Shown here: positions 1-64,000 of the stretch, piece after piece
Position numbering within the stretch: position 1 is the first letter of the stretch
Layout: each line of letters opens with the position of its first letter
Assembly (NCBI RefSeq): GCF_016907755.1
Contig: NZ_JAFBCN010000001.1
Span: 496,001-560,000 of the forward strand
Direction: 5' to 3'
DNA from: Cellulosimicrobium cellulans
Lineage (GTDB): Bacteria > Actinomycetota > Actinomycetes > Actinomycetales > Cellulomonadaceae
DNA length: 64,000 bases
The notes under the pieces: model-generated
What the model was told of the DNA's origin: nothing
What the model saw: only the letters and a program-made list of their open reading frames with translations
Database searches by the model: none
Position numbers and translations under genes: made by a program

Positions 1-1
1 G

Positions 2-55
2 GTGCTCAGCCCCGCGGAGTTCGAGGCGCAGAAGTCCCGCATCCTCGCGGACTGA
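2..55 (+). CDS. C-terminal end of a SHOCT-domain protein (partial)
   Basis: Only the last 17 codons and a TGA stop lie in the window. The encoded tail VLSPAEFEAQKSRILAD has the pattern of the SHOCT motif (hydrophobic-S/T-x-E-E-F-E-x-K/Q-x-x-IL), a roughly 30-residue helical hairpin that closes many small actinobacterial proteins. The main body lies left of position 1, so its function cannot be told. A terminator-like hairpin follows directly. Confidence 0.6.
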   Translation: MLSPAEFEAQKSRILAD

Positions 56-63
56 CGCGCGCC

Positions 64-100
64 GTCCACCGTCCCGGGAGCGACGTCCGGGGCGGTGGAC
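64..100 (+). terminator. Hairpin terminator after the SHOCT gene
   Basis: Positions 64-77 pair with 87-100 over 14 bp (arm GTCCACCGTCCCGG, one T-G wobble) around a 9-nt loop. There is no U tract, as is common in actinobacteria. It lies 9 nt after the stop of the SHOCT gene and before gadB, so it probably separates the two transcripts. Confidence 0.6.
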
Positions 101-147
101 CCACCCGTCGACCGAGCCGGACCTCCGGCGTGTCGGAAGGAACCAGC

Positions 148-1518
148 ATGACCGACGAGCAGCACGTCCTGCGCCCGACCTACACCCGACCCGGCGTGCG
201 GGCGGTCGCGCCACGCTTCACCATGCCGGACGCGGAGATGGAGCCGACGTCCGCCTACCAGGTCGTCCACGACGAGGTGATGCTCGACGGCAACTCGCGC
301 CTCAACCTCGCGACGTTCGTCGCGACGTGGATGGGCGACGAGGCGGACCGCCTCTACGCCGAGGTCTACGACAAGAACATGGTCGACAAGGACGAGTACC
401 CGCGCACGGCGGCGGTCGAGGAGAACTGCTGGCGCATCCTCGGGTCGTTGTGGAACGTGCCGGACGTGCAGGACTGCATCGGCACGTCGACGATCGGGTC
501 GTCCGAGGCGTGCATGCTCGGGGGCCTCGCGCTCAAGCGGCGCTGGCAGCTCGCGCGGCGGGCGGCGGGCAAGCCGGCGGACCGGCCGAACCTCATCATG
601 AGCTCGGCCGTGCAGGTGTGCTGGGAGAAGTTCTGCAACTACTTCGAGGTGGAGGCGCGGTACGTGCCGATCTCGGAGGAGCACCCGTGCCTCGACGGCA
701 GCGACCTCGAGAAGTACGTCGACGAGAACACGATCGGTGTCGTCGCCATCATGGGCGTGACGTACACGGGCATGTACGAGCCCGTGAAGGAGATCGCGGC
801 CGTGCTCGACGCGCTCCAGGAGCGCACCGGCCTCGACGTCCCGATCCACGTCGACGGCGCGTCCGGCGCCATGATCGCGCCGTTCCTCCAGCCGGAGATC
901 GAGTGGGACTTCCGCCTGGAGCGCGTGCACTCGATCAGCACGTCGGGGCACAAGTACGGGCTCGTGTACCCCGGGGTCGGCTGGGTCGTGTGGCGCACGC
1001 TCGACGCGCTGCCCGAGGAGCTGGTCTTCCGGGTGAGCTACCTCGGCGGGAACATGCCGACGCTCGCCCTCAACTTCTCGCGCCCGGGCGCCCAGGTGCT
1101 GCTCCAGTACTTCCAGTTCCTGCGGCTGGGCCGGGAGGGCTACACCGCGATCCAGCAGGAGTGCCAGGACGTCGCCAAGTACCTCGCGCACGGGATCGAG
1201 GAGATCGGCGCCTTCGACCTGTGGAACGACGGGTCGGACATCCCGGTGTTCGCGTGGCGGCTCAAGCCGGGCCACACGGAGAACTGGGACCTCTACCACC
1301 TCTCGGACCGGCTGCGCATGAAGGGCTGGCTGGTCCCCGCCTACCCGATGCCCGACGACCTCGCGGACCTCACCGTGCAGCGGATCGTCGTGCGCAACGG
1401 CGTGAGCCGCGACCTCGCCGACGACCTCCTGGAGGACATCCGGGTCGAGACGGAGTGGCTCGACGGGCTCACGTCGCCCATGCCCGCCGAGGGCAAGCGC
1501 TCGGGCTTCCACCACTGA
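148..1518 (+). CDS. gadB: Glutamate decarboxylase (PLP-dependent)
   Basis: Cytoplasmic pyridoxal-phosphate enzyme converting L-glutamate to 4-aminobutyrate and CO2 with uptake of a proton, usually linked to acid resistance or GABA metabolism. The 456-residue product has the usual GadB length (about 460). Seen in sequence: the group II decarboxylase motif HVDGASGAMIAPF and the PLP-lysine motif STSGHKYG, with the Schiff-base lysine at about residue 269. I chose ATG 148 because GGAAGGA lies at the right distance upstream; an in-frame GTG at 130 would place that Shine-Dalgarno inside the gene. A small membrane protein gene starts 5 nt after the stop, so the two are probably co-transcribed. No glutamate/GABA antiporter (gadC) is visible. 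Confidence 0.93.
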   Translation: MTDEQHVLRPTYTRPGVRAVAPRFTMPDAEMEPTSAYQVVHDEVMLDGNSRLNLATFVATWMGDEADRLYAEVYDKNMVDKDEYPRTAAVEENCWRILGSLWNVPDVQDCIGTSTIGSSEACMLGGLALKRRWQLARRAAGKPADRPNLIMSSAVQVCWEKFCNYFEVEARYVPISEEHPCLDGSDLEKYVDENTIGVVAIMGVTYTGMYEPVKEIAAVLDALQERTGLDVPIHVDGASGAMIAPFLQPEIEWDFRLERVHSISTSGHKYGLVYPGVGWVVWRTLDALPEELVFRVSYLGGNMPTLALNFSRPGAQVLLQYFQFLRLGREGYTAIQQECQDVAKYLAHGIEEIGAFDLWNDGSDIPVFAWRLKPGHTENWDLYHLSDRLRMKGWLVPAYPMPDDLADLTVQRIVVRNGVSRDLADDLLEDIRVETEWLDGLTSPMPAEGKRSGFHH

Positions 1519-1523
1519 CGGTC

Positions 1524-2177
1524 GTGGACCGGCGGGAGCGTCGTCTGCGGCGCGAGGCGTGGGGGTTCGCGGTCGGGTCGCTGTGCTTCCTCGTCGGGGC
1601 GCTCCCGCCCTACGCCGACGCCGTGGGCGCGGTCGCCACGAACGTCACGTTCGTCGTCGGCGCGGTGTTCTTCACCGCCGCCGCGTTCGTGCAGCTCGGC
1701 CTCAGCGGGCGGCGCCCGCCGCGCGCCGGGACGCACCCGGCCGACCGCTGGGACTGGTGGGCGGCGGCCGTCCAGCTCGTCGGGACGCTGTGCTTCAACG
1801 TGAGCACGACGGCGGCCCTCGTCGCGGCGGTCGACGACCCGGCGGCGCTCGGCGCGGGCTGGAAGCCGGACGCCTACGGCTCCGTGGCGTTCCTCGTCTC
1901 GTCCGCGTTCGCCGTCGTGGCGACGCGCGACCGGGGTCACCTGTGGGACGTCGACGCCCGTACCTGGCACGGCACGTGGCTCAACCTGGTCGGCTCCGTC
2001 GCGTTCGGCGCGTCGGCCGTCGGTGCGTACGTCTCGCCGGCCACGGGCACCTACGTGAGCGAGTGGTGGGACGACGCCGGCACGCTCGTCGGGGCGGTGT
2101 GCTTCCTCGTCGCGGCGCTGCTGTCGCGGCGGTCGGTCGACGCGCCCTCGCCGAGCGACGCGCTCCCGGCCGGGTGA
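1524..2177 (+). CDS. Six-helix integral membrane protein of unknown function
   Basis: A 217-residue protein starting at GTG 1524, five bases after the gadB stop, so likely translationally coupled to it. It has about six hydrophobic segments. Four of them share a pattern like VG-S/T-LCF-x-V (for example VGSLCFLVGAL and VGTLCFNV), suggesting internal duplication; this resembles YrhK-type membrane proteins, a tentative match. No catalytic motif was seen. Its only functional clue is the gadB neighbour. The stop is embedded in a strong bidirectional hairpin shared with the convergent sialidase gene. Confidence 0.7.
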   Translation: MDRRERRLRREAWGFAVGSLCFLVGALPPYADAVGAVATNVTFVVGAVFFTAAAFVQLGLSGRRPPRAGTHPADRWDWWAAAVQLVGTLCFNVSTTAALVAAVDDPAALGAGWKPDAYGSVAFLVSSAFAVVATRDRGHLWDVDARTWHGTWLNLVGSVAFGASAVGAYVSPATGTYVSEWWDDAGTLVGAVCFLVAALLSRRSVDAPSPSDALPAG

Positions 2178-2208
2178 CGCACGTCGGGGTGCGTCGCTCG
2201 GCCGGGAG
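2163..2208. terminator. Bidirectional terminator between the convergent gadB unit and nanH
   Basis: Two nested inverted repeats form one long stem. The outer arm is 2163-2172 (CTCCCGGCCG) with 2199-2208, the inner arm 2176-2182 (GACGCAC) with 2189-2195, and the 3-nt junctions can also pair through wobbles. The loop is 6 nt. It spans the stop of the membrane protein gene and lies 13 nt past the nanH stop, so it can serve both convergent transcripts. Confidence 0.65.
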
Positions 2209-2220
2209 GGCGTCGTCCGG

Positions 2221-4437
2221 TCAGGCGCAGGTCGCCGCCGCGTAGCCCGCGTCCAGCGAGGCGTCCCCGACCGCGGCGCTCGCGGCCCCGGCGTCGACCG
2301 TCGCCGCGCGCGCGGCGAACGACTGGTACGCGGAGCTCCCCGGCTGCACGCCGCTGACCGTGCGCTGCCCGTAGGGCGTGGTCAGCGTGATGTCGGCGGC
2401 CTCGTCGCCGGTGTTCTGCGCCGTGACGGCGACGTAGGGCCGCCCCGCGAGGCAGCGGGACGTCGCGCGGACCTCGAGCGCGGGGGACGCGGCACCGAGC
2501 TCGACCGTCGGACCGTCGAGCTCGACGACGGTCACGCTCGACCCCGACGTGGAGGTCCAGGTCGTGTCGGGCGTGAACGACCCGCGGTCGAGGTCGGCCC
2601 GGGTCACCACGTGGTGCGCGAACGTGCACGTGTACGACCCTTCCGCCGGCAGGGTGCGGTAGCGGCAGTTCTGGGCCGCGTTCGCGGGGTCGAGCCCGGC
2701 GAGGTTCCCGGTCGGGACCACGGAGGTCGCCGCCGTGGACAGGTTGCGCACCGTGTAGGTGAACCGCAGGACGTCGCCGACGGCGTACGCGTCCTGCGGG
2801 TTCGCGTGCGCGCCCTGCACCGCGATGTTCCCGGGCGCCCCGAAGTAGACGCCCGGCCCCTCGTGCTCGACCGTCGTCACGGTCGTACCCGACGTCGACG
2901 TCCACGTCGTGGTCGGGGCGAAGAAGCCGACGTCGAGGTCGGCCTGCGTGACCGTGTGCCGCGCGGACGTGCACGTGTAGGCCGCGCGCGCCGCGAGGTC
3001 GCGGAAGCGGCAGTTCGGCGCGCCCTGGGCGGGGTCGAACCGCTCGAGGTCCCCGGTCGGGGAGACGGTCGTGACGGCGTCGGACAGGTTCGTGACGGTG
3101 AACGCGTACGTGACGACGTCGCCGACGGCGTACCCGCCCGCGGGGGCGGTGCTCGTCACGCTCGCGCGCGTGACCTCGATGTCGCCGGGCGTGCTGCTCG
3201 GCGCGGCGAGGAGCCAGTCGTGGTCGAGCTTGGCGAACCGGATGCCGCCGCCCCCGCCGTCGGGCTCGTAGAGCAGGCCGACCGTGCCGTCGGGGAGCGT
3301 CGCGAGCGTCGAGTACGCCATGCCTCCCGGCTGGAAGACGCGCGCGACGGGCCACGTCTCGCCGTCGTCGTAGCTCATCCGGACGGTGCCGTTGACGCGG
3401 CCGGACTGCGACGCCGCGTTCGAGAAGAGGAGCACCTTGGCCTCGTCGGAGCCCTGCGGCGCGTTCGGGTACGCCCGCACGATCGCGGCGTTGTTCGTCG
3501 GGTCGGGCAGCTCGCGGTCGAGGGTCACGGCGCCGTACGTGACGCCGCCGTCGGTCGAGTAGGCCACCTTGCGGAAGCCCGAGCGCGCCGAGTCGCGCGA
3601 GTTGAGCATGACCCGCCCGTCCGAGAGCTCCACGGTCTTGTTCTCGTCCATGCCGGTGCCGACAGGGGTCCCGACCTGCCAGGTCGCGCCGTGGTCGTCG
3701 GAGTAGACGGAGACGGCCTGGAACTGCCCCGAGCCGTTGATGATCGTGTACTGCTGCACCAGGCGCCCCGCGTGCTCGCCGTAGCGGAGCTGGATGCCCT
3801 GACCCGAGGCGGCGAAGCGCGAGCGCCAGCCCAGGTCGGCCGTGACGTCCGCGGTGATGGTGCGGTGCGTCCACGTGCGCCCGTCGTCCGTCGAGGCGGA
3901 GACGTTCGCATGGATGACGTCGCGCGCGGCCGGGTCGACGCCGGGCTGGGAGCCGCCGAAGCCCTGGTCGTACGACTTCACGTGAAAGTTGAAGACGGTC
4001 CCCGTCTCGCGGTCCACGACGTAGCTCGGGTCCGAGTAGCCCTCGATCGGCGCGGTGGTCTTCCCGGCCGCGACGACCTCCTGCGGGCCCCACGTGACAC
4101 CTGCGTCGGTGGAGCGGCGCTGGAGGATCGAGTTCGGCCCGGGGGAGTCGGCCGCGGTGGGGCGGCCGTCGTAGGAGGCGAGGACGTCGCCGTTGGGCGC
4201 CACGGTGAGCGCCGGGATGCGGTAGTTGGGGAAGCCGCCCTGGCCGTTGGTCGCGAGCTGCTGCTCGGCGAACGTGCCCGGGCCACCGGTCGCGGGAGCG
4301 AGGTCGTGGTCCGGTGCGAGGGCCGTGTGGTGGGCCGCCGCCGTCGTGACGGGGACGACGGCGCCGCTCACCCCGAGCGCGAGCGCGGTGGCGAGGGTCA
4401 GCGCGCGGCGCGCGGGTCTGCGGAGGTGTCCGATCAT
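2221..4437 (-). CDS. nanH: Secreted exo-alpha-sialidase (GH33) with accessory C-terminal modules
   Basis: Releases terminal sialic acids from glycoconjugates outside the cell, feeding the nan operon at 5.7-17.9 kb. The product is 738 residues: signal peptide (about 1-36), six-bladed GH33 catalytic domain (about 48-412), two tandem repeats of about 110 residues (418-530 and 530-640) and an 83-residue C-terminal module. Seen: the RIP motif at 73-75, five Asp boxes (109-116, 182-189, 246-253, 294-301, 355-362), candidate arginine-triad members R73, R281 and R348, the tyrosine nucleophile candidate Y375 and E391. Start ATG 4437 follows GGAAGGAAC. A TTGACC/TACCTT promoter (17-bp spacer) and a perfect palindrome lie upstream. 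The C-terminal module recurs in the protein at 43.2-47.5 kb. No sortase motif was seen, so it is probably released or bound through its C-terminal modules. Confidence 0.95.
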   Translation of the reverse strand: MIGHLRRPARRALTLATALALGVSGAVVPVTTAAAHHTALAPDHDLAPATGGPGTFAEQQLATNGQGGFPNYRIPALTVAPNGDVLASYDGRPTAADSPGPNSILQRRSTDAGVTWGPQEVVAAGKTTAPIEGYSDPSYVVDRETGTVFNFHVKSYDQGFGGSQPGVDPAARDVIHANVSASTDDGRTWTHRTITADVTADLGWRSRFAASGQGIQLRYGEHAGRLVQQYTIINGSGQFQAVSVYSDDHGATWQVGTPVGTGMDENKTVELSDGRVMLNSRDSARSGFRKVAYSTDGGVTYGAVTLDRELPDPTNNAAIVRAYPNAPQGSDEAKVLLFSNAASQSGRVNGTVRMSYDDGETWPVARVFQPGGMAYSTLATLPDGTVGLLYEPDGGGGGIRFAKLDHDWLLAAPSSTPGDIEVTRASVTSTAPAGGYAVGDVVTYAFTVTNLSDAVTTVSPTGDLERFDPAQGAPNCRFRDLAARAAYTCTSARHTVTQADLDVGFFAPTTTWTSTSGTTVTTVEHEGPGVYFGAPGNIAVQGAHANPQDAYAVGDVLRFTYTVRNLSTAATSVVPTGNLAGLDPANAAQNCRYRTLPAEGSYTCTFAHHVVTRADLDRGSFTPDTTWTSTSGSSVTVVELDGPTVELGAASPALEVRATSRCLAGRPYVAVTAQNTGDEAADITLTTPYGQRTVSGVQPGSSAYQSFAARAATVDAGAASAAVGDASLDAGYAAATCA

Positions 4438-4515
4438 GCCGTTCCTTCCGGTCGGTGCTCGGCGCGGCGGGTACGACGTGGAACGCGGCGACGCTGCCGA
4501 GGATGCTTGAACAGA

Positions 4516-4568
4516 TGACGTCAGATGTCTGACGTCAGGAAGGTAGCCCGGAAGGATGGAGGGGTCAA
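4516..4568 (-). promoter_or_regulatory. nanH promoter with palindromic GntR-type operator
   Basis: Reading the minus strand, TTGACC (4568-4563) and TACCTT (4545-4540) are separated by 17 bp and make a good housekeeping promoter. Starting 3 nt after the -10 is a perfect 10+2+10 inverted repeat (4516-4537, arm TGACGTCAGA, centre TG), placed to cover the transcription start. Its sequence ACGTCAGACATC recurs upstream of the nan regulator and transporter genes at 9400-9411. Repression by the GntR protein encoded at 8603-9358 is inferred from this shared site. Confidence 0.7.
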
Positions 4569-4658
4569 GGGGTACGGCAAGGGGTACGGACATCACGACG
4601 CCCGTCGGTCGCAGGGGCTGCGGCCGGCGGGCGTCGAGGAGGGAGGTGCGGGGCGGGA

Positions 4659-5333
4659 TCAGCTCCGGCGCGCGCGCCGCGACAGGAGCACGATGGCGGC
4701 GCCCACCGCGGCGAGCCCCGCGGCGAGCGCCGCGTACAGCCCGACCGTCGCGCCGGTCTCCGCCAGGCTCGGGTTCTGCGCGGACGCGCTCACCTCGTTC
4801 GACACCGGGACGACGCCGGCCGGGTCGTCCTGCCCGGGCGGGTTCGTCGCGCAGTCGGGCGACGAGGGCGGGTAGACCGTGGTCACGAGGACGTGCGGGT
4901 TGACCTCGAAGCTCACGTCGACGGCGGGGCGGACCCAGTCGTACTCGTCGCCCTCGACCCACTCGCCGTCCTCGAGGCGCCACCCCGGCCAGTCGACACC
5001 CTTGCCCTGGTCGTCCACGACGGCGCCCGGCCACAGCAGGCGGCCCTGGAGCGGCAGCCCGGACCGGACGACGCTCTCGCCGTCGGGGTTGATCCAGGTG
5101 ACCGTCACGGTGTCGTGGTCGGTGCCCTCGACCTCGATCGCGTAGTCGAGGTACGCGGCGTCCTGCTCGCACGCCGAGACGAGCGTCGTGAGGCGCATCG
5201 ACGGCTGGGACGGCACATACGTGTCGTCCTCGGCGGCGTGGGCGGCCGGGCCGGCGAGGAGAGCGGCGGAGGCGGCGAGGGCGGCGGCTGTGGCGGCCCG
5301 CACCAGGGTGCGGCGTCCGGTCGTGGTGCTCAT
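4659..5333 (-). CDS. LAXTG-type sortase-anchored surface protein
   Basis: A 224-residue exported protein. It has an N-terminal signal peptide (cleavage near residue 34), an extracellular domain of about 150 residues with no recognised family, and a classical cell-wall sorting signal: LAETG, then a hydrophobic stretch of about 20 residues and the tail SRRARRS. LA-x-TG is the motif used by class E sortases of high-GC Gram-positives, so the protein is probably linked to peptidoglycan. No sortase gene is present in the window. The start ATG 5333 follows GACGGGAACC. It lies between nanH and nagB on the same strand, but gaps of 221 and 338 nt on either side suggest its own transcript. The folded part, rich in Trp, Asp and Glu, might be adhesive, which is speculation. 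Confidence 0.8.
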   Translation of the reverse strand: MSTTTGRRTLVRAATAAALAASAALLAGPAAHAAEDDTYVPSQPSMRLTTLVSACEQDAAYLDYAIEVEGTDHDTVTVTWINPDGESVVRSGLPLQGRLLWPGAVVDDQGKGVDWPGWRLEDGEWVEGDEYDWVRPAVDVSFEVNPHVLVTTVYPPSSPDCATNPPGQDDPAGVVPVSNEVSASAQNPSLAETGATVGLYAALAAGLAAVGAAIVLLSRRARRS

Positions 5334-5536
5334 GGTGGTTCCCGTCGGGTCGTGGTCGGTCGAGCGCGACGGGTACCGTCCTGAGGGCGCGACCGTGCCG
5401 CCGCCGGACGGGCGGTTCGGGGCAGCAAGGGCGCGGGCGTGTCGGACGCGTGAGGCGGCACCGCCGTGATCGCCGGTGCCCGCGCTGGCAGGGGGCTGAT
5501 CGCACGGGCACCGGCTGGCCCCCACGCTAGACAGGC

Positions 5537-5556
5537 AACTGGACGGCCGTCCAGTT
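5537..5556. promoter_or_regulatory. Perfect 20-bp palindrome, TetR-operator-like
   Basis: The half site AACTGGACGG is followed directly by its exact reverse complement. The ACTGGACG/CGTCCAGT layout is typical of operators bound by TetR-family repressors in actinobacteria. It lies about 200 nt upstream of the LAXTG protein start and about 115 nt past the nagB stop. No TetR-family gene is present in the window, so the regulator would act in trans. Confidence 0.55.
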
Positions 5557-5583
5557 CGATCGCGGGTGAATCCCCGCGCCGAG

Positions 5584-5601
5584 AACGACATCCGTGTCGT
5601 T
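5584..5601. promoter_or_regulatory. Short inverted repeat downstream of nagB
   Basis: AACGACA (5584-5590) and TGTCGTT (5595-5601) are perfect 7-bp arms around a 4-nt centre. The arms are much less GC-rich than the surroundings, which is unusual for a terminator here, so an operator is as likely as a weak nagB terminator. Confidence 0.35.
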
Positions 5602-5671
5602 ATCCGGTCGAAAGCGACAGCAAGGTCGTGCTCGACGCGGGGCGGGGCCGTTCTCGGGAGTCGACGACCCG

Positions 5672-6454
5672 CTAGAGGCCCTGCCAGTCCGGCTTGGACG
5701 CGTACGTCTGGCGGTAGTAGTCCCCGAGCTGCAGGCGCGAGGCCGCCGCGTCGTCGACCAGCACCGTCGCGTGCGGGTGCATCTGCATGATCGTCGCGGG
5801 CCACAGCGCCGAGATCGGGCCCTCCACGAGCTGGTGCACCGCCTCCGCCTTGCCCTTGCCCGTCGCCAGCAGCACCAGGTGCCGCGCCGACATGATCGTC
5901 GCGAGCCCCTGCGTCAGGCAGTGCCGCGGCACCCGGTCCACGTCGTCGCCGAAGAACCGCGCGTTGTCCTCACGCGTCTGCGCCGTCAACGTCTTGATCC
6001 GCGTGCGCGACGCCAGCGACGACCCCGGCTCGTTGAACGCGATGTGCCCGTCCGTCCCGATCCCCAGGATCTGCAGGTCCACACCCCCGGCCCCCGCGAT
6101 CGACTCCTCGTACGCCGCGCACGCCGCGACCAGGTCCTCGGCGTTGCCGTCCGGGCCCTGCACCGCGCCCGGGGCGAAGTCCACCCGCGAGGCGATCTCC
6201 GTCTCGATCACGTTCCGGTACCGCTCGGGGTGCTCCGCGGGCAGGCCCACGTACTCGTCGAGCATGAACGCCCGCACGCCCGCGAACGACAACCCGTCCT
6301 CACGGTGACGGCGCGCCAGCTCGTCGTACACCTTCAGCGGCGAGGAACCCGTCGCCAGCCCCAGCACCGCCTCCGGCCGCGACCGCACCACCTCCTCGAT
6401 CGCGTCCGCAGCCAGCACCGCCAACCGCTCCGCAGGAGCGATCACGACCTCCAT
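5672..6454 (-). CDS. nagB: Glucosamine-6-phosphate deaminase
   Basis: Converts glucosamine-6-phosphate to fructose-6-phosphate and ammonia, the last step of amino-sugar and sialic-acid catabolism before glycolysis. The 260-residue product has the usual family length. Seen motifs: GLATGSSP (sugar-phosphate loop), FMLDEYVGL, and GIGTDGHIAFNEPGSSL, which carries the general-base Asp and the catalytic His. The ATG at 6454 shares one base with the stop of the upstream oxidoreductase, so it is the last gene of a four-gene minus-strand operon beginning with the GntR regulator. It would receive product from NanA-NanK-NanE after deacetylation, but nagA is not in this window. Confidence 0.93.
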   Translation of the reverse strand: MEVVIAPAERLAVLAADAIEEVVRSRPEAVLGLATGSSPLKVYDELARRHREDGLSFAGVRAFMLDEYVGLPAEHPERYRNVIETEIASRVDFAPGAVQGPDGNAEDLVAACAAYEESIAGAGGVDLQILGIGTDGHIAFNEPGSSLASRTRIKTLTAQTREDNARFFGDDVDRVPRHCLTQGLATIMSARHLVLLATGKGKAEAVHQLVEGPISALWPATIMQMHPHATVLVDDAAASRLQLGDYYRQTYASKPDWQGL

Positions 6455-7536
6455 CAGACCCTCGCCTCCTCGGGCACCGTCCGGTGCTCCACCGTCACGA
6501 CGTCGCTCGCCTCGACCGAGCGGTACGCCGCGTCGATCACCGCGAGCGTCGCGCGCGCCTCCTCGATGCCGTAGTCCGGCCGCTCGCCGGCCAGGACCGC
6601 CCCGACGACGTGCCGCAGGTACGCCGCGGCGGCGACCTGCCCGGCGTCGGGGGCGAGCGTCGTGCGCCCGTCCGCCCCGTACCGCGCGACGGCGGGCGCG
6701 TCGTCGTCCCCGACCGCGTGGCCGTGCGACCCGAGCAGGCGCACGGACGACGTGGTCGGCGTGCCGCCCGGCGCGAACGGGACGCGGCCGAGCGTGACGG
6801 TCGCGGTGACGCCGCGGTCCAGCCCGAGCGTGACGACCGCCGTGTCCTCGACCCCGGCCTCGCGGTGCGGGTCGAGGAACAGCGCGCCCGTGAACGCGTG
6901 CACCTCGACCGTCCGCAGCCCGGTGAGGTGGTGTACCGCGTCGGCGCAGTAGCCGAGGAAGTTGAGCAGCTCCCCGCCTCCGGAGAGCGTGCGGTCGACC
7001 ACGAGCTCCGGCCGCTCGACCGACGTCGCGAAGTGCGACCCGGAGGCGAAGAACTCCAGGTCGAGGTGGCGCGGCAGGCCCACGTGCCCGGCGTCGACCC
7101 AGGCGCGCAGGCGGCGCAGGGCGGGCGCGTGCGTGCGGTTCACGACGGCGCACGTGCCGCCCGTGCGGGCGGCCACCGCGGCGAGGCGGTCGGCGCCGGC
7201 GAGCGTCGTCGCGACGGGCTTGTCGACGAGCACGTCGAGCCCCGCCTCCAGCAGCCCCGCCGCGAGGCGCGCGTGCCGGGTCGGCTCGGCGCACACGACG
7301 ACGAGGTCGACGGCGGATACCAGGGCCTCCGCGGCCGACGCCACGTCGGCGACCTCGGCGTACGGCAGACCGACGCTCTCGGCGACGGCGCGCGAGTCCT
7401 CGCGCACCCAGCCGGGCGCGTCCGACTCCTCGACGATGCCGACGAGCTCGACGCGGTCGTCCGCGGCGAGGATCCGCAGGTAGTCGGCCGCGTGGCGCAC
7501 CGCCGACGCGAACGCGACGCGCAGGGTCGTCCTCAC
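6454..7536 (-). CDS. Gfo/Idh/MocA-family NAD(P)-dependent oxidoreductase
   Basis: A 360-residue cytoplasmic oxidoreductase with an N-terminal Rossmann domain (starting RVAFASAVRHAADYL, so the usual GxGxxG loop is poorly conserved) and a C-terminal alpha/beta substrate domain. The EKP-type motif appears as VDKPVAT. GTG 7536 overlaps the stop of the next upstream gene by 4 nt, and the stop overlaps nagB. Family members oxidise or epimerise sugars. Known sialic-acid examples are RgNanOx of Ruminococcus gnavus and NanX/YjhC of E. coli, which convert 2,7-anhydro-Neu5Ac to Neu5Ac. A similar role here is inferred from position only. The weak glycine loop leaves cofactor binding less certain than for its neighbour. 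Confidence 0.8.
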   Translation of the reverse strand: MRTTLRVAFASAVRHAADYLRILAADDRVELVGIVEESDAPGWVREDSRAVAESVGLPYAEVADVASAAEALVSAVDLVVVCAEPTRHARLAAGLLEAGLDVLVDKPVATTLAGADRLAAVAARTGGTCAVVNRTHAPALRRLRAWVDAGHVGLPRHLDLEFFASGSHFATSVERPELVVDRTLSGGGELLNFLGYCADAVHHLTGLRTVEVHAFTGALFLDPHREAGVEDTAVVTLGLDRGVTATVTLGRVPFAPGGTPTTSSVRLLGSHGHAVGDDDAPAVARYGADGRTTLAPDAGQVAAAAYLRHVVGAVLAGERPDYGIEEARATLAVIDAAYRSVEASDVVTVEHRTVPEEARV

Positions 7537-8606
7537 GCGGCCACCTCCACCGGGGCGTACCCGGGCACGTCGGCGACGCGCTCCCGGCGACCGGAGACGA
7601 GCGAGCGCTGCGCTGCGAGCGCGGTCGCGAGGGCGGCCCTGACCTGCGGCGTGGTGACGACCGGGGTGGCGTCGCCGCGCACGACGTCGAGCCAGTGCGC
7701 GAGCTGGAGGCTCAGCGCGCCCTCGACGGACACGGGCGGCGCGGCCGTCGCGTCGGAGTGCAGGCCGTCCTCCGCGGTGGTCGAGTGCGCGAGCGTGCCC
7801 TCGGTGCCGACGAGCACCACGCGCCGCACGAGCTCCCCGCGGCGGCGCAGCGCGTAGCAGAGCTCGAGCGTCGCGAGGGCACCGGTCGCGGTGCGGAGCT
7901 GGACGTGGAACGAGTCGGGCGACTCCATCTCGGGCGAGAACGTGCGGAAGCCGCGCGCGAAGACCTCGACGGGCTCGTCGTCGAGCAGCCACGTCGCGAC
8001 GTCCATGATGTGCGTGCCGTTGTGCACGGGGTGGCCGCCCGAGAGCTCGGGGTCGAGCTGCCAGCCGCGCCACCCGCCCGGCCAGGCGTGGCCGGTGTAC
8101 CAGGAGACGTGCGCGAGCCGCGGGGTGCCGATCTCGCCGCGCCGCGCCGCCGCGGCGAGCGCCGTCACCGCGGGCTGGAACCGCACGGTCTGCCCGACGA
8201 CGAGCGTCGTGCCGCGGCTCTCCGTCGCCGCGACCATGGCGTCGAGCTGGGCCAGGGAGAGCGCGGCGGGCTTCTCGACCTGGACGTGCTTGCCCGCCTC
8301 GCCGGCGGCGATCGTCTCGCGCGCGTGGGTGGGGGTCGCGGTGACGACGTCGACCGCGTGGACGGCGTCGTCGGCGAGGGCCTCGTCGAGGGACGTCGTG
8401 GCGCGGGCGCCGGGAACGAGCGCGGCGAGCGCCCGGGTCCGGGCGAGGTCGTGCCCGACGACCCACCGCACGTCCGCGCCGGGCAGGCCGGCGAGCGCGA
8501 CGAGGTGCTCGCGGGCGAACGCGCCGATGCCGACGACGGCGATCCCGACGGGGTTCCGGGCGTGGGCCCGGGCGCCGGATAGGTCGGGGGGCAGGGTGGG
8601 CCTCAC
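7533..8606 (-). CDS. Second Gfo/Idh/MocA-family oxidoreductase of the nan operon
   Basis: A 357-residue protein with a clear Rossmann start (IAVVGIGAFAREHL), the EKP motif (VQVEKPAAL) and a C-terminal substrate domain containing GGHPVHNGTHIMDVATWLL, whose histidines sit where family members hold the catalytic His. It is encoded between the GntR regulator and the first oxidoreductase with 4-nt GTGA overlaps on both sides, so the whole unit is translationally coupled. The two oxidoreductases are clearly divergent and are not a recent duplication. A role in processing an unusual sialic acid (2,7-anhydro or 2,3-didehydro form) is an inference; a general sugar dehydrogenase cannot be excluded. Confidence 0.82.
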   Translation of the reverse strand: MRPTLPPDLSGARAHARNPVGIAVVGIGAFAREHLVALAGLPGADVRWVVGHDLARTRALAALVPGARATTSLDEALADDAVHAVDVVTATPTHARETIAAGEAGKHVQVEKPAALSLAQLDAMVAATESRGTTLVVGQTVRFQPAVTALAAAARRGEIGTPRLAHVSWYTGHAWPGGWRGWQLDPELSGGHPVHNGTHIMDVATWLLDDEPVEVFARGFRTFSPEMESPDSFHVQLRTATGALATLELCYALRRRGELVRRVVLVGTEGTLAHSTTAEDGLHSDATAAPPVSVEGALSLQLAHWLDVVRGDATPVVTTPQVRAALATALAAQRSLVSGRRERVADVPGYAPVEVAA

Positions 8607-9358
8607 GCGGTGGTCACCCCGAGGGCGCGGTCGATCGGTTCGTAGTGCGAGACGACGGCGGCGCGGAACGCCTGGACGTCGCCCGCCTCGGCGGCGTCGA
8701 GCATCTCGCCGTGCGCGCGCGCGGTCTGGTCGAGGTCGGCCGCGACGGAGATGCCGAGCTTGGGGACGACGGCGGTGTGCACGTCCCAGAACGCGGCGAC
8801 GAGCTGGCCGACGAGGGAATTGTCGAGGCGCGCGAGCAGGCCGGTGTGGAAGGCCCGGTCCTGCTTGGGGAAGCTCAGGCCGTCGGCCGCGGCGGCCACC
8901 ATCTCGTCCACGAGGGCGTGCAGGTCGGGGTTCGAGGTCCCGGCGAGGCTCGCGACGATGACGTCGGCCATGGCGAGGTCGAGCGCCTGCCGGATCTCGA
9001 CGACGTCGCGCAGCGCCCGCAGGTCGTCCCCGGGGGAGAGCACGCCGCGGAACACGAGCGCCTCGACGAGCGCGTCGAGGGACATGTTGCCCACGAACGT
9101 GCCGTGCCCGTGGCGCACCTCGACGATGTCGAGCGTCGACAGGGTGCGGATCGCCTCGCGCACGCTCGACCGGGACACGCCCAGGTGCTCGCACAGCTCG
9201 GCCTCGGTGGGCAGCGGGTCCCCGGGGCGCAGCCCCTCGCCGAGGATGAAGTCCTTGATCCGGTCGGCGGTGGTGGTGCGCCGGGGAGCGGTCGCGCCGG
9301 GTCCGCCGTCGCGGGACGCGTCGAGCGTGCTGAAGCTCCTGCGCCGTGGTGTCGCCAT
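8603..9358 (-). CDS. FadR-type GntR transcriptional regulator, probable repressor of the nan genes
   Basis: A 251-residue regulator: a winged helix-turn-helix at about residues 22-90 (PTEAELCEHLGVSRSSVREAI, then the wing at HGHGTFVG) and an all-helical FCD ligand domain. It is the first gene of the minus-strand operon and is divergent from the sialic-acid transporter. Start ATG 9358 follows GAAGGGG. A dyad at 9399-9418 lies between the divergent genes and shares ACGTCAGACATC with the nanH operator, so autoregulation plus control of transport and sialidase is likely. NanR-type GntR regulators of other bacteria use Neu5Ac or a downstream sugar phosphate as inducer; the ligand here is unknown. 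Confidence 0.88.
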   Translation of the reverse strand: MATPRRRSFSTLDASRDGGPGATAPRRTTTADRIKDFILGEGLRPGDPLPTEAELCEHLGVSRSSVREAIRTLSTLDIVEVRHGHGTFVGNMSLDALVEALVFRGVLSPGDDLRALRDVVEIRQALDLAMADVIVASLAGTSNPDLHALVDEMVAAAADGLSFPKQDRAFHTGLLARLDNSLVGQLVAAFWDVHTAVVPKLGISVAADLDQTARAHGEMLDAAEAGDVQAFRAAVVSHYEPIDRALGVTTA

Positions 9359-9398
9359 CTTGACCCCTTCGGTTTCTGGTCCTAGTGTCATGCTACAC

Positions 9399-9418
9399 AA
9401 CGTCAGACATCAGACATC
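9399..9418. promoter_or_regulatory. Operator-like dyad between the GntR gene and the transporter operon
   Basis: The left half ACGTCAGA and centre CA are identical to the nanH operator read on the minus strand; the right half TCAGACATC is a degenerate copy of TCTGACGTC. Over 19 aligned positions 17 match. TCAGACATC also occurs twice in overlap here. The site overlaps a candidate -35 of the regulator gene (-10 TAGCAT at 9395-9390, minus strand) and lies about 40 nt before the transporter start, so one site could control both directions. Confidence 0.65.
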
Positions 9419-9458
9419 TTCTCTCCGGAACGATGTCGGTCTCATGTCAGGAGAACCA

Positions 9459-11060
9459 ATGAAGCTTCACGTCAGCTCACCTCCCCGCAGGGGAGTCGCT
9501 GCGGTCGCCGCGGGCGTCGTGCTCGCGCTCGGCCTCGCGGCGTGCTCCGGCGGCGGTGCTGCGCAGGACGACCCGACCGAGGGCAGCGCCGCCCAGGGCG
9601 AGATCGACCCGGACGCCGTGATCGAGGCGGGCATCTCGTACTCCCTCTCCGGTGGCTTCGACCCGATGATCACCACCGGTGCCGTGACAGTAGCGGCCAA
9701 CTGGCACGTGTTCGAGGGACTCACCGAGCTCGACCCCGCGACGCGCGACGTGTACCCCGCGCTCGGCACCGACCTCCCGGCCCAGGTCGACGACACGCAC
9801 TACGAGGTGGACCTCCGCGAGGGCGCGGTGTTCCACGACGGCACGCCCGTCACCGTGGACGACGTCGTCTACAGCTTCGACCGCGTGCTCGACCCGGCGA
9901 ACGAGTCGCTCTACGCCGGCTTCGTCGACTTCCTCGAGTCCGTCACGCCCGTCGACGACGACACGGTCTCGATCAACCTCAAGTACCCGTTCAGCCTCGT
10001 CCCCGAGCGGCTGTCGGTCGTCAAGATCGTCCCGAAGGCGCTCGTCGAGTCCGACTACGAGGCGTTCAACGCGCTGCCCGTCGGGACCGGACCGTTCAAG
10101 ATGACCCAGGCCACGCCCGACGACAAGATCACGTTCGAGCGCTTCGACGACTACACCGGCAACCGCCCCGCGCTGGCCGCCGGCCTCGTGTGGAACCTGC
10201 TCTCCGACCCCGCCGCGCGCGTCACCGCGATGAGCTCGGGCACGGTCAGCGCGATCGAGGACGTCCCCTACATCGACGTCCCCACGCTCGAGGGCACCGT
10301 GGACGTCGAGTCCGTCCAGTCGTTCGGCACGCTGTTCATGATGTTCAACACGGACCTGCCCCCGTTCGACGACGTCCGCGTGCGCCAGGCGTTCTTCTAC
10401 GCGCTCGACATGGACAAGATCATCGACAACGGTCTGCTCGGCAACGGCGCGGCGGCCACGAGCTTCCTCCCGCAGAGCCACCCCAACTTCCACGAGGCGT
10501 CGACCGTCTACTCCTACGACCCGGAGAAGGCGAAGGACCTCCTCGCCGATGCCGGCGTGAGCGACCTGTCGATCACGCTCATGACGACCGACACCGGCTG
10601 GGTCGCGGACATCGCGCCGCTGATCAAGGAGAACCTCGACGCGATCGGCGTCGACACGACGCTCGACATCGGCCAGTCCGGCGGCCAGTACACCAAGGTC
10701 GACAACGGCGACCTCCAGGTCATGGTGGCCCCCGGCGACCCGTCGGTCTTCGGCAACGACCCCGACCTGCTCATGCGCTGGTGGTACGGCGACAACGTGT
10801 GGTCGCAGTCGCGGTACCGCTGGAACGACGACCCGAAGTTCGCCGAGCTCCAGACGATCCTCGACGCCGCCGTGCGCACGTCGGGCGACGAGCAGCAGGA
10901 GCTGTGGAACCAGGCGTTCGACCTGATCTCCGACGAGGTGCCGCTCTACCCGCTGCTGCACCGCCAGCTGCCGACCGCGTGGGACGGCTCCACGCTCTCC
11001 GGGTTCTCGCCCCTGCCGATCACCGGGCTGTCGTTCCTCGACGCCGGCCTCGTCAAGTAG
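9459..11060 (+). CDS. Family-5 ABC substrate-binding lipoprotein, probable sialic-acid binding protein
   Basis: Extracytoplasmic binding lipoprotein of the peptide/opine/nickel family (SBP_bac_5), 533 residues as usual for the family. It has a type II signal peptide with lipobox LAAC (lipidated Cys 29) and the family's typical segments (ADNWHVFEGL-like near residue 85, LPVGTGPFKM near 210). Start ATG 9459 follows AGGAGA; an ATG at 9444 is less well spaced. It heads an operon running through nanE. Family-5 ABC systems carry sialic acid in Haemophilus ducreyi (SatABCD), and the nan genes directly downstream make Neu5Ac or an anhydro form the likely ligand. A hairpin after the gene probably helps keep the binding protein in excess over the permeases. 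Confidence 0.87.
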   Translation: MKLHVSSPPRRGVAAVAAGVVLALGLAACSGGGAAQDDPTEGSAAQGEIDPDAVIEAGISYSLSGGFDPMITTGAVTVAANWHVFEGLTELDPATRDVYPALGTDLPAQVDDTHYEVDLREGAVFHDGTPVTVDDVVYSFDRVLDPANESLYAGFVDFLESVTPVDDDTVSINLKYPFSLVPERLSVVKIVPKALVESDYEAFNALPVGTGPFKMTQATPDDKITFERFDDYTGNRPALAAGLVWNLLSDPAARVTAMSSGTVSAIEDVPYIDVPTLEGTVDVESVQSFGTLFMMFNTDLPPFDDVRVRQAFFYALDMDKIIDNGLLGNGAAATSFLPQSHPNFHEASTVYSYDPEKAKDLLADAGVSDLSITLMTTDTGWVADIAPLIKENLDAIGVDTTLDIGQSGGQYTKVDNGDLQVMVAPGDPSVFGNDPDLLMRWWYGDNVWSQSRYRWNDDPKFAELQTILDAAVRTSGDEQQELWNQAFDLISDEVPLYPLLHRQLPTAWDGSTLSGFSPLPITGLSFLDAGLVK

Positions 11061-11108
11061 CCGCGGGCTCGTAGCCCGCAGCGCCGACCGGCTCCGGGCC
11101 GTCGTGCC

Positions 11109-11142
11109 GGGCCTCTCGCCCGCCCCCTCGGGCGAGAGGCCC
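11109..11142 (+). terminator. Intercistronic hairpin between binding protein and permease genes
   Basis: A perfect 14-bp stem (11109-11122, arm GGGCCTCTCGCCCG, with 11129-11142) and a 6-nt loop, 48 nt after the binding-protein stop and 67 nt before the permease start. It has no U tract. In ABC operons such structures commonly act as partial terminators or 3' stabilisers that raise the binding protein relative to membrane subunits. Confidence 0.7.
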
Positions 11143-11209
11143 GTCACCCGCCCGGCACCCAGAACGGACAGACCATGCACCGCACCCCCGACGCACCGGG
11201 AGGCCGATC

Positions 11210-12166
11210 GTGAGCGCACTGCTGCGACTCGTCGGACGCCGCCTCCTGCAGCTGCCGATCATGATCCTCGGCATCACGTTCCTCGTGTTCCTCGTGATGT
11301 CGTTCTCGCAGGTCGACCCGGCGATCCAGGCCCTCGGCGAGGGCGCGTCCGTCGAGGCGCGCGAGGCGTACCGCGAGGCCAACGGCCTGAACGACCCGCT
11401 CCTCGTCCGGTACGTCGCGTTCCTCGGTGGCCTGCTGCACGGCGACCTCGGCACGTTCAGCGCCCGGCAGGTCCCCGTCGCCGACGAGGTGGCGCGCGCC
11501 CTGCCCATCACGCTGCAGCTCACGCTCATGGGCCTCGTCATCGCCGTCGTGCTCGCCCTCGTCATGGGCATCCTCGCGGCGCTCTACCGCGACCGCTGGC
11601 CCGACAAGGCGATCCGCGTCGTGTCCGTCGCGTCGCTCGCGACGCCGTCGTTCTGGCTCGCCGTGCTGCTCATCCAGGTCGTCACGCTGGGCGCCGGGTG
11701 GCTCCCCGCGAGCGGGCCGCTGCCGGACCCGTCCGAGGACCTCGGCGGCTACCTCGCCCGCATGGCGCTGCCCGCGATCGCGCTCGCGATCCCCGTCGTC
11801 GGCCAGCTCACGCGCGTCGTGCGCACGTCCGTCGTCGAGGAGCTCGACAAGGACTACGTCCGCACCGCGATCGGCGCCGGCATCCCGCGCCACGTCGTCG
11901 TCGGGCGCAACGTGCTGCGCAACGCCCTCATCACGCCGATCACGGTGCTCGGCCTGCGCGTCGGCTACCTCATCGGCGGCGCCGTCGTCATCGAGATCAT
12001 CTTCGCGCTGCCCGGCATGGGCACGCTCATCCTCAACGGCGTCACCAACAACGAGCCCAACCTCGTGCAGGGCGTGACCCTCACCGTGGCGCTCGCCTTC
12101 GTGCTCATCAACATCGTGGTCGACATGCTCTACGTGCTCGTCAACCCGCGGATCAGGACGGTGTGA
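11210..12166 (+). CDS. ABC transporter permease, DppB/OppB type
   Basis: Inner-membrane permease of the family-5 importer, 318 residues with six predicted helices. The N-terminal signature RRLLQLPIMILGITFLVFLVM is typical of DppB-type permeases, and the EAA loop for ATPase contact lies at about residues 210-235 (VRTAIGAGIPRHVVVGRN). Start GTG 11210 follows GGGAGG. The fused permease-ATPase gene begins 1 nt after its stop. It forms the channel together with that gene's permease half. Confidence 0.88.
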   Translation: MSALLRLVGRRLLQLPIMILGITFLVFLVMSFSQVDPAIQALGEGASVEAREAYREANGLNDPLLVRYVAFLGGLLHGDLGTFSARQVPVADEVARALPITLQLTLMGLVIAVVLALVMGILAALYRDRWPDKAIRVVSVASLATPSFWLAVLLIQVVTLGAGWLPASGPLPDPSEDLGGYLARMALPAIALAIPVVGQLTRVVRTSVVEELDKDYVRTAIGAGIPRHVVVGRNVLRNALITPITVLGLRVGYLIGGAVVIEIIFALPGMGTLILNGVTNNEPNLVQGVTLTVALAFVLINIVVDMLYVLVNPRIRTV

Positions 12167-12167
12167 C

Positions 12168-14273
12168 GTGCGCCGACAGCTCACCGAACGACTCTCGACC
12201 CCCGGGCTGCGCCTGCGCGCGCTGCCCCTCGGGTCCAAGATCTCCCTGGCCTTCGTGCTCCTCGTGGCGCTCGCGGCCGTCTTCGCGCCGCTCGTGACGA
12301 GCCACGGCCCGCTCGCGACCGGCACGCCCGTGCAGCCCCCGAGCGCCGAGAACTGGTTCGGCACCGACCGCCAGGGCCGCGACATCTTCTCCCGCGTCGT
12401 CTACGGCGCGCGGTACTCGCTCGTCATCGGCCTCGGGGCGACGGCGATCGCGCTCGCCGCGGCGGCGGTGCTCGGCTCGGTCGCCGCGACCGCGCGCAAG
12501 AGCGTCTCCGAGACCCTGATGCGTGTCCTCGACATCATCATGTCCTTCCCCGGCATCGCGCTGGCCGCCGTGTTCGTCTCGGTCTTCGGCCGCTCGCTGC
12601 CGGTGCTCGTCCTGACGATCGCGTTCCTGTACACGCCGCAGCTCACGCGCGTCGTGCGGGCCAACATCCTCGACCAGTACGGCGAGGACTACGTCGCGGC
12701 CACCCGGGTCATGGGGGCGCGCACCGCGTGGGTCCTCGCCAAGCACGTCGCGCGCAACTGCGCGGCGCCCGTGCTCGTGTTCACCACGGTGCTCGTGGCC
12801 GACGCGATCGTCTTCGAGGCGTCGCTGTCGTTCATCCAGGCGGGCGTGCCCGACCCGGAGCCCTCGTGGGGCAACATCATCGCCGCGGGCCGCGACCTCG
12901 TCATGGGCGGCTACTGGTGGGCGACGTTCTTCCCCGGCCTCGCGATCATGCTCACGGTCCTGTGCCTGAACATCCTGTCCGAGGGCATGACCGACGCGAT
13001 GGTCGCCGCCCCGCGGGCCACCCGCGCGACGCCCGCCAAGGCCGTCGCGACGGACTCGGACGACGCCGCGGTGGCGGCCGAGCTCACGGCCATGGACGCC
13101 GACGAGCCGGTCGAGACCGCGGACGAGGACCGGCTCGTCGAGTCGGAGCCGGTCGTGCGGGACGTCGAGCCGGACGTCCGCCACGTCGGTCGCGAGGTCC
13201 CGCTCGCCGCGCGTCTCGCGACCCTGCGCGCGGCAGAGGCGGCGCGCTCCGACCGCCCCGCGTACGACGGTGACGCCGCACCCCTGCTCGAGGTGCGGGA
13301 CCTGTCGATCCGCTTCCCCGCGCGCCACGGCGACGTCGCGGTCGTCGACGACGTCTCGTTCTCGGTCCGCCCGGGCGAGACGATGGCCCTGGTCGGCGAG
13401 TCCGGCTGCGGCAAGTCGATCACGTCGCTCGCGATCATGGGCCTGCTCGACGCGTCCGCCGAGATCAGCGGGGAGATCCGCTACGCGGGCAAGGACCTGC
13501 TCGCGATGGGCAACCGCGAGCGCGCGTCGCTCCGCGGTACCGAGATCGCGATGATCTACCAGGACGCGCTGAGCTCGCTCAACCCGTCGATGCTCATCCG
13601 GTCGCAGATGAAGCAGCTCACGCGCCGCGGTGGCACGCGCACGGCCGAGGAGCTCCTCGAGCTCGTAGGCCTCGACCCGCAGCGCACGCTCAAGAGCTAC
13701 CCGCACGAGCTGTCCGGCGGGCAGCGCCAGCGCGTGCTCATCGCCATGGCGCTCACGCGCGACCCGAAGCTGGTCATCGCGGACGAGCCGACGACGGCGC
13801 TCGACGTCACCGTCCAGGCCCAGGTCGTCGCGCTGCTCGACGAGCTGCGCCAGAAGCTCGGCTTCGCGATGGTCTTCGTCAGCCACGACCTCGCCCTCGT
13901 CGCCGAGATCGCGCACCGCATCACGGTCATGTACGCGGGGCAGGTCGTGGAGCAGGCGCCGACGAGCGCGCTGCTCGCCGACCCCCGCCACGAGTACACG
14001 CAGGGCCTGCTCGGCGCGGTGCTCTCGATCGAGCAGCGCTCGACGCGCCTGCACCAGATCCCCGGCACCGTCCCGTCGCCGCGCGACTTCCCGACCGGCG
14101 ACCGGTTCGCGCCGCGCTCGTCGCGGCCCGACCGCGGCCTGGACGTGCGTCCCGTGCTGCGTGCGGTGGACGCCGACGGGCAGCACCTCGTCGCGACGCC
14201 GCCGGAGGAACCGGCCGACGCCACGGCGGGCGGCCGCGCCGCCGCCCCGATCACCACCGGAGGGACGCGATGA
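12168..14273 (+). CDS. Fused ABC permease (DppC type) and ATPase (DppD type)
   Basis: A single 701-residue protein joins two normally separate subunits. Residues about 1-285 are a DppC-type permease: N-terminal helix, NWFGTDRQGRDIFSRVVYGAR motif region, and EAA loop DYVAATRVMGARTAWVLAKH. Residues about 286-370 form a hydrophilic, acidic, Ala-rich linker. Residues about 373-630 are an ATPase with Walker A GESGCGKS (near 410), signature LSGGQRQR (near 514), Walker B LVIADEPT and the H-loop VFVSHD. The C-terminal oligopeptide-family tail is present. No stop, start or frame change is seen at the joint, so the fusion appears genuine. GTG 12168 lies 1 nt after the dppB-type gene. The second ATPase gene overlaps its end by ATGA. 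Confidence 0.88.
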   Translation: MRRQLTERLSTPGLRLRALPLGSKISLAFVLLVALAAVFAPLVTSHGPLATGTPVQPPSAENWFGTDRQGRDIFSRVVYGARYSLVIGLGATAIALAAAAVLGSVAATARKSVSETLMRVLDIIMSFPGIALAAVFVSVFGRSLPVLVLTIAFLYTPQLTRVVRANILDQYGEDYVAATRVMGARTAWVLAKHVARNCAAPVLVFTTVLVADAIVFEASLSFIQAGVPDPEPSWGNIIAAGRDLVMGGYWWATFFPGLAIMLTVLCLNILSEGMTDAMVAAPRATRATPAKAVATDSDDAAVAAELTAMDADEPVETADEDRLVESEPVVRDVEPDVRHVGREVPLAARLATLRAAEAARSDRPAYDGDAAPLLEVRDLSIRFPARHGDVAVVDDVSFSVRPGETMALVGESGCGKSITSLAIMGLLDASAEISGEIRYAGKDLLAMGNRERASLRGTEIAMIYQDALSSLNPSMLIRSQMKQLTRRGGTRTAEELLELVGLDPQRTLKSYPHELSGGQRQRVLIAMALTRDPKLVIADEPTTALDVTVQAQVVALLDELRQKLGFAMVFVSHDLALVAEIAHRITVMYAGQVVEQAPTSALLADPRHEYTQGLLGAVLSIEQRSTRLHQIPGTVPSPRDFPTGDRFAPRSSRPDRGLDVRPVLRAVDADGQHLVATPPEEPADATAGGRAAAPITTGGTR

Positions 14274-15112
14274 GCGCCACCGACCAGACCTCGTCCGCCG
14301 CGGGCGGGACGACCACGGCGGACCGCGACACACCCGTCGTCGAGCTGCGGGGCGTCCACGTCGTCTTCAAGGCCCGCACGGGCAGTCTCTTCAAGGCCCA
14401 GCGCGTGCACGCGGTGAACGACGTGAGCGTCGCGGTTCGCCGCGGCAGCACGCTCGGGATCGTCGGCGAGTCCGGGTCGGGCAAGTCGACCATGGCGAAG
14501 GTGCTCGTCGGGCTGCAGGCGCCGACGTCGGGCGAGATCCGCTTCCGCGGGCAGCCGGTGGACAAGTACACGACGCGTGTGCGGCGCGACGTCGGGCGGG
14601 TCGTGTCCGTCGTCTTCCAGGACCCGGCCACCGCGCTGAACGCCCGCATGCGCGTGCGGGACGCGCTGCGCGACCCGCTCGACGTGCACCGCGTGGGCGA
14701 CGCCGCGTCGCGCGCGGCGCGCGTCCGCGAGCTCGTGCACCTGGTCGGCCTGCCCGAGCCGGCGCTCGACGCGCTGCCCGGGCAGCTCTCCGGCGGGCAG
14801 CGCCAGCGCGTCGCCATCGCGCGCGCCCTCGCGCTCGCGCCGGACGTGATCGTCGCCGACGAGCCCACGTCCGCGCTCGACGTGTCCGTGCGCGCCCAGA
14901 TCCTCAACCTGCTCGCCGACCTCAAGGCCGAGCTCGACCTGGGGATGGTCTTCATCTCGCACGACATCCAGACCGTGCGCCACGTCTCCGACGAGATCGT
15001 CGTCATGCAGGGCGGTCGCATCGTCGAGTCGGGCCCGGCCGCGCGCGTGCTCGACGACCCGCAGGACGACTACACCCGCACGCTGCTCGCCGCGGCGCCC
15101 GCGCTGCTGTGA
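14270..15112 (+). CDS. ABC transporter ATPase, DppF/OppF type
   Basis: A 280-residue cytoplasmic ATPase with Walker A GESGSGKST (near residue 66), Q-loop VFQDP, signature LSGGQRQR, Walker B VIVADEPTSALD and H-loop FISHD. It pairs with the ATPase half of the fusion protein to energise import. It starts within the fusion gene's stop (ATGA overlap). It is shorter than many DppF proteins and lacks a long C-terminal extension. nanA follows after 83 nt, so the transcript very likely continues. Confidence 0.9.
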   Translation: MSATDQTSSAAGGTTTADRDTPVVELRGVHVVFKARTGSLFKAQRVHAVNDVSVAVRRGSTLGIVGESGSGKSTMAKVLVGLQAPTSGEIRFRGQPVDKYTTRVRRDVGRVVSVVFQDPATALNARMRVRDALRDPLDVHRVGDAASRAARVRELVHLVGLPEPALDALPGQLSGGQRQRVAIARALALAPDVIVADEPTSALDVSVRAQILNLLADLKAELDLGMVFISHDIQTVRHVSDEIVVMQGGRIVESGPAARVLDDPQDDYTRTLLAAAPALL

Positions 15113-15195
15113 ACCGCGCGGCGCCTCGCCCCGCCGGGGCGGAGCGACCCACCACCCAGACCGAACCACCGCTGAACCCAGAACCGGAGCTCCTC

Positions 15196-16122
15196 GTGAC
15201 CACCCCCTCCTTCCACGGGATCGTCCCGCCCGTCCTCACCCCCTTCACGACCGACGGGGAGGTCGACGTCGCGTCCCTCGAGCGCCTCGTGGACCACCTC
15301 GTCACCGAGGGCGTGCACGGCGTCTTCGTGCTCGGGTCGACCGGCGAGGTCGCCTACCTCACCGACGCGCAGCGGGACCTCGTCGTGCGCACGGTCGTGC
15401 GCGCGGCCGACGGCCGCGTCCCGGTCCTGGCCGGCGCGATCGACCTCACGACGGCGAGGGTCGTCGAGCAGGCCCGTGCGCTCGTGGCCGGAGGGGTGGA
15501 CGCCGTCGTCGTGACCGCGCCCGTCTACGCGCTCAACGACCTCGACGAGATCGAGCGCCACCTGCGCGCCGTCGCGGCCGCGGTGGACGTGCCGCTCTTC
15601 GCCTACGACATCCCGGTGCGCGTGCGCACCAAGCTCCCGGCCGACCTGCTCGTGCGCCTCGGCGTCGAGGGCGTCCTCGCGGGCGTCAAGGACTCGTCCG
15701 GCGACGACGTCGCGTTCCGCCGGCTCGTCGCGGCGAACGCGGCCGCGGGATCGCCCCTCGCGCTGTTCACGGGGCACGAGGTCGTCGTCGACGGGATGCT
15801 GCTGCTCGGCGCCGACGGCGTCGTCCCCGGCCTCGGGAACGTGGACGCCGCGGGCTACGTGCGCCTGTGGGACCTCGCGCGGGCGGGCAAGTGGGACGAT
15901 GCGCGGGTGGAGCAGGACCGTCTCGCCGCACTCTTCGAGATCGTGTTCCAGGCACGCGGCCGCTCGGGCGACGCCGCGGGCGTCGGCGCGTTCAAGGTCG
16001 CCGTGCAGCGCCAGGGTCTCATCGACACCGCCACCATGGCGTTCCCGGTCGAGGCGCTCGACGGCGAGGTCGCCGACCGCGTCGAGGAGATCACGCGCGC
16101 CGCGGGGCTCCTGCGTGCGTGA
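15196..16122 (+). CDS. nanA: N-acetylneuraminate lyase (DapA/NAL family)
   Basis: Aldolase cleaving Neu5Ac to N-acetylmannosamine and pyruvate. The 308-residue TIM-barrel product shows the family hallmarks: VLGSTGEVAYL (GSTGE carboxylate loop), the catalytic tyrosine in FAYDIP (Y137) and the Schiff-base lysine in GVKDSSGD (K165). Dihydrodipicolinate synthase and other DapA paralogues share these, so the assignment to sialic acid rests on nanK and nanE overlapping or following it and on nanH nearby. GTG 15196 follows GGAGC. The next gene begins 8 nt inside its 3' end. Confidence 0.88.
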   Translation: MTTPSFHGIVPPVLTPFTTDGEVDVASLERLVDHLVTEGVHGVFVLGSTGEVAYLTDAQRDLVVRTVVRAADGRVPVLAGAIDLTTARVVEQARALVAGGVDAVVVTAPVYALNDLDEIERHLRAVAAAVDVPLFAYDIPVRVRTKLPADLLVRLGVEGVLAGVKDSSGDDVAFRRLVAANAAAGSPLALFTGHEVVVDGMLLLGADGVVPGLGNVDAAGYVRLWDLARAGKWDDARVEQDRLAALFEIVFQARGRSGDAAGVGAFKVAVQRQGLIDTATMAFPVEALDGEVADRVEEITRAAGLLRA

Positions 16123-17161
16123 CGTCGTCGTCGGGGTCGACCTCGGCGGGACCAAGACGGCGGCGGCGTCCGTCGCGCCCGACGGTGCGCTCGGGCCGGT
16201 GCGCTCGGTGCCGACCCCGGCGGCCGCCGGTCCGGAGGCGGTGCTCGACGCCGTCGCCGGGCTCGTGCGCGAGGTCGTGGCCGCCGCCGGGTCGCCCGAC
16301 GGTGGTCCCGCCCGGCTGCGCGCGCTCGGCGTGGGCACGGCCGGGGTGGTCGACGTCGGTCGCGGCGTGATCGTCTCGGCCACCGACACCCTGCCCGGCT
16401 GGCCCGGGACCGACGTCGCGGGCGGGCTGCGTCGTCGGCTCGCCTCCGGCGGCGCCACCCCGCTCGGGGCCGAGCGTCCGCTGCCCGTGTTCGTCGAGAA
16501 CGACGTCGACGCGCACGCGGCCGGCGAGGTCTGGCTCGGCGCGGCGGCCGGGGCGCGCAGCGCGCTGCTCGTCGCGGTCGGGACCGGCGTGGGGGCCGCC
16601 GTGGTGCTCGACGGGCGTCCCCTGCGCGGGGCGCACCACGTCGCCGGGGAGCTGGGCCACATGCCGGTCCCCGGGGCGGAGCTGCTGCGCTGCCCGTGCG
16701 GCCGGACCGGCCACCTCGAGGCGATCGGCGCGGGACCGGCGATCCACCGCCGCTATCTCGCTCTCGGCGGCGACGCGGCGAGCCCGGACACGCGCGACGT
16801 CGTCGCACGGGCGGGTGCGGGCGAGGAGCTGGCGGCGACGGTCGTGCGCGACGCGGCCCAGGCGGTGGGCCGCGCGGTCGCGGGAGTCGTGACCGTGCTC
16901 GACCCGGAGGTCGTCGTGGTCGGCGGCGGGCTGGCAGGAGCGGGAGACCTGTGGTGGTCGGCGCTGGAGGGCGCGCTGCGCGCGGAGGTCGTCGACGTGC
17001 TCGCCGACCTGCCGCTGCGCCGTGCGGCGCTCGGCAACGAGGCGGCGATCGTCGGGGCGGCGCGCGGAGCGTGGAGCCTCGCCGGCCTGCCCGCCGACGA
17101 ACCCGGGGCGAGATCCGGCGTGCCGCGCGAGGAGACCCACCGAGAGAGGACGACGGCATGA
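16115..17161 (+). CDS. nanK: N-acetylmannosamine kinase (ROK family)
   Basis: Phosphorylates ManNAc to ManNAc-6-phosphate with ATP. The 348-residue ROK kinase begins with the phosphate loop VDLGGTKTA and carries the catalytic-Asp segment VFVENDVDAHAAGE. The ROK zinc motif, normally C-x-C-G-x2-G-C-x-E, reads CPCGRTGHLEA, so the third Cys is replaced by His; GELGHMPV supplies the upstream His. A Cys2-His2 site could still bind zinc. GTG 16115 overlaps nanA by 8 nt, and the stop overlaps nanE by ATGA, so all three are coupled. ROK proteins also include glucokinases; the flanking genes decide for NanK. It has no N-terminal DNA-binding domain. Confidence 0.88.
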   Translation: MRDVVVGVDLGGTKTAAASVAPDGALGPVRSVPTPAAAGPEAVLDAVAGLVREVVAAAGSPDGGPARLRALGVGTAGVVDVGRGVIVSATDTLPGWPGTDVAGGLRRRLASGGATPLGAERPLPVFVENDVDAHAAGEVWLGAAAGARSALLVAVGTGVGAAVVLDGRPLRGAHHVAGELGHMPVPGAELLRCPCGRTGHLEAIGAGPAIHRRYLALGGDAASPDTRDVVARAGAGEELAATVVRDAAQAVGRAVAGVVTVLDPEVVVVGGGLAGAGDLWWSALEGALRAEVVDVLADLPLRRAALGNEAAIVGAARGAWSLAGLPADEPGARSGVPREETHRERTTA

Positions 17162-17874
17162 CCGGACCGCAGGAGACGTCGACGACCTGGACGCGTGACC
17201 GTGTGCTCGACGCGATGCGCGGTCGGCTCACCGTGTCGTGCCAGGCGTACCCGGGCGAGCCGCTGCGCGACCCGCGCACGACCGCCCAGATGGCGCGCGC
17301 CGTCGTCGCCGGGGGAGCGGCCGCGGTGCGCGCGCAGGGCCTGGACGACGTCGCGGCGGTCGTCGCCGCGGTGGACGTCCCGGTCGTCGGGCTGTGGAAG
17401 GACGGCGACGGCGGGGTCTTCATCACGCCGACGCTGCGCCACGCACGCGCCGTCGCCGACGCGGGCGCGCACGTCGTCGCGCTCGACGGCACGCGCCGGC
17501 CGCGTCCGGACGGGCTCACGCTCGCCGAGACCGTGGCGCGCCTGCGCGAGACGACGGACGCACTGGTCATGGCGGACTGCGGGTCGCTCGGCGACGCGCT
17601 CGCCGCGCAGGACGCGGGCGTCGACCTGCTCGGCACGACGCTCGCCGGCTACACGGGCGAGCGGCCGAGGACGTCGGGTCCGGACCTCGAGCTCGTCGAC
17701 GAGGTGGTCGCGGCGTGCGCGCTGCCCGTCGTCGTCGAGGGGCGCGTGCACACGCCCGCGCAGGCGGCCGAGGCGATGGCGCGCGGCGCGTTCAGCGTCT
17801 GCGTCGGGACGGCGATCACGCACCCCACGACCCTCACGTCGTGGTTCGTGGAGGTGTTCCCGACGCACGGCTGA
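17158..17874 (+). CDS. nanE: N-acetylmannosamine-6-phosphate 2-epimerase
   Basis: Converts ManNAc-6-phosphate to GlcNAc-6-phosphate, the bridge from sialic acid to the Nag pathway. The 238-residue TIM-barrel protein has the NanE pattern: LTVSCQAYPGEPLR at the N-terminus, VGLWKDGDGGVFITPT, the MADCGSLGDALAAQDAG region, and VVVEGRVHTPAQAAEAMARGAFSV(C)VGTAI at the phosphate site. It is the last gene of the operon that starts with the binding protein. GlcNAc-6-P deacetylase, needed between NanE and NagB, is not in the window. Confidence 0.92.
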   Translation: MTGPQETSTTWTRDRVLDAMRGRLTVSCQAYPGEPLRDPRTTAQMARAVVAGGAAAVRAQGLDDVAAVVAAVDVPVVGLWKDGDGGVFITPTLRHARAVADAGAHVVALDGTRRPRPDGLTLAETVARLRETTDALVMADCGSLGDALAAQDAGVDLLGTTLAGYTGERPRTSGPDLELVDEVVAACALPVVVEGRVHTPAQAAEAMARGAFSVCVGTAITHPTTLTSWFVEVFPTHG

Positions 17875-17891
17875 GTCGTCTGCACGACCCC

Positions 17892-17922
17892 TTGACAGCG
17901 CAAAGTCGCGATGCCCTACGGT
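17892..17922 (+). promoter_or_regulatory. Candidate promoter for the DUF1016 gene
   Basis: TTGACA (17892-17897) and TACGGT (17917-17922) match the actinobacterial housekeeping consensus. The 19-bp spacer is slightly long. It lies 18 nt past the nanE stop and 50 nt before the DUF1016 start, so that gene can be expressed independently of the nan operon. Confidence 0.5.
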
Positions 17923-17971
17923 CTGGCGCAACGCGCCGGGCGGGCGCGCCGAGCCGTCAGGGGGACACGAC

Positions 17972-19030
17972 ATGGCATCACCGCACGACGATCTCGAGCC
18001 GGCGGGGTACGCCGAGCTGCTGACCGACCTCAAGGCGCGCGTGCGCGCGACGCAGTTCCGCGCCGCGCGTGCCGCGAACACCGAGGTGCTGCGGCTGTAC
18101 TGGTCGATCGGCCACGACATCCTCGAGCGCCAGCGCACCGCGGGCTGGGGCGCGAAGGTCGTGACCCGACTTGCCGCTGACCTGCAGCGGGAGTTCCCGG
18201 AACAGCGCGGCTGGTCGCCCTCGAACCTGAAGAACATGCGCAGGGTCGCCGAGGTCTGGCCGACGCTCGAGGAGTTCGGCCAACGTCCCGTTGGCCGATT
18301 GCCCTGGGGGCACGTGATCACCCTCCTCGAGCGGCTCACCACCCGTGACGAGCGTGACTGGTACGCCGCGGAGGCCGCGGAGAACGGCTGGACCCGACCC
18401 GCGCTCGAGTACCAGATCAAGTTCCGCCGGCGCCATGTTCTCGGGGCCGCGCCGACGAACTTCACCGCGGCGCTCGACGCCGCGGACTCTGAGCTGGCAC
18501 AGGCAATGGTCAAGGATCCGTATGTCTTCGAGCACCTCGGCCTCGTCGAGAAGCGCGCCGAGCGCGAGGTCGAGCAGGCGCTCATGGACCGGCTCCAGGA
18601 CACGTTGCTCGAGCTCGGGCGCGGGATGGCGTTCGTCGGGCGGCAGGTGCGCCTGACCGTCCCCGACGACGAGAGCGACGCCGTCGACGAGTTCTTCGTC
18701 GACCTGCTGTTCTTCCACGTCGAGCAGCTGCGCTACGTCGTCGTCGAGCTGAAGATCGGGAAGTTCGAGCCCGCCCACCTCGGTCAGCTCGGTACGTACG
18801 TCGCGATCGTCGACGACCAGTACCGCCGGGACGAGATCCACGCCCCGACCGTCGGGATCCTCCTGTGCACGGGCCGGAGCGGGGCCGTCGTGCGCTACTC
18901 GCTCGCCAGCACGAACGCGCCCGTCGCGGTCGCGGACCTCCAGGGGCTGCCCGACGAGGCGCGCGGGGCGCTGCCGAGCGTGGCGGAGCTCCAGGCGGTG
19001 GTCGCGGACGAGCTCGAGCAGCGCCCGTGA
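17972..19030 (+). CDS. DUF1016 / PD-(D/E)XK nuclease family protein (YhcG-like)
   Basis: A 352-residue protein with the two-part YhcG architecture: an N-terminal helical DUF1016 domain (about 12-150; YWSIGHDILERQ, WSPSNLKNMRRVAEVWP) and a C-terminal PD-(D/E)XK nuclease-like domain (about 170-335). The core VDLLFFHVEQLRYVVVELK has the expected D...ExK spacing, ELK near residue 259. Families of this kind are frequent in accessory and defence-rich regions, but their precise role is not settled. ATG 17972 follows GGGGGAC. It has its own candidate promoter and no evident functional link to the nan genes. No integrase or restriction partner was seen, so it is a solitary copy. Confidence 0.85.
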   Translation: MASPHDDLEPAGYAELLTDLKARVRATQFRAARAANTEVLRLYWSIGHDILERQRTAGWGAKVVTRLAADLQREFPEQRGWSPSNLKNMRRVAEVWPTLEEFGQRPVGRLPWGHVITLLERLTTRDERDWYAAEAAENGWTRPALEYQIKFRRRHVLGAAPTNFTAALDAADSELAQAMVKDPYVFEHLGLVEKRAEREVEQALMDRLQDTLLELGRGMAFVGRQVRLTVPDDESDAVDEFFVDLLFFHVEQLRYVVVELKIGKFEPAHLGQLGTYVAIVDDQYRRDEIHAPTVGILLCTGRSGAVVRYSLASTNAPVAVADLQGLPDEARGALPSVAELQAVVADELEQRP

Positions 19031-19068
19031 GCGGGTCCGTGCGGGCGTGCGCCGATCGGGGCGTGTCG

Positions 19069-19584
19069 TCAGGCGTGACCCGTGCGCTCGAGGACGCCGC
19101 GCACGTAGGCGGCCTGGCCCGCGTGCTGGAGGCTGTCCACGGCGATGCTCACGAGCCGGACGCCGAGCGTGACCGGCGGGTCCCACGCCTCGTCGACGAC
19201 GCGGTCGAGGTCCTCGTCGGTCAGCGCGGCGAGCACGTCGTGGGACTCGACCTGGACGGCGTGCACGTAGCCGAGCAGGAGGTCGTCGCTCGCCCGCACG
19301 CGGCCGACGTCGGCGGCAGACTGCCCGTAGCCCGTCGCGCGGTCGTCGAACGGCAGGTCGAACCGGCGTGCCCAGCCGTCGCGCGTCCACACCTGCTCCC
19401 GCCCGACGGCGGCGGCGACCTGCGCGTCCTGGCCGCGGGCGAGGTGCCACGCGAGCCAGGCGATCGTGTTGGCACCGGGGTCGACGCGCGCGGCGAGCGC
19501 GTCGTCCCCGAGCCCGTCGACGGCGCGCGTCGCCGTCGGTCCGATCCGGCCGAACAGGTCCTCCAGCACCGTGCGCGCGTCCAC
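19069..19584 (-). CDS. DinB-family four-helix protein (mycothiol-dependent type, DUF664-like)
   Basis: A 171-residue protein of the DinB/MDMPI-like four-helix fold. Histidines that usually bind a divalent metal are visible in WLAWHLARGQ and in SLQHAGQAAYVRG near the C-terminus, with a third candidate in YVHAVQVESHD. In actinobacteria many members are metal-dependent thiol (mycothiol) transferases or isomerases; the substrate cannot be told from sequence. It stands alone on the minus strand, convergent with the DUF1016 gene and divergent from the DUF2306 gene. Start 19584 gives a complete first helix (MDARTVLEDLFGRI). Confidence 0.78.
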   Translation of the reverse strand: MDARTVLEDLFGRIGPTATRAVDGLGDDALAARVDPGANTIAWLAWHLARGQDAQVAAAVGREQVWTRDGWARRFDLPFDDRATGYGQSAADVGRVRASDDLLLGYVHAVQVESHDVLAALTDEDLDRVVDEAWDPPVTLGVRLVSIAVDSLQHAGQAAYVRGVLERTGHA

Positions 19585-19793
19585 GTGTCGTCCTCTCGTC
19601 GTCGGGCACCGTCCCCCGCAGCCTCCGACGGCCCGCGCCCGGTCGCGACCCGAACGGCACCCTGCCGAGGGCGCCGCCGACCGCCCCCACCGCGAACCCG
19701 TGCCCGCGCGCGACGCCGCTCAGGGAGCGGTCAGGGCCACGACCAGGGCGTTCCCTGATCCGTCGGGGCGAGCCGACGTGGTTCGGTGCCGTC

Positions 19794-20522
19794 ATGACCG
19801 CCACCCGGCCCGACCGCCCCGCGCACGTCGCGCGTCGCACCCGCGGCGCGCGCACCGCCGTCGCGACGCTGACGCTCACGTCGCTCGCCATCGCGGCGTT
19901 CGCCGTCCTGCCGTACCTCACGGCGTCCCTCCCCGCGCTGGCCCGCGACGACGTCGGGCTCGCCGCCGCGTACGCCGGGGCGCCGGGGTTCGTCCTCGGC
20001 GCGTTCTACGCCCACGTCGTCGCGGGCGGGGTCGCGCTCGTGTGCGCCCCGTTCCAGCTCTGGGCGGGGCTGCGCCGCCGGTACCCGGGCGCGCACCGCT
20101 GGACGGGCCGCGTCTACGTCACGGCGGTCGCGGTCGGCGGCGTCGCCGGGCTCGTCCTCGTCACTGTCAACCAGGCCGGCCTCGTCGGCACGCTCGGCTT
20201 CGGGGCGCTGGCCGTCCTGTGGCTGTGGACGACGTGGCGCGGGTACCGCGCGGTCCGCGGTGGCGACGTGGCCGCGCACCAGGACTGGATGACGCGCAGC
20301 TTCGCGCTCACCTACGCCGGCGTGACGCTGCGCCTGTGGACGACGGCGCTCGTCGTGGCCCAGTCGCTCGCCCTCGGCGACGCGCTCGACCCCGACGTCG
20401 CCTTCGACCGCGCGTACGCGCTCGCGCCGTTCCTCTCCTGGGTGCCCAACCTCGTCGTCGCCGAGCTGCTCGTCCGACGACGGCGCGCCCGGCGACCTCA
20501 GCGCACGAGCCCCGACTCGTAG
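19794..20522 (+). CDS. DUF2306 integral membrane protein
   Basis: A 242-residue membrane protein with about six helices. It has the DUF2306 pattern HVVAGGVALVCAPFQLWAGLRRRYPGAHRWTGRVYV followed by GDVAAHQDWMTRSFALTYAGVTLR. The conserved histidines within helices could bind haem or metal, which is inference. ATG 19794 starts after 209 nt of intergenic DNA. The 3' end overlaps the convergent response-regulator gene by 25 nt, so their transcripts are complementary there. Confidence 0.83.
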   Translation: MTATRPDRPAHVARRTRGARTAVATLTLTSLAIAAFAVLPYLTASLPALARDDVGLAAAYAGAPGFVLGAFYAHVVAGGVALVCAPFQLWAGLRRRYPGAHRWTGRVYVTAVAVGGVAGLVLVTVNQAGLVGTLGFGALAVLWLWTTWRGYRAVRGGDVAAHQDWMTRSFALTYAGVTLRLWTTALVVAQSLALGDALDPDVAFDRAYALAPFLSWVPNLVVAELLVRRRRARRPQRTSPDS

Positions 20523-21214
20523 GCCGCGACGACGAGCTGGACGCGGTCCCGGCAGCCCGTCTTGCGCAGGGACTCCGACACGTGCGACTTGACCGTCGTC
20601 TCGGAGATGAACAGCTCCGCCCCGATCTCGGCGTTGGACAGCCCGCGCGCGACCGCGAGCACGACCTCCCGCTCGCGCGCCGTCAGGTCGTCCACGCCGG
20701 GGAACGGGCGGGCCGCGGAGCGCGCCGCGAAGTCGCCCACGAGGCGGCGCGTGACGTTCGGGCCGAGCAGCATCGAGCCGTCGGCGACGAGCCGCACGCC
20801 CTCCACGAGGCGCTGCGCCGGCACGTCCTTGAGCAGGAACCCGCTCGCCCCGGCGCGCAGCGCGTCGTAGACGTACTCGTCGAGGTCGAACGTCGTGAGC
20901 ACGAGGACCCGGGTGCCCGGGTGCCGCGCCACGAGCTCGCGCGTCGCGGCGAGACCGTCGAGACGGGGCATGCGCACGTCCACGACGGCGACGTCGGGCC
21001 CGGCCGCCGCGACGACGTCGAGCAGCTCGCGCCCGTCGCCCGCGGACCCGACGACCTCCAGCCCGTCGGCGGCGTCGAGGATCGCCGCGAACCCGTGCCG
21101 GACGACGGGCTGGTCGTCCGCGACGACGACCCGCACCGGGGCGCGGGGTGGGCCGGTCGCAGTGCCCGCGGCGTCCGCGGTGTCCGCGCCCGCCCGGCCC
21201 CCGTGCGGGCTCAC
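20498..21214 (-). CDS. LuxR/NarL-family response regulator
   Basis: A 238-residue two-component response regulator. The receiver domain (about 27-145) has the acidic pair in VVVADDQPVVR, the phosphoacceptor Asp in VAVVDVRMPRLDG, the conserved Thr in VLVLTTFD and Lys in GFLLKDVP. The C-terminal LuxR helix-turn-helix (about 172-235) contains LTAREREVVLAVARGLSNAEIGAELFISETTVKSHVS. GTG 21214 overlaps the histidine-kinase stop by 4 nt, so kinase and regulator are co-translated. The first 25 residues are an unstructured extension. Targets are unknown; the neighbouring antiporter gene is separated by a divergent region. Confidence 0.92.
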   Translation of the reverse strand: MSPHGGRAGADTADAAGTATGPPRAPVRVVVADDQPVVRHGFAAILDAADGLEVVGSAGDGRELLDVVAAAGPDVAVVDVRMPRLDGLAATRELVARHPGTRVLVLTTFDLDEYVYDALRAGASGFLLKDVPAQRLVEGVRLVADGSMLLGPNVTRRLVGDFAARSAARPFPGVDDLTAREREVVLAVARGLSNAEIGAELFISETTVKSHVSESLRKTGCRDRVQLVVAAYESGLVR

Positions 21215-22593
21215 GCGCTCGCCACCGGCTCGGACGCCGCGGGGCTCGCGACCCCGACGAGCAGGATGCGGGCCTCGACCACGAACGTCGCCCCGTCGTC
21301 GTCCGGGCCGGCCGAGAGCGTCCCGCCGAGGGCTTCGACCCGCTCGCGCATCCCGGCGAGGCCGCGCCCGGTCCCGCCCGTTCCGCTCCGCTCCCCGTCG
21401 TCGACCGGGTTGGTCACCCGCAGCACCGCCGTGCGGTGCCCGTCCCGGCCGACGACCCGCGCGTCGACGACGACGGGCCGGCCCGGCGCGTGGCGCCGCG
21501 CGTTCGTGAGCGCCTCCTGCGCGGCACGGTAGAGCGCGTAGCCCGGCGCCGGGGGCACGCCGTCGAACCCGCCCGTCAGCGTCACGTCCTGGCCCGCCGC
21601 CCGGGCCGCCTCGACCAGCCCGACGACGTCCCCCGCCCCCGGCTGGGGCGCCAGGTCGGACGCGGCGTCCTCGCTGCGCTGCAGCACCGCGAGCACCTGG
21701 CGCAGCTCGCCCAGCGCCTCGCGCGCGTCCGTCGCGATGGCGGCGAGCACGGCGCGCGCGGTGTCGTCGAGGCCCGGGTGCACGTACGGCGCCGACTCCG
21801 CGCGCACGGCGACGAGCGAGACGTGGTGCGCGACGACGTCGTGCAGGTCGTGCGCCACGCGCGCCCGCTCCGCGGTGACGGCCTGCGCCTCGGCGGCGCG
21901 CCGCGTCGCCGCAGCGGCCGCGCGCGCGGCCGACCGGGAGCGCGCGACCGCGCCGAGCGACGCGGCGACCGCGATCACGGCGACGACCCAGAAGCAGTAC
22001 AGCGCCCAGATGATCACGTGGTCGCCGGTCGTGGGCGAGACCTCGACCAGGGTTCCGGACCCGACGGACTCAGCCCACCGAGGGTCGTCCGACACGGCCC
22101 AGACCGGTCCGATCGGTAGCAGGGCGACGATCGGCAGCAAGGCGTACAGGCCCGCGAGCACGATCGCGACGAGGCCGGGGAGGACGGCCCGGGGCCAGCC
22201 GTCGACGGCGGCCACCACCGCGACGCACAGCACGCCGAGCCACCAGCCCCACACGAACGCGCCCGTGACCACGACGGTGACGAACGGGAGCGCCGTCAGG
22301 GCGGTGGCGAGGACGGGGGAGCGGCGAGCGACGAGCACCCCGGCGACGACGCACAGGTCGAGCAGCGGCAGCACGAGGCCGGCACCGAGCAGGAGGTCGT
22401 CCGTGAGGACGGGGGACTCCCACAGCCCGACAGCCCCGGACCGGCCCCACGTCGGGGTCGCGAGGAGGAAGAGCCCCACGACGAGCGCGAGGAACCCCGG
22501 CAGGGCCCAGGGCTGGAGCCGCAACCACCGGTCCGACGGGGCGGGCGTGGCGGGCCGGATCGAAGCGTCCTGCGGGGCGGCGACGACGTTCAT
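21211..22593 (-). CDS. Sensor histidine kinase (NarL-type, HisKA_3)
   Basis: Membrane sensor kinase of 460 residues partnering the downstream LuxR regulator. The N-terminal half has five or six membrane helices with short loops, so sensing is probably within or near the membrane. The HisKA_3 motif RARVAHDLHDVVAHHVS carries the phosphorylated His, followed by the ATPase domain with N-box AAQEALTNARRHA and G-box GTGRGLAGMRERV. ATG 22593 follows GAGG and removes an unlikely 50-residue leader. The upstream divergent region contains a long dispersed hairpin element. Confidence 0.9.
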   Translation of the reverse strand: MNVVAAPQDASIRPATPAPSDRWLRLQPWALPGFLALVVGLFLLATPTWGRSGAVGLWESPVLTDDLLLGAGLVLPLLDLCVVAGVLVARRSPVLATALTALPFVTVVVTGAFVWGWWLGVLCVAVVAAVDGWPRAVLPGLVAIVLAGLYALLPIVALLPIGPVWAVSDDPRWAESVGSGTLVEVSPTTGDHVIIWALYCFWVVAVIAVAASLGAVARSRSAARAAAAATRRAAEAQAVTAERARVAHDLHDVVAHHVSLVAVRAESAPYVHPGLDDTARAVLAAIATDAREALGELRQVLAVLQRSEDAASDLAPQPGAGDVVGLVEAARAAGQDVTLTGGFDGVPPAPGYALYRAAQEALTNARRHAPGRPVVVDARVVGRDGHRTAVLRVTNPVDDGERSGTGGTGRGLAGMRERVEALGGTLSAGPDDDGATFVVEARILLVGVASPAASEPVASA

Positions 22594-22702
22594 GCCGCCG
22601 ATCCTCGCGCGCCCGAGCCGGCGTCGGCCACCGTCCTGAGGAGGACCCGCCGTCGACCGTGCGCGGGGTGCCGACGGCGCAGGTCTGTCGACTGCGCAGG
22701 CC

Positions 22703-22762
22703 GCCGAGTCCGGGGTTGCGCGGCACCAGGGCTCCCCGGTGCCGCGCAACCCCGGGTTCGGC
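22703..22762. repeat. 60-nt imperfect hairpin, copy 1 of a dispersed element
   Basis: The outer arms GCCGA (22703-22707) and TCGGC (22758-22762) enclose CGGGGTTG (22711-22718) and CAACCCCG (22747-22754), with an inner stem CGCGGCACC/GGTGCCGCG. From 22710 to 22755 the stem is 18 perfect base pairs with a 10-nt loop. It lies between divergent genes (histidine kinase and antiporter), so it is not a simple terminator. A second element at 52414-52472 has the same outer arms and a different inner stem. Confidence 0.7.
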
Positions 22763-22884
22763 GTGGTGGGGTGACCCCGGTCCCGGGCTCGGCGCGCGGC
22801 CCGACGGCGGTCCGGCCGTTAGCGTTGTCCCGTCCCCCCGCGCGCGCCGACCCGGGCGCAGCGCCGTGGTAGCCGGAGGTGCCG

Positions 22885-24759
22885 ATGGAGTTCCCGTTCA
22901 ACCTCACCGAGGAGCAGATCCTCTCCCTCATCGTCGTGGGCACGCTCGCGGTCGTCGCGATCGTCGGCGTGAACATCCTCGCGCCCAGGGCGGGGGTGGC
23001 GGCGCCGCTGGTCCTCGTGGCCGTCGGCGTGGCGGTGAGCTTCGTCCCCGCGGTGCCGGAGATCCACTTCGAACCCGAGTGGATCCTCGCGGGGATCCTG
23101 CCGCCGCTCCTGTACTCCGCGGCCGTCGGCCTGCCGACGATGGACTTCCGGCGGGACTTCACCGCGATCAGCGGGCTCTCGGTCGTGCTGGTCCTGCTCA
23201 GCACGGTGCTGCTCGGGTACCTCTTCACGTGGCTGATCCCCGGCCTGCCGCTCGCCGCGGGCTTCGCGCTCGGCGCGATCGTCAGCCCGACGGACGCCGT
23301 CGCGACGTCGATCGTCAAGCGCCTCGGCGCGTCGCCGCGCGTCGTGACGCTGCTCGAGGGCGAGAGCCTGCTCAACGACGCGTCCGCGCTCGTGCTCCTG
23401 CGGTCGGCGATCGCCGCCATCGCGCTCACGGTGGCCAGCGACGGCGTCGCCCCGGCGTTCTCGCTGTGGGCGGTCGCGGGCGACTTCGTGTTCGCCGTCG
23501 TCGTCGCGGTGCTCCTCGGGTTCCTCGTCGGCTTCCTCGGCCTGACCGTGCGACGGCGGCTCGCCAACCCGGCGCTGAGCACCGCCGTCTCGTTCGTCGT
23601 CCCGTTCATCGCGTACCTCCCGACGGAGGAGCTCGGCGCGTCGGGCCTCGTCGCGGTCGTGACCGCCGGGCTCGTCACCGGCAACGGCGCTGCCAAGTAC
23701 CTGCGGCCGCAGCACCGCCTCGCCGAGGAGTCGAACTGGCGGACCGTCGAGCTCCTCCTCGAGGGCACGGTCTTCCTCCTCATGGGGCTGGAGCTGTTCG
23801 CCCTCGTCACCGACGTGCAGGAGGCGCACGGGAGCCTGTGGCGGGCCGTCGGCATCGCGGCGCTCGCCGCGGTGGTCATCCTGGTCGTGCGGTCGGCGTA
23901 CGTCGCGACGCTCCTGCGGTCGCTCGCCCGCCGGGCCCGTCGCGGCGAGTCGATGCGCGGCGTCATCGAGGGCATGCAGGAGAAGCTCGACGCGCGCTTC
24001 GCCCCGGACGGGACGCCCGTCGCGCCCGTCGCGCCCGCCGGTGAGGAACAGCCGGCGCCCGGGACCCCGGAGCGACGGGGTGCCGCGATGGTCGCCAAGG
24101 CGCCCCCGGAGCGGGTGGGCCGCCTGCGGTCGTCGCTCCGCCGTCGCGCCGCCGACATCGACTACCTCACGGCCGAGCCGCTCGGGTGGCGCGAGGGCAC
24201 GCTGCTCGTCTGGGCCGGCATGCGCGGCGTCGTGACGCTGGCCGCCGCACAGACCCTGCCCACCGACACGCCGCAGCGCTCGTTCCTCGTGCTCGTCGCC
24301 TTCGGGGTCGCCGCGGGGACGCTCGTCGTCCAGGGCGGGACGCTGCCGTGGGTCGTGCGCCGGCTGGGGCTGGCGGGCGGGTCGACCCGCGCCGACGAGG
24401 ACCGTGGGGCCGTCCGCGTCGAGCTCGACGCCGCCGCCGTGGCCGTCATCGACGCGCCCGACCTGCGTCGCGCCGACGGCAGCACCTACGACGGCGACGT
24501 CGTCGCGCGCGTGCGGCGCGACGTCGTGCGCGAGCTGGAGAACCGCGACACCGACGCCGCGACGTCGGCCGACCTCTTCGCCCAGTACAAGGAGCTGCGC
24601 CTGCGTGCGATCGAGGCGCAGCGGGTCGCGCTGCTCGACGCGCGGACCTCGGGCGCGTACAGCTCGCAGGCGCTGCGGCACGCGCTCGACCTGCTGGACG
24701 CCGAGCAGATCGACCTCGAGCTGCGTCGCGGCCCGTACGTCCCGGGTGACGACGACTGA
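22885..24759 (+). CDS. CPA1-family Na+(K+)/H+ antiporter
   Basis: A 624-residue membrane antiporter, probably exchanging cytoplasmic Na+ or K+ for external H+. It has 12 or so helices and the CPA1 ion-site segment GAIVSPTDAVATSIVKRLG with the essential Asp. Also seen are EGESLLNDASALVLLR, GMRGVVTLAAAQTLP near the last helices, and a long cytoplasmic tail (about 510-624) rich in charged helices. A hydrophilic 90-residue insertion (about 345-430) separates two helices. I prefer ATG 22885 over GTG 22879, since the latter lies in the GGAGGT Shine-Dalgarno. It is transcribed alone, divergently from the two-component genes. Confidence 0.88.
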   Translation: MEFPFNLTEEQILSLIVVGTLAVVAIVGVNILAPRAGVAAPLVLVAVGVAVSFVPAVPEIHFEPEWILAGILPPLLYSAAVGLPTMDFRRDFTAISGLSVVLVLLSTVLLGYLFTWLIPGLPLAAGFALGAIVSPTDAVATSIVKRLGASPRVVTLLEGESLLNDASALVLLRSAIAAIALTVASDGVAPAFSLWAVAGDFVFAVVVAVLLGFLVGFLGLTVRRRLANPALSTAVSFVVPFIAYLPTEELGASGLVAVVTAGLVTGNGAAKYLRPQHRLAEESNWRTVELLLEGTVFLLMGLELFALVTDVQEAHGSLWRAVGIAALAAVVILVVRSAYVATLLRSLARRARRGESMRGVIEGMQEKLDARFAPDGTPVAPVAPAGEEQPAPGTPERRGAAMVAKAPPERVGRLRSSLRRRAADIDYLTAEPLGWREGTLLVWAGMRGVVTLAAAQTLPTDTPQRSFLVLVAFGVAAGTLVVQGGTLPWVVRRLGLAGGSTRADEDRGAVRVELDAAAVAVIDAPDLRRADGSTYDGDVVARVRRDVVRELENRDTDAATSADLFAQYKELRLRAIEAQRVALLDARTSGAYSSQALRHALDLLDAEQIDLELRRGPYVPGDDD

Positions 24760-24787
24760 CCGATCGCGCGCCGCGGCGTCCGAGGGC

Positions 24788-24818
24788 TTGCGGCTTCCCC
24801 AGGGGAAGGACCTAGCGT
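24788..24818 (+). promoter_or_regulatory. MerR-type promoter with 19-bp spacer and central dyad
   Basis: The -35 TTGCGG (24788-24793) and -10 TAGCGT (24813-24818) are 19 bp apart. The spacer holds a perfect 7+1+7 dyad, CTTCCCC and GGGGAAG around A24801. An over-long spacer with a central dyad is the hallmark of promoters remodelled by MerR proteins. The -10 ends 7 nt before the ATG, so the mRNA is probably leaderless. Confidence 0.75.
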
Positions 24819-24825
24819 CGCGGGC

Positions 24826-25626
24826 ATGGACGAGCACACGACGGGGCAGGTGGCCCGCGCGACGGGCCTGAGCGAGAAGGCGGTCCGCCTGTACGTGGAC
24901 CGGGGGCTGCTGACCGCCCGGCGCGCCACGGAGGCCGGGCCGCGCCTGTTCGACGAGGACCAGGTGGCGCGCGCCCGGCGGGTGCGGCTCCTGCGCGACG
25001 TCGGCCTCTCCCTCGTCGAGGTCGGCGAGGTGCTCGGCGCGCCGGACGCCGTCGCGGCCTTCGACGCCGTGTGGAGCGCGCGACGGTCCGCCGTCACGGA
25101 GTCGCTCACGGCGGGGGAGTACGTGCGGTCCGTGCTCGCCGGTGCGCCCCGCCTCGACGTGGAGGTCCGCCGCCGCGCGGTGGAGGAGCGGCTCGTGCTC
25201 GGCGCCGGGCGCCGTGCGACGCTCGACGAGCTGCCGCGCGTGCTCGCGGAGGCCACCACGGCCGTGTTCGAGGTGCTGCGCGCGGCGGGCGTGCCGCTCG
25301 CCGGGCACCCCTACGTCGAGTACCACGAGCGCGCGACGGAGGGGTTCGCCGCACGCGTCACCGTGCAGGTCCCCGTGGCCGAGGCCGTGCGGCCGCCCCA
25401 GGGGTTCGCCCTGACGACGGACGGCCCGCACGACGAGGCGTACGTCGCGCTGACCGCCGCGGAGGCGGACGACCAGGCCCGTCTCGTCCTGGTCCACGAC
25501 CACCTGTCGTCCGGGCTCGCGCTCGCCGCCGGCACCCCGGCCGGGGACAACCGCGAGATCTACCTGCCCACGTGGGCGGCCCGCGGTCCCGGCCCGGTCC
25601 TGGAGGTCTCGGTGCCGGTGGCCTGA
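24826..25626 (+). CDS. MerR-family regulator with GyrI-like ligand domain
   Basis: A 266-residue regulator. The N-terminal winged helix (about 1-70) begins TTGQVARATGLSEKAVRLYVDRGLL, followed by a coiled-coil dimer helix and a C-terminal domain (about 115-266) resembling GyrI-like effector-binding domains of BltR/BmrR-type activators (YVEYHERA and a two-fold beta pattern). It lacks the clustered cysteines of metal-sensing MerR proteins, so an organic ligand is likely. It is probably autoregulated through the dyad promoter directly upstream. No efflux pump is adjacent, so the target genes are unclear. It is convergent with the anti-sigma gene, 15 nt away. Confidence 0.85.
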   Translation: MDEHTTGQVARATGLSEKAVRLYVDRGLLTARRATEAGPRLFDEDQVARARRVRLLRDVGLSLVEVGEVLGAPDAVAAFDAVWSARRSAVTESLTAGEYVRSVLAGAPRLDVEVRRRAVEERLVLGAGRRATLDELPRVLAEATTAVFEVLRAAGVPLAGHPYVEYHERATEGFAARVTVQVPVAEAVRPPQGFALTTDGPHDEAYVALTAAEADDQARLVLVHDHLSSGLALAAGTPAGDNREIYLPTWAARGPGPVLEVSVPVA

Positions 25627-25641
25627 CGCGCCGTCGCCGGC

Positions 25642-26391
25642 TCAGACGTCGGCCGCGGCCAGCGCGCCGTCGACCCCCACGACGCCGAGCTCGAGGCGCG
25701 CGATCCCGTCGACGGGGACGGCGGACGACGCGCCGAGCCCGTCCGAGCTCCCCGCGTCGGTGGACGACCACGTCGCGACGACCTCCCGGGCGCCGGCGTC
25801 GTCCACGAGGACGAGCTGGTACGTCGCGCCGTCCTCCCACTCCCCGACGGGGTAGGAGCACGACCAGTCGAGACGCGTGCCCCACGCGGCCGGGGTGAGC
25901 GTGAGGTCGGCGCGCACGTCCGCCGCCCCGACGGGCTCCAGCGCGACCTCCGTCGTCCCGGCCGCGACCGGCGGCGGTGCGTCGTCCGGACGCGTGACGG
26001 CCACCCCGCCCGCGACGCCCGCCACGACCAGACCGACGGCCGCCGCGGAGAGCAGCACGCGGCGTCGGGCCCGACGCCGGCGCGCACCCGCGGCGACGGC
26101 CGCGAGCGGGACCACGGTGCCGCCGTCCCCGCCCGGCGCGCCGTCGCGTTCGCCGCCCGCCGCGTCCGGGCCGGTGCCGGAGCCCGCGCCGTCCGTGAGC
26201 GCGTCGGCGTGCTCGGCCGTGAGCATGCCGAGGATCCCGGGCATGCCGGCGAGCTCGCCGACGGCCGCCCGGCACGCGGGGCACGTCGTGAGGTGCTGCT
26301 CGAACGCGCGCCGGTCGCGCGGGCTGAGCGCACCCAGCACGTAGGCCGCGTCCCACTCGCGGTACGGGTCCGGGGGAGGGGTGGTGGTCAT
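25642..26391 (-). CDS. Membrane-bound zinc-type anti-sigma factor
   Basis: A 249-residue single-pass membrane protein. The N-terminal cytoplasmic domain has the ZAS signature HLTTCPACRAAV (His-x3-Cys-x2-Cys). One membrane helix lies at about residues 120-140 (VLLSAAAVGLVVAGVAGGVAV) and an extracytoplasmic domain of about 105 residues resembles the RskA type. It would hold the ECF sigma factor inactive until an envelope or redox signal. ATG 26391 overlaps the sigma gene's stop (ATGA), the usual coupling for such pairs. Confidence 0.88.
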   Translation of the reverse strand: MTTTPPPDPYREWDAAYVLGALSPRDRRAFEQHLTTCPACRAAVGELAGMPGILGMLTAEHADALTDGAGSGTGPDAAGGERDGAPGGDGGTVVPLAAVAAGARRRRARRRVLLSAAAVGLVVAGVAGGVAVTRPDDAPPPVAAGTTEVALEPVGAADVRADLTLTPAAWGTRLDWSCSYPVGEWEDGATYQLVLVDDAGAREVVATWSSTDAGSSDGLGASSAVPVDGIARLELGVVGVDGALAAADV

Positions 26392-26918
26392 GACGAGACT
26401 CCCTTCTCCTGCAGCGCGAGCCTCAGCGCGCGGAGCGCGTAGTGCATGCGGGACTTCACGGTCCCGGGCGGGACGCCGTGCGCCGCCGCCATCTCGGCCA
26501 CGGAACGCCCGTGGTAGTACGCGTCGACCACGACGGCCCGGTGCTCGGGCGAGAGCGACACGAGCGCGTCCGCGACGAGCCACGCGTCGAGGACGGCCTG
26601 CGTCGCGTCCGCCTCGCCGTGGTCGGGGACGTCGGCGCTCGCGAGCTCGCGCCGGTGGTGCGCGCTGCGCAGCTCGTCCACGACGAGGTTGCGCGCGACC
26701 GTGAAGAGCCACGCGCGCACCGAGCCCTCGGGGCGCTCCAGCACCTCGGGGTGGCGCCACGCGCGCAGCAGCGTCTCCTGGACCACGTCCTGCGCCTGCG
26801 CAGGGTCGTCGGTGAGGCGCGCGACGTAGCGCTCCAGCGCGGGACCGTGCGCGGCGTGGACCGCCCGCAGCAGGTCGTCGGCGTCGGCACGCACGCGCGG
26901 CACCTCCCCGTCCGTCAC
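26388..26918 (-). CDS. ECF RNA polymerase sigma factor (SigK-like group)
   Basis: A 176-residue group IV sigma factor with region 2 (about 15-85; DVVQETLLRAWRHPEVL and GSVRAWLFTVARNLVVDELRSAHHRRE) and region 4 (about 115-170; LSPEHRAVVVDAYYHGRSVAEMAAAHGVPPGTVKSRMHYALRALR). It is encoded between a YceI-like membrane protein and its anti-sigma factor, with 4-nt overlaps on both sides. Two divergent GAACC-N16-CGTC promoters upstream fit autoregulation. GTG 26918 is chosen for the GTGA overlap. The inducing signal is unknown. Confidence 0.92.
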   Translation of the reverse strand: MTDGEVPRVRADADDLLRAVHAAHGPALERYVARLTDDPAQAQDVVQETLLRAWRHPEVLERPEGSVRAWLFTVARNLVVDELRSAHHRRELASADVPDHGEADATQAVLDAWLVADALVSLSPEHRAVVVDAYYHGRSVAEMAAAHGVPPGTVKSRMHYALRALRLALQEKGVSS

Positions 26919-27601
26919 GACCCGGACGCCGGCACGAGGTCGAGGCCGAACTCGACGCTGCCCGCGTCGTCGACCGTGACGAACCCGAGGCTCGGCGCCT
27001 GGACGTCGAAGTCGGAGAACGTGATCGGCACGCTGCCGACCACCTGGACGCCGTCGGCGGTCGTGCCGACCTGGGCCTCGACGGTGACGGTCCGCGTCAC
27101 GCCGTGGATCGTCAGGTCGCCCGTGAGCTCGACGTCGGCGGTGCCCGCCGGGAGGTCGGCGGGCTCGGTCAGGGCGAACGTCGCGGTGGGGAACGTCCCG
27201 ACGTCGAGCGCGGAGCCGCGGAAGTAGGCGTCGCGCGGCGGCTCGTCGGTCGCGACGCTCGCCATGTCGACCTCGACCGTCGCCGCGGCGAGGGCGCCGT
27301 CCGCGACGGTGAACGACCCCGTGACCTGGTCCGTCCGGCCGGTCACGGTGACGTCCTCGCCCTGCAGCACCTCGTGCACGCGGTACCCCGCGTACGAGCC
27401 GTCGGCGACCGTCCAGTCCCCCGCGAGGCCGGCCGGGTCGAGCGCCGCCCCGTCGCCCGACGGCGCGTCGAGGGTCGGCTCCTCGGCCGCGGCCCGGTTG
27501 GACCAGTCCGCGTACAGACCGGGCCCGACCACGACCGCGGCACCGCCCAGCACCACGACACCGACCCCGACACCCACGAGCACCTTCGTCCTCCTGCGCA
27601 C
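26915..27601 (-). CDS. Membrane-anchored YceI-family lipocalin-like protein
   Basis: A 228-residue protein with one N-terminal membrane helix (VLVGVGVGVVVLGGAAVVVGPGLY) and an extracytoplasmic YceI domain: GDWTVADGSYAGYRV, VTGSFTVADG, DVGTFPTATFAL, and LTGDLTIHGVTRTVTVEA. YceI proteins are 8-stranded barrels that bind isoprenoid-like lipids such as polyprenols or quinones. GTG 27601 has GGAGGAGGGG at the right distance and is preferred to ATG 27619, whose GGAGG is only 1 nt away. It is the first gene of the sigma/anti-sigma operon under a candidate ECF promoter, suggesting that it serves or feeds back on the envelope signal. Confidence 0.87.
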   Translation of the reverse strand: MRRRTKVLVGVGVGVVVLGGAAVVVGPGLYADWSNRAAAEEPTLDAPSGDGAALDPAGLAGDWTVADGSYAGYRVHEVLQGEDVTVTGRTDQVTGSFTVADGALAAATVEVDMASVATDEPPRDAYFRGSALDVGTFPTATFALTEPADLPAGTADVELTGDLTIHGVTRTVTVEAQVGTTADGVQVVGSVPITFSDFDVQAPSLGFVTVDDAGSVEFGLDLVPASGS

Positions 27602-27645
27602 GTCCCCTCCTCCGATCATCCTCCGTCGACCCCGTCACCCAGGGA

Positions 27646-27670
27646 GACGAGGCAGGAGCCGGATCGGTTC
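27646..27670 (-). promoter_or_regulatory. ECF-type promoter for the YceI-sigma-anti-sigma operon
   Basis: On the minus strand, -35 GAACC (27670-27666), exactly 16 nt, then -10 CGTC (27649-27646). The -10 ends about 45 nt before GTG 27601. GAACC/CGTC at this spacing is a common ECF promoter form. An identical arrangement points the other way 26 nt away. Confidence 0.7.
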
Positions 27671-27695
27671 AGTCGGGCCCGGCGCGCGGCCCGGT

Positions 27696-27720
27696 GAACC
27701 GCGCGGCGGCCCGTGTCGTC
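27696..27720 (+). promoter_or_regulatory. ECF-type promoter for the secreted-repeat lipoprotein gene
   Basis: On the plus strand, -35 GAACC (27696-27700), exactly 16 nt, then -10 CGTC (27717-27720), about 53 nt before ATG 27773. It mirrors the promoter at 27646-27670; the two -35 elements form the inverted repeat CGGTTCA/TGAACCG. Confidence 0.7.
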
Positions 27721-27772
27721 ATGAGAGTAGGGGCCGTGCTCGCGACCCCGACCGTGCTCCCGAGGAGTCGAC

Positions 27773-28357
27773 ATGCGACGCACCCAGACCACGACCGCCA
27801 CCACCGTCCCCACCTGGGCCGTCGCCGCGACGCTCGCGACCACCCTGGTGGGGGTGCTCGCCGGGTGCTCCGGCGGGGGAGGTGGCCTCTACGGGGGAGG
27901 CGGGAGCAGCCCGTCCACGGACTCCGGCACGACGAGCGACGGCGCGACCGGCGACGGCACGGGGTCGGGCGGTGCGGGGCCGGTCCTCGGTACGGCGGAC
28001 TCGTCGCTCGGCACCATCGTGGTCGACGGGCAGGGCATGACCGTCTACTACTACGACAAGGACACGAAGGGCTCCGGGACGAGCGCGTGCGAGGGCGAGT
28101 GCGCCGCCGCGTGGCCTGCGGTCCACGCGGCGAGCGCGGACCCCGAGGTCGACGGCGTCACGGCCGAGGTCGGCACCATCACAGGCGTCGACGGCGAGCT
28201 TCAGGTCACGGTCGACGGCCGCCCCGTCTACACGTACGCGGCCGACCAGGCCCCGGGCGACGTGTCGGGTCAGGGAGTGAACGGCGTCTGGTACGTCGTC
28301 GCGCCGGACGGCACCGAGATCATGGACGCCGCCCCCGCAGCCGGGTCGGGTTACTGA
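27773..28357 (+). CDS. Lipoprotein of the COG4315 secreted-repeat family
   Basis: A 194-residue lipoprotein: type II signal peptide with lipobox VLAGC (Cys 32), a Gly/Ser/Thr-rich linker (33-70), and two copies of the short secreted repeat: SLGTIVVDGQGMTVYYYDKD with ACEGECAAAWPAV, then ELQVTVDGRPVYTYAADQAPGD with GVWYVVAPDG. The two repeat cysteines sit in C-x3-C. The family is common in Gram-positive and soil bacteria with unknown function; a redox or haem-related role has been suggested but is not shown. An ECF-type promoter directed at the gene suggests membership of the adjacent sigma regulon. A hairpin follows, shared with the convergent peptidase gene. Confidence 0.85.
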   Translation: MRRTQTTTATTVPTWAVAATLATTLVGVLAGCSGGGGGLYGGGGSSPSTDSGTTSDGATGDGTGSGGAGPVLGTADSSLGTIVVDGQGMTVYYYDKDTKGSGTSACEGECAAAWPAVHAASADPEVDGVTAEVGTITGVDGELQVTVDGRPVYTYAADQAPGDVSGQGVNGVWYVVAPDGTEIMDAAPAAGSGY

Positions 28358-28359
28358 CC

Positions 28360-28379
28360 CGCCCGCCCGGGCGCGGGCG
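28360..28379. terminator. Hairpin between convergent lipoprotein and peptidase genes
   Basis: CGCCCGC (28360-28366) pairs perfectly with GCGGGCG (28373-28379) around a 6-nt loop. It fills most of the 38-nt gap between two convergent stops and probably ends both transcripts. Confidence 0.5.
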
Positions 28380-28395
28380 AGCCGAGTCCCTCCCG

Positions 28396-29244
28396 CTACC
28401 GTCCGGTCGTCGAGAAGTGCTGGTAGTCCACGGGGCTCTCCCAGGCCCCGCCCCACGACCAGCCGGCAGCGGCGAACGCCCGCACCACGACGTCGTCGGG
28501 CAGGATGACGCCGGGTGCGGGCTCGCGCGCGACGAAGGCGGCACCGGCGGGCGGCGCGACCGCCGTGCCGCGGACCCACGGGTTCTCGACGGGATTGACG
28601 TCGATCGCGCGTCCGAAGGAGTGCTCGGACCACCGGTCCGTGCCCGCGACGGGGCGGCAGTTGAAGGCCGACGTGTTGTCCGCCGCCATGCTCGCGTCGT
28701 CGTCCCCGCCGAAGTCGTCGACGAGTCGCATCGACCGGATCGGGTACCCGGCGTCGAACAGCGTGCGGAACACCGTCACCACCCCGTCCGCGACGTCCGC
28801 GTGGACGACGAGCTCGCCCGTCGCGACACCGCCCTCGAACGTGCGGTGGCTCAGCGTCAGGTACCGCAGGTCGGAGAGAGGCACCGGGCAGCCCTCGCGC
28901 CAGGACGAGGGAGTCATGCGCGCCGCGAGGCCGGCGTCGATCCCGGAGACGGTGCTCTCGAAGACGGGCGCCTGCGGGACCGCGGGCGGCGCCGACGCGG
29001 GCACCTTCTGCGGTGCGGGGCCGCCCCGGTCCGGTGCCGCCGCAGCGGGAGCAGGCGCCGCCGGCTCGGGCGGTGCCGAGCGGTCTGACGGCCCGGGGGC
29101 GGGTACGGCCGTGGGCGAGGAGCCGACCGGGGACGTCGGGTTCGCGGCGGGCCCGGGTGAGCAGGCGACGAGCAGGCTCGTGCTCAGCAGCAGCCCGAGC
29201 GTCGCGACGGTGCGCGCGGCGGGGGAACCCGACGACGAGGCCAT
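28396..29244 (-). CDS. M15-type D-Ala-D-Ala carboxypeptidase-like lipoprotein
   Basis: A 282-residue lipoprotein (lipobox LVAC, Cys 28) with a Pro/Ala-rich linker to about residue 95 and a C-terminal M15-type metallopeptidase-like domain. Zinc-ligand motifs are visible: SEHSFGRAIDVNP (His and Asp) and WGGAWESPVDYQHFS (second His, about 275). Such enzymes trim peptidoglycan stem peptides or hydrolyse cell-wall crosslinks. The long linker could span part of the wall. It may be alone on its transcript; the next gene upstream on the strand begins after a gap of about 2.5 genes, and 62 nt separate its start from the VOC gene's stop. Substrate specificity is not readable. Confidence 0.83.
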   Translation of the reverse strand: MASSSGSPAARTVATLGLLLSTSLLVACSPGPAANPTSPVGSSPTAVPAPGPSDRSAPPEPAAPAPAAAAPDRGGPAPQKVPASAPPAVPQAPVFESTVSGIDAGLAARMTPSSWREGCPVPLSDLRYLTLSHRTFEGGVATGELVVHADVADGVVTVFRTLFDAGYPIRSMRLVDDFGGDDDASMAADNTSAFNCRPVAGTDRWSEHSFGRAIDVNPVENPWVRGTAVAPPAGAAFVAREPAPGVILPDDVVVRAFAAAGWSWGGAWESPVDYQHFSTTGR

Positions 29245-29306
29245 GGGGCCAGTCTCCGCCCGGCGTGGGGTGCTGGCTCGCGCTGACCCGGCTCCGCGGC
29301 GTCGGG

Positions 29307-29720
29307 TCAGGCGTGGTCGAGCGGCGGCGAGCTCAGGCAGAACGGGTGGCCCTCGGGGTCGGCGTAGACGCGGAAGAGGTCGTCGGGGTGACCTTCCTCC
29401 TCCGGCGTCCCCGTGAGCGGGCGCGCGCCGCACGCGACGGCGTGCTCGTGCGCCGCGGCGAGGTCGGGCACGTCCAGGTCGACGTGCACCCGCGCGCCGC
29501 CGGGCCACGGCGGGACGTCGGCGTCGGACCGCTGGAACGCGAGGCGCGACGCGCCGCCCGGGATCTGGAGCGACAGCCAGTCGTCGCCAGCCGGGTCCGT
29601 GCTCTCGTGGCCGGGGGTGTACTCCCAGCCGGTAAGGCGACGGTAGAACTCGGCGAGCGCGCGCGGATCCCGCGCGTCGACGGTCGCGTTGCGGAGCCGC
29701 ATCGGCCGTGGGTCGGCCAT
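29307..29720 (-). CDS. VOC-family (glyoxalase/bleomycin-resistance fold) protein
   Basis: A 137-residue single-domain VOC protein with two beta-alpha-beta3 halves: LRNATVDARDPRALAEFYRRLTGWEY at the N-terminus and RVHVDLDVPDLAAAHEHAVACGARPL ... FRVYADPEGHPFCL at the C-terminus. It fits the uncharacterised glyoxalase-like group common in actinobacteria. The usual metal ligands are only partly recognisable, so catalysis is uncertain. It begins 2 nt after the stop of the endonuclease IV gene, so the two are probably co-transcribed by chance or as a stress unit. Confidence 0.82.
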   Translation of the reverse strand: MADPRPMRLRNATVDARDPRALAEFYRRLTGWEYTPGHESTDPAGDDWLSLQIPGGASRLAFQRSDADVPPWPGGARVHVDLDVPDLAAAHEHAVACGARPLTGTPEEEGHPDDLFRVYADPEGHPFCLSSPPLDHA

Positions 29721-29722
29721 GG

Positions 29723-30505
29723 TCAGCCGAGCTGCTCGCGCAGCCACGCGACGTCGACGGGGACCTCCGCGTGCGTCTCGCACACGACCGACGTGCCGGC
29801 AGCGCGCACGACGCCGAGCAGGAGCTCGGGGTCGATCGTGCCGGCCGTGAGGCCGGCGTGACGGTCGGCGCCGGAGCCCGCGGTGTCACGGCTGTTGTTG
29901 AGGTGCACGAGGTCGACGCGGCCGGTGATGGCACGCACGTCCTCGACCGCCGTGGTGAGGTCGATGCCGCCCGCCCACGCGTGGCACGTGTCGAGGCAGA
30001 ACCCGACGTTCTCGGCGCCGTCGGCCTGCTGGATCGCGGCCCACAGGCCCTCGATGCGCTCGAGTCGCCGGGCCATGGAGAAGTCGCCGCCCGCGGTGTT
30101 CTCGACGAAGACGGTCACGTCCGTCTGGAGCGCGTCGATCGCCTTGCGCCAGTTGTCGAACCCCTTCTCCGGGTCCTCCTTCGCGGTGACGTGCCCGCCG
30201 TGGACCACGACGCCCGTCGCGTCGACCGCCGCCGCGCCGTCGACGATCTGCTGGAGCAGCTTGCGGCTCGGGATGCGGATGCGGTTGTTGGGGCTCGCGA
30301 CGTTGATGACGTACGGGGCGTGCACCACGAGCTCGAGGTCCGCCGCCGCGGCGGCGTCCTTCAGGGCCTCCGCGCCGCCCGGGAACGTGAACTCCGGTCC
30401 CTTCCAGGACTGGGGGTCGCCGAGGAAGATCTGGGCGACGTCCGCGCCGATGCTCGCTGCCTGCGCGATGACGTCCGACTGGTCGAGGTGGGCTCCGATC
30501 CGCAT
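29723..30505 (-). CDS. nfo: Endonuclease IV (AP endonuclease)
   Basis: A 260-residue TIM-barrel AP endonuclease that cleaves 5' to abasic sites in base-excision repair. The zinc-ligand motifs appear in order: VVHAPY and VVVHGGH (His), VFVENTAGG (Glu), FCLDTCHAWAGG (Asp, His), VHLNNSRDTAGSGADRH (His, Asp, His) and VVCETHAE (Glu). It is slightly shorter than E. coli Nfo (285). ATG 30505 is the first good start; the upstream in-frame TTG lacks a Shine-Dalgarno. The divergent gene is the GH39 enzyme with its own operator. Confidence 0.93.
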   Translation of the reverse strand: MRIGAHLDQSDVIAQAASIGADVAQIFLGDPQSWKGPEFTFPGGAEALKDAAAAADLELVVHAPYVINVASPNNRIRIPSRKLLQQIVDGAAAVDATGVVVHGGHVTAKEDPEKGFDNWRKAIDALQTDVTVFVENTAGGDFSMARRLERIEGLWAAIQQADGAENVGFCLDTCHAWAGGIDLTTAVEDVRAITGRVDLVHLNNSRDTAGSGADRHAGLTAGTIDPELLLGVVRAAGTSVVCETHAEVPVDVAWLREQLG

Positions 30506-30587
30506 GGGGACCAACCTACGCGGAGCCGCCCACGGGCGCGGAGCGGGCCGCGACCCGGGGTGGGGAGGTGTCGCCGAGCAGAAAATC

Positions 30588-30606
30588 CATCAGTTTGATT
30601 TATACT
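30588..30606 (+). promoter_or_regulatory. Promoter of the GH39 gene with ROK-type operator
   Basis: The -10 TATACT (30601-30606) is near-perfect, but no good -35 is seen. It is overlapped by CATCAGTTTGATTTAT (30588-30603), which matches CATCGAATTGATTTAT at 38814-38829 in 13 of 16 positions. The core ATC-x5-TTGAT-like segment is a near palindrome. This AT-rich patch stands out in the sequence. Binding by the ROK protein encoded downstream is inferred. Confidence 0.6.
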
Positions 30607-30675
30607 CGTCGGACGGCGCGAGCGCGTCGAGCGCCCGTGCGTCGGCACGTCGCGCGCACCCGACGAGGAGGACGA

Positions 30676-32265
30676 GTGGCCGAGCCGATCACCCTGCACG
30701 CGAGCGCGACGGAGACGGGGCGACCCCTGACCCACTTCTGGAGCACGGTCGTCGGCGCCGGGCGCGCGAACGAGGGGCTGCGCGCCGACTGGCAGCGCCA
30801 CCTCGCCGAGGTGCGCGCGGAGTGCGGGTTCGAGTACGTGCGGTTCCACGGCCTCCTGCACGACGACATGTTCGTCTACACCGAGCGCGAGGACGGCACG
30901 CCCGTCCTGAACTTCCAGTACGTCGACGCGCTCTTCGACGCCCTGCTCGACGCCGGGGTGCGGCCGTTCGTCGAGCTCGGCTTCAGCCCCCGCGCGCTCG
31001 CCCGCGAGACGGAGACCGTGTTCTGGTGGGGGGCGCACGGCGCGCCTCCTGTCGACCTCGACCGGTGGTCGTTCCTCGTGCGCTCGCTCGTCGAGCACTG
31101 GGTCGCGCGCTACGGCCTCGCCGAGGTCCGCGCGTGGTACTTCGAGGTCTGGAACGAGGCCAACCTGCGCGGCTTCTTCCGCGGCACGCGCAGCGAGTAC
31201 CTCGCCCTCTACGCCGCGTCGGCCCGGGCCGTGAAGGCCGTCGACGAGCGCCTGCGCGTCGGCGGTCCCGCGACGTCGAACTTCGTGCCCGACGCCCGCT
31301 TCGACGGGGAGGCCGAGGACTTCCAGGTGCACGAGGCGACGCTCGGCGCCGACCTCGACGCCGTCGACTGGAAGCCCGTGTGGCTCGAGGCGTTCCTCGA
31401 CTTCTGTGAGCGTGAACACCTGCCCGTCGACTTCGTCTCGACGCACCCGTACCCCACCGACTGGGCGCTCGACGAGCACGGCCAGGGCGCGCGCCTCACG
31501 CGCGAGGTCGACGCGACCCCGAAGGACCTCGCTCTCCTGCGCCGCCTGGTCGACGCCAGCGCGTTCCCCGACGCCGAGATCCACCTCACCGAGTGGAACT
31601 CGTCGTCCTCCCCTCGCGACTTCACCCACGACACCGTGCCCGCCGCCGTCTACGTCGCGCGGTCGGTGCTGCGCTCGATCGGCACCGTCGACTCCCTCGC
31701 GTACTGGACGTTCACCGACGTCTTCGAGGAGGGCGGCGCGGGCGACGAGATGTTCCACGGCGGGTTCGGCATGATCACGCTCCAGGGCGTGCCCAAGCCG
31801 ACCTTCCACGCCTACCGCATGCTGCACGCGCTCGGCGACACCCTGCTCGCGACCGCCGACGACGGCGTCGTGACGCGCGACGACGCGACCGGCCGCGTCA
31901 CGGCGCTCGTGCACCACTACCCGGCCGAGGTCACGCGCTCGGTCCCCGCCTCGTTCGACGACCGCACCGTCGCCGACGCGACGGAGGCGGCGGGCTCGCC
32001 CCGCGACGTCGCGCTCGTCGTCGAGGGGCTCGCGCCCGGCGCCGTCGTCGAGCTCGAGACCCTCGACCCCGAGCACGCCAACCCGGTCGCCGCGTGGCGC
32101 GCGATGGGCGCGCCGTCGTCGCCGACGCGCGAGGAGACCGCGCTCCTCGACGCCGCCGCCCGCGCGACGCGGCGCGAGTCCGTGGTCGTCCCCGCCGACG
32201 GCGTCCTGCGGGTCGAGCGCACGCTCGCGCCCTGGTCGCTCCTCCTCGCCCGACAGGTCGCGTGA
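30676..32265 (+). CDS. Intracellular GH39-family glycosidase (beta-xylosidase-like)
   Basis: A 529-residue protein without a signal peptide, so it acts on imported oligosaccharides. It has a TIM barrel (about 1-370) and a C-terminal beta-sandwich. The clan GH-A residues are visible: acid/base Glu in FEVWNEANL (E161) and nucleophile Glu in IHLTEWNSS (E306). GH39 includes beta-xylosidases and alpha-L-iduronidases; the exact sugar cannot be told. GTG 30676 follows GAGGAGG. The gene lies upstream of the ROK repressor gene on the same strand, and its promoter shares an operator with the enolase/transporter region at 38.8 kb. Confidence 0.87.
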   Translation: MAEPITLHASATETGRPLTHFWSTVVGAGRANEGLRADWQRHLAEVRAECGFEYVRFHGLLHDDMFVYTEREDGTPVLNFQYVDALFDALLDAGVRPFVELGFSPRALARETETVFWWGAHGAPPVDLDRWSFLVRSLVEHWVARYGLAEVRAWYFEVWNEANLRGFFRGTRSEYLALYAASARAVKAVDERLRVGGPATSNFVPDARFDGEAEDFQVHEATLGADLDAVDWKPVWLEAFLDFCEREHLPVDFVSTHPYPTDWALDEHGQGARLTREVDATPKDLALLRRLVDASAFPDAEIHLTEWNSSSSPRDFTHDTVPAAVYVARSVLRSIGTVDSLAYWTFTDVFEEGGAGDEMFHGGFGMITLQGVPKPTFHAYRMLHALGDTLLATADDGVVTRDDATGRVTALVHHYPAEVTRSVPASFDDRTVADATEAAGSPRDVALVVEGLAPGAVVELETLDPEHANPVAAWRAMGAPSSPTREETALLDAAARATRRESVVVPADGVLRVERTLAPWSLLLARQVA

Positions 32266-32315
32266 GGGGCCGGACCATGCCCGCCGGTGGGAAGATGTGG
32301 CGGGGCGGGCGCCCG

Positions 32316-32337
32316 GCCCGGTCGTCGTCGACCGGGC
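32316..32337 (+). terminator. Hairpin between the GH39 and ROK genes
   Basis: GCCCGGTCG (32316-32324) pairs perfectly with CGACCGGGC (32329-32337) around a 4-nt loop. It ends 7 nt before the AAGGAGG Shine-Dalgarno of the ROK gene. It may end or dampen the GH39 transcript and so keep repressor levels low. Confidence 0.5.
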
Positions 32338-32356
32338 GCGAGCAAGGAGGCAGGGC

Positions 32357-33562
32357 GTGACGATCGACCAGGCGGGCGCGCAGTCCGCGGTGCGCCGCGG
32401 CACCAACCTGCCGCGGATGGGCGACTTCAACGAGTCCGTCATCCTCGACGCGATCCGGCGCGCGCCCGAGGGGCTGAGCCGCGTCGAGCTCGCCGGCGCG
32501 ACGGGCCTGTCGGCGCAGACCGTGTCGAACATCTGCCGCCGGCTCCTCGAGTCGGGCCTCGTCGCCGAGGCGGGCAAGAAGAGCGGCCGCGCGGGCAAGC
32601 CGCGCACGGTGCTGCAGATCGTGCCCGGCGGCCGGTACGCCCTCGGCGTCCACCTCGACCCGGCGGTGATCACGTACGTGGTGCTTGACCTCGCCGGGCG
32701 CGTCGTCCACAGCCTCCGGCGCCCCACGCCCGCGGTGGTCGACCAGGAGTCGACCATCGCCGCGATGGCCGAGACGATCGACGCCGTCATCGACGCGTCC
32801 GGCGCGGACCGGGACCGCATCCTCGGGCTCGGGATCGCCGTGCCGGGGCCGATCGACCTCGCGAGCGGGTCCGTCGTCGACCCGCCCCGCCTCGAGGGGT
32901 GGGGGCGCGTCCCGCTGCGCGACCGCCTCGCCGAGGCGACCGGGCTCCCCGTCCTCATGGACAAGGACGTCATCGCGGCCGCCGTCGCCGAGCGGTGGGC
33001 CGGTGCGGCGACGCACTCGGGCAACTTCCTCTTCTTCTACCTCGGCGCCGGGTCGGGCATGGGCGTGGTGGTCGACGACGTCGTGCTGCGCGGCGCGTCC
33101 GGCAACGCCGGCGAGGTCGGCGGCCTCGACGCGAACTGCACCACGCGTGCCCTGGTCAACGAGGCGGTCGCCGCCGGCGTGCTCGACGCCGTCCCCGGCC
33201 GCGGCCCGAGCGTCGAGGGGGAGCAGCTCGCCCGGCTCGTCGAGCTCGCGGCGGCGGGGGAGCGCGGCGCGCAGGTCATCATCGACCGCTGGGCGCGGCG
33301 CGTCGGCACGGGTGTCGCCGCGGCCGCGGCCCTCCTCGACTCCGAGCTCGTCGTGTTCGGCGGACCCAACTGGCCGCTGCTCTCGCGGCGGTTCTTCGCG
33401 ACGGTCGAGCCGATGATCTCCAGCTCGCCGTTCGTCGACAAGATGCACGACATCCGCGTCGTCAGCACGCACCTCGGCGAGGACGTCGGTGCCGTCGGCG
33501 CCGCCTGCCTCGTGCTCGACCAGACCCTCTCGCCCCAGCCCCAGGCCCTCCTCCTCGGCTGA
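32357..33562 (+). CDS. ROK-family transcriptional repressor
   Basis: A 401-residue DNA-binding ROK protein. The winged helix-turn-helix is at about 15-80 (NESVILDAIRRAPEGLSRVELAGATGLSAQTVSNICRRLLESGLV), followed by a sugar-kinase-like ROK domain. The zinc motif C-x-C-G-x2-G-C is reduced to GLDANCTTRALVNEA, so zinc binding and kinase activity are unlikely and a pure regulatory role is expected. GTG 32357 has AAGGAGG at a spacing of 6. It probably binds the matching sites at 30588-30603 and 38814-38829 and is released by a sugar from the substrate of the neighbouring enzymes. It is convergent with the export-cassette genes. Confidence 0.87.
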   Translation: MTIDQAGAQSAVRRGTNLPRMGDFNESVILDAIRRAPEGLSRVELAGATGLSAQTVSNICRRLLESGLVAEAGKKSGRAGKPRTVLQIVPGGRYALGVHLDPAVITYVVLDLAGRVVHSLRRPTPAVVDQESTIAAMAETIDAVIDASGADRDRILGLGIAVPGPIDLASGSVVDPPRLEGWGRVPLRDRLAEATGLPVLMDKDVIAAAVAERWAGAATHSGNFLFFYLGAGSGMGVVVDDVVLRGASGNAGEVGGLDANCTTRALVNEAVAAGVLDAVPGRGPSVEGEQLARLVELAAAGERGAQVIIDRWARRVGTGVAAAAALLDSELVVFGGPNWPLLSRRFFATVEPMISSSPFVDKMHDIRVVSTHLGEDVGAVGAACLVLDQTLSPQPQALLLG

Positions 33563-33585
33563 GGGCGAGGTCCGGCCGACCGAGG

Positions 33586-34623
33586 TCAGCGGTCCTTCGC
33601 GAGGTCCGTCGGGCGCCGGACAGCGAGGTCCGCGGTCGCGGCGAGGGTGACGACGGCCCAGGTCCCGGCGAGGACCAGGCCCCACAGGACGGGCGTCGTC
33701 GGATCGAGGTACCGGGCGTGGAGCGCGACGGCGGCCAGCGTCGTCGCCGTCGCGGCGACGCCCGCGACGAGAAGGGTCTCGAGCGCGACGAGGACGAGCA
33801 GCGAGCGTGCGGACGTGCCGGAGAGCCGGTACACGGCGAGCTCGCTCGCGCGCAGCCGGTACGTGACGGCGGTGGTGACGGCGCCCAGGAGCCCCAGGAG
33901 CACGGGCAGGAAGCGGCTCGGCCGGTCGAGGAACTCCTGCACCGGGTCGCTCGTCGCCCGCAGCGCCTCGGTGCCGACCACGGCGTTGCCGCTCACGTGC
34001 AGCGAGGCGATCTGGGTCGCGGCGACGTCGTCGAGGGCCACGAGGGGGTCGAGCACGACGACGCAGCGCTCGACCTGGGCGTCGTCGGGCCGGAGGGGCA
34101 CCGTCAGGGAACGGCCCGTCCCGACCCCCTCGCGCAGGGCCGGGGTCCGCGCGGAGTCGAGCGCCTCGTCGCCGACGAGCACGCGCTGGTCCGCGGGCCC
34201 GGTCCGGTCGAGCAGGCCCGCGCCGACGAGGGCGTCGACGTCGGCGAGCCCGGGGACGAGGGCGGTCGACGCACGCTGCACGGGGACGTCCGGCCCGACG
34301 GGCACGACGAGCGCGCTGCCGCCCGGGACGACCGCTCCCGCGGCCTCGACCCCCGGCGCTCCCGCGAGCGCCTCGCACGACGCGCGTGAGACGAGGGCGG
34401 GCTGGTCGGGGTTCGCCTGCACGTAGCTGACGACGCCGCGTCCGCGCTCGGCGAGGTCGTCCAGCTCGTCCTGGAGCGACGTGGTCTCGAGCGCGACGAA
34501 GGCCGCGGTGCCCGACCCGAGGACGACCGCCAGCGCGACCACGGGAAGCAGCCGGGCGGAGCGGCCGACGGTGTTGCGCAGGGCCTCGCGCGCGAGGTCG
34601 GCGACGCGCCAGCCGTCACGCAC
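33586..34623 (-). CDS. FtsX/MacB-like ABC permease of the secreted-peptide cassette
   Basis: A 345-residue membrane protein with the topology of FtsX/MacB permeases: one N-terminal helix (LLPVVALAVVLGSGTAAFVAL), an extracytoplasmic domain of about 190 residues, and three C-terminal helices (about 237-330). It contains two extracellular cysteines (SRASCEAL and VERCVVVL). Such permeases do not move substrate through a channel; they transmit ATP-driven motion to periplasmic or extracytoplasmic partners. GTG 34623 overlaps the ATPase gene by 8 nt. It is the last gene of the five-gene minus-strand cassette. Confidence 0.75.
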   Translation of the reverse strand: MRDGWRVADLAREALRNTVGRSARLLPVVALAVVLGSGTAAFVALETTSLQDELDDLAERGRGVVSYVQANPDQPALVSRASCEALAGAPGVEAAGAVVPGGSALVVPVGPDVPVQRASTALVPGLADVDALVGAGLLDRTGPADQRVLVGDEALDSARTPALREGVGTGRSLTVPLRPDDAQVERCVVVLDPLVALDDVAATQIASLHVSGNAVVGTEALRATSDPVQEFLDRPSRFLPVLLGLLGAVTTAVTYRLRASELAVYRLSGTSARSLLVLVALETLLVAGVAATATTLAAVALHARYLDPTTPVLWGLVLAGTWAVVTLAATADLAVRRPTDLAKDR

Positions 34624-35251
34624 GGACGACCGCCTGGGGCCGCAGCGGGACCGTCGCGTCGGCGGCGGCGACGAGCGTGGGGTCGTGGGTCGCGACGACG
34701 ATCGTCGCGTGCGACACGAGTGCGGCGAGGATCCGGGCCACGAGCTCGGTGTTGGCGGCGTCGAGGTTCGCCGACGGCTCGTCGGCGAGGATGAGCTCCT
34801 TGCCCGACGCGAGGGCGCGCGCGAGCGCGACCCGTTGGAGCTCGCCGCCGGACAGGCGCCGGGCCTGGTCGCCCTCCCGGTCCGCGAGCCCGACCTGGTC
34901 GAGCGCGGCGCGCGCGGTCTCCCGGGCCTCTCGTCGGGGGCGGCCCGCCGCGAGCGGCGCGACGAGGACGTTGTCGAGGACCGAGCGGCGCCCCAGCGCG
35001 TTGGAGCCCTGGGGTACCCAGGCGACGACGCCGGGCGAGGGCGGCCTGGCCGACCCGTCGGGTCCGTGGAGCTCGATGCGGCCCGTCGCGAGTCGTTGGT
35101 ACCCCGCGACAGCGGCGAGCAGCGACGACTTGCCGCTCCCCGAAGGTCCGACGAGCGCGGTGACGCGCGCGGGCTCGAACGTCGCGGTCAGCCCGGAGAA
35201 CACCGGGACGGGCCCGAACGCGATGGCGGCGTCGATCACGTCCACGCGCAC
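34616..35251 (-). CDS. ABC ATPase of the secreted-peptide cassette (LolD/MacB type)
   Basis: A compact 211-residue ATPase, the length of LolD/MacB nucleotide-binding domains. It has Walker A GPSGSGKSS, signature LSGGELQR, Walker B LILADEPSANLD and H-loop VVATHD. The Q-loop reads WVPQGSNALG. It starts 4 nt after the stop of the adaptor gene and overlaps the permease gene, so subunit stoichiometry is set by coupling. It presumably dimerises under two copies of the FtsX-like permease. Confidence 0.9.
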   Translation of the reverse strand: MRVDVIDAAIAFGPVPVFSGLTATFEPARVTALVGPSGSGKSSLLAAVAGYQRLATGRIELHGPDGSARPPSPGVVAWVPQGSNALGRRSVLDNVLVAPLAAGRPRREARETARAALDQVGLADREGDQARRLSGGELQRVALARALASGKELILADEPSANLDAANTELVARILAALVSHATIVVATHDPTLVAAADATVPLRPQAVVRA

Positions 35252-35255
35252 GCCG

Positions 35256-36353
35256 CTACCCGCACCCTGACGTACCGGTGGCCTGCGTCGCGTCGCGCAG
35301 CACGCGGGAGCCGACGAGGTCGGCGTCGACGAGCACCGTGGCGAGCTCGTTCCCGGGTTCCGCGACCTCGAGCCGGCGGGGCTGCGCCGCGGCCGTGGAG
35401 CCGTCGCTCAACAGGACGCACGTCGCGCCGTCGTGGTCCACGCGCACGGCCGTCGAGGGGACGGCGCCGCGCTCCGCCGGGTCCTGGAGCGCGAGGATCG
35501 CCCCCCGGTAGCGCACCGTCGACGTCGACTCGTCGGCGATCCGCTCGAGCGTGCCCGCGGCCGCGGCCTCCTCGAGCGCCGCCACGACGCCGTCCAGCTC
35601 GGCGCCCTGGGGCGACGCGCTCGACATCGGTACCTCGACCTCGCCCAGGCGCAGCACGACCGGCTCCCGAGCGAGCCGGCCGAGACCGCCGCCCTCGGCG
35701 ATCGAGGCCACGGTCAGCGCTTCCACGGGCTGCGAGCCCTCCAGCACCGCGTCGCCCGCCTCGACCCGGTCCCCCAGGCCGACGAGCGGACCGGTGACCG
35801 CCGGCACCGAGTCGTCGACCCGCACGACGTACGAGAGGCGGAACTCCCCGTCCCGGGGAACCCCGAGGCGCTCCTGGAGCGCCCGGACCGCCTCGCGCGT
35901 CGCCGGGCCGAAGCGGTCGTCGACGCCGACCGCGTCCAGGTACCCGAGCGACACGAGGTAGTCCCCGAGCGCGCGCACGTCCGTCCCGCGGTCACCCAGG
36001 CGCAGGTCGCGCCACAGAGGGCTGCCGCGGTACGCGAGCACGTCGACGCCGTCGACGGCGAACAGCGCCTGCCCGGCCTCGACGGGACCCGCCTCGGTGA
36101 GCGCGGTGACGACTCCCCCCGCGGGAGCGCGGACCTCGGGAGCCACGGCGCGCACCGTCGCGACCTCGACCGCGGTCCGTCCGTCGTCGGAACGGGCGCC
36201 GACCTCGACGACCGTCGGCGCCGGCACCGCGACGCTCCGCTCCTCCGCGGCGTCGACGAGCGGGAACGCCACGGCGACCGCGACCACGGGCACGGCCCAC
36301 AGCGCCACCAACGGCGCCAAGCGCACCCAGCCACGGGACCGGTCGCTCCTCAC
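35256..36353 (-). CDS. MacA/HlyD-like adaptor with an inserted peptidoglycan-binding domain
   Basis: A 365-residue protein: one N-terminal membrane helix (APLVALWAVPVVAVAVAFPLV), a half lipoyl-like segment (VRAPAGGVVTALTEAGPVEAGQALFAVDG), a PG_binding_1 domain (about 115-165; LRLGDRGTDVRALGDYLVSLGYL and FGPATREAVRALQERLGV), then a beta-rich region completing an adaptor-like fold. Membrane-fusion-type adaptors with a wall-binding insert occur in Gram-positive ABC systems related to MacAB and YknXYZ. GTG 36353 overlaps the lipoprotein stop (GTGA). It would connect the ABC complex to the cell wall. Confidence 0.8.
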   Translation of the reverse strand: MRSDRSRGWVRLAPLVALWAVPVVAVAVAFPLVDAAEERSVAVPAPTVVEVGARSDDGRTAVEVATVRAVAPEVRAPAGGVVTALTEAGPVEAGQALFAVDGVDVLAYRGSPLWRDLRLGDRGTDVRALGDYLVSLGYLDAVGVDDRFGPATREAVRALQERLGVPRDGEFRLSYVVRVDDSVPAVTGPLVGLGDRVEAGDAVLEGSQPVEALTVASIAEGGGLGRLAREPVVLRLGEVEVPMSSASPQGAELDGVVAALEEAAAAGTLERIADESTSTVRYRGAILALQDPAERGAVPSTAVRVDHDGATCVLLSDGSTAAAQPRRLEVAEPGNELATVLVDADLVGSRVLRDATQATGTSGCG

Positions 36354-36865
36354 AGGGCGTCGTACTCCGCGACGCACGCCGCCTCGTCCAGCCCGGCACC
36401 GGTCACGGCGCGCTGCGCCTCCGCGAGCGTCGACGGGACGCCCAGCCCACGCTCCTGCAGGCAGTACCTCAGGGCGTCCAGCAGCGACGTCTCCTCCTGG
36501 TTCGAGGTCTGCCAGACGACGTCGACGAACCTGAGGTCACGGTCGTAGCAGGTCTTCTCGACGCCGGAGTCGACCGCCTCGGCCGGGATCCCGCCCTGCC
36601 ACACCACCCCGACGAGCTCGACGTCCCGCAGCTCGTAACCCTCAGCGCGCAGACACGCCCGAAATCTCTCGAACCCCGCCGTGTACTCGTCCTGGGACAC
36701 CTCGCCGTCCATCAGCGCCTCGCGCTGCTCCGGACCAGCCGAGGAGAGGTCCTCGTCGGCGTTGATCGCGTCGAAGTGCGGGATGTCGTCGGAGCCGGTG
36801 CCGCCGCAACCTGACACCAGCAGCGCTCCCAGGAGCGCGCCGGCGCGACGGGACGAGCGTGCCAT
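36350..36865 (-). CDS. Small cysteine-rich lipoprotein of the secreted-peptide cassette
   Basis: A 171-residue lipoprotein with lipobox VSGC (Cys 20). The mature part contains four more cysteines (FRACLRAEG, KTCYDRDL, LRYCLQERG, EAACVAEYD), enough for two disulfides, and is mainly helical and acidic. I do not recognise a family. ATG 36865 shares its A with the stop of the peptide gene, so it is translationally coupled to it. The position right after the secreted protein suggests an immunity or accessory lipoprotein, by analogy with bacteriocin loci; this is inference. Confidence 0.75.
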   Translation of the reverse strand: MARSSRRAGALLGALLVSGCGGTGSDDIPHFDAINADEDLSSAGPEQREALMDGEVSQDEYTAGFERFRACLRAEGYELRDVELVGVVWQGGIPAEAVDSGVEKTCYDRDLRFVDVVWQTSNQEETSLLDALRYCLQERGLGVPSTLAEAQRAVTGAGLDEAACVAEYDAL

Positions 36866-37209
36866 CACACGTTGGTCGTGAACACGCCGGTACCGGCACC
36901 GCTGTGCTGGGCCTGGGTGAAGTTCGTGCCGGTCCGCTTGGCGATCGCGTTGGATCCGCTCTTGTAGGTCCAGGTCGTCCACGACGCGCCGCCCATGTGG
37001 GCGTAGTAGCCCCGGACGCCGACCGTGCCGCAGTTGCCGCTCGCTGCGGACTGCACGGTCGACGAGTTCGACGCCCCGAAGACCTCGCCACCTGTGCTGC
37101 ACAGCCGTGACGCCAGTCCGGCGGACGCGGGGGCCGCCGTCGAGACCATCAGCCCCACCGAGACCGCCACCGCAAGGAGCGCCGAGGCCCCCTTCGTTCC
37201 CTTGCGCAT
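36865..37209 (-). CDS. Small secreted two-cysteine protein, bacteriocin-like
   Basis: A 114-residue protein with a clear Sec signal peptide (1-30, ending APASA) and an 84-residue mature part rich in Gly, Ser, Thr and Asn. It has exactly two cysteines (mature positions 7 and 30), probably one disulfide, and an aromatic segment YYAHMGGASWTTWTYKSG. The layout (signal peptide, small polar product, ABC genes downstream) recalls lactococcin-972-type loci, but the diagnostic lactococcin-972 residues are not evident, so I leave it unassigned. ATG 37209 or GTG 37212 may be used; both follow GAGGGG. The gene and its 5' region are less GC-rich than the neighbours. It heads the five-gene cassette. Confidence 0.75.
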   Translation of the reverse strand: MRKGTKGASALLAVAVSVGLMVSTAAPASAGLASRLCSTGGEVFGASNSSTVQSAASGNCGTVGVRGYYAHMGGASWTTWTYKSGSNAIAKRTGTNFTQAQHSGAGTGVFTTNV

Positions 37210-37361
37210 CACTGTTTCCCCTCAACATTCGTCGTCGAACATCGGACAGTGGTGCTCAAGGTAGGGGCACCGCCGATATTGCGCAACCCCGGAAAACAAA
37301 ACACCGGATCCGGATGTGGCGCGCGGCTCCGCAGGTCAGAGCCATCGTGGCCGCCGCCGCG

Positions 37362-38711
37362 TCAGGCGCGGTGGGCGCTGCCGTCGGTGGCACGCAGGAG
37401 CGCCCAGCGGTCGTGCTCGAGCGGGGCGCCGACGGGGTACTTCCGCGCCGCGGCCTCGTCGAAGTCGACGCCGAGGCCGGGGGCCTCGGGCGCGAGCAGG
37501 TGGCCGTCGGTCGGGACGGGTGCGCCGGGGAATACCTCGAGCGTGGCGTCGCGGAAGGTCGCCGCCTCCTGGACGCCGAACGCGGGGGAGGAGATGTTGA
37601 GCGCCATGTTGGCCGCCATCCCGACGGGCGTGACGTCGCCCGGCCCGTGCGGCGCGGTGCGCACCCCGAACATCTCGCACACGGCGACGAGCTTGCGCGT
37701 GGGCGTGAGCCCGCCGAGCGTGGGGATGCGGATGCGCGCGAAGTCGATCGACCGGCCCGCGACCAGCGGGAGGTAGGCGCGGGGGTCGTGGTAGAGCTCG
37801 CCGACGGCGAGGGGCGTGGTGCCGGCGGCGCGCAGCTCGGGGAAGTGGGCGGCGTCCTCGGGCGCGAGCGCGTCCTCGAGGAAGAACAGGTGGGCGTCCT
37901 CGACGGCGCGCACGAACTGCCGCGCCTCGGCGGGGGTCATGCGCTCGTGGGCGTCGTGGAGCAGCTCGACGTCGGGACCGACGCGGTCGCGCACGTCGGC
38001 GAGGATGCCGGGCACGTGGCGCAGGTAGGCGAGCGTGTCCCAGCGGTCGGTGCGTGCCCGACGCCGCGCGGCCTCGGCCTCGTCGCGGGGTGCGGTGCCG
38101 TAGGTGTCGCGGCCGGGGACGGCGACCTGGACGCGCACGTGCCGGTAGCCGCGCTCGACGGCGGCGAGGACCTTCTCGGCGACCTCGGCGGCGTCGGCGC
38201 CGTCGACGTGCGTGTACGCGTCGGCGTACGCGCGGGCCTTGCCGCCGAGGAGCTGGTGGACGGGGAGCCCGGCGACCTTGCCCTTGAGGTCCCAGAGCGC
38301 GACGTCGACCGCGGCGAGCGCGTTGTGCTCGATCGAGCCGCCGCGCCAGTAGCCGCTGTTGAGCAGCAGGCGGTGGAGGTCCTCGATGTCCGAGGGGTCG
38401 CGACCCACGAGCATCGGGCCGAGGTACTCGTCGACCACGGTGCGCGTCGCGAGGGGGCGCTGCGGGTCGCTGCCGTCGCCGAGCCCGTAGAGGCCGGGCT
38501 GGTTGGTCTCGACCCGCACCACGACGTACGGGCAGCCCTGCGGGCCCGTGAGGAACGTGCGCACCGCGGTGATCCGCAGGCCCTCGTCGCCGGCGCCCGA
38601 GTGCTCGGGAGTCCACGGCGCGGGGGCCAGGACCTCGCGGACGACCTCGGTCCCGACCTCGGGAAGGTCGGCTCCGGTGCCGTCCGTGCCGGGCTGCTGC
38701 GCTGCTGTCAT
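37362..38711 (-). CDS. Enolase-superfamily sugar-acid dehydratase (mannonate-dehydratase-like)
   Basis: A 449-residue enolase-superfamily protein with an N-terminal capping domain and a mandelate-racemase-like barrel. Seen: GYWRGGSIEHNALAAVDVALWDLKGK, metal-ligand segments LLHDAHERMTPAE (Asp), FFLEDALAPED (Glu) and PLAVGELYHDP (Glu), and the catalytic His segment TAPHGPGDVTPVG. This pattern matches the ManD/RspA branch, which dehydrates D-mannonate or D-gluconate to 2-keto-3-deoxygluconate, sometimes at low rate. The N-terminal 30 residues are an extra tail. ATG 38711 follows GAGGT. It is divergent from the transporter operon, and the operator at 38814 lies between. An SDR in that operon could make its acid substrate. 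Confidence 0.87.
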   Translation of the reverse strand: MTAAQQPGTDGTGADLPEVGTEVVREVLAPAPWTPEHSGAGDEGLRITAVRTFLTGPQGCPYVVVRVETNQPGLYGLGDGSDPQRPLATRTVVDEYLGPMLVGRDPSDIEDLHRLLLNSGYWRGGSIEHNALAAVDVALWDLKGKVAGLPVHQLLGGKARAYADAYTHVDGADAAEVAEKVLAAVERGYRHVRVQVAVPGRDTYGTAPRDEAEAARRRARTDRWDTLAYLRHVPGILADVRDRVGPDVELLHDAHERMTPAEARQFVRAVEDAHLFFLEDALAPEDAAHFPELRAAGTTPLAVGELYHDPRAYLPLVAGRSIDFARIRIPTLGGLTPTRKLVAVCEMFGVRTAPHGPGDVTPVGMAANMALNISSPAFGVQEAATFRDATLEVFPGAPVPTDGHLLAPEAPGLGVDFDEAAARKYPVGAPLEHDRWALLRATDGSAHRA

Positions 38712-38802
38712 CGGTGACCTCGTTCCGCGGGTTCGGGAGTGCGCGGGACGGTCCGCGCGACGGTGGACGGGGCCGGGACAACGGGGTGTCCGGTCGCCGT
38801 CG

Positions 38803-38832
38803 TTGACACTGTACATCGAATTGATTTATGTT
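38803..38832 (+). promoter_or_regulatory. Promoter of the 38.9-kb sugar operon with ROK-type operator
   Basis: TTGACA (38803-38808), 18-bp spacer and TATGTT (38827-38832) form a strong candidate promoter. The operator CATCGAATTGATTTAT (38814-38829) fills the spacer and overlaps the -10. It matches the site in the GH39 promoter in 13 of 16 positions, so both are probably controlled by the same ROK repressor. The divergent enolase gene may share the site. Confidence 0.65.
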
Positions 38833-38883
38833 TCCGGAACCGCGACGCTGCCCCGGCGTCGCCCGTGGACCGAGAGGCTTCCC

Positions 38884-40296
38884 GTGAACCGACACCGACG
38901 TCGTCCGTTCCCCGCCCGCATCACCGCGACCATCGCCACCTCCGCCCTGCTCGCCGGCGCGCTCGCCGCGTGCAGCGGGCCGGCCGGTGGCGGCGGCAAC
39001 GGCGGCGGCTCCGGCGAGGGCGACCCTGACAGCCTGACCATGTGGACCTTCAAGCAGTCCCACGTCGAGCCCCTCCAGAACGCCGCGAAGACGTTCGAGG
39101 AGGAGACCGGGATCTCGGTCGACGTGCAGGCGTACACCCCCGACGACGCGTTCATCACCAAGGTGCAGGCGGCCGCGCAGACGGGCGACCTGCCCGACGT
39201 CATGGAGGTCCACACGCACGGCGACGACTTCACGTTCGGGGGCGCCGGGCTGCTCGAGGACCTGTCCGACGACGTCGACGACGACTGGAGCTCGCGCTTC
39301 CTGCCCGCCGTCGCGGAGGACGGGACCGTCACCCCGGCGTACTACGAGCAGTCGCTCGCCGAGGGCTCCAAGACCGCCGGGATCGAGGAGGGCCAGCGGT
39401 TCTCCGTGCCCTTCACGATCGGGACGTTCGGCATCGTCTACGCCAACAAGGAGCGCCTCGAGGCGGCGGGGGTCACCGAGGCCCCGAAGACCTGGGAGGA
39501 GTTCGTCGCGGCGCTCGACGCCGTCAAGCAGACGAACCCCGACGACGGCGGCGTGAGCATCGGCTTCCAGTCCTCCACGACGGGCCTCGAGTGGCTCATG
39601 CAGCCGATGGCCTACGGCCAGCTCGGCAAGGACGACTTCGGCGCCCTGTTCGGCCAGGACCCGGCCAAGAACTTCGCGTCGCCCAACGGCGTCAAGGTGC
39701 TGGAGACCTACAACCAGATCCAGCCGTACTGGATGCCGGGCACGCAGTCGCTGACGATCGACGACGCGGACATCGCGTTCGCGCAGGGCAAGTCGACGTT
39801 CGACATCGGCGGCACGTTCACCCTCGCCTTCCTCGCGCAGAACGGGATGGACGCCGAGAACATCGTGACCTTCCCGGTCCCGGCCCCCGAGGGCGGTGCG
39901 ATCGACGACCTCCAGCTCGCCCCGTTCGGCCTCACCGGCCTGTCGGTCTCCGCGACCACGGGCAACAAGGACGGCGCGCTCCAGTGGATCAAGTACCTGT
40001 CCGAGCAGGACGTGGCGGCCACGTTCGCGAAGGACGCCCTCGACGTCCCGCCGGTCGACCTCGGCGACGACCCGTCCTCGACGGTCGGCCCGGTCCTCGG
40101 CGCGATGATCGGCGCGTTCGGCGAGGGCGAGAACGCCTACAACCCCGGTGACACGTCGTACCGCCCCGCGGCGTACGACGCGGCCCAGGTGGGCGACGCC
40201 GTCATGGAGCTGACACCGCTCGCGACGCAGGACGTCGCAGCCGTCTCGACGACCGTGGCGACGCTCATCGACACGTTCTGGTCGCAGTCGAAGTGA
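38884..40296 (+). CDS. CUT1-type sugar ABC substrate-binding lipoprotein
   Basis: A 470-residue binding lipoprotein of SBP_bac_1 type: signal peptide with lipobox LAAC (Cys 30), a Gly/Ser linker, then the two-lobe fold (SLTMWTFKQSHVEPLQNAAKTFEEETG at the start of the N-lobe, FSVPFTIGTFGIVYANKE near 160). CUT1 systems import oligosaccharides and glycosides. GTG 38884 follows GAGAGG. It is the first gene of an operon with two permeases (GTGA and TGATG overlaps) but no ATPase, so it probably uses a shared MsmK/UgpC-type ATPase encoded elsewhere. Confidence 0.9.
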   Translation: MNRHRRRPFPARITATIATSALLAGALAACSGPAGGGGNGGGSGEGDPDSLTMWTFKQSHVEPLQNAAKTFEEETGISVDVQAYTPDDAFITKVQAAAQTGDLPDVMEVHTHGDDFTFGGAGLLEDLSDDVDDDWSSRFLPAVAEDGTVTPAYYEQSLAEGSKTAGIEEGQRFSVPFTIGTFGIVYANKERLEAAGVTEAPKTWEEFVAALDAVKQTNPDDGGVSIGFQSSTTGLEWLMQPMAYGQLGKDDFGALFGQDPAKNFASPNGVKVLETYNQIQPYWMPGTQSLTIDDADIAFAQGKSTFDIGGTFTLAFLAQNGMDAENIVTFPVPAPEGGAIDDLQLAPFGLTGLSVSATTGNKDGALQWIKYLSEQDVAATFAKDALDVPPVDLGDDPSSTVGPVLGAMIGAFGEGENAYNPGDTSYRPAAYDAAQVGDAVMELTPLATQDVAAVSTTVATLIDTFWSQSK

Positions 40297-41273
40297 CCAC
40301 CCCCGCGACGATCGCCGCCGACGCTCCCGCCCACGGGAGCGTCGGCGGCGGCCGGCGCCGCGGCCGGCAGAAGATGCGCTACCGCGGCAAGGAGGTGGCG
40401 TGGGGCTACGTCTTCATCGCTCCCGCGCTCCTGCTGTTCCTCGTCATGGGCGTGTACACGCTCTTCTTCGGCGCCCAGCTCTCGTTCGTGCGCTGGAACG
40501 GCCTCACGCCCACGTGGGAGTGGGTCGGGCTGAAGAACTACGCCGACCTGCTGTGGGCGAGCCCGATCTACGCCCCGGTCGTGCACCGTGCCGCGCTCAA
40601 CACGCTCGTCGTGATGATCGCCGTGCCGATCCTCATCCTCGCGGTCGCGTTCCCGCTCGCGATCGTGCTCAACCAGGCGCGCCGGTTCGCCGGCGTCCTG
40701 CGCTCCGTCTACTTCGTCCCGTACGTCACGGCGGGCATCGCGGTCTACATGGCCTGGCAGTACGTGCTGGAGCCCAACGGCGCGATCAACCTCCTGCTGC
40801 GCGCGCTCGGCCTCGGCAGCCTCGCGCAGCCGCAGGGCTGGCTCGGCAACCCGTCCACGGCGCTGCCGACGCTCATCGTCATCATGGTCTGGTCCGGGGT
40901 CCCGGTCGCGATGCTCCTCTACCTGACGGGCCTCCAGTCGATCGACTCGTCCGTCCTCGAGGCGGCCCAGCTCGACGGCGCCGGGTGGTGGCGCACCAAC
41001 TTCTCCGTGGTGCTGCCGCTCCTCAAGGGCACGACCGCCGTCATCATGCTGCTCAACGTGCGCGACGCGCTCCAGGGCTTCCAGATCTTCCTCATCATGA
41101 CGAACGGCGGCCCGGCCGGTCGTACGAACGTGCTCGGCCTCGAGACCTACGACCTCGCGTTCCAGCAGCAGCTCGCCCCGACCCTCGGCCTCGCGAGCGC
41201 GCTCGGCTGGCTCCTGTTCTTCGCCGCGCTCGCCGTCGCGATCGTCAACCAGCGCGTCACGAGGGAGAAGTGA
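40293..41273 (+). CDS. CUT1 sugar ABC permease, MalF/UgpA type
   Basis: A 326-residue permease with six helices, the N-terminal pattern WGYVFIAPALLLFLVMGVYTLFFG, and the EAA motif in VLEAAQLDGAGWWRTNFSVVLPLL. GTG 40293 overlaps the binding-protein stop by 4 nt. Its partner permease starts on the last base of its stop codon. Confidence 0.92.
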   Translation: MTTPATIAADAPAHGSVGGGRRRGRQKMRYRGKEVAWGYVFIAPALLLFLVMGVYTLFFGAQLSFVRWNGLTPTWEWVGLKNYADLLWASPIYAPVVHRAALNTLVVMIAVPILILAVAFPLAIVLNQARRFAGVLRSVYFVPYVTAGIAVYMAWQYVLEPNGAINLLLRALGLGSLAQPQGWLGNPSTALPTLIVIMVWSGVPVAMLLYLTGLQSIDSSVLEAAQLDGAGWWRTNFSVVLPLLKGTTAVIMLLNVRDALQGFQIFLIMTNGGPAGRTNVLGLETYDLAFQQQLAPTLGLASALGWLLFFAALAVAIVNQRVTREK

Positions 41274-42169
41274 TGACCACCGTCGCCGACCGCACGCAGC
41301 TCCCCGACGTGCCCGCCCTCACCCCGCGCCGTCGCGGCACCCCCGCCAAGGTGGTGGTCGCGCGCGTCGTGGTGGGCGTGCTCCTCGTCGGGTACGCCGT
41401 CGTGAGCCTGTACCCGTTCCTGTGGATGGTCTCGGCCGCGTTCAAGACGCAGCAGGAGATCGTCATGGGCGGGGGCAATCTCATCCCCGCCGAGCCGACG
41501 CTGTCGACCCTGGTCGACACGTGGAGCCGGCTGCACTTCTTCGACTACTTCCTCAACAGCGTCAAGGTGACGGGCCTGACGACGCTCGGCGTCGTCGTCG
41601 TGTACTCGGCCGCGTCGTACGCGTTCGCGGTGCTGCGCTTCCCCGGGCGGCAGGCGTTCTTCCGCCTGTTCCTCGTGCTGCTGTTCGTGCCGGGCGTCGT
41701 GACGCTCCTGCCGATCGTGCTGCTCGAGAACCAGCTCGGGATCCTCGGCACGCACCTCGGCCTCATCCTGCCGTTCGTCAACGGCACCGCGCCCCTGTCG
41801 ATCCTGCTCCTCACCAACGCGTTCCAGTCCGTTCCCGGGGAGCTGCGGGACGCCGCGCGGGTCGACGGCGCGGGCGAGCTGCGCATCTTCGCACGCGTCT
41901 ACGTGCCGCTCGCGCGGCCCGCGATCATCACCATCGCGCTGCTCACCGCGATCCCCACGTGGAACGAGTACCTGCTGTCGCGGGTGTCGCTGAACGACCC
42001 GTCGACGTTCACGCTCCCCATCGCGCTCCAGCAGCTCCAGTCGTCGAACGTCGTCCAGTACAACCAGCTCATGGCGGGCGCGCTGATCGTCGTGATCCCG
42101 GTGATCATCCTCTTCCTCGCGACGCAGCGGTACTTCGTCAACGGCCTGGTGGGTGCCGTGAAGGGGTGA
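41273..42169 (+). CDS. CUT1 sugar ABC permease, MalG/UgpE type
   Basis: A 298-residue permease with six helices; it has the MalG-type start VSLYPFLWMVSAAFKTQQEI and EAA motif DAARVDGAGELRIFARVYVPLARP. TGATG overlap with the upstream permease. No ATPase gene follows, as is usual for actinobacterial CUT1 operons. The SDR gene lies 62 nt downstream. Confidence 0.92.
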   Translation: MTTVADRTQLPDVPALTPRRRGTPAKVVVARVVVGVLLVGYAVVSLYPFLWMVSAAFKTQQEIVMGGGNLIPAEPTLSTLVDTWSRLHFFDYFLNSVKVTGLTTLGVVVVYSAASYAFAVLRFPGRQAFFRLFLVLLFVPGVVTLLPIVLLENQLGILGTHLGLILPFVNGTAPLSILLLTNAFQSVPGELRDAARVDGAGELRIFARVYVPLARPAIITIALLTAIPTWNEYLLSRVSLNDPSTFTLPIALQQLQSSNVVQYNQLMAGALIVVIPVIILFLATQRYFVNGLVGAVKG

Positions 42170-42231
42170 CCCCGGGGGCCTCTCGGCCCCGACCGCGCAG
42201 CACGCACCACCGCACAGATCGGAACCACGCC

Positions 42232-43197
42232 ATGAACTCCACCACGTCCACCGACGCGCCCACCGGGCCCGCCCTCCTGCCCGGGGCCACGCTCCTCGTC
42301 ACGGGGGCCGCCGGGGTCATCGGGCGGGTCGCCGTCCCGCGCCTCGCCGCCGCTGGCTACCGCGTCGTCGCCACCGACCGCGCGCCGTTCGACGCGCCGG
42401 CGGCCGTCGCGAGCCTGGTCGGCGACACGCGCGACGCGGCCTTCGTCGACGCCGTGCTCCGCGCGGGGCAGGGTCCGGACGCGCCCGCGGTCGACGGCGT
42501 CGTGCACCTCGCGGCGATCGCGTCGCCGGGCCAGGTGCCCGACGACGAGACGGTCGCCCAGAACGTGCAGGGCGCGTTCTGCGTGCTCGACGGCGCGGGC
42601 CGGGCGGGCGTGCGCGTCGCCGTCGCGGCGTCGTCGTTCTCCGCGTACGGCTACCCGTGGGCGGGGCGGCACCTCTCGCCCGCGTACGTCCCGGTCGACG
42701 AGGCGCAGGAGTCGGTCGCGGTGGACGCGTACGCGCTGTCGAAGCTCCTGTCCGAGCAGGTGGGGGAGTACGTCACGCGGCGCTACGGCCTGCCGACGAC
42801 GATGCTGCGCATGCCGTTCGTCGGGTCGGGCGACCGGCTGCGCGAGTGGGTCGACCTCGCGCACCGCGACCCGGGCGCGATCCGGCAGGAGCTGTGGACG
42901 TGGCTCGACACGCGCGACGCGGTCGACGTGGTGCGCGCGATCCTCGCGTCGGGCGTCACGGGCCACCACGTGGTCAACGTCGCCGCGCCCGACACGACGA
43001 GCGACGTCCCGACGGCCGAGCTCCTCGAGCGCTTCCACCCGGGCTCCCGCGTGACGCGGCCCCTCGACGGGTTCGCGTCCGTCATCGACACGACCGCGGT
43101 GCGCGAGCTGTTCGGGTTCGTCCCGCGCCACGACTGGCGCACGGGCGACGCGCTCGACCCCGCGGCCGAGGCGCCGGCCGAGGGGGTGAGCGCCTGA
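42232..43197 (+). CDS. NAD-dependent epimerase/dehydratase (extended SDR)
   Basis: A 321-residue SDR with the glycine motif TGAAGVIGRVAV, the second motif HLAAIASPG and the catalytic YALSK (Tyr-x3-Lys). It resembles sugar dehydrogenases and epimerases of the uronate-dehydrogenase/NAD-epimerase group. Placed after a sugar importer and opposite an enolase dehydratase, it may oxidise the imported sugar or uronate to a lactone or acid that the dehydratase uses; this is inference. ATG 42232 follows GGAACC. Confidence 0.85.
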   Translation: MNSTTSTDAPTGPALLPGATLLVTGAAGVIGRVAVPRLAAAGYRVVATDRAPFDAPAAVASLVGDTRDAAFVDAVLRAGQGPDAPAVDGVVHLAAIASPGQVPDDETVAQNVQGAFCVLDGAGRAGVRVAVAASSFSAYGYPWAGRHLSPAYVPVDEAQESVAVDAYALSKLLSEQVGEYVTRRYGLPTTMLRMPFVGSGDRLREWVDLAHRDPGAIRQELWTWLDTRDAVDVVRAILASGVTGHHVVNVAAPDTTSDVPTAELLERFHPGSRVTRPLDGFASVIDTTAVRELFGFVPRHDWRTGDALDPAAEAPAEGVSA

Positions 43198-43246
43198 CCC
43201 CCTGAGCACGCACGCGTCAGTCAGTCCGAGAACAAGGGTGTTGAGG

Positions 43247-46200
43247 ATGAGCATGCATGCTGGAGCAGGACGGGTCGTCGCCACCGGCGCGGCCCTCGTC
43301 ATGGCGGTGACGGGGCTCGTGGCCCCCGCCGTCGCGAGCCCGGTGGTCGACGTCGACCGCTACCCGGTCGGGGTGGGCGCCGACCTGTCGACGACCCCGC
43401 GCACGCACGGGATCGCGGTCGCGACCGCCCCGACGACCGGTGCGCAGGCGACGGGCGAGGAGGGCGGTCGCGCCTTCTGGCGCACCGACGCCGCGGCCGG
43501 CGCCGAGCGGATCGCGCTCGACGTCGCGGACGCGTACGTCGGGCGCCTCGCCGACGTGCCCGGGTACCTCGTGGTGGACCACCGCGCGGGCGAGCAGGTG
43601 GTCGCGACCGCGGCCGACGGCTCGGTGCTCGGTGCGGGCTCGGGCGCGGGCGCGCCGGAGGCGGACGCCGACGGCGACGGCTGGACGTCGACCGTCGTCG
43701 CGCTCCCCGCCGGGGCGCTGGAACCGGGCACGCAGGCGGGCGGCGACCCCGAGGTGTCGCTCGCCGCGGCCGACGGCGAGCTCTCCGTCGCGTCCGTACG
43801 CGTCGTCGCGCAGGGCACGAGCGTGGACCTCGGCCCGACCGTCGCCGAGCGCGGGATCGCCGTGCGCGCGGGCGACGCGACGGCGGGCCTCGTCACCGGG
43901 ACGGCGGACGGCCGTGGGTACTGGCAGACCGGCCGGGCCCAGGGCACGAACTTCGTCTACGCCAACGTCTCGGACGCGTACGCGCTCGACACGCGCGACC
44001 GCGTGCTCGTCGACGCGACCGTGCAGCAGGGCGGCGGCGACATGTTCCTCCAGTACGACTCGCCGGGCGACACGATCCCGCACATGTTCAAGCCGTCGCC
44101 GCGCCTCGCGCTCGGCACCGACGGCTCGTGGGTGTCGCGCTCGTGGCTGCTCGACGACGCGGTCCTCACCAACCGCTCCAACGGCTCCGACTTCCGGCTC
44201 TCCGTCGAGGGGTCGCCGCAGGACGTGCGGATCGACTCGCTCGCGGTGACCGTCGTCCCGCGGGAGGTGGACCCCGCGATCGCGCTGCGGCGCCTCGTCG
44301 AGCGGGCCGACGTCACGTACGCCGCCGCCCGCGAGGGCGAGCGCGACGGCCAGTACCCGGCGGGCTCGCGCGCCGGGCTGCGCGCCGCGATCGACGCGGC
44401 CGACGCCGTCGCGCAGGACCCCGACGCGAACGGCGACGCGGTGGACGCCGCGACGACCGCCCTGGAGGACGCGCTCGAGGACTTCCTCGGGTCGCAGGTC
44501 ACGACCGACCTCGCGCGCGGCAAGCCCGTGACCGTGAGCTCGGGCGGCCCCGCCGCGGCGGCGACGGACGGTGACCGCGGCACCGCGTGGACCTCCGCGC
44601 GCGACGGCGACGCCGAGTGGGTCCAGGTCGACCTGGGCGCCGTCACCGAGATCGACGAGGTGCTGGTGCGCTGGACGCCGGACTACGCGCACGTCTACCG
44701 CGTGGAGGTGTCGACGGACGGCACGACCTACGACGAGGTCGCGAGCGCCGGCGCGATCGACGCGACGGGCGTGCGCACGCGGTTCGAGCCCGTCGACGCA
44801 CGCTACGTGCGCCTCGCGCTCGACGAGCGGGCGACGCAGCGCGCGACGTTCGCGCTGACCGACCTCGAGGTGCGGCGGGCCCCGGCCGTCCCGGTCGACC
44901 CCCGCCTCGTCGAGACCGTGTTCCCGACGGAGGACGTCGTGGTCGCGGACCAGGTGGTCACGGACTTCGGTGCCGACCCCACAGGCGAGGCGGACTCGAC
45001 CGCGGCGATCCAGGCGGCGCTGTACGCGTGCCAGGACGCGACGGGCGGCACGGTGTGGCTCCCCGCGGGCACGTACCGCGTGACGGGCACGCTCGAGGTG
45101 CTCCCGCACTGCACGCTGCGCGGCGACCACCCCGACCGCGCGATCTCGCCGGACGCCGACCCGCTGGACGGGACGGTCGTCGTCGCGGACCTGCCGTCGG
45201 GCGACGACGGCCCGAGCCTGTTCCGCGTGGGCGGCAACGCGGGCGTCGTCGGCGTGACGACGTACTACCCCGGCCAGGACGCGGCGGACCCGGTGCCCTA
45301 CGGTTTCACGGTCGAGCTCCCGGGCCGCGCGTGGCAGGGCGAGCAGAACTACATGATGAGCAGCGTCGAGCACGTGACGATGCTCAACTCGTACCGCGGC
45401 ATCGGGATCTCCACGATGGCGCACGACCGCGGCGAGGGCGGCCCGGGCTCGCAGGTGCACGAGATCGCGAACGTGCGCGACGTCGTCGGGACCGCCCTGT
45501 TCGAGGGCGTGGTCGCGTACAACGGCGCGGACGTCGGAACGTGGCAGGACGTCACGTTCGACAACGGCGTCTGGGCAGGTGCGGGCGCCGCGTACGACGC
45601 GCCGGAGCGTGCGGTCCTCGACGCGTGGACGCGCGAGCACGGCACGGGCCTGGTGCTCGGCGACCTGGAGTGGGACGAGTTCTCCGGGATCTCGGTCGCG
45701 GACTACGAGGTCGGCATCCGCATCGTCAAGGGTCAGCGCGCGAGCTTCACCGGGTCGTTCCTCGACACCGAGGTGCGCCGCACGGACGTCGCCGTCCAGG
45801 TCGAGGTCTCGGACGACCGCTGGGGCACCGCCTTCGCGGGTGGCACCCTCGAGGGCTCCGAGGCTGCGGTCCGCAACACGTCGGGCGGTTACGTCAAGCT
45901 CACGGGCACGGACGTGGACGGCGCCCTGGAGGGCACCGTGCACGTGCTCGACGGCCCGGCAGACGGGGTCCCCGCGACACCGGAGACGGTCCTCGCGCCG
46001 CGTCCGACCGAGCGGCTCGTCGACGTCACGAAGGCGCCGTACGACGTGCCCCGCACGCCCGGCCGGTTCTCCGACGTCGACGTGACGGCGGCGATCCAGG
46101 CGGCGCTCGACGACACCGCGGCCGCGGGCGGCGGCGTCGTCTACCTGCCCGCGGGCTGGTACACCGTGCGCGGCCACCTCACGGTGCCCGCGGGCGTGGA

Positions 46201-47506
46201 GCTGCGCGGCTCTGCGGGCGTCGCGAACCGCGACTCGCTCGAGCTGAGCGGCGGCACCGTGCTCCTCGCGTACGAGGGCGGCGTGGCGCCGGCGGCGCCG
46301 GGCGAGCCCGACCCGTCGGTCGGCGAGACCGCGTTCGTCACCCTCGCGGGCGAGGACGCGGGCCTGCGCGGGCTGCGGGTCTTCCACCCGGAGAACAACC
46401 CGGCCGGCCCGGACGGCGTCCGGTCCTACCCGTTCGCCGTGCGCGGCGACGCGCCGGGGGCCTACGTGGTGAACGTCGGCCTGACGAACGCGTGGAACGC
46501 GATCGACCTCACCGCCGCGGCGGACGGGTTCCTCGTGCGGCGCGCGGTCGGGCTCTTCCTCTCCGAGGGCGTGCACGTCGGCGCCAACGCGGGCGGCACG
46601 GTCGAGAACGTGCTGTCGAACGGCAACGTCATCACGCGCCTCGCGTACGGACTGCCGGGCTGGGTCGAGGGGGCCGACCTGTTCGGCCAGGTCATCGACC
46701 CGGTCGCGCGCGAGCGCGAGGTCCTCGTGCGGGCGACCGGGTCGCAGGACCTCACGGTGCTCAACACGTTCGCGTACGGCACGCGCGACGGCATCGTCGC
46801 GAGCGACGGCGCCACGGTGCGGGCCTTCAACCTCGGGACCGACAACCTCGGCCCGGGCGGGCACACGGTCGACGCGGACGCGTCGAGTGCGGTGAGCGTC
46901 GTCAACCTCATGCGGTTCAACGGCACGACGAGCCGCGGACCGGTGACGATCGTCAACCCGCTCGCCATCCACATGGCGACGTCGGCGCTGGGCGTCGCGG
47001 CGGACGCCGCGGAGGGCGCCGCCGGGGCCGTGCGGGTCGAGGGCAACGAGGCGGAGCCGGGCCGGTACGAGACGGGGAGCGCGGTGGCCGTGGTCGCCGA
47101 GCCCGCCGAGGGGTCGGCGTTCGCCGGCTGGCGCGACGCCTCCGGCGCCGTGGTCTCCCAGGACGCGCGGTACGCGTTCGAGGTCGCGGGCGACACGTCG
47201 CTCACCGCCGCGTTCGTCGTCGCCCCGACGTCGGACGTCGAGGTCGAGGCGACCGGGCGGTGCCTCGCGGGCCGCGCGTACGTCGCGGTCCGTGCCCGCA
47301 ACGGCGGCGACGAGCCCGTGACGGTGCGCCTCGCGACGCCGTTCGGGGAGCGCACGGTCGACGACGTCGCACCGGGGAAGAGCGCCTACCAGTCGTTCGC
47401 GACGCGGGCGACAGCGGTCGAGGCGGGCACGGCGCAGGTCACCGTCACCGCGGGCGGCGGCGACGTCGTCCTCACGGCGCCGTACGCCGCCGTGCGCTGC
47501 GGCTGA
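43247..47506 (+). CDS. Large secreted multi-domain protein with two pectate-lyase-3/GH55-like domains
   Basis: A 1419-residue exported protein. In order: signal peptide (about 1-31); N-terminal beta-rich region (about 32-340); a helical FIVAR-like segment (about 342-415); an F5/8 type C discoidin (CBM32-like) domain (about 418-545); pectate_lyase_3/GH55-like right-handed beta-helix 1 (about 570-870; VVTDFGADPTGEADSTAAIQAAL, GGTVWLPAGTYRV); beta-helix 2 (about 944-1240; DVDVTAAIQAAL, GGGVVYLPAGWYTV); an InlB-type B-repeat-like segment (about 1262-1325); and an 84-residue module shared with NanH. Paired beta-helices recall GH55 glucanases, but the substrate is not known. ATG 43247 is preferred because AAGGG lies 7 nt upstream. 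It follows the SDR by 49 nt, probably in the same operon. Confidence 0.85.
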   Translation: MSMHAGAGRVVATGAALVMAVTGLVAPAVASPVVDVDRYPVGVGADLSTTPRTHGIAVATAPTTGAQATGEEGGRAFWRTDAAAGAERIALDVADAYVGRLADVPGYLVVDHRAGEQVVATAADGSVLGAGSGAGAPEADADGDGWTSTVVALPAGALEPGTQAGGDPEVSLAAADGELSVASVRVVAQGTSVDLGPTVAERGIAVRAGDATAGLVTGTADGRGYWQTGRAQGTNFVYANVSDAYALDTRDRVLVDATVQQGGGDMFLQYDSPGDTIPHMFKPSPRLALGTDGSWVSRSWLLDDAVLTNRSNGSDFRLSVEGSPQDVRIDSLAVTVVPREVDPAIALRRLVERADVTYAAAREGERDGQYPAGSRAGLRAAIDAADAVAQDPDANGDAVDAATTALEDALEDFLGSQVTTDLARGKPVTVSSGGPAAAATDGDRGTAWTSARDGDAEWVQVDLGAVTEIDEVLVRWTPDYAHVYRVEVSTDGTTYDEVASAGAIDATGVRTRFEPVDARYVRLALDERATQRATFALTDLEVRRAPAVPVDPRLVETVFPTEDVVVADQVVTDFGADPTGEADSTAAIQAALYACQDATGGTVWLPAGTYRVTGTLEVLPHCTLRGDHPDRAISPDADPLDGTVVVADLPSGDDGPSLFRVGGNAGVVGVTTYYPGQDAADPVPYGFTVELPGRAWQGEQNYMMSSVEHVTMLNSYRGIGISTMAHDRGEGGPGSQVHEIANVRDVVGTALFEGVVAYNGADVGTWQDVTFDNGVWAGAGAAYDAPERAVLDAWTREHGTGLVLGDLEWDEFSGISVADYEVGIRIVKGQRASFTGSFLDTEVRRTDVAVQVEVSDDRWGTAFAGGTLEGSEAAVRNTSGGYVKLTGTDVDGALEGTVHVLDGPADGVPATPETVLAPRPTERLVDVTKAPYDVPRTPGRFSDVDVTAAIQAALDDTAAAGGGVVYLPAGWYTVRGHLTVPAGVELRGSAGVANRDSLELSGGTVLLAYEGGVAPAAPGEPDPSVGETAFVTLAGEDAGLRGLRVFHPENNPAGPDGVRSYPFAVRGDAPGAYVVNVGLTNAWNAIDLTAAADGFLVRRAVGLFLSEGVHVGANAGGTVENVLSNGNVITRLAYGLPGWVEGADLFGQVIDPVAREREVLVRATGSQDLTVLNTFAYGTRDGIVASDGATVRAFNLGTDNLGPGGHTVDADASSAVSVVNLMRFNGTTSRGPVTIVNPLAIHMATSALGVAADAAEGAAGAVRVEGNEAEPGRYETGSAVAVVAEPAEGSAFAGWRDASGAVVSQDARYAFEVAGDTSLTAAFVVAPTSDVEVEATGRCLAGRAYVAVRARNGGDEPVTVRLATPFGERTVDDVAPGKSAYQSFATRATAVEAGTAQVTVTAGGGDVVLTAPYAAVRCG

Positions 47507-47541
47507 CGCACCCCGGCCGCGCACCCGCGCGACCGGCACGA

Positions 47542-47573
47542 CGGCGGGGTCCGGGGCGACCCGGACCCCGCCG
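47542..47573 (+). terminator. Hairpin after the large secreted protein gene
   Basis: A perfect 13-bp stem (47542-47554, arm CGGCGGGGTCCGG, with 47561-47573) and a 6-nt loop, 35 nt past the stop and 45 nt before the DUF4432 start. It has no U tract. It may end the transcript partly, like the hairpin at 11109-11142. Confidence 0.65.
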
Positions 47574-47618
47574 CCCACGGGCGGGCCCGCAGGAGGCCCG
47601 CAGGAGAGGACGCAGGAC

Positions 47619-48632
47619 ATGACGGCAGCGGGCGACGAACCCGGGACGATCCACGGGGCGGACCCCGGCGAGGTCCGGCGCCGCGCCGGGTGGCTCGGCC
47701 AGGTCGCGCGCGTCGAGCAGCTCGTCGACGCCGACGGCCCGGCCCGCGGGGCGCGCCGGGTGCGCGTCGTGACGGGCGGCGGGCTGGAGCTCGACGTGCT
47801 GCCCGACCGCGCGCTCGACCTCGGCCAGGTCACGGTGCACGGCGTCCCGCTCGCGTGGATGGCCCCCGCGGGTCTCGCCGCGCCCGGGCTCTACCAGGGG
47901 GACGACTTCGGCACGACGTTCGGCGGCGGGCTGCTCGTCACGTGCGGCCTCGACCACGTCGGGTCGCCCACGGTGGACGACGGGCGGCGGTTCCCGCAGC
48001 ACGGCCGGCTCACCGCGGTCCCGGCGAGCGTCGAGCGCGCGGCGGTCGTCGGGGACGAGGTCGTGGTCGAGGGCGTCGTGCGCCAGGCGTCGCTCCACGA
48101 GGAGCACCTCGTGCTCCGGCGCCGGGTCCGCGCCGGCCTCGGGACGACGTCGGTCACCGTCGAGGACACCGTGACCAACGAGGGGTGGCGGCCCGAGCCG
48201 CACCTCGTGCTCTACCACGCGAACCTCGGGTGGCCGCTCGTCTCCGAGGCCGCGGAGCTCGACGTCTCGTCGCAGCACGTCGAGCCCGACGGGCCGGACG
48301 CCGTCGGCGACCCCTGGCGCGAGATCACCGCGCCTGCCGACGGCTACCGCCAGCGCGTGCACCGGCACGACCTCGTGCCCGGGACCGGGCGGGCCGTCGT
48401 GACGAACCGCGACCTGGGGCTGCGCCTGACCGTCTCGTTCCCGACCGCGACCCTGCCCGTGCTGTACCAGTGGAAGATGTTCGCCCCCGGACAGAACGTC
48501 CTCGGGCTCGAACCCATGAACGCCCCCGCGATCGGCGGCCGCGTCGCCGCGCGCGAGGCGGGCGTCCTGCCCGTCCTCGCGCCGGGCGAGTCCGTCTCCT
48601 ACGCCGTGCGGTTCGACGTCGAGCGCGTCTGA
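47619..48632 (+). CDS. DUF4432 aldose-1-epimerase-like protein
   Basis: A 337-residue beta-sandwich protein of the DUF4432 family, related to galactose mutarotases. Seen: GGGLELDVLPDRALDLGQVTVHGVPLAW, GGGLLVTCGLDHVG (His) and HLVLYHANLGWPLVSE (His), and LYQWKMFAPGQNVLGLEPMNAP (Glu), which correspond to mutarotase active-site positions. Members occur in hexose and rhamnose/uronate catabolic loci, but their reaction is largely unproven. ATG 47619 follows AGGAGAGGA. It begins a plus-strand run with the ThuA and Gfo/Idh/MocA genes. Confidence 0.85.
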   Translation: MTAAGDEPGTIHGADPGEVRRRAGWLGQVARVEQLVDADGPARGARRVRVVTGGGLELDVLPDRALDLGQVTVHGVPLAWMAPAGLAAPGLYQGDDFGTTFGGGLLVTCGLDHVGSPTVDDGRRFPQHGRLTAVPASVERAAVVGDEVVVEGVVRQASLHEEHLVLRRRVRAGLGTTSVTVEDTVTNEGWRPEPHLVLYHANLGWPLVSEAAELDVSSQHVEPDGPDAVGDPWREITAPADGYRQRVHRHDLVPGTGRAVVTNRDLGLRLTVSFPTATLPVLYQWKMFAPGQNVLGLEPMNAPAIGGRVAAREAGVLPVLAPGESVSYAVRFDVERV

Positions 48633-48750
48633 CCCCGCCCCGCCCGGACCGCACCGCGAGCCCCCGCGAACCACCCGAACCGCACCACCCGAACCGCCCG
48701 TCGACCCGCCAGCCCGCGCCCCGCGCGAGACCGCCCAGGAGGCCGTCGCC

Positions 48751-49491
48751 ATGACCGACCGCACGTCCCCGCCCACCGCCCTCGTCGTCCGCGGCGGCTG
48801 GTCCGGGCACCGGCCCGAGGAGACGACCGACCTGTTCGTCCCCTTTCTCAGCGCGCAGGGGTACGTCGTGCGCGTCGAGCCGTCGCCCGCCGTGTACGCC
48901 GACGCGCGCACCATGGCGCAGGTCGACCTCGTGGTGCAGAGCGTGACCATGAGCGAGATCAGCCCCGAGCAGGTCGCCGGGCTCGTCGCCGCCGTCGAGG
49001 CGGGCACGGGCCTCGCGGGCTGGCACGGCGGCATCGTCGACTCCTACCGCGCGAGCAGCGAGTACGCGCACCTCGTCGGCGGGCAGTTCGCCCACCACCC
49101 GCGCCGCACCGCCGGCCCCGGCACCCCGCTCGGGCCGCTGCGCGGCGACGAGACGGACAGCTTCGTCACGCACGCCGTGCGCGTCGTCCCGGAGCAGTCC
49201 CACCACCCCGTCGTCGCCGGGCTCGACGACTTCGAGATCACCACCGAGCAGTACTGGGTCCTCACCGACGACTACGACGACGTCCTCGCGACGACGACCG
49301 TCGAGGCCCGGCCCGAGGACCCCTGGCACGACCCGTCGACCTCGCCCGCCGTCTGGACGCGACGGTGGGGCGCGGGCCGCGTGTTCGTGTGCACCGTCGG
49401 GCACCGGCCCGAAGACCTGGAGCACCCGACCGTCCGCACGATGGTCGAGCGCGGGATGCTGTGGGCGAGCCGGCAGGAGCACGCGCTGTGA
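48751..49491 (+). CDS. ThuA-like (glutamine-amidotransferase-fold) protein
   Basis: A 246-residue ThuA-domain protein: ALVVRGGWSGHRPEETTDLF at the N-terminus, LVVQSVTMSEI, GTGLAGWHGGIVDSYR at the nucleophile-elbow position (no Cys, so no amidotransferase activity), and RVFVCTVGHRPEDLEHPTVRTMVERGMLWA at the end. ThuA proteins accompany sugar dehydrogenases in trehalose and keto-sugar pathways. Here the Gfo/Idh/MocA gene overlaps its stop by 4 nt. ATG 48751 follows AGGAGG. The 118-nt upstream gap holds only a short imperfect direct repeat of an ACCACCCGAACCGC unit. Confidence 0.85.
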   Translation: MTDRTSPPTALVVRGGWSGHRPEETTDLFVPFLSAQGYVVRVEPSPAVYADARTMAQVDLVVQSVTMSEISPEQVAGLVAAVEAGTGLAGWHGGIVDSYRASSEYAHLVGGQFAHHPRRTAGPGTPLGPLRGDETDSFVTHAVRVVPEQSHHPVVAGLDDFEITTEQYWVLTDDYDDVLATTTVEARPEDPWHDPSTSPAVWTRRWGAGRVFVCTVGHRPEDLEHPTVRTMVERGMLWASRQEHAL

Positions 49492-50627
49492 CCGCCGAGG
49501 CACCGACCCTCGCGGCGACGGCCGGAGCCACCGGTCGCCCGGCGGGCGTGGGGATCGTCGGCTGCGGCGCGATCAGCGGCCAGTACCTCGAGACGCTGCC
49601 CCGGCTCGACGGCCTGCGGCTCGTCGCCGTCGCGGACCTCGACCCGGAGCGCGCCGCGGCCGTCGCGGCGGAGCAGGGCGTGCGCGCCCTCACGGTCGAC
49701 GCGCTCGTGCGCGACCCCGAGGTCGACGTCGTCCTCAACCTCACCACGCCCGGCGCGCACGAGGAGGTGGCGCTCGCGGCCGTCGCAGCCGGCAAGGACG
49801 TGTACGGCGAGAAGCCGCTCGCCGCGGACCGGGCCGCCGCCGCGCGGGTCCTCGCCGCGGCCGACGCCGCGGGCGTGCGCGTCGGGTGCGCGCCGGACAC
49901 CGTGCTGAGCACGGGGGTCCAGACCGCGCGCCGCGCGGTCGACGACGGCCTGCTCGGGACGCCGGTCGCGGCGACCGCGACGATGGTCACGGCGGGCCAC
50001 GAGCGCTGGCACCCGCACCCCGACTTCTACTACCGCCCCGGCGGCGGGCCGCTGCTCGACATGGGCCCGTACTACGTCACCGCGCTCGTGCACCTGCTCG
50101 GCCCGGTGACGTCCGTGGTCGGCGCGTCGAGCCGGGCGCGCACGACGCGCTCGATCGGCTCCGGGCCGCGCGCGGGCGAGGAGATCCCGGTCGACGTGGA
50201 CACGCACGTGACGGGCGTCCTCACGCACGCCTCGGGTGCGCTCTCGACGCTCGTCATGAGCTTCGACGCCCCGGCGAGCCAGGCGCCCCCGATCGAGGTC
50301 CACGGCACGCTCGCCTCGCTCCAGGTGCCCGACCCGAACGGGTTCGACGGCGCGGTCCGCGTCCGCGAGGCCGCCGGGGACGCCTGGCGCGAGCTCCCGG
50401 TGAGCGCGGGCTTCCACGGGGCCGGGCGCGGGTACGGCCTCGCGGACCTCGTCGCCACGCCCGACGGCGTCGAGCCGCGCGCGGGCGGCCGGCTCGCCCT
50501 GCACGTGCTCGACGTCATGGAGTCGTTGCTCGACGCCGCCGGCTCGGGCACGAGCGTGCGGGTGGCCTTCGCGACAGACCGCCCGCGAGCCGTCCCGCTC
50601 ACGACCGTCCCCGACGAGAGGGGGTAG
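49488..50627 (+). CDS. Gfo/Idh/MocA-family sugar oxidoreductase
   Basis: A 379-residue NAD(P)-dependent oxidoreductase with Rossmann motif VGIVGCGAISGQYL, EKP motif DVYGEKPLAAD and the C-terminal domain segment RPGGGPLLDMGPYYVTALVHLLG with the conserved Asp. GTG 49488 overlaps the ThuA stop. Partnership of ThuA and Gfo/Idh/MocA proteins is known in pathways through 3-keto-glycosides, which makes oxidation at C3 of a glycoside a reasonable hypothesis for this unit. Confidence 0.88.
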   Translation: MTAEAPTLAATAGATGRPAGVGIVGCGAISGQYLETLPRLDGLRLVAVADLDPERAAAVAAEQGVRALTVDALVRDPEVDVVLNLTTPGAHEEVALAAVAAGKDVYGEKPLAADRAAAARVLAAADAAGVRVGCAPDTVLSTGVQTARRAVDDGLLGTPVAATATMVTAGHERWHPHPDFYYRPGGGPLLDMGPYYVTALVHLLGPVTSVVGASSRARTTRSIGSGPRAGEEIPVDVDTHVTGVLTHASGALSTLVMSFDAPASQAPPIEVHGTLASLQVPDPNGFDGAVRVREAAGDAWRELPVSAGFHGAGRGYGLADLVATPDGVEPRAGGRLALHVLDVMESLLDAAGSGTSVRVAFATDRPRAVPLTTVPDERG

Positions 50628-50719
50628 CTCACCGACGCTCTGCACGAGACGTGACCGACCGTGCCGGGACCGCGACGACGACGTCGCGCCGGCGCCCCCA
50701 GAGAAACGGACTTGAGCAC

Positions 50720-52402
50720 ATGAGCTTCACCCGACGTTCCTTCCTCGGCCTGACGGCCGCTGCCGCGGCGACCGCCGCCGTCGGCACCTCCGCCTCCGCC
50801 GCCGGCACTGCCACGGCCGCGCTCCCGGGCGCGGCCGCCGCGGTGAGCCCGCCCGGCGACGTCGTCGGCAAGATCACCGCCGGCTACCAGGGCTGGTTCG
50901 CGTGCCGGGGCGACGGTGCCCCCATCGACGCGTGGTGGCACTGGGCCCGCCAGGCCGACCAGACGCCGTCCACCACCAACACCGTCATCAAGTCGTGGCC
51001 CGACGTCCGCGAGTACACGACGACGTACCAGACCGCGTTCCCTGCGCTCGGCGACGGCCGCCCCGCGCGCCTCTTCTCGTCGTACGACCAGCAGACGGTC
51101 GACACGCACCTGCGCTGGATGGCCGAGAACGGCATCCACACGGCCGCGCTCCAGCGCTTCAACCCGTTCGGCGGCGAGGGCCCGACCCGCGACGTCATGG
51201 CGAGCCGCACCCGCACCGCCGCGGAGCGCGCGGGCGTCAAGTTCTACGTCATGTACGACGTGAGCGACTGGTACGCGATGCGGAACCAGATCACGCAGGA
51301 CTGGACGACGAAGATGTCCGCCCACGTCGCCTCGCCGGCGTACGCGCGGCAGAACGGCAAGCCCGTCGTCGGGATCTGGGGCTTCGGGTTCGACGACGCC
51401 CAGCGTCCGTTCACGCCGCAGGAGTGCCAGGAGGTCGTCGACTGGTTCCAGGCGCAGGGGTGCTACGTCATGGGCGGCGTCCCCACCTGGTGGCGCGAGG
51501 GCACCGGCGACTCCCGCCCGGGCTTCGCGGACGTGTACCGGTCGTTCGACATGATCTCGCCGTGGCTCGTGGGCCGGATCGGGAACGTCGCGGGCGCGGA
51601 CGACTTCTACCAGCGCGCCACCGTGCCCGACCTCGCCGAGTGCACGCGCCTCGGCATCGACTACCAGCCGTGCGTCCTGCCGGGCGACCTGCAGGAGGGC
51701 CAGCGCGCGCACGGCGACTTCATGTGGCGGCAGTTCTACAACCACGCCCGGGCGGGCGTCGCGAGCGCGTACATCTCGATGTTCGACGAGTACAACGAGG
51801 GCAACCAGATCGCGAAGACGGCTGCGACGGCGGCCGACGTCCCGGCCGGGTCGGGGATGCGCGCTCTCGACGAGGACGGCACCGCGTGCTCGCCGGACTA
51901 CTACCTGCGCCTCACGAACGACGGCGGCCGGCTGCTGCGCGGCGAGATCGCGCTCACGGCGGTGCGCCCGACGCCGCCCGTGGTCGGCGGCGGGCCGGGT
52001 CCCGTGACCGGGCTCGTCACCCTCCGGGCCCGCGCGAACGGGCAGTACGTCCAGGCCCGCCAGACCGACGGCGGCACGCTCGTCGCTGCCGGTCCGACGG
52101 TCGGCGCGTGGGAACGGTTCCGGCTCGAGGAGCTGGGCGGCGGGGTCGTGGCGCTGCGCGCCGACGTCGACGGCCGCTATGTGTGCGCCGAGGGCGCGGG
52201 TGCGCAGCCGCTCGTCGCGAACCGCGCCGCCGTGGGCGCGTGGGAACGATTCCGGCTCGAGGACCTCGGCGGCGGGGCCGTCGCGCTGCGCGCCGAGGTC
52301 AACGGGCGCTACGTGTGCGCCGACGGCGCGGGCGCCCAGCCGCTCGTGGCGAACCGCGCGGCGGTCGGCCCCTGGGAGACCTTCGACCTAGTCCGCCTCT
52401 GA
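50720..52402 (+). CDS. Tat-exported GH71/GH99-like glycosidase with C-terminal beta-trefoil-like repeats
   Basis: A 560-residue secreted protein. The Tat signal has the twin-arginine motif TRRSFLG followed by an Ala-rich hydrophobic segment (to about 45). The catalytic region (about 50-410) opens with ITAGYQGWFACRGDGAP and contains MFDEYNEGNQI, in which E357 and E360 match the E-x2-E pair of GH99/GH71 (WNEW-x-EG). Residues about 431-560 are a fascin/beta-trefoil-like domain with near-identical repeats (VGAWERFRLE, VALRAEVNGRYVCADGAG), probably carbohydrate-binding. GH99 members act on alpha-mannosides and GH71 on alpha-1,3-glucan; the substrate is unclear. A long hairpin follows the stop. Confidence 0.82.
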   Translation: MSFTRRSFLGLTAAAAATAAVGTSASAAGTATAALPGAAAAVSPPGDVVGKITAGYQGWFACRGDGAPIDAWWHWARQADQTPSTTNTVIKSWPDVREYTTTYQTAFPALGDGRPARLFSSYDQQTVDTHLRWMAENGIHTAALQRFNPFGGEGPTRDVMASRTRTAAERAGVKFYVMYDVSDWYAMRNQITQDWTTKMSAHVASPAYARQNGKPVVGIWGFGFDDAQRPFTPQECQEVVDWFQAQGCYVMGGVPTWWREGTGDSRPGFADVYRSFDMISPWLVGRIGNVAGADDFYQRATVPDLAECTRLGIDYQPCVLPGDLQEGQRAHGDFMWRQFYNHARAGVASAYISMFDEYNEGNQIAKTAATAADVPAGSGMRALDEDGTACSPDYYLRLTNDGGRLLRGEIALTAVRPTPPVVGGGPGPVTGLVTLRARANGQYVQARQTDGGTLVAAGPTVGAWERFRLEELGGGVVALRADVDGRYVCAEGAGAQPLVANRAAVGAWERFRLEDLGGGAVALRAEVNGRYVCADGAGAQPLVANRAAVGPWETFDLVRL

Positions 52403-52413
52403 CCCCGCTCCGT

Positions 52414-52472
52414 GCCGAACACGGGGTTGGTGCCGTCATTCGACGGATGACGGCACCAACCCCGTGCTCGGC
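52414..52472. repeat. 59-nt hairpin, copy 2 of a dispersed element, acting as a terminator
   Basis: A 26-bp stem (52414-52439 with 52447-52472) with one mismatch and a 7-nt loop, 12 nt after the GH71/99-like stop. The outer arms GCCGA-x3-CGGGGTTG and CAACCCCG-x3-TCGGC are identical to those of the element at 22703-22762; the inner arm (GTGCCGTCAT) is different. Here its place fits a terminator between the operon and the divergently regulated LacI unit. Confidence 0.75.
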
Positions 52473-52528
52473 GGCGAGGAACCTCGTGGTCGAGGCGGTG
52501 AGGACATGGTGAGGACGTGTCAGCGGGC

Positions 52529-52577
52529 TTGTCAGGGGAGGGGGGCGGCGTGCTACAGTCCGTCGAACCGGTTCGAC
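52529..52577 (+). promoter_or_regulatory. LacI gene promoter with palindromic operator 1
   Basis: TTGTCA (52529-52534), 19-bp spacer and TACAGT (52554-52559) are a candidate promoter. Two nt later begins the perfect 16-bp palindrome GTCGAACCGGTTCGAC (52562-52577), at the expected start of transcription. The same 14-bp core precedes the binding-protein gene at 53647-53660. Central CCGG or CG is characteristic of LacI-family operators. Confidence 0.75.
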
Positions 52578-52616
52578 AGAGGGGTCGACCTGGACGACGA
52601 GGACGGAACAGCGACG

Positions 52617-53624
52617 ATGGTGACGATCGGCGACGTGGCGCGGCACGCGGGGGTCTCCCGCAGCACCGTGTCGTACGCGCTGTCCGGCAACCGTCCCATC
52701 AAGACCGAGACGCGCGAGCGCATCCAGCAGGCCATCCGCGACCTCGGGTTCACGGCGAACGCCGGTGCCCGCGCTCTCGCGACGGCCCGTACGTCGATCA
52801 TGGGTCTCGTCGTCCCGTTCACGCCCGAGGAGTTCGCCCCGGCGACGCTGGGCTACGTGCTCTCGGTCTCCGAGAACGCGCGCAGCCGCGGCTACGACGT
52901 CCTGCTGGTCACGCGCCAGGAGGGCGACGCGGGCATCGCGCGCCTGACGAGCTCGGGCCTCGTGGACGGGCTCCTCGTGCTCGACGTCCAGCGCCACGAC
53001 GCGCGCATCCCGAGCCTGCTCGAGGCGCGCCAGCCCGCCGTCCTGCTCGGTCTGCCCGACGGTGACGTGGCGCTCGACCGCGTGGACCTCGACTTCGCGG
53101 GCGCGGGGCGCAGCCTCGTCGAGCGCCTGCACGGCGAGGGGCACCGGGAGATCGTCTTCCTCACGCTCCCGCGCGAGGTCTTCGACCAGGACCTCGGGTA
53201 CGCCTGGCGCGTGCGGGAGGCCGTGCGGTCCACGGCGGCGGCGCGCGGGATCGTCGTGCGCGAGGTCGAGGGGGCGACGGAGCCGGCGGAGCGTGCGCGC
53301 CGGATCGGCGAGGTCCTCGACCGCCGCGGTGCCGCGACGGCGTTGCTCGTCCACAACGACGGCGCGCTCGTCGACCTGCCGCTGCTCTTCCGCGAGCGGG
53401 GGATCCGCGTGCCGGAGGACCTGAGCGTCGTGACCCTGTACCCCGACCGGTTCGGCCGGATGTTCTCGCTGCCCTTCACGGCGATCGAGACGTCGGCGAG
53501 CGAGATCGCCGAGCGTGCGGTCCAGATGCTCGCCGAGCGCATCGAGGACCCGGACCTGCCGCCGCGCCGGGAGCTGCTCGAGCCGGTCCTGGTGGACCGG
53601 GGGAGCAGCGCCGCGGTGCCCTGA
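52617..53624 (+). CDS. LacI-family transcriptional regulator
   Basis: A 335-residue repressor. The N-terminal helix-turn-helix and hinge (VTIGDVARHAGVSRSTVSYALSGNRPIKTETRERIQQAIRDLGF; hinge ANAGARALAT) precede a periplasmic-binding-protein-like sugar domain. Sugar-site segments include LLVLDVQRHD and VTLYPDRFGRMFSLPFTAIE. It is probably autoregulated through operator 1 and represses the transporter-glycosidase unit through operator 2. The hinge reads ARALAT, close to the usual R-x-L-A-x pattern that inserts into the minor groove. ATG 52617 is preferred to GTG 52620. Confidence 0.9.
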   Translation: MVTIGDVARHAGVSRSTVSYALSGNRPIKTETRERIQQAIRDLGFTANAGARALATARTSIMGLVVPFTPEEFAPATLGYVLSVSENARSRGYDVLLVTRQEGDAGIARLTSSGLVDGLLVLDVQRHDARIPSLLEARQPAVLLGLPDGDVALDRVDLDFAGAGRSLVERLHGEGHREIVFLTLPREVFDQDLGYAWRVREAVRSTAAARGIVVREVEGATEPAERARRIGEVLDRRGAATALLVHNDGALVDLPLLFRERGIRVPEDLSVVTLYPDRFGRMFSLPFTAIETSASEIAERAVQMLAERIEDPDLPPRRELLEPVLVDRGSSAAVP

Positions 53625-53629
53625 GCTTC

Positions 53630-53660
53630 TTTTTTGTGGCGTCGAATCGAACCGGTTCGA
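53630..53660 (+). promoter_or_regulatory. T-tract and palindromic operator 2 upstream of the LacI-controlled operon
   Basis: TCGAACCGGTTCGA (53647-53660) is a perfect 14-bp palindrome identical to the core of operator 1. It lies 69 nt before the binding-protein start. A run of six T (53630-53635) right after the LacI stop is unusual in this sequence and may be the U tract of a weak terminator or part of the promoter. No clear -35/-10 pair was identified. Confidence 0.7.
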
Positions 53661-53728
53661 CGATCGTCGGACCGGCAGGCGCCGGGACGACCGCCAAGCA
53701 CGACCACTGGATTCAGAGAGGAAGACCG

Positions 53729-54988
53729 ATGGTTCACACCGTTCAGCACCGCCACCGTCTCGCGGGGGTGGTCGCGACCGCGGCGGCGGGTGCGCTCGCC
53801 CTCACCGGCTGCGCGTCGTCGCAGGACCCCGCGGACGGCTCCGGCACGGGTGACGCCGAGGGCGGCTCCTTCACCCTGTGGGACCCGTACCCGCAGTTCG
53901 ACGAGACGTCCGCCTGGGCGACGCTGCTCGACACGTGCGCGGCGGAGGCCGGCGTCGAGATCACGCGCGAGGGGATGGACACCAGCGCGCTCACGAGCAA
54001 GCTCCTGCTCGCCGCTCAGGCCAAGAACGCACCCGATCTCGCCGTCATCGACAACCCGCTCGTCGCTTCGATCGCCGAGACCGGGCTCCTCGCCTCGACC
54101 GACGAGCTCGGCCTCGACACGAGCGCGATCCTGCCCAACGCGCTCGCCGCCGGGCAGCTCGACGGCACCGCGTACGGCGTCCCGCTCGGCTCGAACACGC
54201 TCGCGCTGTACTACAACGCCGCGATCCTCACCGAGACGGGCATGCCGGAACCGACGACGTGGGCAGAGCTGCGCGACGTGGTCGCCGCGGCACAGGCGGC
54301 GGGGCACCAGGGCATCGCCTTCAGCGCGGTCGGAACGGAGGAGGGGACGTTCCAGTTCCTGCCGTTCTTCTGGGGTGCGGGAGCCGAGCTCGACGACCTG
54401 GACTCCCCGGAGGCGGTCGAGGCGCTCACGCTCTGGACGGACTTCGTGACGAGCGGGGCGGCGTCCGCCTCGGTGCTCAACTCGACGCAGGCCGACGCGA
54501 ACGACCTCTTCCTCGCCGGCGACCTCGCGTTCCAGGTCAACGGGTCGTGGCAGCTGCCGCTGCTCGACGCCGGTGACGTCGAGTACGGGATCGTCCCCAT
54601 CCCGGGCGTCGACGGCGGGACCGCGCCGGCGCCGCTCGGCGGGGAGTTCCTCACGGTGCCCGTCGCCGACGCCGAGCGGCAGGCGACGTCCGCCGAGCTC
54701 GTCGCCTGCATCACCGAGCCGCAGAACTCGCTCGAGTGGGCCAAGGGGCTCAGCTACGTCCTGCCCGTCGACGACCCTGACCTCGAGAGCCAGCAGATCG
54801 AGCAGACGCCCAACCTCGCGGCGTTCATCGACGCCGTCGGCTCGGCCCGTGGCCGGACCGCCGACCTCGGCACCGACTACCCGAGGGTCTCCGAGAAGCT
54901 CTGGACCGCGGTCCAGGAGGCGCTCAGCGGGACGAAGACGCCGGAGCAGGCGCTCACCGACGCCCAGGCGGCGGTCGACGCCGGCTGA
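53729..54988 (+). CDS. CUT1 sugar ABC substrate-binding lipoprotein of the LacI unit
   Basis: A 419-residue SBP_bac_1-type lipoprotein with lipobox LTGC (Cys 28). It opens with FTLWDPYPQFDETSAWATLLDTCAAEAGVEI and contains GVPLGSNTLALYYNAAIL and VNGSWQLPLLDA, typical of CUT1 binding proteins. ATG 53729 follows AGAGAGGAAGA. The permease genes follow after 44 nt, then GH31 and GH39-like enzymes, so the ligand is likely an oligosaccharide released by the secreted enzyme and trimmed inside by GH31. Confidence 0.9.
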   Translation: MVHTVQHRHRLAGVVATAAAGALALTGCASSQDPADGSGTGDAEGGSFTLWDPYPQFDETSAWATLLDTCAAEAGVEITREGMDTSALTSKLLLAAQAKNAPDLAVIDNPLVASIAETGLLASTDELGLDTSAILPNALAAGQLDGTAYGVPLGSNTLALYYNAAILTETGMPEPTTWAELRDVVAAAQAAGHQGIAFSAVGTEEGTFQFLPFFWGAGAELDDLDSPEAVEALTLWTDFVTSGAASASVLNSTQADANDLFLAGDLAFQVNGSWQLPLLDAGDVEYGIVPIPGVDGGTAPAPLGGEFLTVPVADAERQATSAELVACITEPQNSLEWAKGLSYVLPVDDPDLESQQIEQTPNLAAFIDAVGSARGRTADLGTDYPRVSEKLWTAVQEALSGTKTPEQALTDAQAAVDAG

Positions 54989-55032
54989 CGGCCGACGGAC
55001 CGATCGACGGACTGACCGAAGGAAGCCCCACC

Positions 55033-56022
55033 ATGACCGCAGCGCCCCACGTGGTGCGCGACGCCGAGCCCTCCGCGGGCCGGTCCGACGACGTCGGGTC
55101 GGCCCGCGGGCGGGGCCGCACCCCGGCGACACGCCGACCGGGTGCCGCCCGGGCGGGCTGGACCGCCTGGGCGTTCCTCGCCCCCGTCGTCGCCTACCTC
55201 GTCCTGTTCTACGCCGTGCCCATCGTGCGCAACGTCGCGATGGGGTTCCAGGAGTACACGGTCCGCTCGTTCGTCACGGGCGAGGCGCCGTTCGTCGGGT
55301 TCGACAACTACGCGGCCGTCGTCGCGGACCCGCTCTTCTGGCCCACGGTCGCGAACACGGCCGTGTTCACCGTGGCCTCGCTCGTCTTCCAGTACGGCAT
55401 CGGGCTCGCGCTCGCCGAGTTCTTCTCGCGGCACTTCCCGCTGTCCGCGCTCCTGCGCTCGCTCTTCCTCCTCCCGTGGCTCCTTCCCCTCATCGTCTCG
55501 GGGTCGGTGTGGCGGTGGATGCTCGACAAGGACAACGGGATCGTCAACGCGGCGCTCGGGCTCGTCGGGGTCGACCCGGTCGGGTGGACCGTCGACCCCC
55601 GCTACTCGCTCCTCGCGGTGATCGTCGTGAACATCTGGATCGGGGTCCCGTTCAACATGGTGATCCTCTACGGCGGTCTGCAGGCCGTGCCCGCGTCCCT
55701 GCACGAGGCCGCGGCGCTCGACGGCGCCGGTCGCTGGCGCACGTTCCGGAGCATCACGTTCCCGCTCCTGCGGCCCGTGACGACGGTCGTCCTGCTCCTG
55801 GGCCTCGTCTACACGCTCAAGGTCTTCGACGTCATCTGGATCACGACGCAAGGTGGGCCGGCGAACTCCTCGCAGACGCTCGCGACGTGGTCCTACCAGC
55901 TCTCGTTCGGCCCCCAGCTCGAGTTCGGCCTCGGCGCCGCGGCGGGGAACCTCCTCATCGCCCTCGCGCTCGTGTTCGGGCTCTGGCACATCCGCGCGCA
56001 GCGCACCGAGGAGGAGTCGTGA
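55033..56022 (+). CDS. CUT1 sugar ABC permease, MalF/UgpA type (LacI unit)
   Basis: A 329-residue permease with six helices after a hydrophilic 35-residue N-terminus. EAA motif: SLHEAAALDGAGRWRTFRSITFPLLRP. ATG 55033 follows GAAGGAAG. GTGA overlap with the second permease gene. Confidence 0.92.
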   Translation: MTAAPHVVRDAEPSAGRSDDVGSARGRGRTPATRRPGAARAGWTAWAFLAPVVAYLVLFYAVPIVRNVAMGFQEYTVRSFVTGEAPFVGFDNYAAVVADPLFWPTVANTAVFTVASLVFQYGIGLALAEFFSRHFPLSALLRSLFLLPWLLPLIVSGSVWRWMLDKDNGIVNAALGLVGVDPVGWTVDPRYSLLAVIVVNIWIGVPFNMVILYGGLQAVPASLHEAAALDGAGRWRTFRSITFPLLRPVTTVVLLLGLVYTLKVFDVIWITTQGGPANSSQTLATWSYQLSFGPQLEFGLGAAAGNLLIALALVFGLWHIRAQRTEEES

Positions 56023-56837
56023 ACCACGGCACCCGTTGGCCCCGCACCGTCGTCGGTCTCCTGCTCTGCGCGGTGATGCTCTTCCCGCTGTACTGGATGG
56101 TCGTCGTCTCCCTGACACCGCGTGCCGAGCTGCTCGCCGGTCCCGTCCGGCTCGTCCCGGCGTCGGTCACGCTGGAGGGGTACGCCCGAGCGCTGGGCGA
56201 CCAGCTTCCCTTCCTCGGGACGTCGCTCGTCGTGGCGCTCGGGGCGGTCGCCCTCACGCTCCTGGTCGCGATGCCGGGCGCGTACGCGCTCGCGAAGCTC
56301 TCGCCCCCGCGCAGCGGGGGTGTGACGTTCGCGCTGCTCGTGGGGCAGATGATCCCCGGCATCGTCATGGCGACCGGCTTCTACGCGCTCTACGCGCAGC
56401 TCGGCCTGCTCAACACCCTGCCGGGTCTGATCCTCGCCGACTCGACCCTCGCGGTGCCGTTCGCCGTGATCGTGCTGCGCGCGTTCATGCAGGGCATCCC
56501 CGGCGAGCTCCTGCAGGCGGCCGTCATGGACGGCGCGGGGCCGCTGCGGACGTTCTGGCAGATCGTCGTCCCGCTGTCGCGCAACGCGATCGTCACGGTC
56601 TCGCTGTTCGCGTTCCTCTTCGCGTGGTCGGACTTCCTGTTCGCCGTGATCCTCACGTCGAGCGGCGGACCACAGCCCTTCACGCTCGGCATCTACCAGT
56701 ACATCTCCAACTACTCCAAGGACTGGAACGCGATCATGGCGACCGCCGTCGTCGCGTCCGTCCCCGCGACCGTGCTCCTCGTCGTCGCCCAGCGCTACGT
56801 CGCCGCGGGCATCACGACCGGCGCGGTCAAGGACTGA
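56019..56837 (+). CDS. CUT1 sugar ABC permease, MalG/UgpE type (LacI unit)
   Basis: A 272-residue permease with six helices (FPLYWMVVVSLTPRAELLAG near the start) and EAA motif LLQAAVMDGAGPLRTFWQIVVPLSR. GTG 56019 overlaps the upstream stop by 4 nt. As in the other CUT1 operon here no ATPase is encoded, so a shared ATPase is expected. The GH31 gene starts 24 nt later. Confidence 0.92.
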   Translation: MNHGTRWPRTVVGLLLCAVMLFPLYWMVVVSLTPRAELLAGPVRLVPASVTLEGYARALGDQLPFLGTSLVVALGAVALTLLVAMPGAYALAKLSPPRSGGVTFALLVGQMIPGIVMATGFYALYAQLGLLNTLPGLILADSTLAVPFAVIVLRAFMQGIPGELLQAAVMDGAGPLRTFWQIVVPLSRNAIVTVSLFAFLFAWSDFLFAVILTSSGGPQPFTLGIYQYISNYSKDWNAIMATAVVASVPATVLLVVAQRYVAAGITTGAVKD

Positions 56838-56861
56838 ACCCTCCCAGCACGAAGGACAGCA

Positions 56862-58886
56862 GTGGCACTCTTCGAGAACGTCCCGGGTGGCCTCGTCGCC
56901 CACCACCGGCACGAGGTCGTCCGCATCGACGCCTGGGGCCGCGACTCCGTGCGCGTGCGCGCCGCGCGCTACCGGATCGACGACGCGGACCACGGTGCGC
57001 TCGAGGCGCCGCCGCCCGGCACGCCCACCCCGGTCGTGACGACGGACGAGTCCAGGGCGACGGTCGTCGTCGGCGAGCTCACCGTGGTCGTCACGGTGCC
57101 GTCGGACGCGGCGAACCCGGAGCTCGAGGTCGCGTTCCACCGGACGTCGGACGGCGCCGAGCTGCTGCGCGAGCAGCCCATGCACTCCTGGGCGCCCGGC
57201 CCCCGCACGTACACGGGGACCCGCACGGGCACGTACGAGCTGCGGCAGGAGTTCGTCGCCTACGACGACGAACGGCTCTTCGGCCTGGGTCAGCGCACCC
57301 ACGGCCGGCTCGACGTCAAGGGCCTCGCGCTCGACCTCGTGCAGCGCAACGGCGAGGTGAACGTCCCGTTCGTCGTGTCGAGCCGCGGGTACGGGTTCCT
57401 CTGGAACAACCCGGCGGTGGGTCGCGTCGAGTTCGCCGCGAACGCCACGCGCTGGCAGGCCGGGCAGTCGCGCCAGATCGACTACTGGGTCACGGCCGGC
57501 TCGCCCGCCGACGTCCTCGCGCGGTACGCCGACGCCACGGGCCACTCCCCGGACCTGCCCGCGTGGGCGAGCGGGTTCTGGCAGTCCAAGCTGCGCTACC
57601 GCACCCAGGACGAGCTCCTCGAGGTCGCGCGCGAGCACGAGCGTCGCGGCCTGCCGCTCAGCGTCCTCGTGTGCGACTACTTCCACTGGACCGCGATGGG
57701 CGACTTCGCGTTCGACCCGGCGGAGTGGCCCGAGCCCGAGGCGATGGTCAAGGAGCTGCGCGAGATGGGCGTCGAGCTCATGGTCTCGATCTGGCCCACG
57801 GTCTCGCCGCTGTCGCGGCACTGGGCGAGGTACCGGGACGAGGGGCTGCTCGTCGGGACGGACCAGGGCCTCGAGGTGCACCAGACGGTGCGCGACAAGG
57901 GCATGGCGACGCCCATGGCCGTCGGCTTCTACGACCCCAGCAACCCGCGCACGCGCGCGTTCGTGTGGGACCTCGTGCGGCAGAACTACCTCGACCTCGG
58001 CATCCGCGTGTGGTGGCTCGACGCGAGCGAGCCCGAGCTCAACCCCGCCGACCCGCAGAACGTCGTCCTGCACGCCGGCCCCGGGGCTCAGGTGATCAAC
58101 GCCTACCCCCGCGACAACGCGCGCCTCTTCGCGGAGGGTATGGCGGCGGAGGGCCACGAGCCCACCGTGCTCCTCTCGCGCTCGGCCTGGGCGGGCTCGC
58201 AGCGCTACGGCGCGGCCGTGTGGTCGGGCGACATCCCGGCGACCTGGGACTCCCTCGCGACGCAGGTGCGCGCCGGGCTCGGCGTCGCGATGTCCGGGAT
58301 CCCGTGGTGGACCACCGACATCGGCGGCTTCCACGGCGGCGACGCCGCGGACCCGGCCTACCGCGAGCTCATGGTCCGCTGGTTCCAGTTCGGCGCGTTC
58401 TGCCCGCTGTTCCGCCTGCACGGCGACCGGGAGCCGCGCACGGCGACGGGGTTCGACCAGACGGGCGGGCCGAACGAGGTCTGGTCGTTCGGCGACGAGG
58501 CGTACGCGATCCTCGCCGACCACCTCCACGTCCGCGAGCGCCTGCGCCCCTACCTGCACGAGCAGATGTCGCGCGCGGCGCGCGACGGGCTGCCGCCCAT
58601 GCGACCCCTCTTCGTCGACTTCGGCGACGACGCGCGTGCGTGGGACGTCGACGACCAGTTCCTCCTCGGCCCCGACCTGCTCGTCGCGCCTGTGCTGCGC
58701 GCAGGCGAGCGCGAGCGCGACGTCTACCTGCCCGCCGGGACGGCGTGGACGGACGCCTGGACCGGGCAGCGGTACGACGGCGGCGCGACGGTCCGCGTGC
58801 CCGCGCCGCTCGAGCGGATCCCCGTCCTCGTCCGGGACGGCGCCGACGTGCCCGTCGCGCCGCCGGAGGGCTCGGCGGCCGACTGA
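56862..58886 (+). CDS. GH31 glycoside hydrolase (alpha-xylosidase/alpha-glucosidase-like)
   Basis: A 674-residue cytoplasmic protein without a signal peptide, the usual size of compact GH31 enzymes. It has an N-terminal beta-sandwich (about 1-225), a TIM barrel (about 226-560) and C-terminal beta domains. Nucleophile Asp lies in VWWLDASEPEL (D387) and the acid/base Asp in WSGDIPATWDSL (D457). Other conserved blocks are WASGFWQSKLRYRTQDELLEVA and GIPWWTTDIGGFHGG. GH31 contains alpha-glucosidases, alpha-xylosidases, alpha-galactosidases and sulfoquinovosidases; the WWLDASEPE form points to the xylosidase-like side, without proof. GTG 56862 follows GAAGGAC. It is fed by the adjacent importer. 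Confidence 0.88.
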   Translation: MALFENVPGGLVAHHRHEVVRIDAWGRDSVRVRAARYRIDDADHGALEAPPPGTPTPVVTTDESRATVVVGELTVVVTVPSDAANPELEVAFHRTSDGAELLREQPMHSWAPGPRTYTGTRTGTYELRQEFVAYDDERLFGLGQRTHGRLDVKGLALDLVQRNGEVNVPFVVSSRGYGFLWNNPAVGRVEFAANATRWQAGQSRQIDYWVTAGSPADVLARYADATGHSPDLPAWASGFWQSKLRYRTQDELLEVAREHERRGLPLSVLVCDYFHWTAMGDFAFDPAEWPEPEAMVKELREMGVELMVSIWPTVSPLSRHWARYRDEGLLVGTDQGLEVHQTVRDKGMATPMAVGFYDPSNPRTRAFVWDLVRQNYLDLGIRVWWLDASEPELNPADPQNVVLHAGPGAQVINAYPRDNARLFAEGMAAEGHEPTVLLSRSAWAGSQRYGAAVWSGDIPATWDSLATQVRAGLGVAMSGIPWWTTDIGGFHGGDAADPAYRELMVRWFQFGAFCPLFRLHGDREPRTATGFDQTGGPNEVWSFGDEAYAILADHLHVRERLRPYLHEQMSRAARDGLPPMRPLFVDFGDDARAWDVDDQFLLGPDLLVAPVLRAGERERDVYLPAGTAWTDAWTGQRYDGGATVRVPAPLERIPVLVRDGADVPVAPPEGSAAD

Positions 58887-59004
58887 GGGCAGCACACGTC
58901 GTCGGCCCCGGGGTGACCCGGGGCCTGGCGGCCGCCCGGACCCGGGCGGCGACGCGCCGTCGTACCCGCGGTGCGCAGGTCATCTCACGCAAGGGAGCGA
59001 GAAC

Positions 59005-61263
59005 ATGACAGCACTTCGCCGACGCACGACCCCGGGCCGGGAGCACCGCCCACCGGGAGGGACGGCACGGCGCCGCGGTCCGGCCGCGCTGGTGGCCGCG
59101 GTCGCGACGGCGGCGCTCGCCGTCGGGATCGTCGTCGCGCCCGCGGCGCCGGTCGCCGTCGCCGCGGAGGCGACCGTGACCGTGGACCTCGCGGACTCGA
59201 CGGGGAGCCCGAACGAGGGCATCGGGCGCGGTTTCCTCTACGGCCTGAGCCGGGACGGCAGTGGCCCGTCCGACGACCTGCTGCTGCCCCTGCGGCCGAC
59301 GTCGTTCCGCAGCGGCGGCGAGATCGACGAGGTGGGCACGCGCGGCTGGGCGTTCGGGCAGGCGCAGTTCGAGCCGCGCTACGCCGCGATGCGCGACCAG
59401 GCGCTGCGCGTGACGAACCCGCCCTACGACGCGACGTTCGACATGATCCTGTCCGACCTGTGGGGCTCGGACGGCTCGGGGACGCGGCCGAACCCCATCC
59501 CCGAGCCGTGCGACGACGGCCCGACGTGCGCGGAGTGGGTCGCGTTCCTCACCGAGCTCGTCGACCGGCTCGACCAGGACGGGCTGCTCAAGGACTCGGT
59601 GCGGTTCGACATCTGGAACGAGCCGGCGGAGAACTCGTACTTCTGGCCGCGCAGCCAGGCGCAGTACCACCAGATGTGGAACGCGGCGGTGCGGACCCTG
59701 CGAGACCTCTACCCCGACGCCGTGATCGTCGGGCCGTCGATCCCCAACTACCACTGGCCGACGCTCCAGAGCTACCTCGACCAGGCGAAGGCCGCGGGGA
59801 CCATGCCGGACATCTGGAACTGGCACTTCAGCGGTGAACCGCTCGCCGACGCCGCGGAGGCGCGCGCGCGGCTCGCGGACGCCGGGTTCGCGGGCATGCC
59901 GATCGCGATGAACGAGTACCTCTACTCCGACCAGCAGTTCCCGGGCTTCTCCGCCTGGTATCTCGCGCAGCTCCAGCGCGCCGGGTACGAGTCGGCGTCG
60001 CACGCCATCTGGTCGGACTGCTGCGACCAGGGCCTGCTCGACGGCCTGCTCGTGCGCTCGGGCGGCGACCTGCTCACGACGGGCCGCTACTGGGTCTACA
60101 AGGCGTCCGCCGACGCGACGGGCGAGGTCGTGCGCAGCGTGCCGGCCGGTGGCGTCGAGGTCCTCGCGACCCGCGACCAGGGCGCGGCGCGGGCGTCCGT
60201 CCTCCTCGGCTCCCGCGGCACGTTCACCGGGACCCTCACGCTGCGTGTCGAGAACGTCCCCGCGTGGCTGCGCGGCGGCGGCGAGGTGCACGCCGTGGTC
60301 GAACGCCTGGCCGACGGCGTGCAGGCCGCACCTGCGGTGGTGAGCTCCGCGCCCGTGACGTTGTCCGGCAGCACGGCGACGATCGCGATCCCGTGGGCCG
60401 CGGCGAAGGACGCCTACTCGGTGCGCCTCTCGCCCCAGCCGGGAGGTCCTGTGACACCTCCCGGAGACGTGACGGTCGACGCGAACGCCACCGGCCCGGG
60501 CGCGTTCACCTACTCCGCGGGGTGGGGGTCGACGACGGGGATCGCCGACATGTACGCCGGGACCGCCCGCTGGTCACCCACGGCGGGCAGCACGGCGTCG
60601 TTCACCTTCACCGGGACGTCCGTCGACCTCTACACGGTCCGCGACACCGACCAGGGACGGATGAACGTCACCGTCGACGGCGGGCCGCCGGTGCTCGTCG
60701 ACAACTATGCCGCGAGCAGGACGGGCTCGGCGCTGCGGTGGAGCAGCGGCACGCTCCCCGCGGGGACCCACACCGTGACAGTGACCGTCACGGGCACGAA
60801 GAGCGCGGAGAGCTTGCACACGACCGTCGCGCTCGACAAGGTCGTCCACCGGTCCGCGGCTCCGACGGTGACGACCGTGGACTCGTCCACCACGACCGGG
60901 ACCCACCGGTTCGCCTACGGGGCCGGGTGGGGGACCACGACGGGAGTCCCGGACCTGTACGCCGGCACCGCGAGCTGGTCCTCGGGTGCGGACCGGACGG
61001 CGACCTTCACCTTCACCGGGGCCCGGGTCGACCTGTACACGGTCCGGGACACGGACCAGGGGATCGCCGAGATCCGGCTCGACGGCGGCCCGCCCGTGCT
61101 CGTCGACGGCTGGCGTGCGTCACGCCAGGCCGGTGCGGTCACGTGGACGAGCGGGCCGCTCGCGCCGGGCGCCCACACCGTGACCGTCCGCTCGACCGGG
61201 ACGCGCGACCCGGCGAGCACCGGGTTCACCGTCGCGCTCGACCGCGCCGACGTGACGGCGTGA
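59005..61263 (+). CDS. Secreted GH39-like glycosidase with a duplicated C-terminal module
   Basis: A 752-residue exported enzyme. Signal peptide (about 1-52, after a basic 25-residue N-terminus), then a clan GH-A barrel (about 55-370) with acid/base Glu in VRFDIWNEPAENSYF (E206) and nucleophile Glu in IAMNEYLYS (E304), a beta-sandwich (to about 478), and two homologous modules of about 120 residues (about 490-615 and 630-752). Both modules carry YSAGWG/YGAGWG, LYTVRDTDQG, DGGPPVLVD and PGAHTVTV-type segments and are probably carbohydrate-binding or beta-sandwich spacers. It is the likely extracellular first step of the LacI unit. ATG 59005 follows AAGGGAG. An 8-bp tandem repeat spans the stop. 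Confidence 0.85.
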   Translation: MTALRRRTTPGREHRPPGGTARRRGPAALVAAVATAALAVGIVVAPAAPVAVAAEATVTVDLADSTGSPNEGIGRGFLYGLSRDGSGPSDDLLLPLRPTSFRSGGEIDEVGTRGWAFGQAQFEPRYAAMRDQALRVTNPPYDATFDMILSDLWGSDGSGTRPNPIPEPCDDGPTCAEWVAFLTELVDRLDQDGLLKDSVRFDIWNEPAENSYFWPRSQAQYHQMWNAAVRTLRDLYPDAVIVGPSIPNYHWPTLQSYLDQAKAAGTMPDIWNWHFSGEPLADAAEARARLADAGFAGMPIAMNEYLYSDQQFPGFSAWYLAQLQRAGYESASHAIWSDCCDQGLLDGLLVRSGGDLLTTGRYWVYKASADATGEVVRSVPAGGVEVLATRDQGAARASVLLGSRGTFTGTLTLRVENVPAWLRGGGEVHAVVERLADGVQAAPAVVSSAPVTLSGSTATIAIPWAAAKDAYSVRLSPQPGGPVTPPGDVTVDANATGPGAFTYSAGWGSTTGIADMYAGTARWSPTAGSTASFTFTGTSVDLYTVRDTDQGRMNVTVDGGPPVLVDNYAASRTGSALRWSSGTLPAGTHTVTVTVTGTKSAESLHTTVALDKVVHRSAAPTVTTVDSSTTTGTHRFAYGAGWGTTTGVPDLYAGTASWSSGADRTATFTFTGARVDLYTVRDTDQGIAEIRLDGGPPVLVDGWRASRQAGAVTWTSGPLAPGAHTVTVRSTGTRDPASTGFTVALDRADVTA

Positions 61264-61280
61264 CGGCGTGACGGCGTGAC
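61252..61280 (+). repeat. 3.6 copies of an 8-bp tandem repeat across a stop codon
   Basis: GTGACGGC repeats at 61252, 61260 and 61268, with a partial copy GTGAC at 61276. The real stop TGA (61261-61263) lies inside the second unit. Each 8-bp slip changes frame but meets another TGA soon, so the C-terminus would vary by only a few residues. Confidence 0.75.
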
Positions 61281-61284
61281 CCCG

Positions 61285-61320
61285 TCGGGGCGGGGCGGCT
61301 CTGGTGCGGCCCCGCCCCGA
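61285..61320 (+). terminator. Hairpin terminator ending the LacI-controlled unit
   Basis: A perfect 12-bp GC-rich stem (61285-61296, arm TCGGGGCGGGGC, with 61309-61320) and a 12-nt loop, 21 nt past the stop. It faces the 3' end of the convergent HAD gene and may serve both. Confidence 0.65.
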
Positions 61321-61387
61321 TCGTCGCGTGCTCGGCGACGGGGTCGCGCTGCGGTCCCGTCGCCCGACGACGAGGAGGACGCGTCCG

Positions 61388-62083
61388 TCAGCGCGCCGGC
61401 TCGACCTCGCGCACGTCGTCCGCGACCTCGCTCAGCACGGCCGGGAGGTCGGCCACGCTGTCGACGACGTGGGTGTGCGGCGCCGCCTCGAGGACCGCGC
61501 GCGGGACCCCGCCGCTGAGCACGCCGACGACGACGCGTGCCCCCGCCTGGGTCCCGGCGCGCAGGTCGAGCACGGTGTCGCCCACGGTGAGGACCTGCGC
61601 GACGTCGGTGACGCCCGTGCGCTCCATGGCCCGGTGGACCATGTACGGCGCGGGGCGGCCGGCGGGGACGTCGTCGGTCGTGACGACGGCGTCGACGACG
61701 CCCGTGCGCCACCCGAGCCGGTCGAGCAGGAGCCCGGTGACGTCGGCGGAGAAGCCGGTGGTGAGGGCGAGGCGCGCGCCACGGTCGCGCAGCGCCGCGA
61801 ACGTCTCGAGCACGCCGGGCATCGCGACGGGCGGGGTCGCGTCGTACGCCTCGCGCAGGATCCGCTCGAAGTCGGCGAAGGTCTCCTCCACGGCGGCCGG
61901 GTCGCCGCCGAGCGCGAGCAGCGCGCGGATGGCGGTGCGCTTGTCGGCGCCCATCCAGCGCGCGACGTCGTCGACGTCGGCGGTGCTGCCGTGCCGGCGC
62001 ACCGCGTCGTGCAGCGCGCGGTAGACGGCTCCTCCCTCCTCCACGGTCGTGCCGGCGATGTCGAAGGCTGCGAGAGCGATCAC
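61388..62083 (-). CDS. Phosphonatase-like HAD hydrolase
   Basis: A 231-residue HAD-superfamily hydrolase with motif I FDIAGTTVEEGG (Asp nucleophile; the D-x-A-G-T-T form is that of phosphonoacetaldehyde hydrolase), motif II LALTTGFS and motif III/IV VGDTVLDLRAGTQAG. In the cap domain, WMGADKRTAIRALL aligns with the phosphonatase segment MG-x2-K, so a candidate Schiff-base lysine is present. It matches the phosphonatase-like subfamily proposed to act on short phosphonates. GTG 62083 follows GGAAGGAC. It forms a tight pair with the FAD oxidoreductase gene (58 nt) on the minus strand. Confidence 0.83.
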   Translation of the reverse strand: MIALAAFDIAGTTVEEGGAVYRALHDAVRRHGSTADVDDVARWMGADKRTAIRALLALGGDPAAVEETFADFERILREAYDATPPVAMPGVLETFAALRDRGARLALTTGFSADVTGLLLDRLGWRTGVVDAVVTTDDVPAGRPAPYMVHRAMERTGVTDVAQVLTVGDTVLDLRAGTQAGARVVVGVLSGGVPRAVLEAAPHTHVVDSVADLPAVLSEVADDVREVEPAR

Positions 62084-62141
62084 GGGGTGTGTCCTTCCGG
62101 TGGGGTGGTGCGGTTCAAGGGGCGGCGGAGGGCGCGCGCCG

Positions 62142-63275
62142 TCAGGAGAGGTCGGGGAGCCCCGCGCGGTCCAGCGCGTCGGCGGCGAGCCCCAGGCCCG
62201 TCGTCATGCCGATGCCGGTCGTCACCGTCGCGACGTGGACGCCGGGCTCGGGCTCGGCCAGGAGGAGCTCGCGGTCGGGCGCCGAGGCGTACGTGCCCTG
62301 CCAGCGCTCGACGACGGCGAGGTCGTCGCGGCCGAACAGGTCGCGGGCGAGGCGCAGCAGCACCTCGAAGCCGGTCTCGTCCTGGAAGACGGGCGCGTCG
62401 TCGCCGCGCGCGTGCGTGTCCCCGAGGAGGAGCGTCCCGTCGGCCTGTGGCGTCGCCATGAGGTTGACGTCCCACCGGGCCGCCTCCGGGTCGGCCGCCG
62501 CGAGCTCCGCGGCGACGTCCGGCGCGGAGGGGCACGCGGCGAGCGCCGCGTAGCGCACGGTCGACCAGCCGGTGAGCAGCGGGGTGCGGAGCCCGAGCGG
62601 CGACCCGGGCCGGACCCGGAGCATGTGGAGCCGGCAGCGACGCAGCCCCACGGACGCGGCGACGTCGGGCAGGAGGCGGTCGAGGTCGTGGTGCGCGGCC
62701 ACGACGACCACGTCCGCGTCGAGCGGCCCGCGCGTCGTCTCGACCCGCCCGGTCCGCACGGCGCGGGCGGCCGTGCGCCACCGGAACGTCACGCCCTGCG
62801 ACGCCAGCCAGGCCGCGAGCGCCGGCGCGGCCGCGCGCGGGTCCACCTGGAGGTCGAGCGGCAGGTGCGCCGCGCCGACGACGTCCGCCGTCCGGACGGG
62901 GAGCGCGGCCCGGGCCTCGTCGGCCCCGAGCAGGCGCACCTCGTCCGCACCGCGCTCGTCCGCGAGCTCGGCGAGCAGCCGCAGCTCGCCCGCCGTCCGG
63001 GCGACGACGTGCGTGCCCGTGGGGGCGACGGCGAACCCGGCCGCGGCTCCGAGCGCGAGCCAGCGCTCGCGGGCGGCGAGCGCATACGCGCGCGCCCGGC
63101 CGGCCTGCGCCGTCGTGCACACGTGGCCGAAGTTCTGCACCGAGGAGCCGACGACGGCGGACGCCTGCTCGACGACGGTCACGCGGTGGCCGCGCCGGTG
63201 CGCCTCGGCGGCGGCGCCGAGGCCGACGACGCCGGCCCCGACGACGACGACGTGGGCGGGGGTGGAGCGGGGCAT
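62142..63275 (-). CDS. DAO-family FAD-dependent oxidoreductase (proposed phosphonate pathway type)
   Basis: A 377-residue D-amino-acid-oxidase-like flavoenzyme. The dinucleotide motif HVVVVGAGVVGLGAAAEAHRRGHRVTVVEQ lies at the N-terminus, followed by SSVQNFGHVCTTAQAG near the FAD, and the C-terminal FAD motif VATVTTGIGMTTGLGLAADALD. It fits the subfamily that is repeatedly encoded beside phosphonatase-like HAD proteins and GntR regulators, and is proposed to oxidise a small aminophosphonate to the aldehyde used by the HAD enzyme. ATG 63275 follows GGAAGGAC. It is divergent from the GntR/UTRA gene, 63 nt away. Confidence 0.83.
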   Translation of the reverse strand: MPRSTPAHVVVVGAGVVGLGAAAEAHRRGHRVTVVEQASAVVGSSVQNFGHVCTTAQAGRARAYALAARERWLALGAAAGFAVAPTGTHVVARTAGELRLLAELADERGADEVRLLGADEARAALPVRTADVVGAAHLPLDLQVDPRAAAPALAAWLASQGVTFRWRTAARAVRTGRVETTRGPLDADVVVVAAHHDLDRLLPDVAASVGLRRCRLHMLRVRPGSPLGLRTPLLTGWSTVRYAALAACPSAPDVAAELAAADPEAARWDVNLMATPQADGTLLLGDTHARGDDAPVFQDETGFEVLLRLARDLFGRDDLAVVERWQGTYASAPDRELLLAEPEPGVHVATVTTGIGMTTGLGLAADALDRAGLPDLS

Positions 63276-63338
63276 GGGGGTCCTTCCGTCAGGGGTCGAG
63301 TTCACCGGGGGTCCACCTGCGGGCGGTACGGTCCGCCC

Positions 63339-64000
63339 GTGACGAGGTCGACCGAGATCGTGCGCGTGCTCGCCGAGGAGCTCGCGCGGCTCCCGCCCGG
63401 GACGCGCGTGGCGTCCGAGGCGGAGGTGGGGCAGCGGTTCGGCGTCGGGCGGGCCGCGGCGCGCGCGGCGCTCGCCGAGCTCGAGCGCCGCATGCTCGTG
63501 AGCCGTATCCAGGGCCAGGGCACGTTCACCCGGCGCCGGGTCGACTACCTGGTGGCTCCGGGCCGCGCGCCGTCGTGGAGCCGGACGCTGCGGGCCGTGG
63601 GCGCGGAGCCGCGCGCCGTCGTGCTCGCCTGCGACGAGGTGCCGCTGCCCGACGACGTCGCGGCGGCCCTGGAGACCGCGCCCGGCACGGCGGGATTTCG
63701 CCTCGTGCGCCGGTCGTTCATCGACGGCATGCCCGCGGCGTGGGGCGTCGAGTGGCTGGCCGCCGCGCTCGTGCCCGAGCTGCCGGCGGCGCTGCGGCAC
63801 GAGGAGTCGCTCGACACGATCCTGCGCCAGTCCGCGCGCGCGGTGCCGGAGCGGGCCTGGACGCGGGCGAGCATGGAGTCGGCTCCCGACGACGCGAGCG
63901 CGGGTCTCGGCTGCCGCCCCGGCGACCCGGCGTGGCTCATCGCGAGCCTCGCGCGCGACGGCGTCGGCGGTCGCCCGCTGCTGTCCACGGAGCGGTGGGT
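63339..64000 (+). CDS. GntR/UTRA (HutC-type) regulator, 3' truncated by window end
   Basis: The first 220 codons are present and the frame stays open to position 64000. The N-terminal winged helix (about 1-68) includes ASEAEVGQRFGVGRAAARAALAELERRMLVSRIQGQGTFT, and the following UTRA ligand domain includes FRLVRRSFIDGMPAAWGVEWLA. A -10-like TACGGT (63327-63332) ends 6 nt before GTG 63339, so the mRNA is probably leaderless. It is divergent from the flavoenzyme/HAD pair, which it likely represses; UTRA regulators such as PhnF-type proteins often sense phosphonate or sugar-phosphate ligands. Confidence 0.85.
   Translation, partial: MTRSTEIVRVLAEELARLPPGTRVASEAEVGQRFGVGRAAARAALAELERRMLVSRIQGQGTFTRRRVDYLVAPGRAPSWSRTLRAVGAEPRAVVLACDEVPLPDDVAAALETAPGTAGFRLVRRSFIDGMPAAWGVEWLAAALVPELPAALRHEESLDTILRQSARAVPERAWTRASMESAPDDASAGLGCRPGDPAWLIASLARDGVGGRPLLSTERW

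Follow-up and report, generated by a model that had tools for sequence, protein, structure and literature searches.

In E. coli, sialic-acid genes are repressed by NanR, a GntR wHTH protein with an FCD domain, whose 32-residue N-terminal extension drives cooperativity and whose operator, the tandem repeat (GGTATA)3, lies downstream of the polymerase site (PMC8012715). In Bifidobacterium, one Neu5Ac-responsive NanR governs the nan genes together with a gene there named nanH (PMC4746261), while in C. glutamicum deletion of NanR (cg2936) derepresses nagA and nagB; an operator for the latter protein was not found in the available portion of PMC4974736. Across the Actinomycetia, 226 of 234 nan clusters carry a COG2186 regulator gene (PMC8754123), yet neither "operator" nor "binding site" occurs in the main text of that report as available, and no operator of the fadR-type genes in actinobacterial nan clusters was found in the literature searched, including the accessible parts of PMC6271061 and PMC8749437. 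The present study concerns a 64,000-nucleotide stretch of the Cellulosimicrobium cellulans genome (the window), in which a nan cluster likewise contains a fadR-type regulator gene. Our comparisons make it very probable that this GntR/FCD protein is the sialic-acid repressor of the genus, blocking the nanH and transporter promoters from two operators until released by an inducer (Table 1).

Table 1. Operators, promoters, and genes of the sialic-acid loci in the window.
Feature	Coordinates	Strand	Evidence or remarks
nanH, secreted exo-sialidase (BNR propeller)	2221..4437	-	Pfam BNR_2; 1eur/1eut, E about 1e-178
Operator 1	4516..4537	.	Upstream of nanH; minus strand reads TG-AC[GTCAGAC][ATCTGAC]GT-CA; two abutting FadR-type boxes and a perfect 10+2+10 palindrome
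nanH promoter	4540..4568	-	-35 TTGACC (4563-4568), 17-bp spacer, -10 TACCTT (4540-4545); operator core starts 4 bp downstream of -10
nagB, glucosamine-6-phosphate deaminase	5672..6454	-	Abuts ox2; NCBIfam TIGR00502 above cut-off
ox2, second Gfo/Idh/MocA oxidoreductase	6454..7536	-	Overlaps ox1; family profile match
ox1, Gfo/Idh/MocA oxidoreductase	7533..8606	-	Start overlaps gntR stop (GTGA); candidate sialic-acid accessory enzyme
gntR, GntR wHTH + FCD regulator, proposed repressor	8603..9358	-	Pfam GntR and FCD above cut-off; profile matches NanR and other GntR-family structures
Transporter-operon promoter	9360..9388	+	-35 TTGACC (9360-9365), 17-bp spacer, -10 TAGTGT (9383-9388)
Operator 2	9400..9418	+	gntR/transporter divergon; AC[GTCAGAC][ATCAGAC]ATC; two abutting FadR-type boxes
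sbp, solute-binding protein, SBP_bac_5 family (Opp/Dpp-type ABC transporter)	9459..11060	+	Family profile match
Predicted ABC permease 1	11210..12166	+	ORF; orthologue adjoins sbp in most related loci
Predicted ABC permease 2 fused to ATPase	12168..14273	+	ORF; similar length in relatives
ABC ATPase 2	14270..15112	+	Family profile match
nanA-like aldolase	15223..16122	+	Start uncertain; Pfam DHDPS
nanK-like ROK kinase	16121..17161	+	Start uncertain; family profile match
nanE, N-acetylmannosamine-6-phosphate epimerase	17155..17874	+	NCBIfam NF002231 above cut-off; Pfam NanE

The original prediction placed a perfect 10+2+10 palindrome right after the nanH -10, and the window sequence contains it exactly (TGACGTCAGA-TG-TCTGACGTCA). 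The second site, ACGTCAGACATCAGACATC, shares ACGTCAGACATC and 17 of 19 aligned positions with the first, as had been noted; its description as a related dyad fits less well than one as two abutting boxes. The palindrome of operator 1 was rejected as evidence by itself: perfect 10-bp-arm palindromes (spacer 0-4) are at chance level in the window, with six present against a mean of 4.35 in 20 dinucleotide shuffles. The shared 19-mer, by contrast, stands out genome-wide. Mismatch-tolerant pattern searches of all 4.79 Mb recovered the joint motif at ≤2 mismatches solely at the two operators, with three extra weak places at 3 mismatches, and so did not yield the many unrelated copies that would have spoken against a dedicated operator. 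The case for the operators is carried by conservation, not by the palindrome.

Across the 80 named loci that surround this gntR, the operator core gave 106 matches in 1.53 Mb and its reversed control none. At ≤2 mismatches, a site lies upstream of gntR in 77 of 80 loci, of the sialidase gene in 19 of 28, of nanA in 1 of 79, and of nagB in 1 of 33, matches that align only after residue 140 or whose upstream region runs off the locus being excluded from these counts; in two of the 80, gntR lacks a site even when 3 mismatches are allowed. The nine sialidase genes without a site of their own are on the same strand behind operator-led clusters: one is a second tandem copy, one follows nanE, four follow nanE and a gene that we take to be DUF4862-like, and three follow tatA-tatC. 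Outside Oerskovia, the operator precedes each of the 14 close nanH orthologues in the family genomes (L138-L151, 69-100% identity), a count that excludes six Oerskovia-like genes with upstream sequence and the paralogues L159-L167. None of those six Oerskovia-like genes (L152-L155, L157, L158) has its own operator, and L156 is at a contig edge; among the paralogues, L160 carries a site with 2 mismatches, L159 represents the second tandem copy in Promicromonospora, L164 sits at the end of its contig, and no site accompanies the others. In Isoptericola cucumis (genome G134), a site with 2 mismatches lies 80 bp upstream of a second sialidase gene, which is located on a different contig. The core also precedes genes for a sodium:solute symporter (Brevibacterium), an MFS transporter (Frondihabitans), an SBP_bac_1 protein (Georgenia), and an AXE1 esterase (Agromyces), and the consensus spans many genera, including records labelled Devosia.

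The site also tracks the regulator. Across 221 family genomes, the exact motif is found in 27 of 32 that are GntR-positive and in 0 of 189 that are GntR-negative, and a nanH-type sialidase is present in 21 of the former and none of the latter. Allowing one mismatch gives 29/32 and 10/189, and the reversed pattern at the same tolerance occurs in 3 of the 221, so weak matches have no diagnostic value. When 394 genomes were sampled across the class, 11 of 11 other orthologues scoring at least 235 bits were accompanied by a site at ≤2 mismatches, as were 0 of 15 more distant matches. These distributions bear on whether the sites might belong to another regulator, for example a paralogous GntR protein, with the neighbouring gntR merely linked. 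Although the genome holds 10 GntR matches in all, and comparable arrays with a 7-bp step accompany less closely related GntR proteins elsewhere, this is very improbable, given that exact sites follow this particular orthologue and that the score gap separating orthologues from distant matches also separates presence from absence of the site.

Both operators lie downstream of a -10 element. The core of operator 2 starts 11 bp after the transporter -10, over or just past the expected +1, in a layout kept in related loci among L007-L057, and in the genus and near relatives the operator starts 4-12 bp after the -10. The same -35/-10/operator arrangement, with diverged spacers, was present in 11 of 14 family nanH loci scanned with a promoter filter (TTGNCN/TANNNT, 16-18-bp spacer) that lists passing sites only; L149-L151 failed the filter. 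Such positions are the geometry of a repressor: a protein bound there would cover the transcription start and block RNA polymerase. Some GntR proteins act both ways, and the annotation of E. coli nanR is that of a dual regulator, but this placement at both promoters and in near relatives leaves activation from the operators scarcely credible.

By comparison of the sites, the conserved unit is a tandem of 7-bp FadR-type boxes and not a palindrome. The operator consensus, AY-[RTCWGAY][RTCWGAY]-RT, comprises two abutting boxes at a 7-bp step, sometimes with a third, each box being RT-CWG-AY and the flanks AY and RT. The available text of PMC4494728 gives the form of FadR-subfamily operators as GT-N3-AC and describes additional half-boxes in some of them, at 7-12 nt from the centre. 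The RT-CWG-AY boxes, present in both window sites and across relatives, have this GT-N3-AC geometry; here, in contrast, two full boxes abut and share an AYRT junction, and extra boxes keep the same 7-bp register. We also considered that a single GntR dimer might recognize all 20 bp of the site as one extended palindrome, with no separate boxes and no second dimer. Consistent with this, the Devosia-type and nanH sites are palindromic, and the outer halves are biased, mirror-wise, toward AC rather than AT (54 of 60). Among the 62 unique genus/core sites analysed for symmetry, of which 30 are exact, the W letters are nevertheless under no pressure toward complementarity (15 of the exact sites palindromic, 15 not), and the centre is the nonpalindromic ATGT/ACAT in 25 of the 30. 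Moreover, extra boxes occur in exact 7-bp register at 7 of 71 unique sites (from 98 merged), whereas 39 other offsets gave 1.2 on average and at most 4. The single long palindrome we hold to be rather unlikely. A looser count, which put extra boxes in 40 of 98 arrays, was set aside as its test reuses four bases already matching.

The spacer bases of the tandem boxes differ between groups of regulators. Orthologues with Ser at recognition-helix residue 64 have CWG between AYRT tetramers, the Sanguibacter orthologue (L097), with Thr64, keeps the 7-bp step but carries CRT as spacer, and more distant GntR relatives, with Asn64, have similar 7-bp arrays with GGG/AGG/CCC. A tentative model, which we hold as possible though somewhat doubtful, is that these proteins form an FCD-type GntR branch with a modular operator of three to five AYRT tetramers every 7 bp, in which the three spacer bases would set specificity, covarying with residue 64, one dimer would bind per box, and box number would tune repression. 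Alongside the E. coli NanR operator, sialic-acid control would then have a second operator of tandem-repeat type, one that arose independently.

The protein itself belongs to the FadR/FCD subfamily of the GntR family (PF00392, 72.3 bits, cut-off 27; PF07729, 55.7 bits, cut-off 24.3). Membership of the E. coli NanR type was rejected: the NCBIfam NanR model NF003011 gives 65.8 bits, far under its cut-off of 260, and the operator consists of abutting RT-CWG-AY boxes at a 7-bp step rather than (GGTATA)3. Judged from sequence alone, about 27 residues precede the wHTH, against the 32-residue extension of E. coli NanR. What the two systems have in common is the GntR wHTH and FCD architecture, a short tandem-repeat operator downstream of the polymerase site, and, as proposed here, repression of sialic-acid genes; they differ in that the predicted regulon here includes an extracellular sialidase (PMC8012715). 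As in Bifidobacterium, a single regulator would serve the nan genes and a nanH-named gene, a likeness of description and not of sequence (PMC4746261), and as in C. glutamicum an actinobacterial GntR-family regulator lies near nag genes (PMC4974736).

Overall identity to E. coli NanR is 24%, and only part of the Neu5Ac pocket can be matched. The FCD metal ligands D167, H171, H216, and H238 (Asp-His-His-His) are invariant in A1 and A2, H216 being paired with NanR H222 by motif across an alignment gap, and R123 aligns with NanR R128, the carboxylate arginine. The proposed NanR-like FCD repressor is probably induced by Neu5Ac. A downstream phosphosugar, ManNAc-6-P or GlcNAc-6-P, is an unlikely inducer by comparison: nagB lies inside the regulated string and the pneumococcal RpiR-type NanR binds ManNAc-6-P (PMC12713135), but the protein keeps the FCD metal site and also the arginine whose counterpart in E. 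coli NanR pairs with the Neu5Ac carboxylate, and both the E. coli and Bifidobacterium proteins answer to Neu5Ac (PMC8012715, PMC4746261).

We infer the following scheme. Without inducer, the GntR protein would occupy both operators, and RNA polymerase would be blocked at the nanH and transporter promoters. The divergon site probably also governs gntR itself and ox1-ox2-nagB; these four genes overlap or abut one another in a single string. Basal NanH would free sialic acid outside the cell, the SBP_bac_5 ABC transporter would import it, and the imported sugar, most likely as Neu5Ac, would enter the metal-containing FCD pocket and release the GntR protein, turning on sialidase, uptake, and catabolism together. 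In Oerskovia paurometabola, sialidase is induced by sialic acid and by fetuin (PMC9782813).

It is site conservation that points to control of the sialidase, transporter, and nanAKE operons. Phylogenetic footprinting, the 221-genome co-occurrence, and promoter geometry lend strong support to the predicted reach of the regulator, which takes in nanH, the gntR operon, and the transporter-nanAKE operon. The proposed joint control of gntR and nagB left out ox1 and ox2, through which nagB, having no site of its own, would be reached. A site expected at nagA did not materialize: the only nagA-like gene, which scores below its family cut-off, has no operator in the upstream stretch read. For ox1, the structures 6z3b/6z3c, presumably RgNanOx, rank behind other Gfo/Idh/MocA enzymes, so no function is claimed for it. 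An intramolecular trans-sialidase activity of NanH, which would tie ox1 to 2,7-anhydro-Neu5Ac, is not favoured: the match to 1eur (E 6e-178) far exceeds that to the anhydrosialidase 4x47 (E 6e-15), and 1eur/1eut, its closest solved relative, we take to be the hydrolytic Micromonospora viridifaciens sialidase.

The multi-genus consensus, reaching Devosia-labelled records, would permit regulon calling in all of these bacteria, and it points to genes new to the sialic-acid context here: an AXE1 esterase, the tatA-tatC pair, and the two oxidoreductases. Whether FCD regulators bind stepwise as several dimers can be tested on the 7-bp box ladder. Furthermore, the operator offers an explanation for the inducible sialidase of soil actinomycetes that are used as enzyme producers.

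Both sites of the original prediction, which had a single GntR-controlled operator linking the sialidase gene to the sialic-acid uptake and catabolism genes, were found as claimed: the palindrome ahead of nanH (operator 1) and the related site between gntR and the transporter genes (operator 2). By itself the palindrome is no more than chance, with 6 perfect palindromes with 10-bp arms and spacers of 0 to 4 in the window compared with a mean of 4.35 in 20 dinucleotide shuffles. The joint motif is more than chance: a genome scan placed it, at up to two mismatches, only at the nanH and divergon sites of the complete, 4.79-Mb genome, and three mismatches added 3 weak places.

On the minus strand, gntR, ox1, ox2 and nagB lie in series with overlapping or abutting ends, and nanH lies beyond nagB. 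The plus-strand series starts at 9459 and encodes an SBP_bac_5 solute-binding protein (sbp), a permease, a permease–ATPase fusion, a second ATPase, nanA, nanK and nanE. The fusion, a single 701-residue reading frame for the second ABC permease and an ATPase, is kept in many relatives. A relative of the oxidoreductase gene ox1 with upstream sequence is present in 17 related loci; ox1 matches the 6z3b/6z3c and YjhC structures weakly, and they rank behind other family members.

Coordinates of features in the window and in fetched relative loci (L-numbers)
Feature	Source	Position	Strand	Remark
nanH	window	2221-4437	minus	own promoter
Operator 1	window	4516-4537		before nanH
ox1 + ox2 (Gfo/Idh/MocA)	window	6454-8606	minus	between gntR and nagB
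gntR	window	8603-9358	minus	
Operator 2	window	9400-9418		divergon
Permease 2–ATPase fusion	window	12168-14273	plus	
tatA-tatC (Leifsonia)	L100	17549-18724		
tatA-tatC (Leifsonia)	L101	11983-13158		
tatA-tatC (Leifsonia)	L104	15525-16727		
AXE1-family esterase	L136	10728-11744		nan locus
AXE1-family esterase	L100	14167-15123		nan locus
AXE1-family esterase	L101	10639-11640		nan locus
AXE1-family esterase	L104	14194-15150		nan locus
Array, at least three boxes	L099	10770-10794		
Array, at least three boxes	L109	766-790		
Array, at least three boxes	L128	9879-9903		
G-rich AYRT ladder	L182	1427		7-bp step
G-rich AYRT ladder	L190	2231-2262		7-bp step
G-rich AYRT ladder	L191	2289		7-bp step

The GntR orthologue was found in 32 of 221 family genomes. 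Exact matches to CRTCAGACRTCWGAYRTC occur in 27 of these 32 versus 0 of the 189 others, and allowing one mismatch gives 29 versus 10; the reversed control pattern matches in 3 of the 221. All 21 family genomes with a nanH-type sialidase are among the 32. Fisher values for such co-occurrence overstate independence, the genomes being related. A genome assigned to Isoptericola cucumis by contig match has a second sialidase on another contig, with a site 80 bp upstream at two mismatches. When GntR profile matches from a class-wide sample of 394 genomes were split by score, all 11 non-window genes at 235 bits or more had the core (up to two mismatches) inside the fetched locus, and none of the 15 genes at 206 bits or less had a best core match under four mismatches. 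Core presence thus tracks the score split, which ties the site to this GntR orthologue.

FadR-type boxes have been described as GT-N3-AC (PMC4494728). Read in this way, the site is AY-[RTCWGAY][RTCWGAY]-RT, two abutting 7-bp boxes with the AYRT tetramer common to both. W1 and W2 complement each other in 15 of the 30 unique exact sites and do not in the other 15, and just 5 of the 30 have a palindromic central tetramer (ACGT); global palindromy is therefore not the conserved feature. An extra heptad in the same register accompanies 7 of 71 unique sites (mean 1.2, maximum 4 at 39 other offsets), and arrays of at least three boxes stand ahead of nanH (Nocardioides, Microbacterium) and gntR/sbp (Microbacterium Leaf159). 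The array of the Sanguibacter orthologue, ACAT-ACG-ACGT-ATG-ATGT, keeps the 7-bp step with different spacer bases, and its recognition helix reads SRTSVREAIK versus SRSSVREA in most others. More distant SRNS relatives have GGG/AGG/CCC ladders of step 7; exact AYRT triples of this step lie upstream of 5 of 15 distant relatives, and none with steps of 5, 6, 8 or 9 was found there. At the sequence level, the parallel between helix residue and spacer base offers a lead. The ladders tabulated come from large (Streptomyces-sized) genomes; those in L182 and L191 adjoin a divergent lipoprotein-like gene, and that in L190 has five AYRT units in series.

The nanH promoter (TTGACC-N17-TACCTT) is followed 4 bp further on by the operator core, and the transporter promoter (TTGACC-N17-TAGTGT) 11 bp further on; this layout is conserved in the genus and near relatives, with diverged spacers. 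A protein bound at the operator would cover the transcription start site, and Escherichia coli NanR is likewise reported to bind downstream of the polymerase site (PMC8012715). The FCD pocket of GntR retains all four metal ligands. It also retains R123, the counterpart in the alignment of the NanR arginine whose partner is the carboxylate of Neu5Ac; Neu5Ac is therefore the favored candidate inducer. In Oerskovia paurometabola, sialic acid and fetuin are reported to induce a sialidase (PMC9782813).

NanR-type control of nan genes is known: regulators of this name are described in E. coli (PMC8012715), Bifidobacterium (PMC4746261) and Corynebacterium glutamicum (PMC4974736), and in one survey 226 of 234 Actinomycetia nan clusters contained a fadR-type gene (PMC8754123). 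Membership of the E. coli NanR type is ruled out by the model score (65.8 bits, cut-off 260), 24% identity and a different operator. The operator had no match in the literature searched and appears to be a new variant; a related motif may be contained in a J. Bacteriol. paper on the C. glutamicum regulator.

Beyond the family, 80 named loci around the GntR gene were compared (Brevibacterium, Georgenia, Microbacterium, Leifsonia, Subtercola, Nocardioides, Saccharopolyspora and others, including Devosia and metagenome bins labeled Pseudomonadota). With at most one mismatch, the core AYRTCWGAYRTCWGAYRT has 106 matches in their 1.53 Mb and 0 in the reversed sequence. In the stretch from 300 bp before the estimated start to 60 bp within the gene, and allowing two mismatches, it lies ahead of gntR in 77 of 80, nanH in 19 of 28, ox1 in 2 of 17, nagB in 1 of 33 and nanA in 1 of 79. 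The nine nanH genes lacking their own site are consistent with the model: one Promicromonospora gene is a second tandem copy, one Oerskovia gene lies behind nanE, four genes in Microbacterium and relatives lie behind nanE and a DUF4862-like gene, and three in Leifsonia lie behind a tatA-tatC pair itself begun behind an operator. Judged by strand and spacing, these genes would belong to operons with the genes upstream. The Leifsonia arrangement, with nanH directly downstream, suggests a dedicated, co-regulated twin-arginine export pair for the sialidase. AXE1-family esterases in nan loci, of which the Agromyces gene lies directly behind the operator core, are candidates for O-acetyl removal from sialic acid.

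The GntR–transporter cluster, in most cases with the operator, also occurs in records and bins labeled Devosia, Paracoccus, Amaricoccus or Pseudomonadota (L122, L124, L130, L134; bins L098, L114, L118, L123), which suggests transfer between phyla or mislabeled bins. The nan locus of L061, a record with the title Sphaerisporangium cinnabarinum ATCC 31213, shares 86-98% protein identity with that of the window genome, and the record is probably mislabeled.

The core also precedes other transporter genes: in Brevibacterium that of a sodium:solute symporter, which lies upstream of nanA; in Frondihabitans that of an MFS transporter, upstream of a second nanA copy; and in a nanA-containing Georgenia locus that of an SBP_bac_1 protein. 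That unrelated transporters have this operator in common speaks for a response to sialic acid rather than for the history of any one protein.

Follow-up and report, generated by a model that had tools for sequence, protein, structure and literature searches.

The five-gene cassette and its products

Positions 33586-37209 of the window (the whole 64,000-nt stretch of DNA that was analysed, from the soil actinobacterium Cellulosimicrobium cellulans) were found to hold five genes on the minus strand. Reading of the window's open reading frames gives the order peptide, lipoprotein, adaptor, ABC ATPase and permease, joined by overlaps or a 4-nt gap, and all five reading frames of the operon described in the original prediction were confirmed. 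The features are as follows.

36865..37209, minus strand: two-Cys Sec-exported protein, in the slot of the predicted bacteriocin (coding 37209-36868, stop 36867-36865)
36350..36865, minus strand: lipoprotein of 171 aa, candidate immunity protein (lipobox Cys20 and four invariant Cys)
35256..36353, minus strand: MacA/HlyD-like adaptor (N-terminal anchor, lipoyl domain split by PG_binding_1)
34616..35251, minus strand: ABC ATPase of MacB/LolD size, 211 aa (ABC_tran match)
33586..34623, minus strand: FtsX/MacB-type permease, 345 aa (large ectodomain, weak FtsX match)
37258..37286, minus strand: probable promoter TTGCGC-N17-TACCTT, read from an alignment and conserved in five Cellulosimicrobium genomes
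33563..37360, no strand assigned: the whole cassette as a presence/absence unit, flanked by a ROK-family gene and an enolase-superfamily gene (neighbours in genome G065)

The peptide gene starts at an ATG, and a ribosome-binding site (GAGGGG) about 9 nt ahead of it is kept in the alignment of five Cellulosimicrobium genomes. The 114-aa product is rich in Ser, Thr and Gly and carries a Sec signal with a signal peptidase I site of the AxA|G type. Cleavage after residue 30 (ASA|G) gives a mature part of 84 residues with two cysteines, and C37 and C60 are invariant in the peptide alignment (A1). No double-glycine leader was seen on reading the window peptide. Scans of Pfam and NCBIfam returned no family for it (P0001) or for its 8 aligned relatives, and all nine were unmatched by the lactococcin 972 (Lcn972) families PF09683 and TIGR01653. 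A profile-profile comparison with Lcn972 gave a probability of 0.2%, in other words no detectable homology. Matches of the peptide profile to solved structures were at chance level (an antibody framework, signal-peptide-like stretches), and AlphaFold2 predicted no fold for the mature peptide of the window and two C. cellulans homologues (mean pLDDT 34).

The lipoprotein gene overlaps the peptide gene by 1 nt (TGATG). Its product has the lipobox VSGC with Cys20 and further invariant cysteines at 71, 106, 135 and 164. The window lipoprotein matched no Pfam or NCBIfam family, the LanI families of both databases included, and the aligned lipoproteins matched no Pfam family. The view that peptide and lipoprotein stand outside known families has therefore held for the window copies in both databases. 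Solved-structure matches of the lipoprotein profile were chance only.

The adaptor gene starts at a GTG, overlaps the lipoprotein gene by 4 nt and encodes an N-terminal anchor at residues 15-33. A PG_binding_1 domain at residues 122-170 (42.7 bits against a cut-off of 23) is flanked by two lipoyl halves at about 65-108 and 183-218, which were recognised by a profile search against solved structures. This domain is the insertion between the lipoyl halves, and no insertion of hairpin length is present in the adaptor sequence. In Gram-negative adaptors this place is taken by the TolC-reaching hairpin, so the domain probably anchors the pump to the cell wall. The AlphaFold2 model of the adaptor (window and two C. 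cellulans homologues) had a mean pLDDT of 31 and was not used.

The ATPase gene follows the adaptor gene after 4 nt. Its product matches ABC_tran (E 8.5e-26) and scores 112 bits against TIGR03608, far under that family's cut-off of 254.85. The permease gene overlaps the ATPase gene by 8 nt. Its product has three clear transmembrane segments by hydropathy, against four in MacAB/YknXYZ-type permeases, and a large ectodomain, and matched no NCBIfam family. The FtsX match (PF02687) is below threshold in the window permease (E 0.024), and 8 of 12 homologues match, the best at 3.4e-4. Cys83 and Cys187 of the ectodomain are invariant in 12/12 aligned permeases, and the adaptor has an invariant Cys312; disulfide chemistry beyond the peptide may matter. 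Besides the peptide, the unit holds only the lipoprotein and the ABC genes, with no modification enzyme, sensor kinase or regulator in it.

Distribution, loss and exchange

The permease was searched alone, independently of the peptide, in genome samples of the family, order and class; these are species-level draws, so that frequencies are approximate. Strong scores were obtained in 12/200 family genomes and 7/396 genomes of the order sample, and the class sample added one genome from another order. The cassette is rare and patchy, and was found in five families. A search of plasmids gave no permease match, and hence no mobile carrier, and viral contigs searched with the permease alignment gave none either. 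The peptide alignment held no stretch conserved enough for scanning viral contigs.

These searches yielded 17 permease loci, of which 16 could be assessed, G062 being cut by a contig end. An absence of peptide and lipoprotein beside the trio of adaptor, ATPase and permease, which would have spoken against the original prediction, was not what these loci showed. The lipoprotein adjoins the permease at all 16 loci (in G045 as three weakly matching downstream copies), and the peptide is intact at 12 (window, G106, G129, G046, G004, G019, G095, G436 twice, G321, G466 and G636). At the other four it is frameshifted, deleted in frame or absent, a pattern expected of bacteriocin loci. The HMMs were built within the family, so the five loci found by permease outside it (G436 twice, G321, G466, G636) form an independent test, and all five gave peptide and lipoprotein matches, with peptide E-values of 2e-10 to 7e-17 and 4e-6 in G636. 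Only matches based on A1 are independent in this sense, because the A8 profile contains several of the loci that it labels. Weak A1 matches in L007, L009, L011-L014 and L016 were rejected as out-of-context noise.

Outside Cellulosimicrobium, most peptides share 20-33% identity with that of the window (one in G436, 42%), but they retain the pattern C...C[GS]xxxVRxxY...H. In G095, a tandem pair of diverged two-Cys peptides (L043:6759-7319 and 6363-6734) precedes one lipoprotein. Several distant cassettes lack a recognisable peptide. The gene-neighbourhood count bears out a dedicated system, since peptide, lipoprotein and ABC trio are conserved together in distantly related genomes. The recovery of peptide and lipoprotein at 5/5 out-of-family loci, the conserved promoter and ribosome-binding site, and purifying selection on the peptide argue that the cassette is not a product of chance.

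In G088 and G049 the peptide has been deleted in frame, with 300 of 348 nt gone (upstream in-frame GTG to stop). The two scars are identical: 15 codons are left, and the lipoprotein gene is still joined through TGATG. Between these genomes dN/dS is 0.26 for the lipoprotein, 0.25 for the adaptor, 0.19 for the ATPase and 0.21 for the permease; the four remaining genes are still under purifying selection. G029 has a frameshifted peptide and retains three lipoproteins.

What does the ABC trio do? One model is that it secretes or matures the small protein in the manner of MacAB, with the lipoprotein as a chaperone. The strict operon and the MacA-like adaptor would suit such an exporter, MacAB of Gram-negatives is described as implicated in the secretion of enterotoxin (PMC4887032), and NCBIfam names the related Lcn972 ATPase family (TIGR03608) a putative bacteriocin exporter. 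However, the signal of the peptide is of the Sec type, complete with its AxA site, and a double-glycine leader is absent; Lcn972-type peptides are described as thought to be secreted by Sec (PMC11796350), and the two genomes with a deleted peptide maintain the trio under purifying selection. Together these points make the exporter model improbable. Given the Sec signal, the trio more likely serves self-protection (or release from the wall), and immunity accounts better than export for the fact that lipoprotein and trio are kept once the peptide has been lost. Of the earlier proposal of peptide export or immunity by an ABC system, self-protection by trio and lipoprotein is thus the favoured half and export the weaker one.

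Comparison of the window with G106 gave a dS of 0.92 for the mature peptide, 0.28 for its signal, 0.32 for the lipoprotein, 0.06 for the adaptor, 0.13 for the ATPase and 0.18 for the permease. A dip in identity to ~72-75% spans the peptide and eases through the 5' end of the lipoprotein gene, and the adaptor is 95-99% identical. The peptide dN/dS is about 0.21, indicating purifying selection; no positive selection on the peptide was seen, dN/dS being below 1 everywhere. High divergence confined to this dip points to allele replacement by recombination, with the peptide itself constrained. The mature lipoprotein domain is less diverged than the peptide in this pair, and no matched co-evolution of the two was seen.

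The unit can also be missing as a whole. In G065 the ROK-family and enolase-superfamily genes lie ~20 nt apart and the cassette alone is missing, and the flanking genes are rearranged in G106 and G129. A Cellulosimicrobium genome otherwise without the cassette (G112) has short ATPase and permease fragments at about 5477-5644 of L046 (G112:C32). These are a decayed copy in the same neighbourhood, adjoining sequence that matches 29229-30534 of the window. A tree of ATPases places the window beside loci from other families and another order, in a supported clade (98/96) that excludes several loci of the window's own family, a pattern suggestive of horizontal transfer.

Sister cassettes and the lactococcin-972 link

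A search with the lipoprotein profile showed that the window genome holds two further homologous cassettes. One (L097, C1:4653000-4667000) contains homologues of the lipoprotein (A2, 3.8e-13), adaptor (A4, 1.1e-26), ATPase (A5, 7.7e-41) and permease (A3, 2.6e-13), and the small Sec protein in its peptide slot is a Lactococcin_972 (PF09683, E 3.8e-9, 37.4 bits against a cut-off of 22). The link to lactococcin-972 loci suggested in the original prediction is therefore real at the level of the cassette, for a homologous one elsewhere in this genome encodes a PF09683 bacteriocin; the window peptide itself is no detectable homologue of Lcn972. In the other (L098, C1:1281000-1292000) the same slot is occupied by an unclassified peptide without cysteine (YYTLHAASDY...). 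This second unclassified family of secreted peptides (mature AGYYTLHAASDY..., no Cys) was located as follows.

L098:6488-6778, minus strand
L108:4915-5202, plus strand
L151:5535-5726, minus strand

At all three loci the peptide is followed by a lipoprotein, a PG-binding adaptor and the ABC genes, and a second small lipoprotein occurs at L098 and L108. A PF09683 search of the 200 family genomes gave 26 matches, of which 9 have lipoprotein and adaptor directly behind them, namely L097 and eight Lcn972 genes in relatives. The adaptors of Lcn972- and YY-linked cassettes can be aligned over their whole length. Both YY-linked adaptors match PG_binding_1 clearly (2/2); among four Lcn972-linked ones, two fall just under the cut-off and those of L101 and L141 are not recognised there by Pfam. 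In the ATPase tree a single clade (100/100) unites the Lcn972- and YY-bearing cassettes, with two-Cys cassettes making up the remainder. A third lactococcin-972-type peptide of the window genome, of the C-terminal-Cys kind (G000:C1:871900-872082; L114, L143), has no adjoining lipoprotein or PG adaptor, and an ABC ATPase lies ~2.2 kb downstream. Taken as a whole, the five-gene unit is conserved and mobile: its secreted peptide can be exchanged, and its constant genes are homologous to those that accompany true Lcn972 peptides.

Several loci carry the lipoprotein in two or three copies. At L107 (G195:C205:1-8000), three lipoprotein paralogues alternate with small Sec proteins of 3-4 Cys each (1096-1458, 2188-2463) and are followed by one adaptor-ABC set, which looks like an expanded peptide/immunity array. 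Several lipoproteins per trio, and the persistence of both when the peptide is gone, would also be compatible with an envelope-stress or detoxification transporter that expels foreign peptides, the small protein being a secreted decoy, sensor or signal. That role is unlikely, though, as the unit has no sensor kinase or regulator, and a conserved sensor would not be expected to diversify, exchange alleles or give up its slot to true Lcn972 peptides.

Could the small protein instead be a harmless cell-wall or aggregation protein that its neighbours place in the wall? It is secreted, small and Ser/Thr/Gly-rich, and the adaptor has a peptidoglycan-binding domain. The patchy distribution, the empty site, recurrent loss with the partners kept and the replacement of the peptide by bacteriocins in its slot leave such a function very improbable.

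A probable bacteriocin-immunity set and its possible mechanism

The cassette probably constitutes a bacteriocin-immunity set, that is, a Sec-secreted predicted bacteriocin with dedicated surface immunity. Support for this reading comes from several directions: Lcn972 in the same slot of homologous cassettes (L097 and the 9/26 family matches), co-conservation of peptide and lipoprotein with the trio in five families, a peptide that is hypervariable yet constrained, its loss with partners retained in G088, G049 and G029 as in streptococcin B, lipoprotein amplification, the discrete, patchy and mobile nature of the unit, whose site is empty in G065, and the likeness to the nisin plan (NisI and NisFEG) and to YknWXYZ protection from SDP. 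Against it count the lack of detectable Lcn972 homology, of a predictable fold, of a direct sign of positive selection and of matched peptide-lipoprotein co-evolution, as well as the distant cassettes without a recognisable peptide.

Lcn972 loci (PF09683/TIGR01653; streptococcin B scbABC) likewise begin with a gene for a small Sec protein, followed by a MacB/LolD-like ATPase and membrane proteins; Brevibacterium Lcn972 operons encode two membrane proteins and an ATPase (PMC5719810). As in those loci, the window peptide has a Sec signal and no double-glycine leader, modification enzymes are absent, and peptides are naturally deleted with partners kept. About 25% of pneumococci have such a deletion in their Lcn972-type streptococcin B locus and no functional peptide, and retain the predicted immunity and transporter genes (PMC11796350). 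Unlike in Lcn972 loci, the window peptide has two conserved cysteines without detectable sequence homology, it is accompanied by a lipoprotein, a PG-binding adaptor and a permease of 345 aa, and neither an ATPase at TIGR03608 level nor a large integral-membrane immunity protein matched by NCBIfam is present.

Nisin immunity consists of a lipoprotein, NisI, which binds nisin, and the ABC transporter NisFEG (PMC8538875). The window cassette also encodes a surface lipoprotein with an ABC transporter and a peptide, so that LanI and LanFEG (NisI/NisFEG, SpaI/SpaFEG) offer a functional analogy of two-layer self-protection. It differs from them in lacking lanthionine machinery and a LanI family match, and in having an ABC system apparently of MacB/FtsX type with an adaptor. 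In that respect it would resemble MacAB and YknWXYZ of Bacillus, which combine an adaptor, a separate ATPase and an FtsX/MacB-type permease. YknWXYZ shields Bacillus, a monoderm, from the secreted disulfide-bonded toxin SDP (PMC4887032). In contrast to both, the lipoyl domain of the window adaptor is interrupted by PG_binding_1 instead of an alpha-hairpin, the operon has a dedicated peptide and lipoprotein, and the permease matches PF02687 weakly.

How might the set work? The small protein would leave through Sec, be cut after ASA and probably close one disulfide. It may then act on the envelope of close relatives; by analogy with Lcn972, its target could be lipid II or lie elsewhere in the wall or membrane. 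As a first layer of protection, the surface lipoprotein would capture the peptide ahead of its target, as NisI does with nisin. As a second, the ABC trio would lift the peptide off the membrane surface, in line with the protection from SDP that YknWXYZ gives Bacillus, and pass it outwards from a pump probably held at the wall by the PG-binding domain. The cassette would then be a platform with an exchangeable peptide gene, and two-Cys, lactococcin-972 and 'YYTLH' peptides share one slot.

A broader model, to which we give slightly less than an even chance, is that of an actinobacterial wall-anchored immunity platform: one module of lipoprotein, PG-binding adaptor and MacB-type ABC would serve at least three unrelated families of Sec-secreted peptides (two-Cys, lactococcin 972 and YYTLH), with alleles exchanged and the wall-docked pump constant, and with the PG-binding domain in place of the TolC-reaching hairpin making a tripartite pump that is trans-wall and not trans-outer-membrane. 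Two of these families, two-Cys and YYTLH, are undescribed in Pfam and NCBIfam; statements of this kind cover those databases and open-access papers.

According to a 2024 paper, no lactococcin 972 locus had yet had the function of its immunity and transporter genes verified (PMC11796350). The cassette offers a system for testing what the ABC genes of these loci do, and because one genus includes natural variants that bear the cassette without its peptide and others that lack the cassette, the immunity prediction is directly testable. If correct, the bacteriocin-immunity reading would bring to light three families unnamed by Pfam or NCBIfam, two of bacteriocin-like peptides and one of immunity lipoproteins, and an adaptor binding peptidoglycan in place of TolC would show how a tripartite-like pump can be built in a single-membrane cell.
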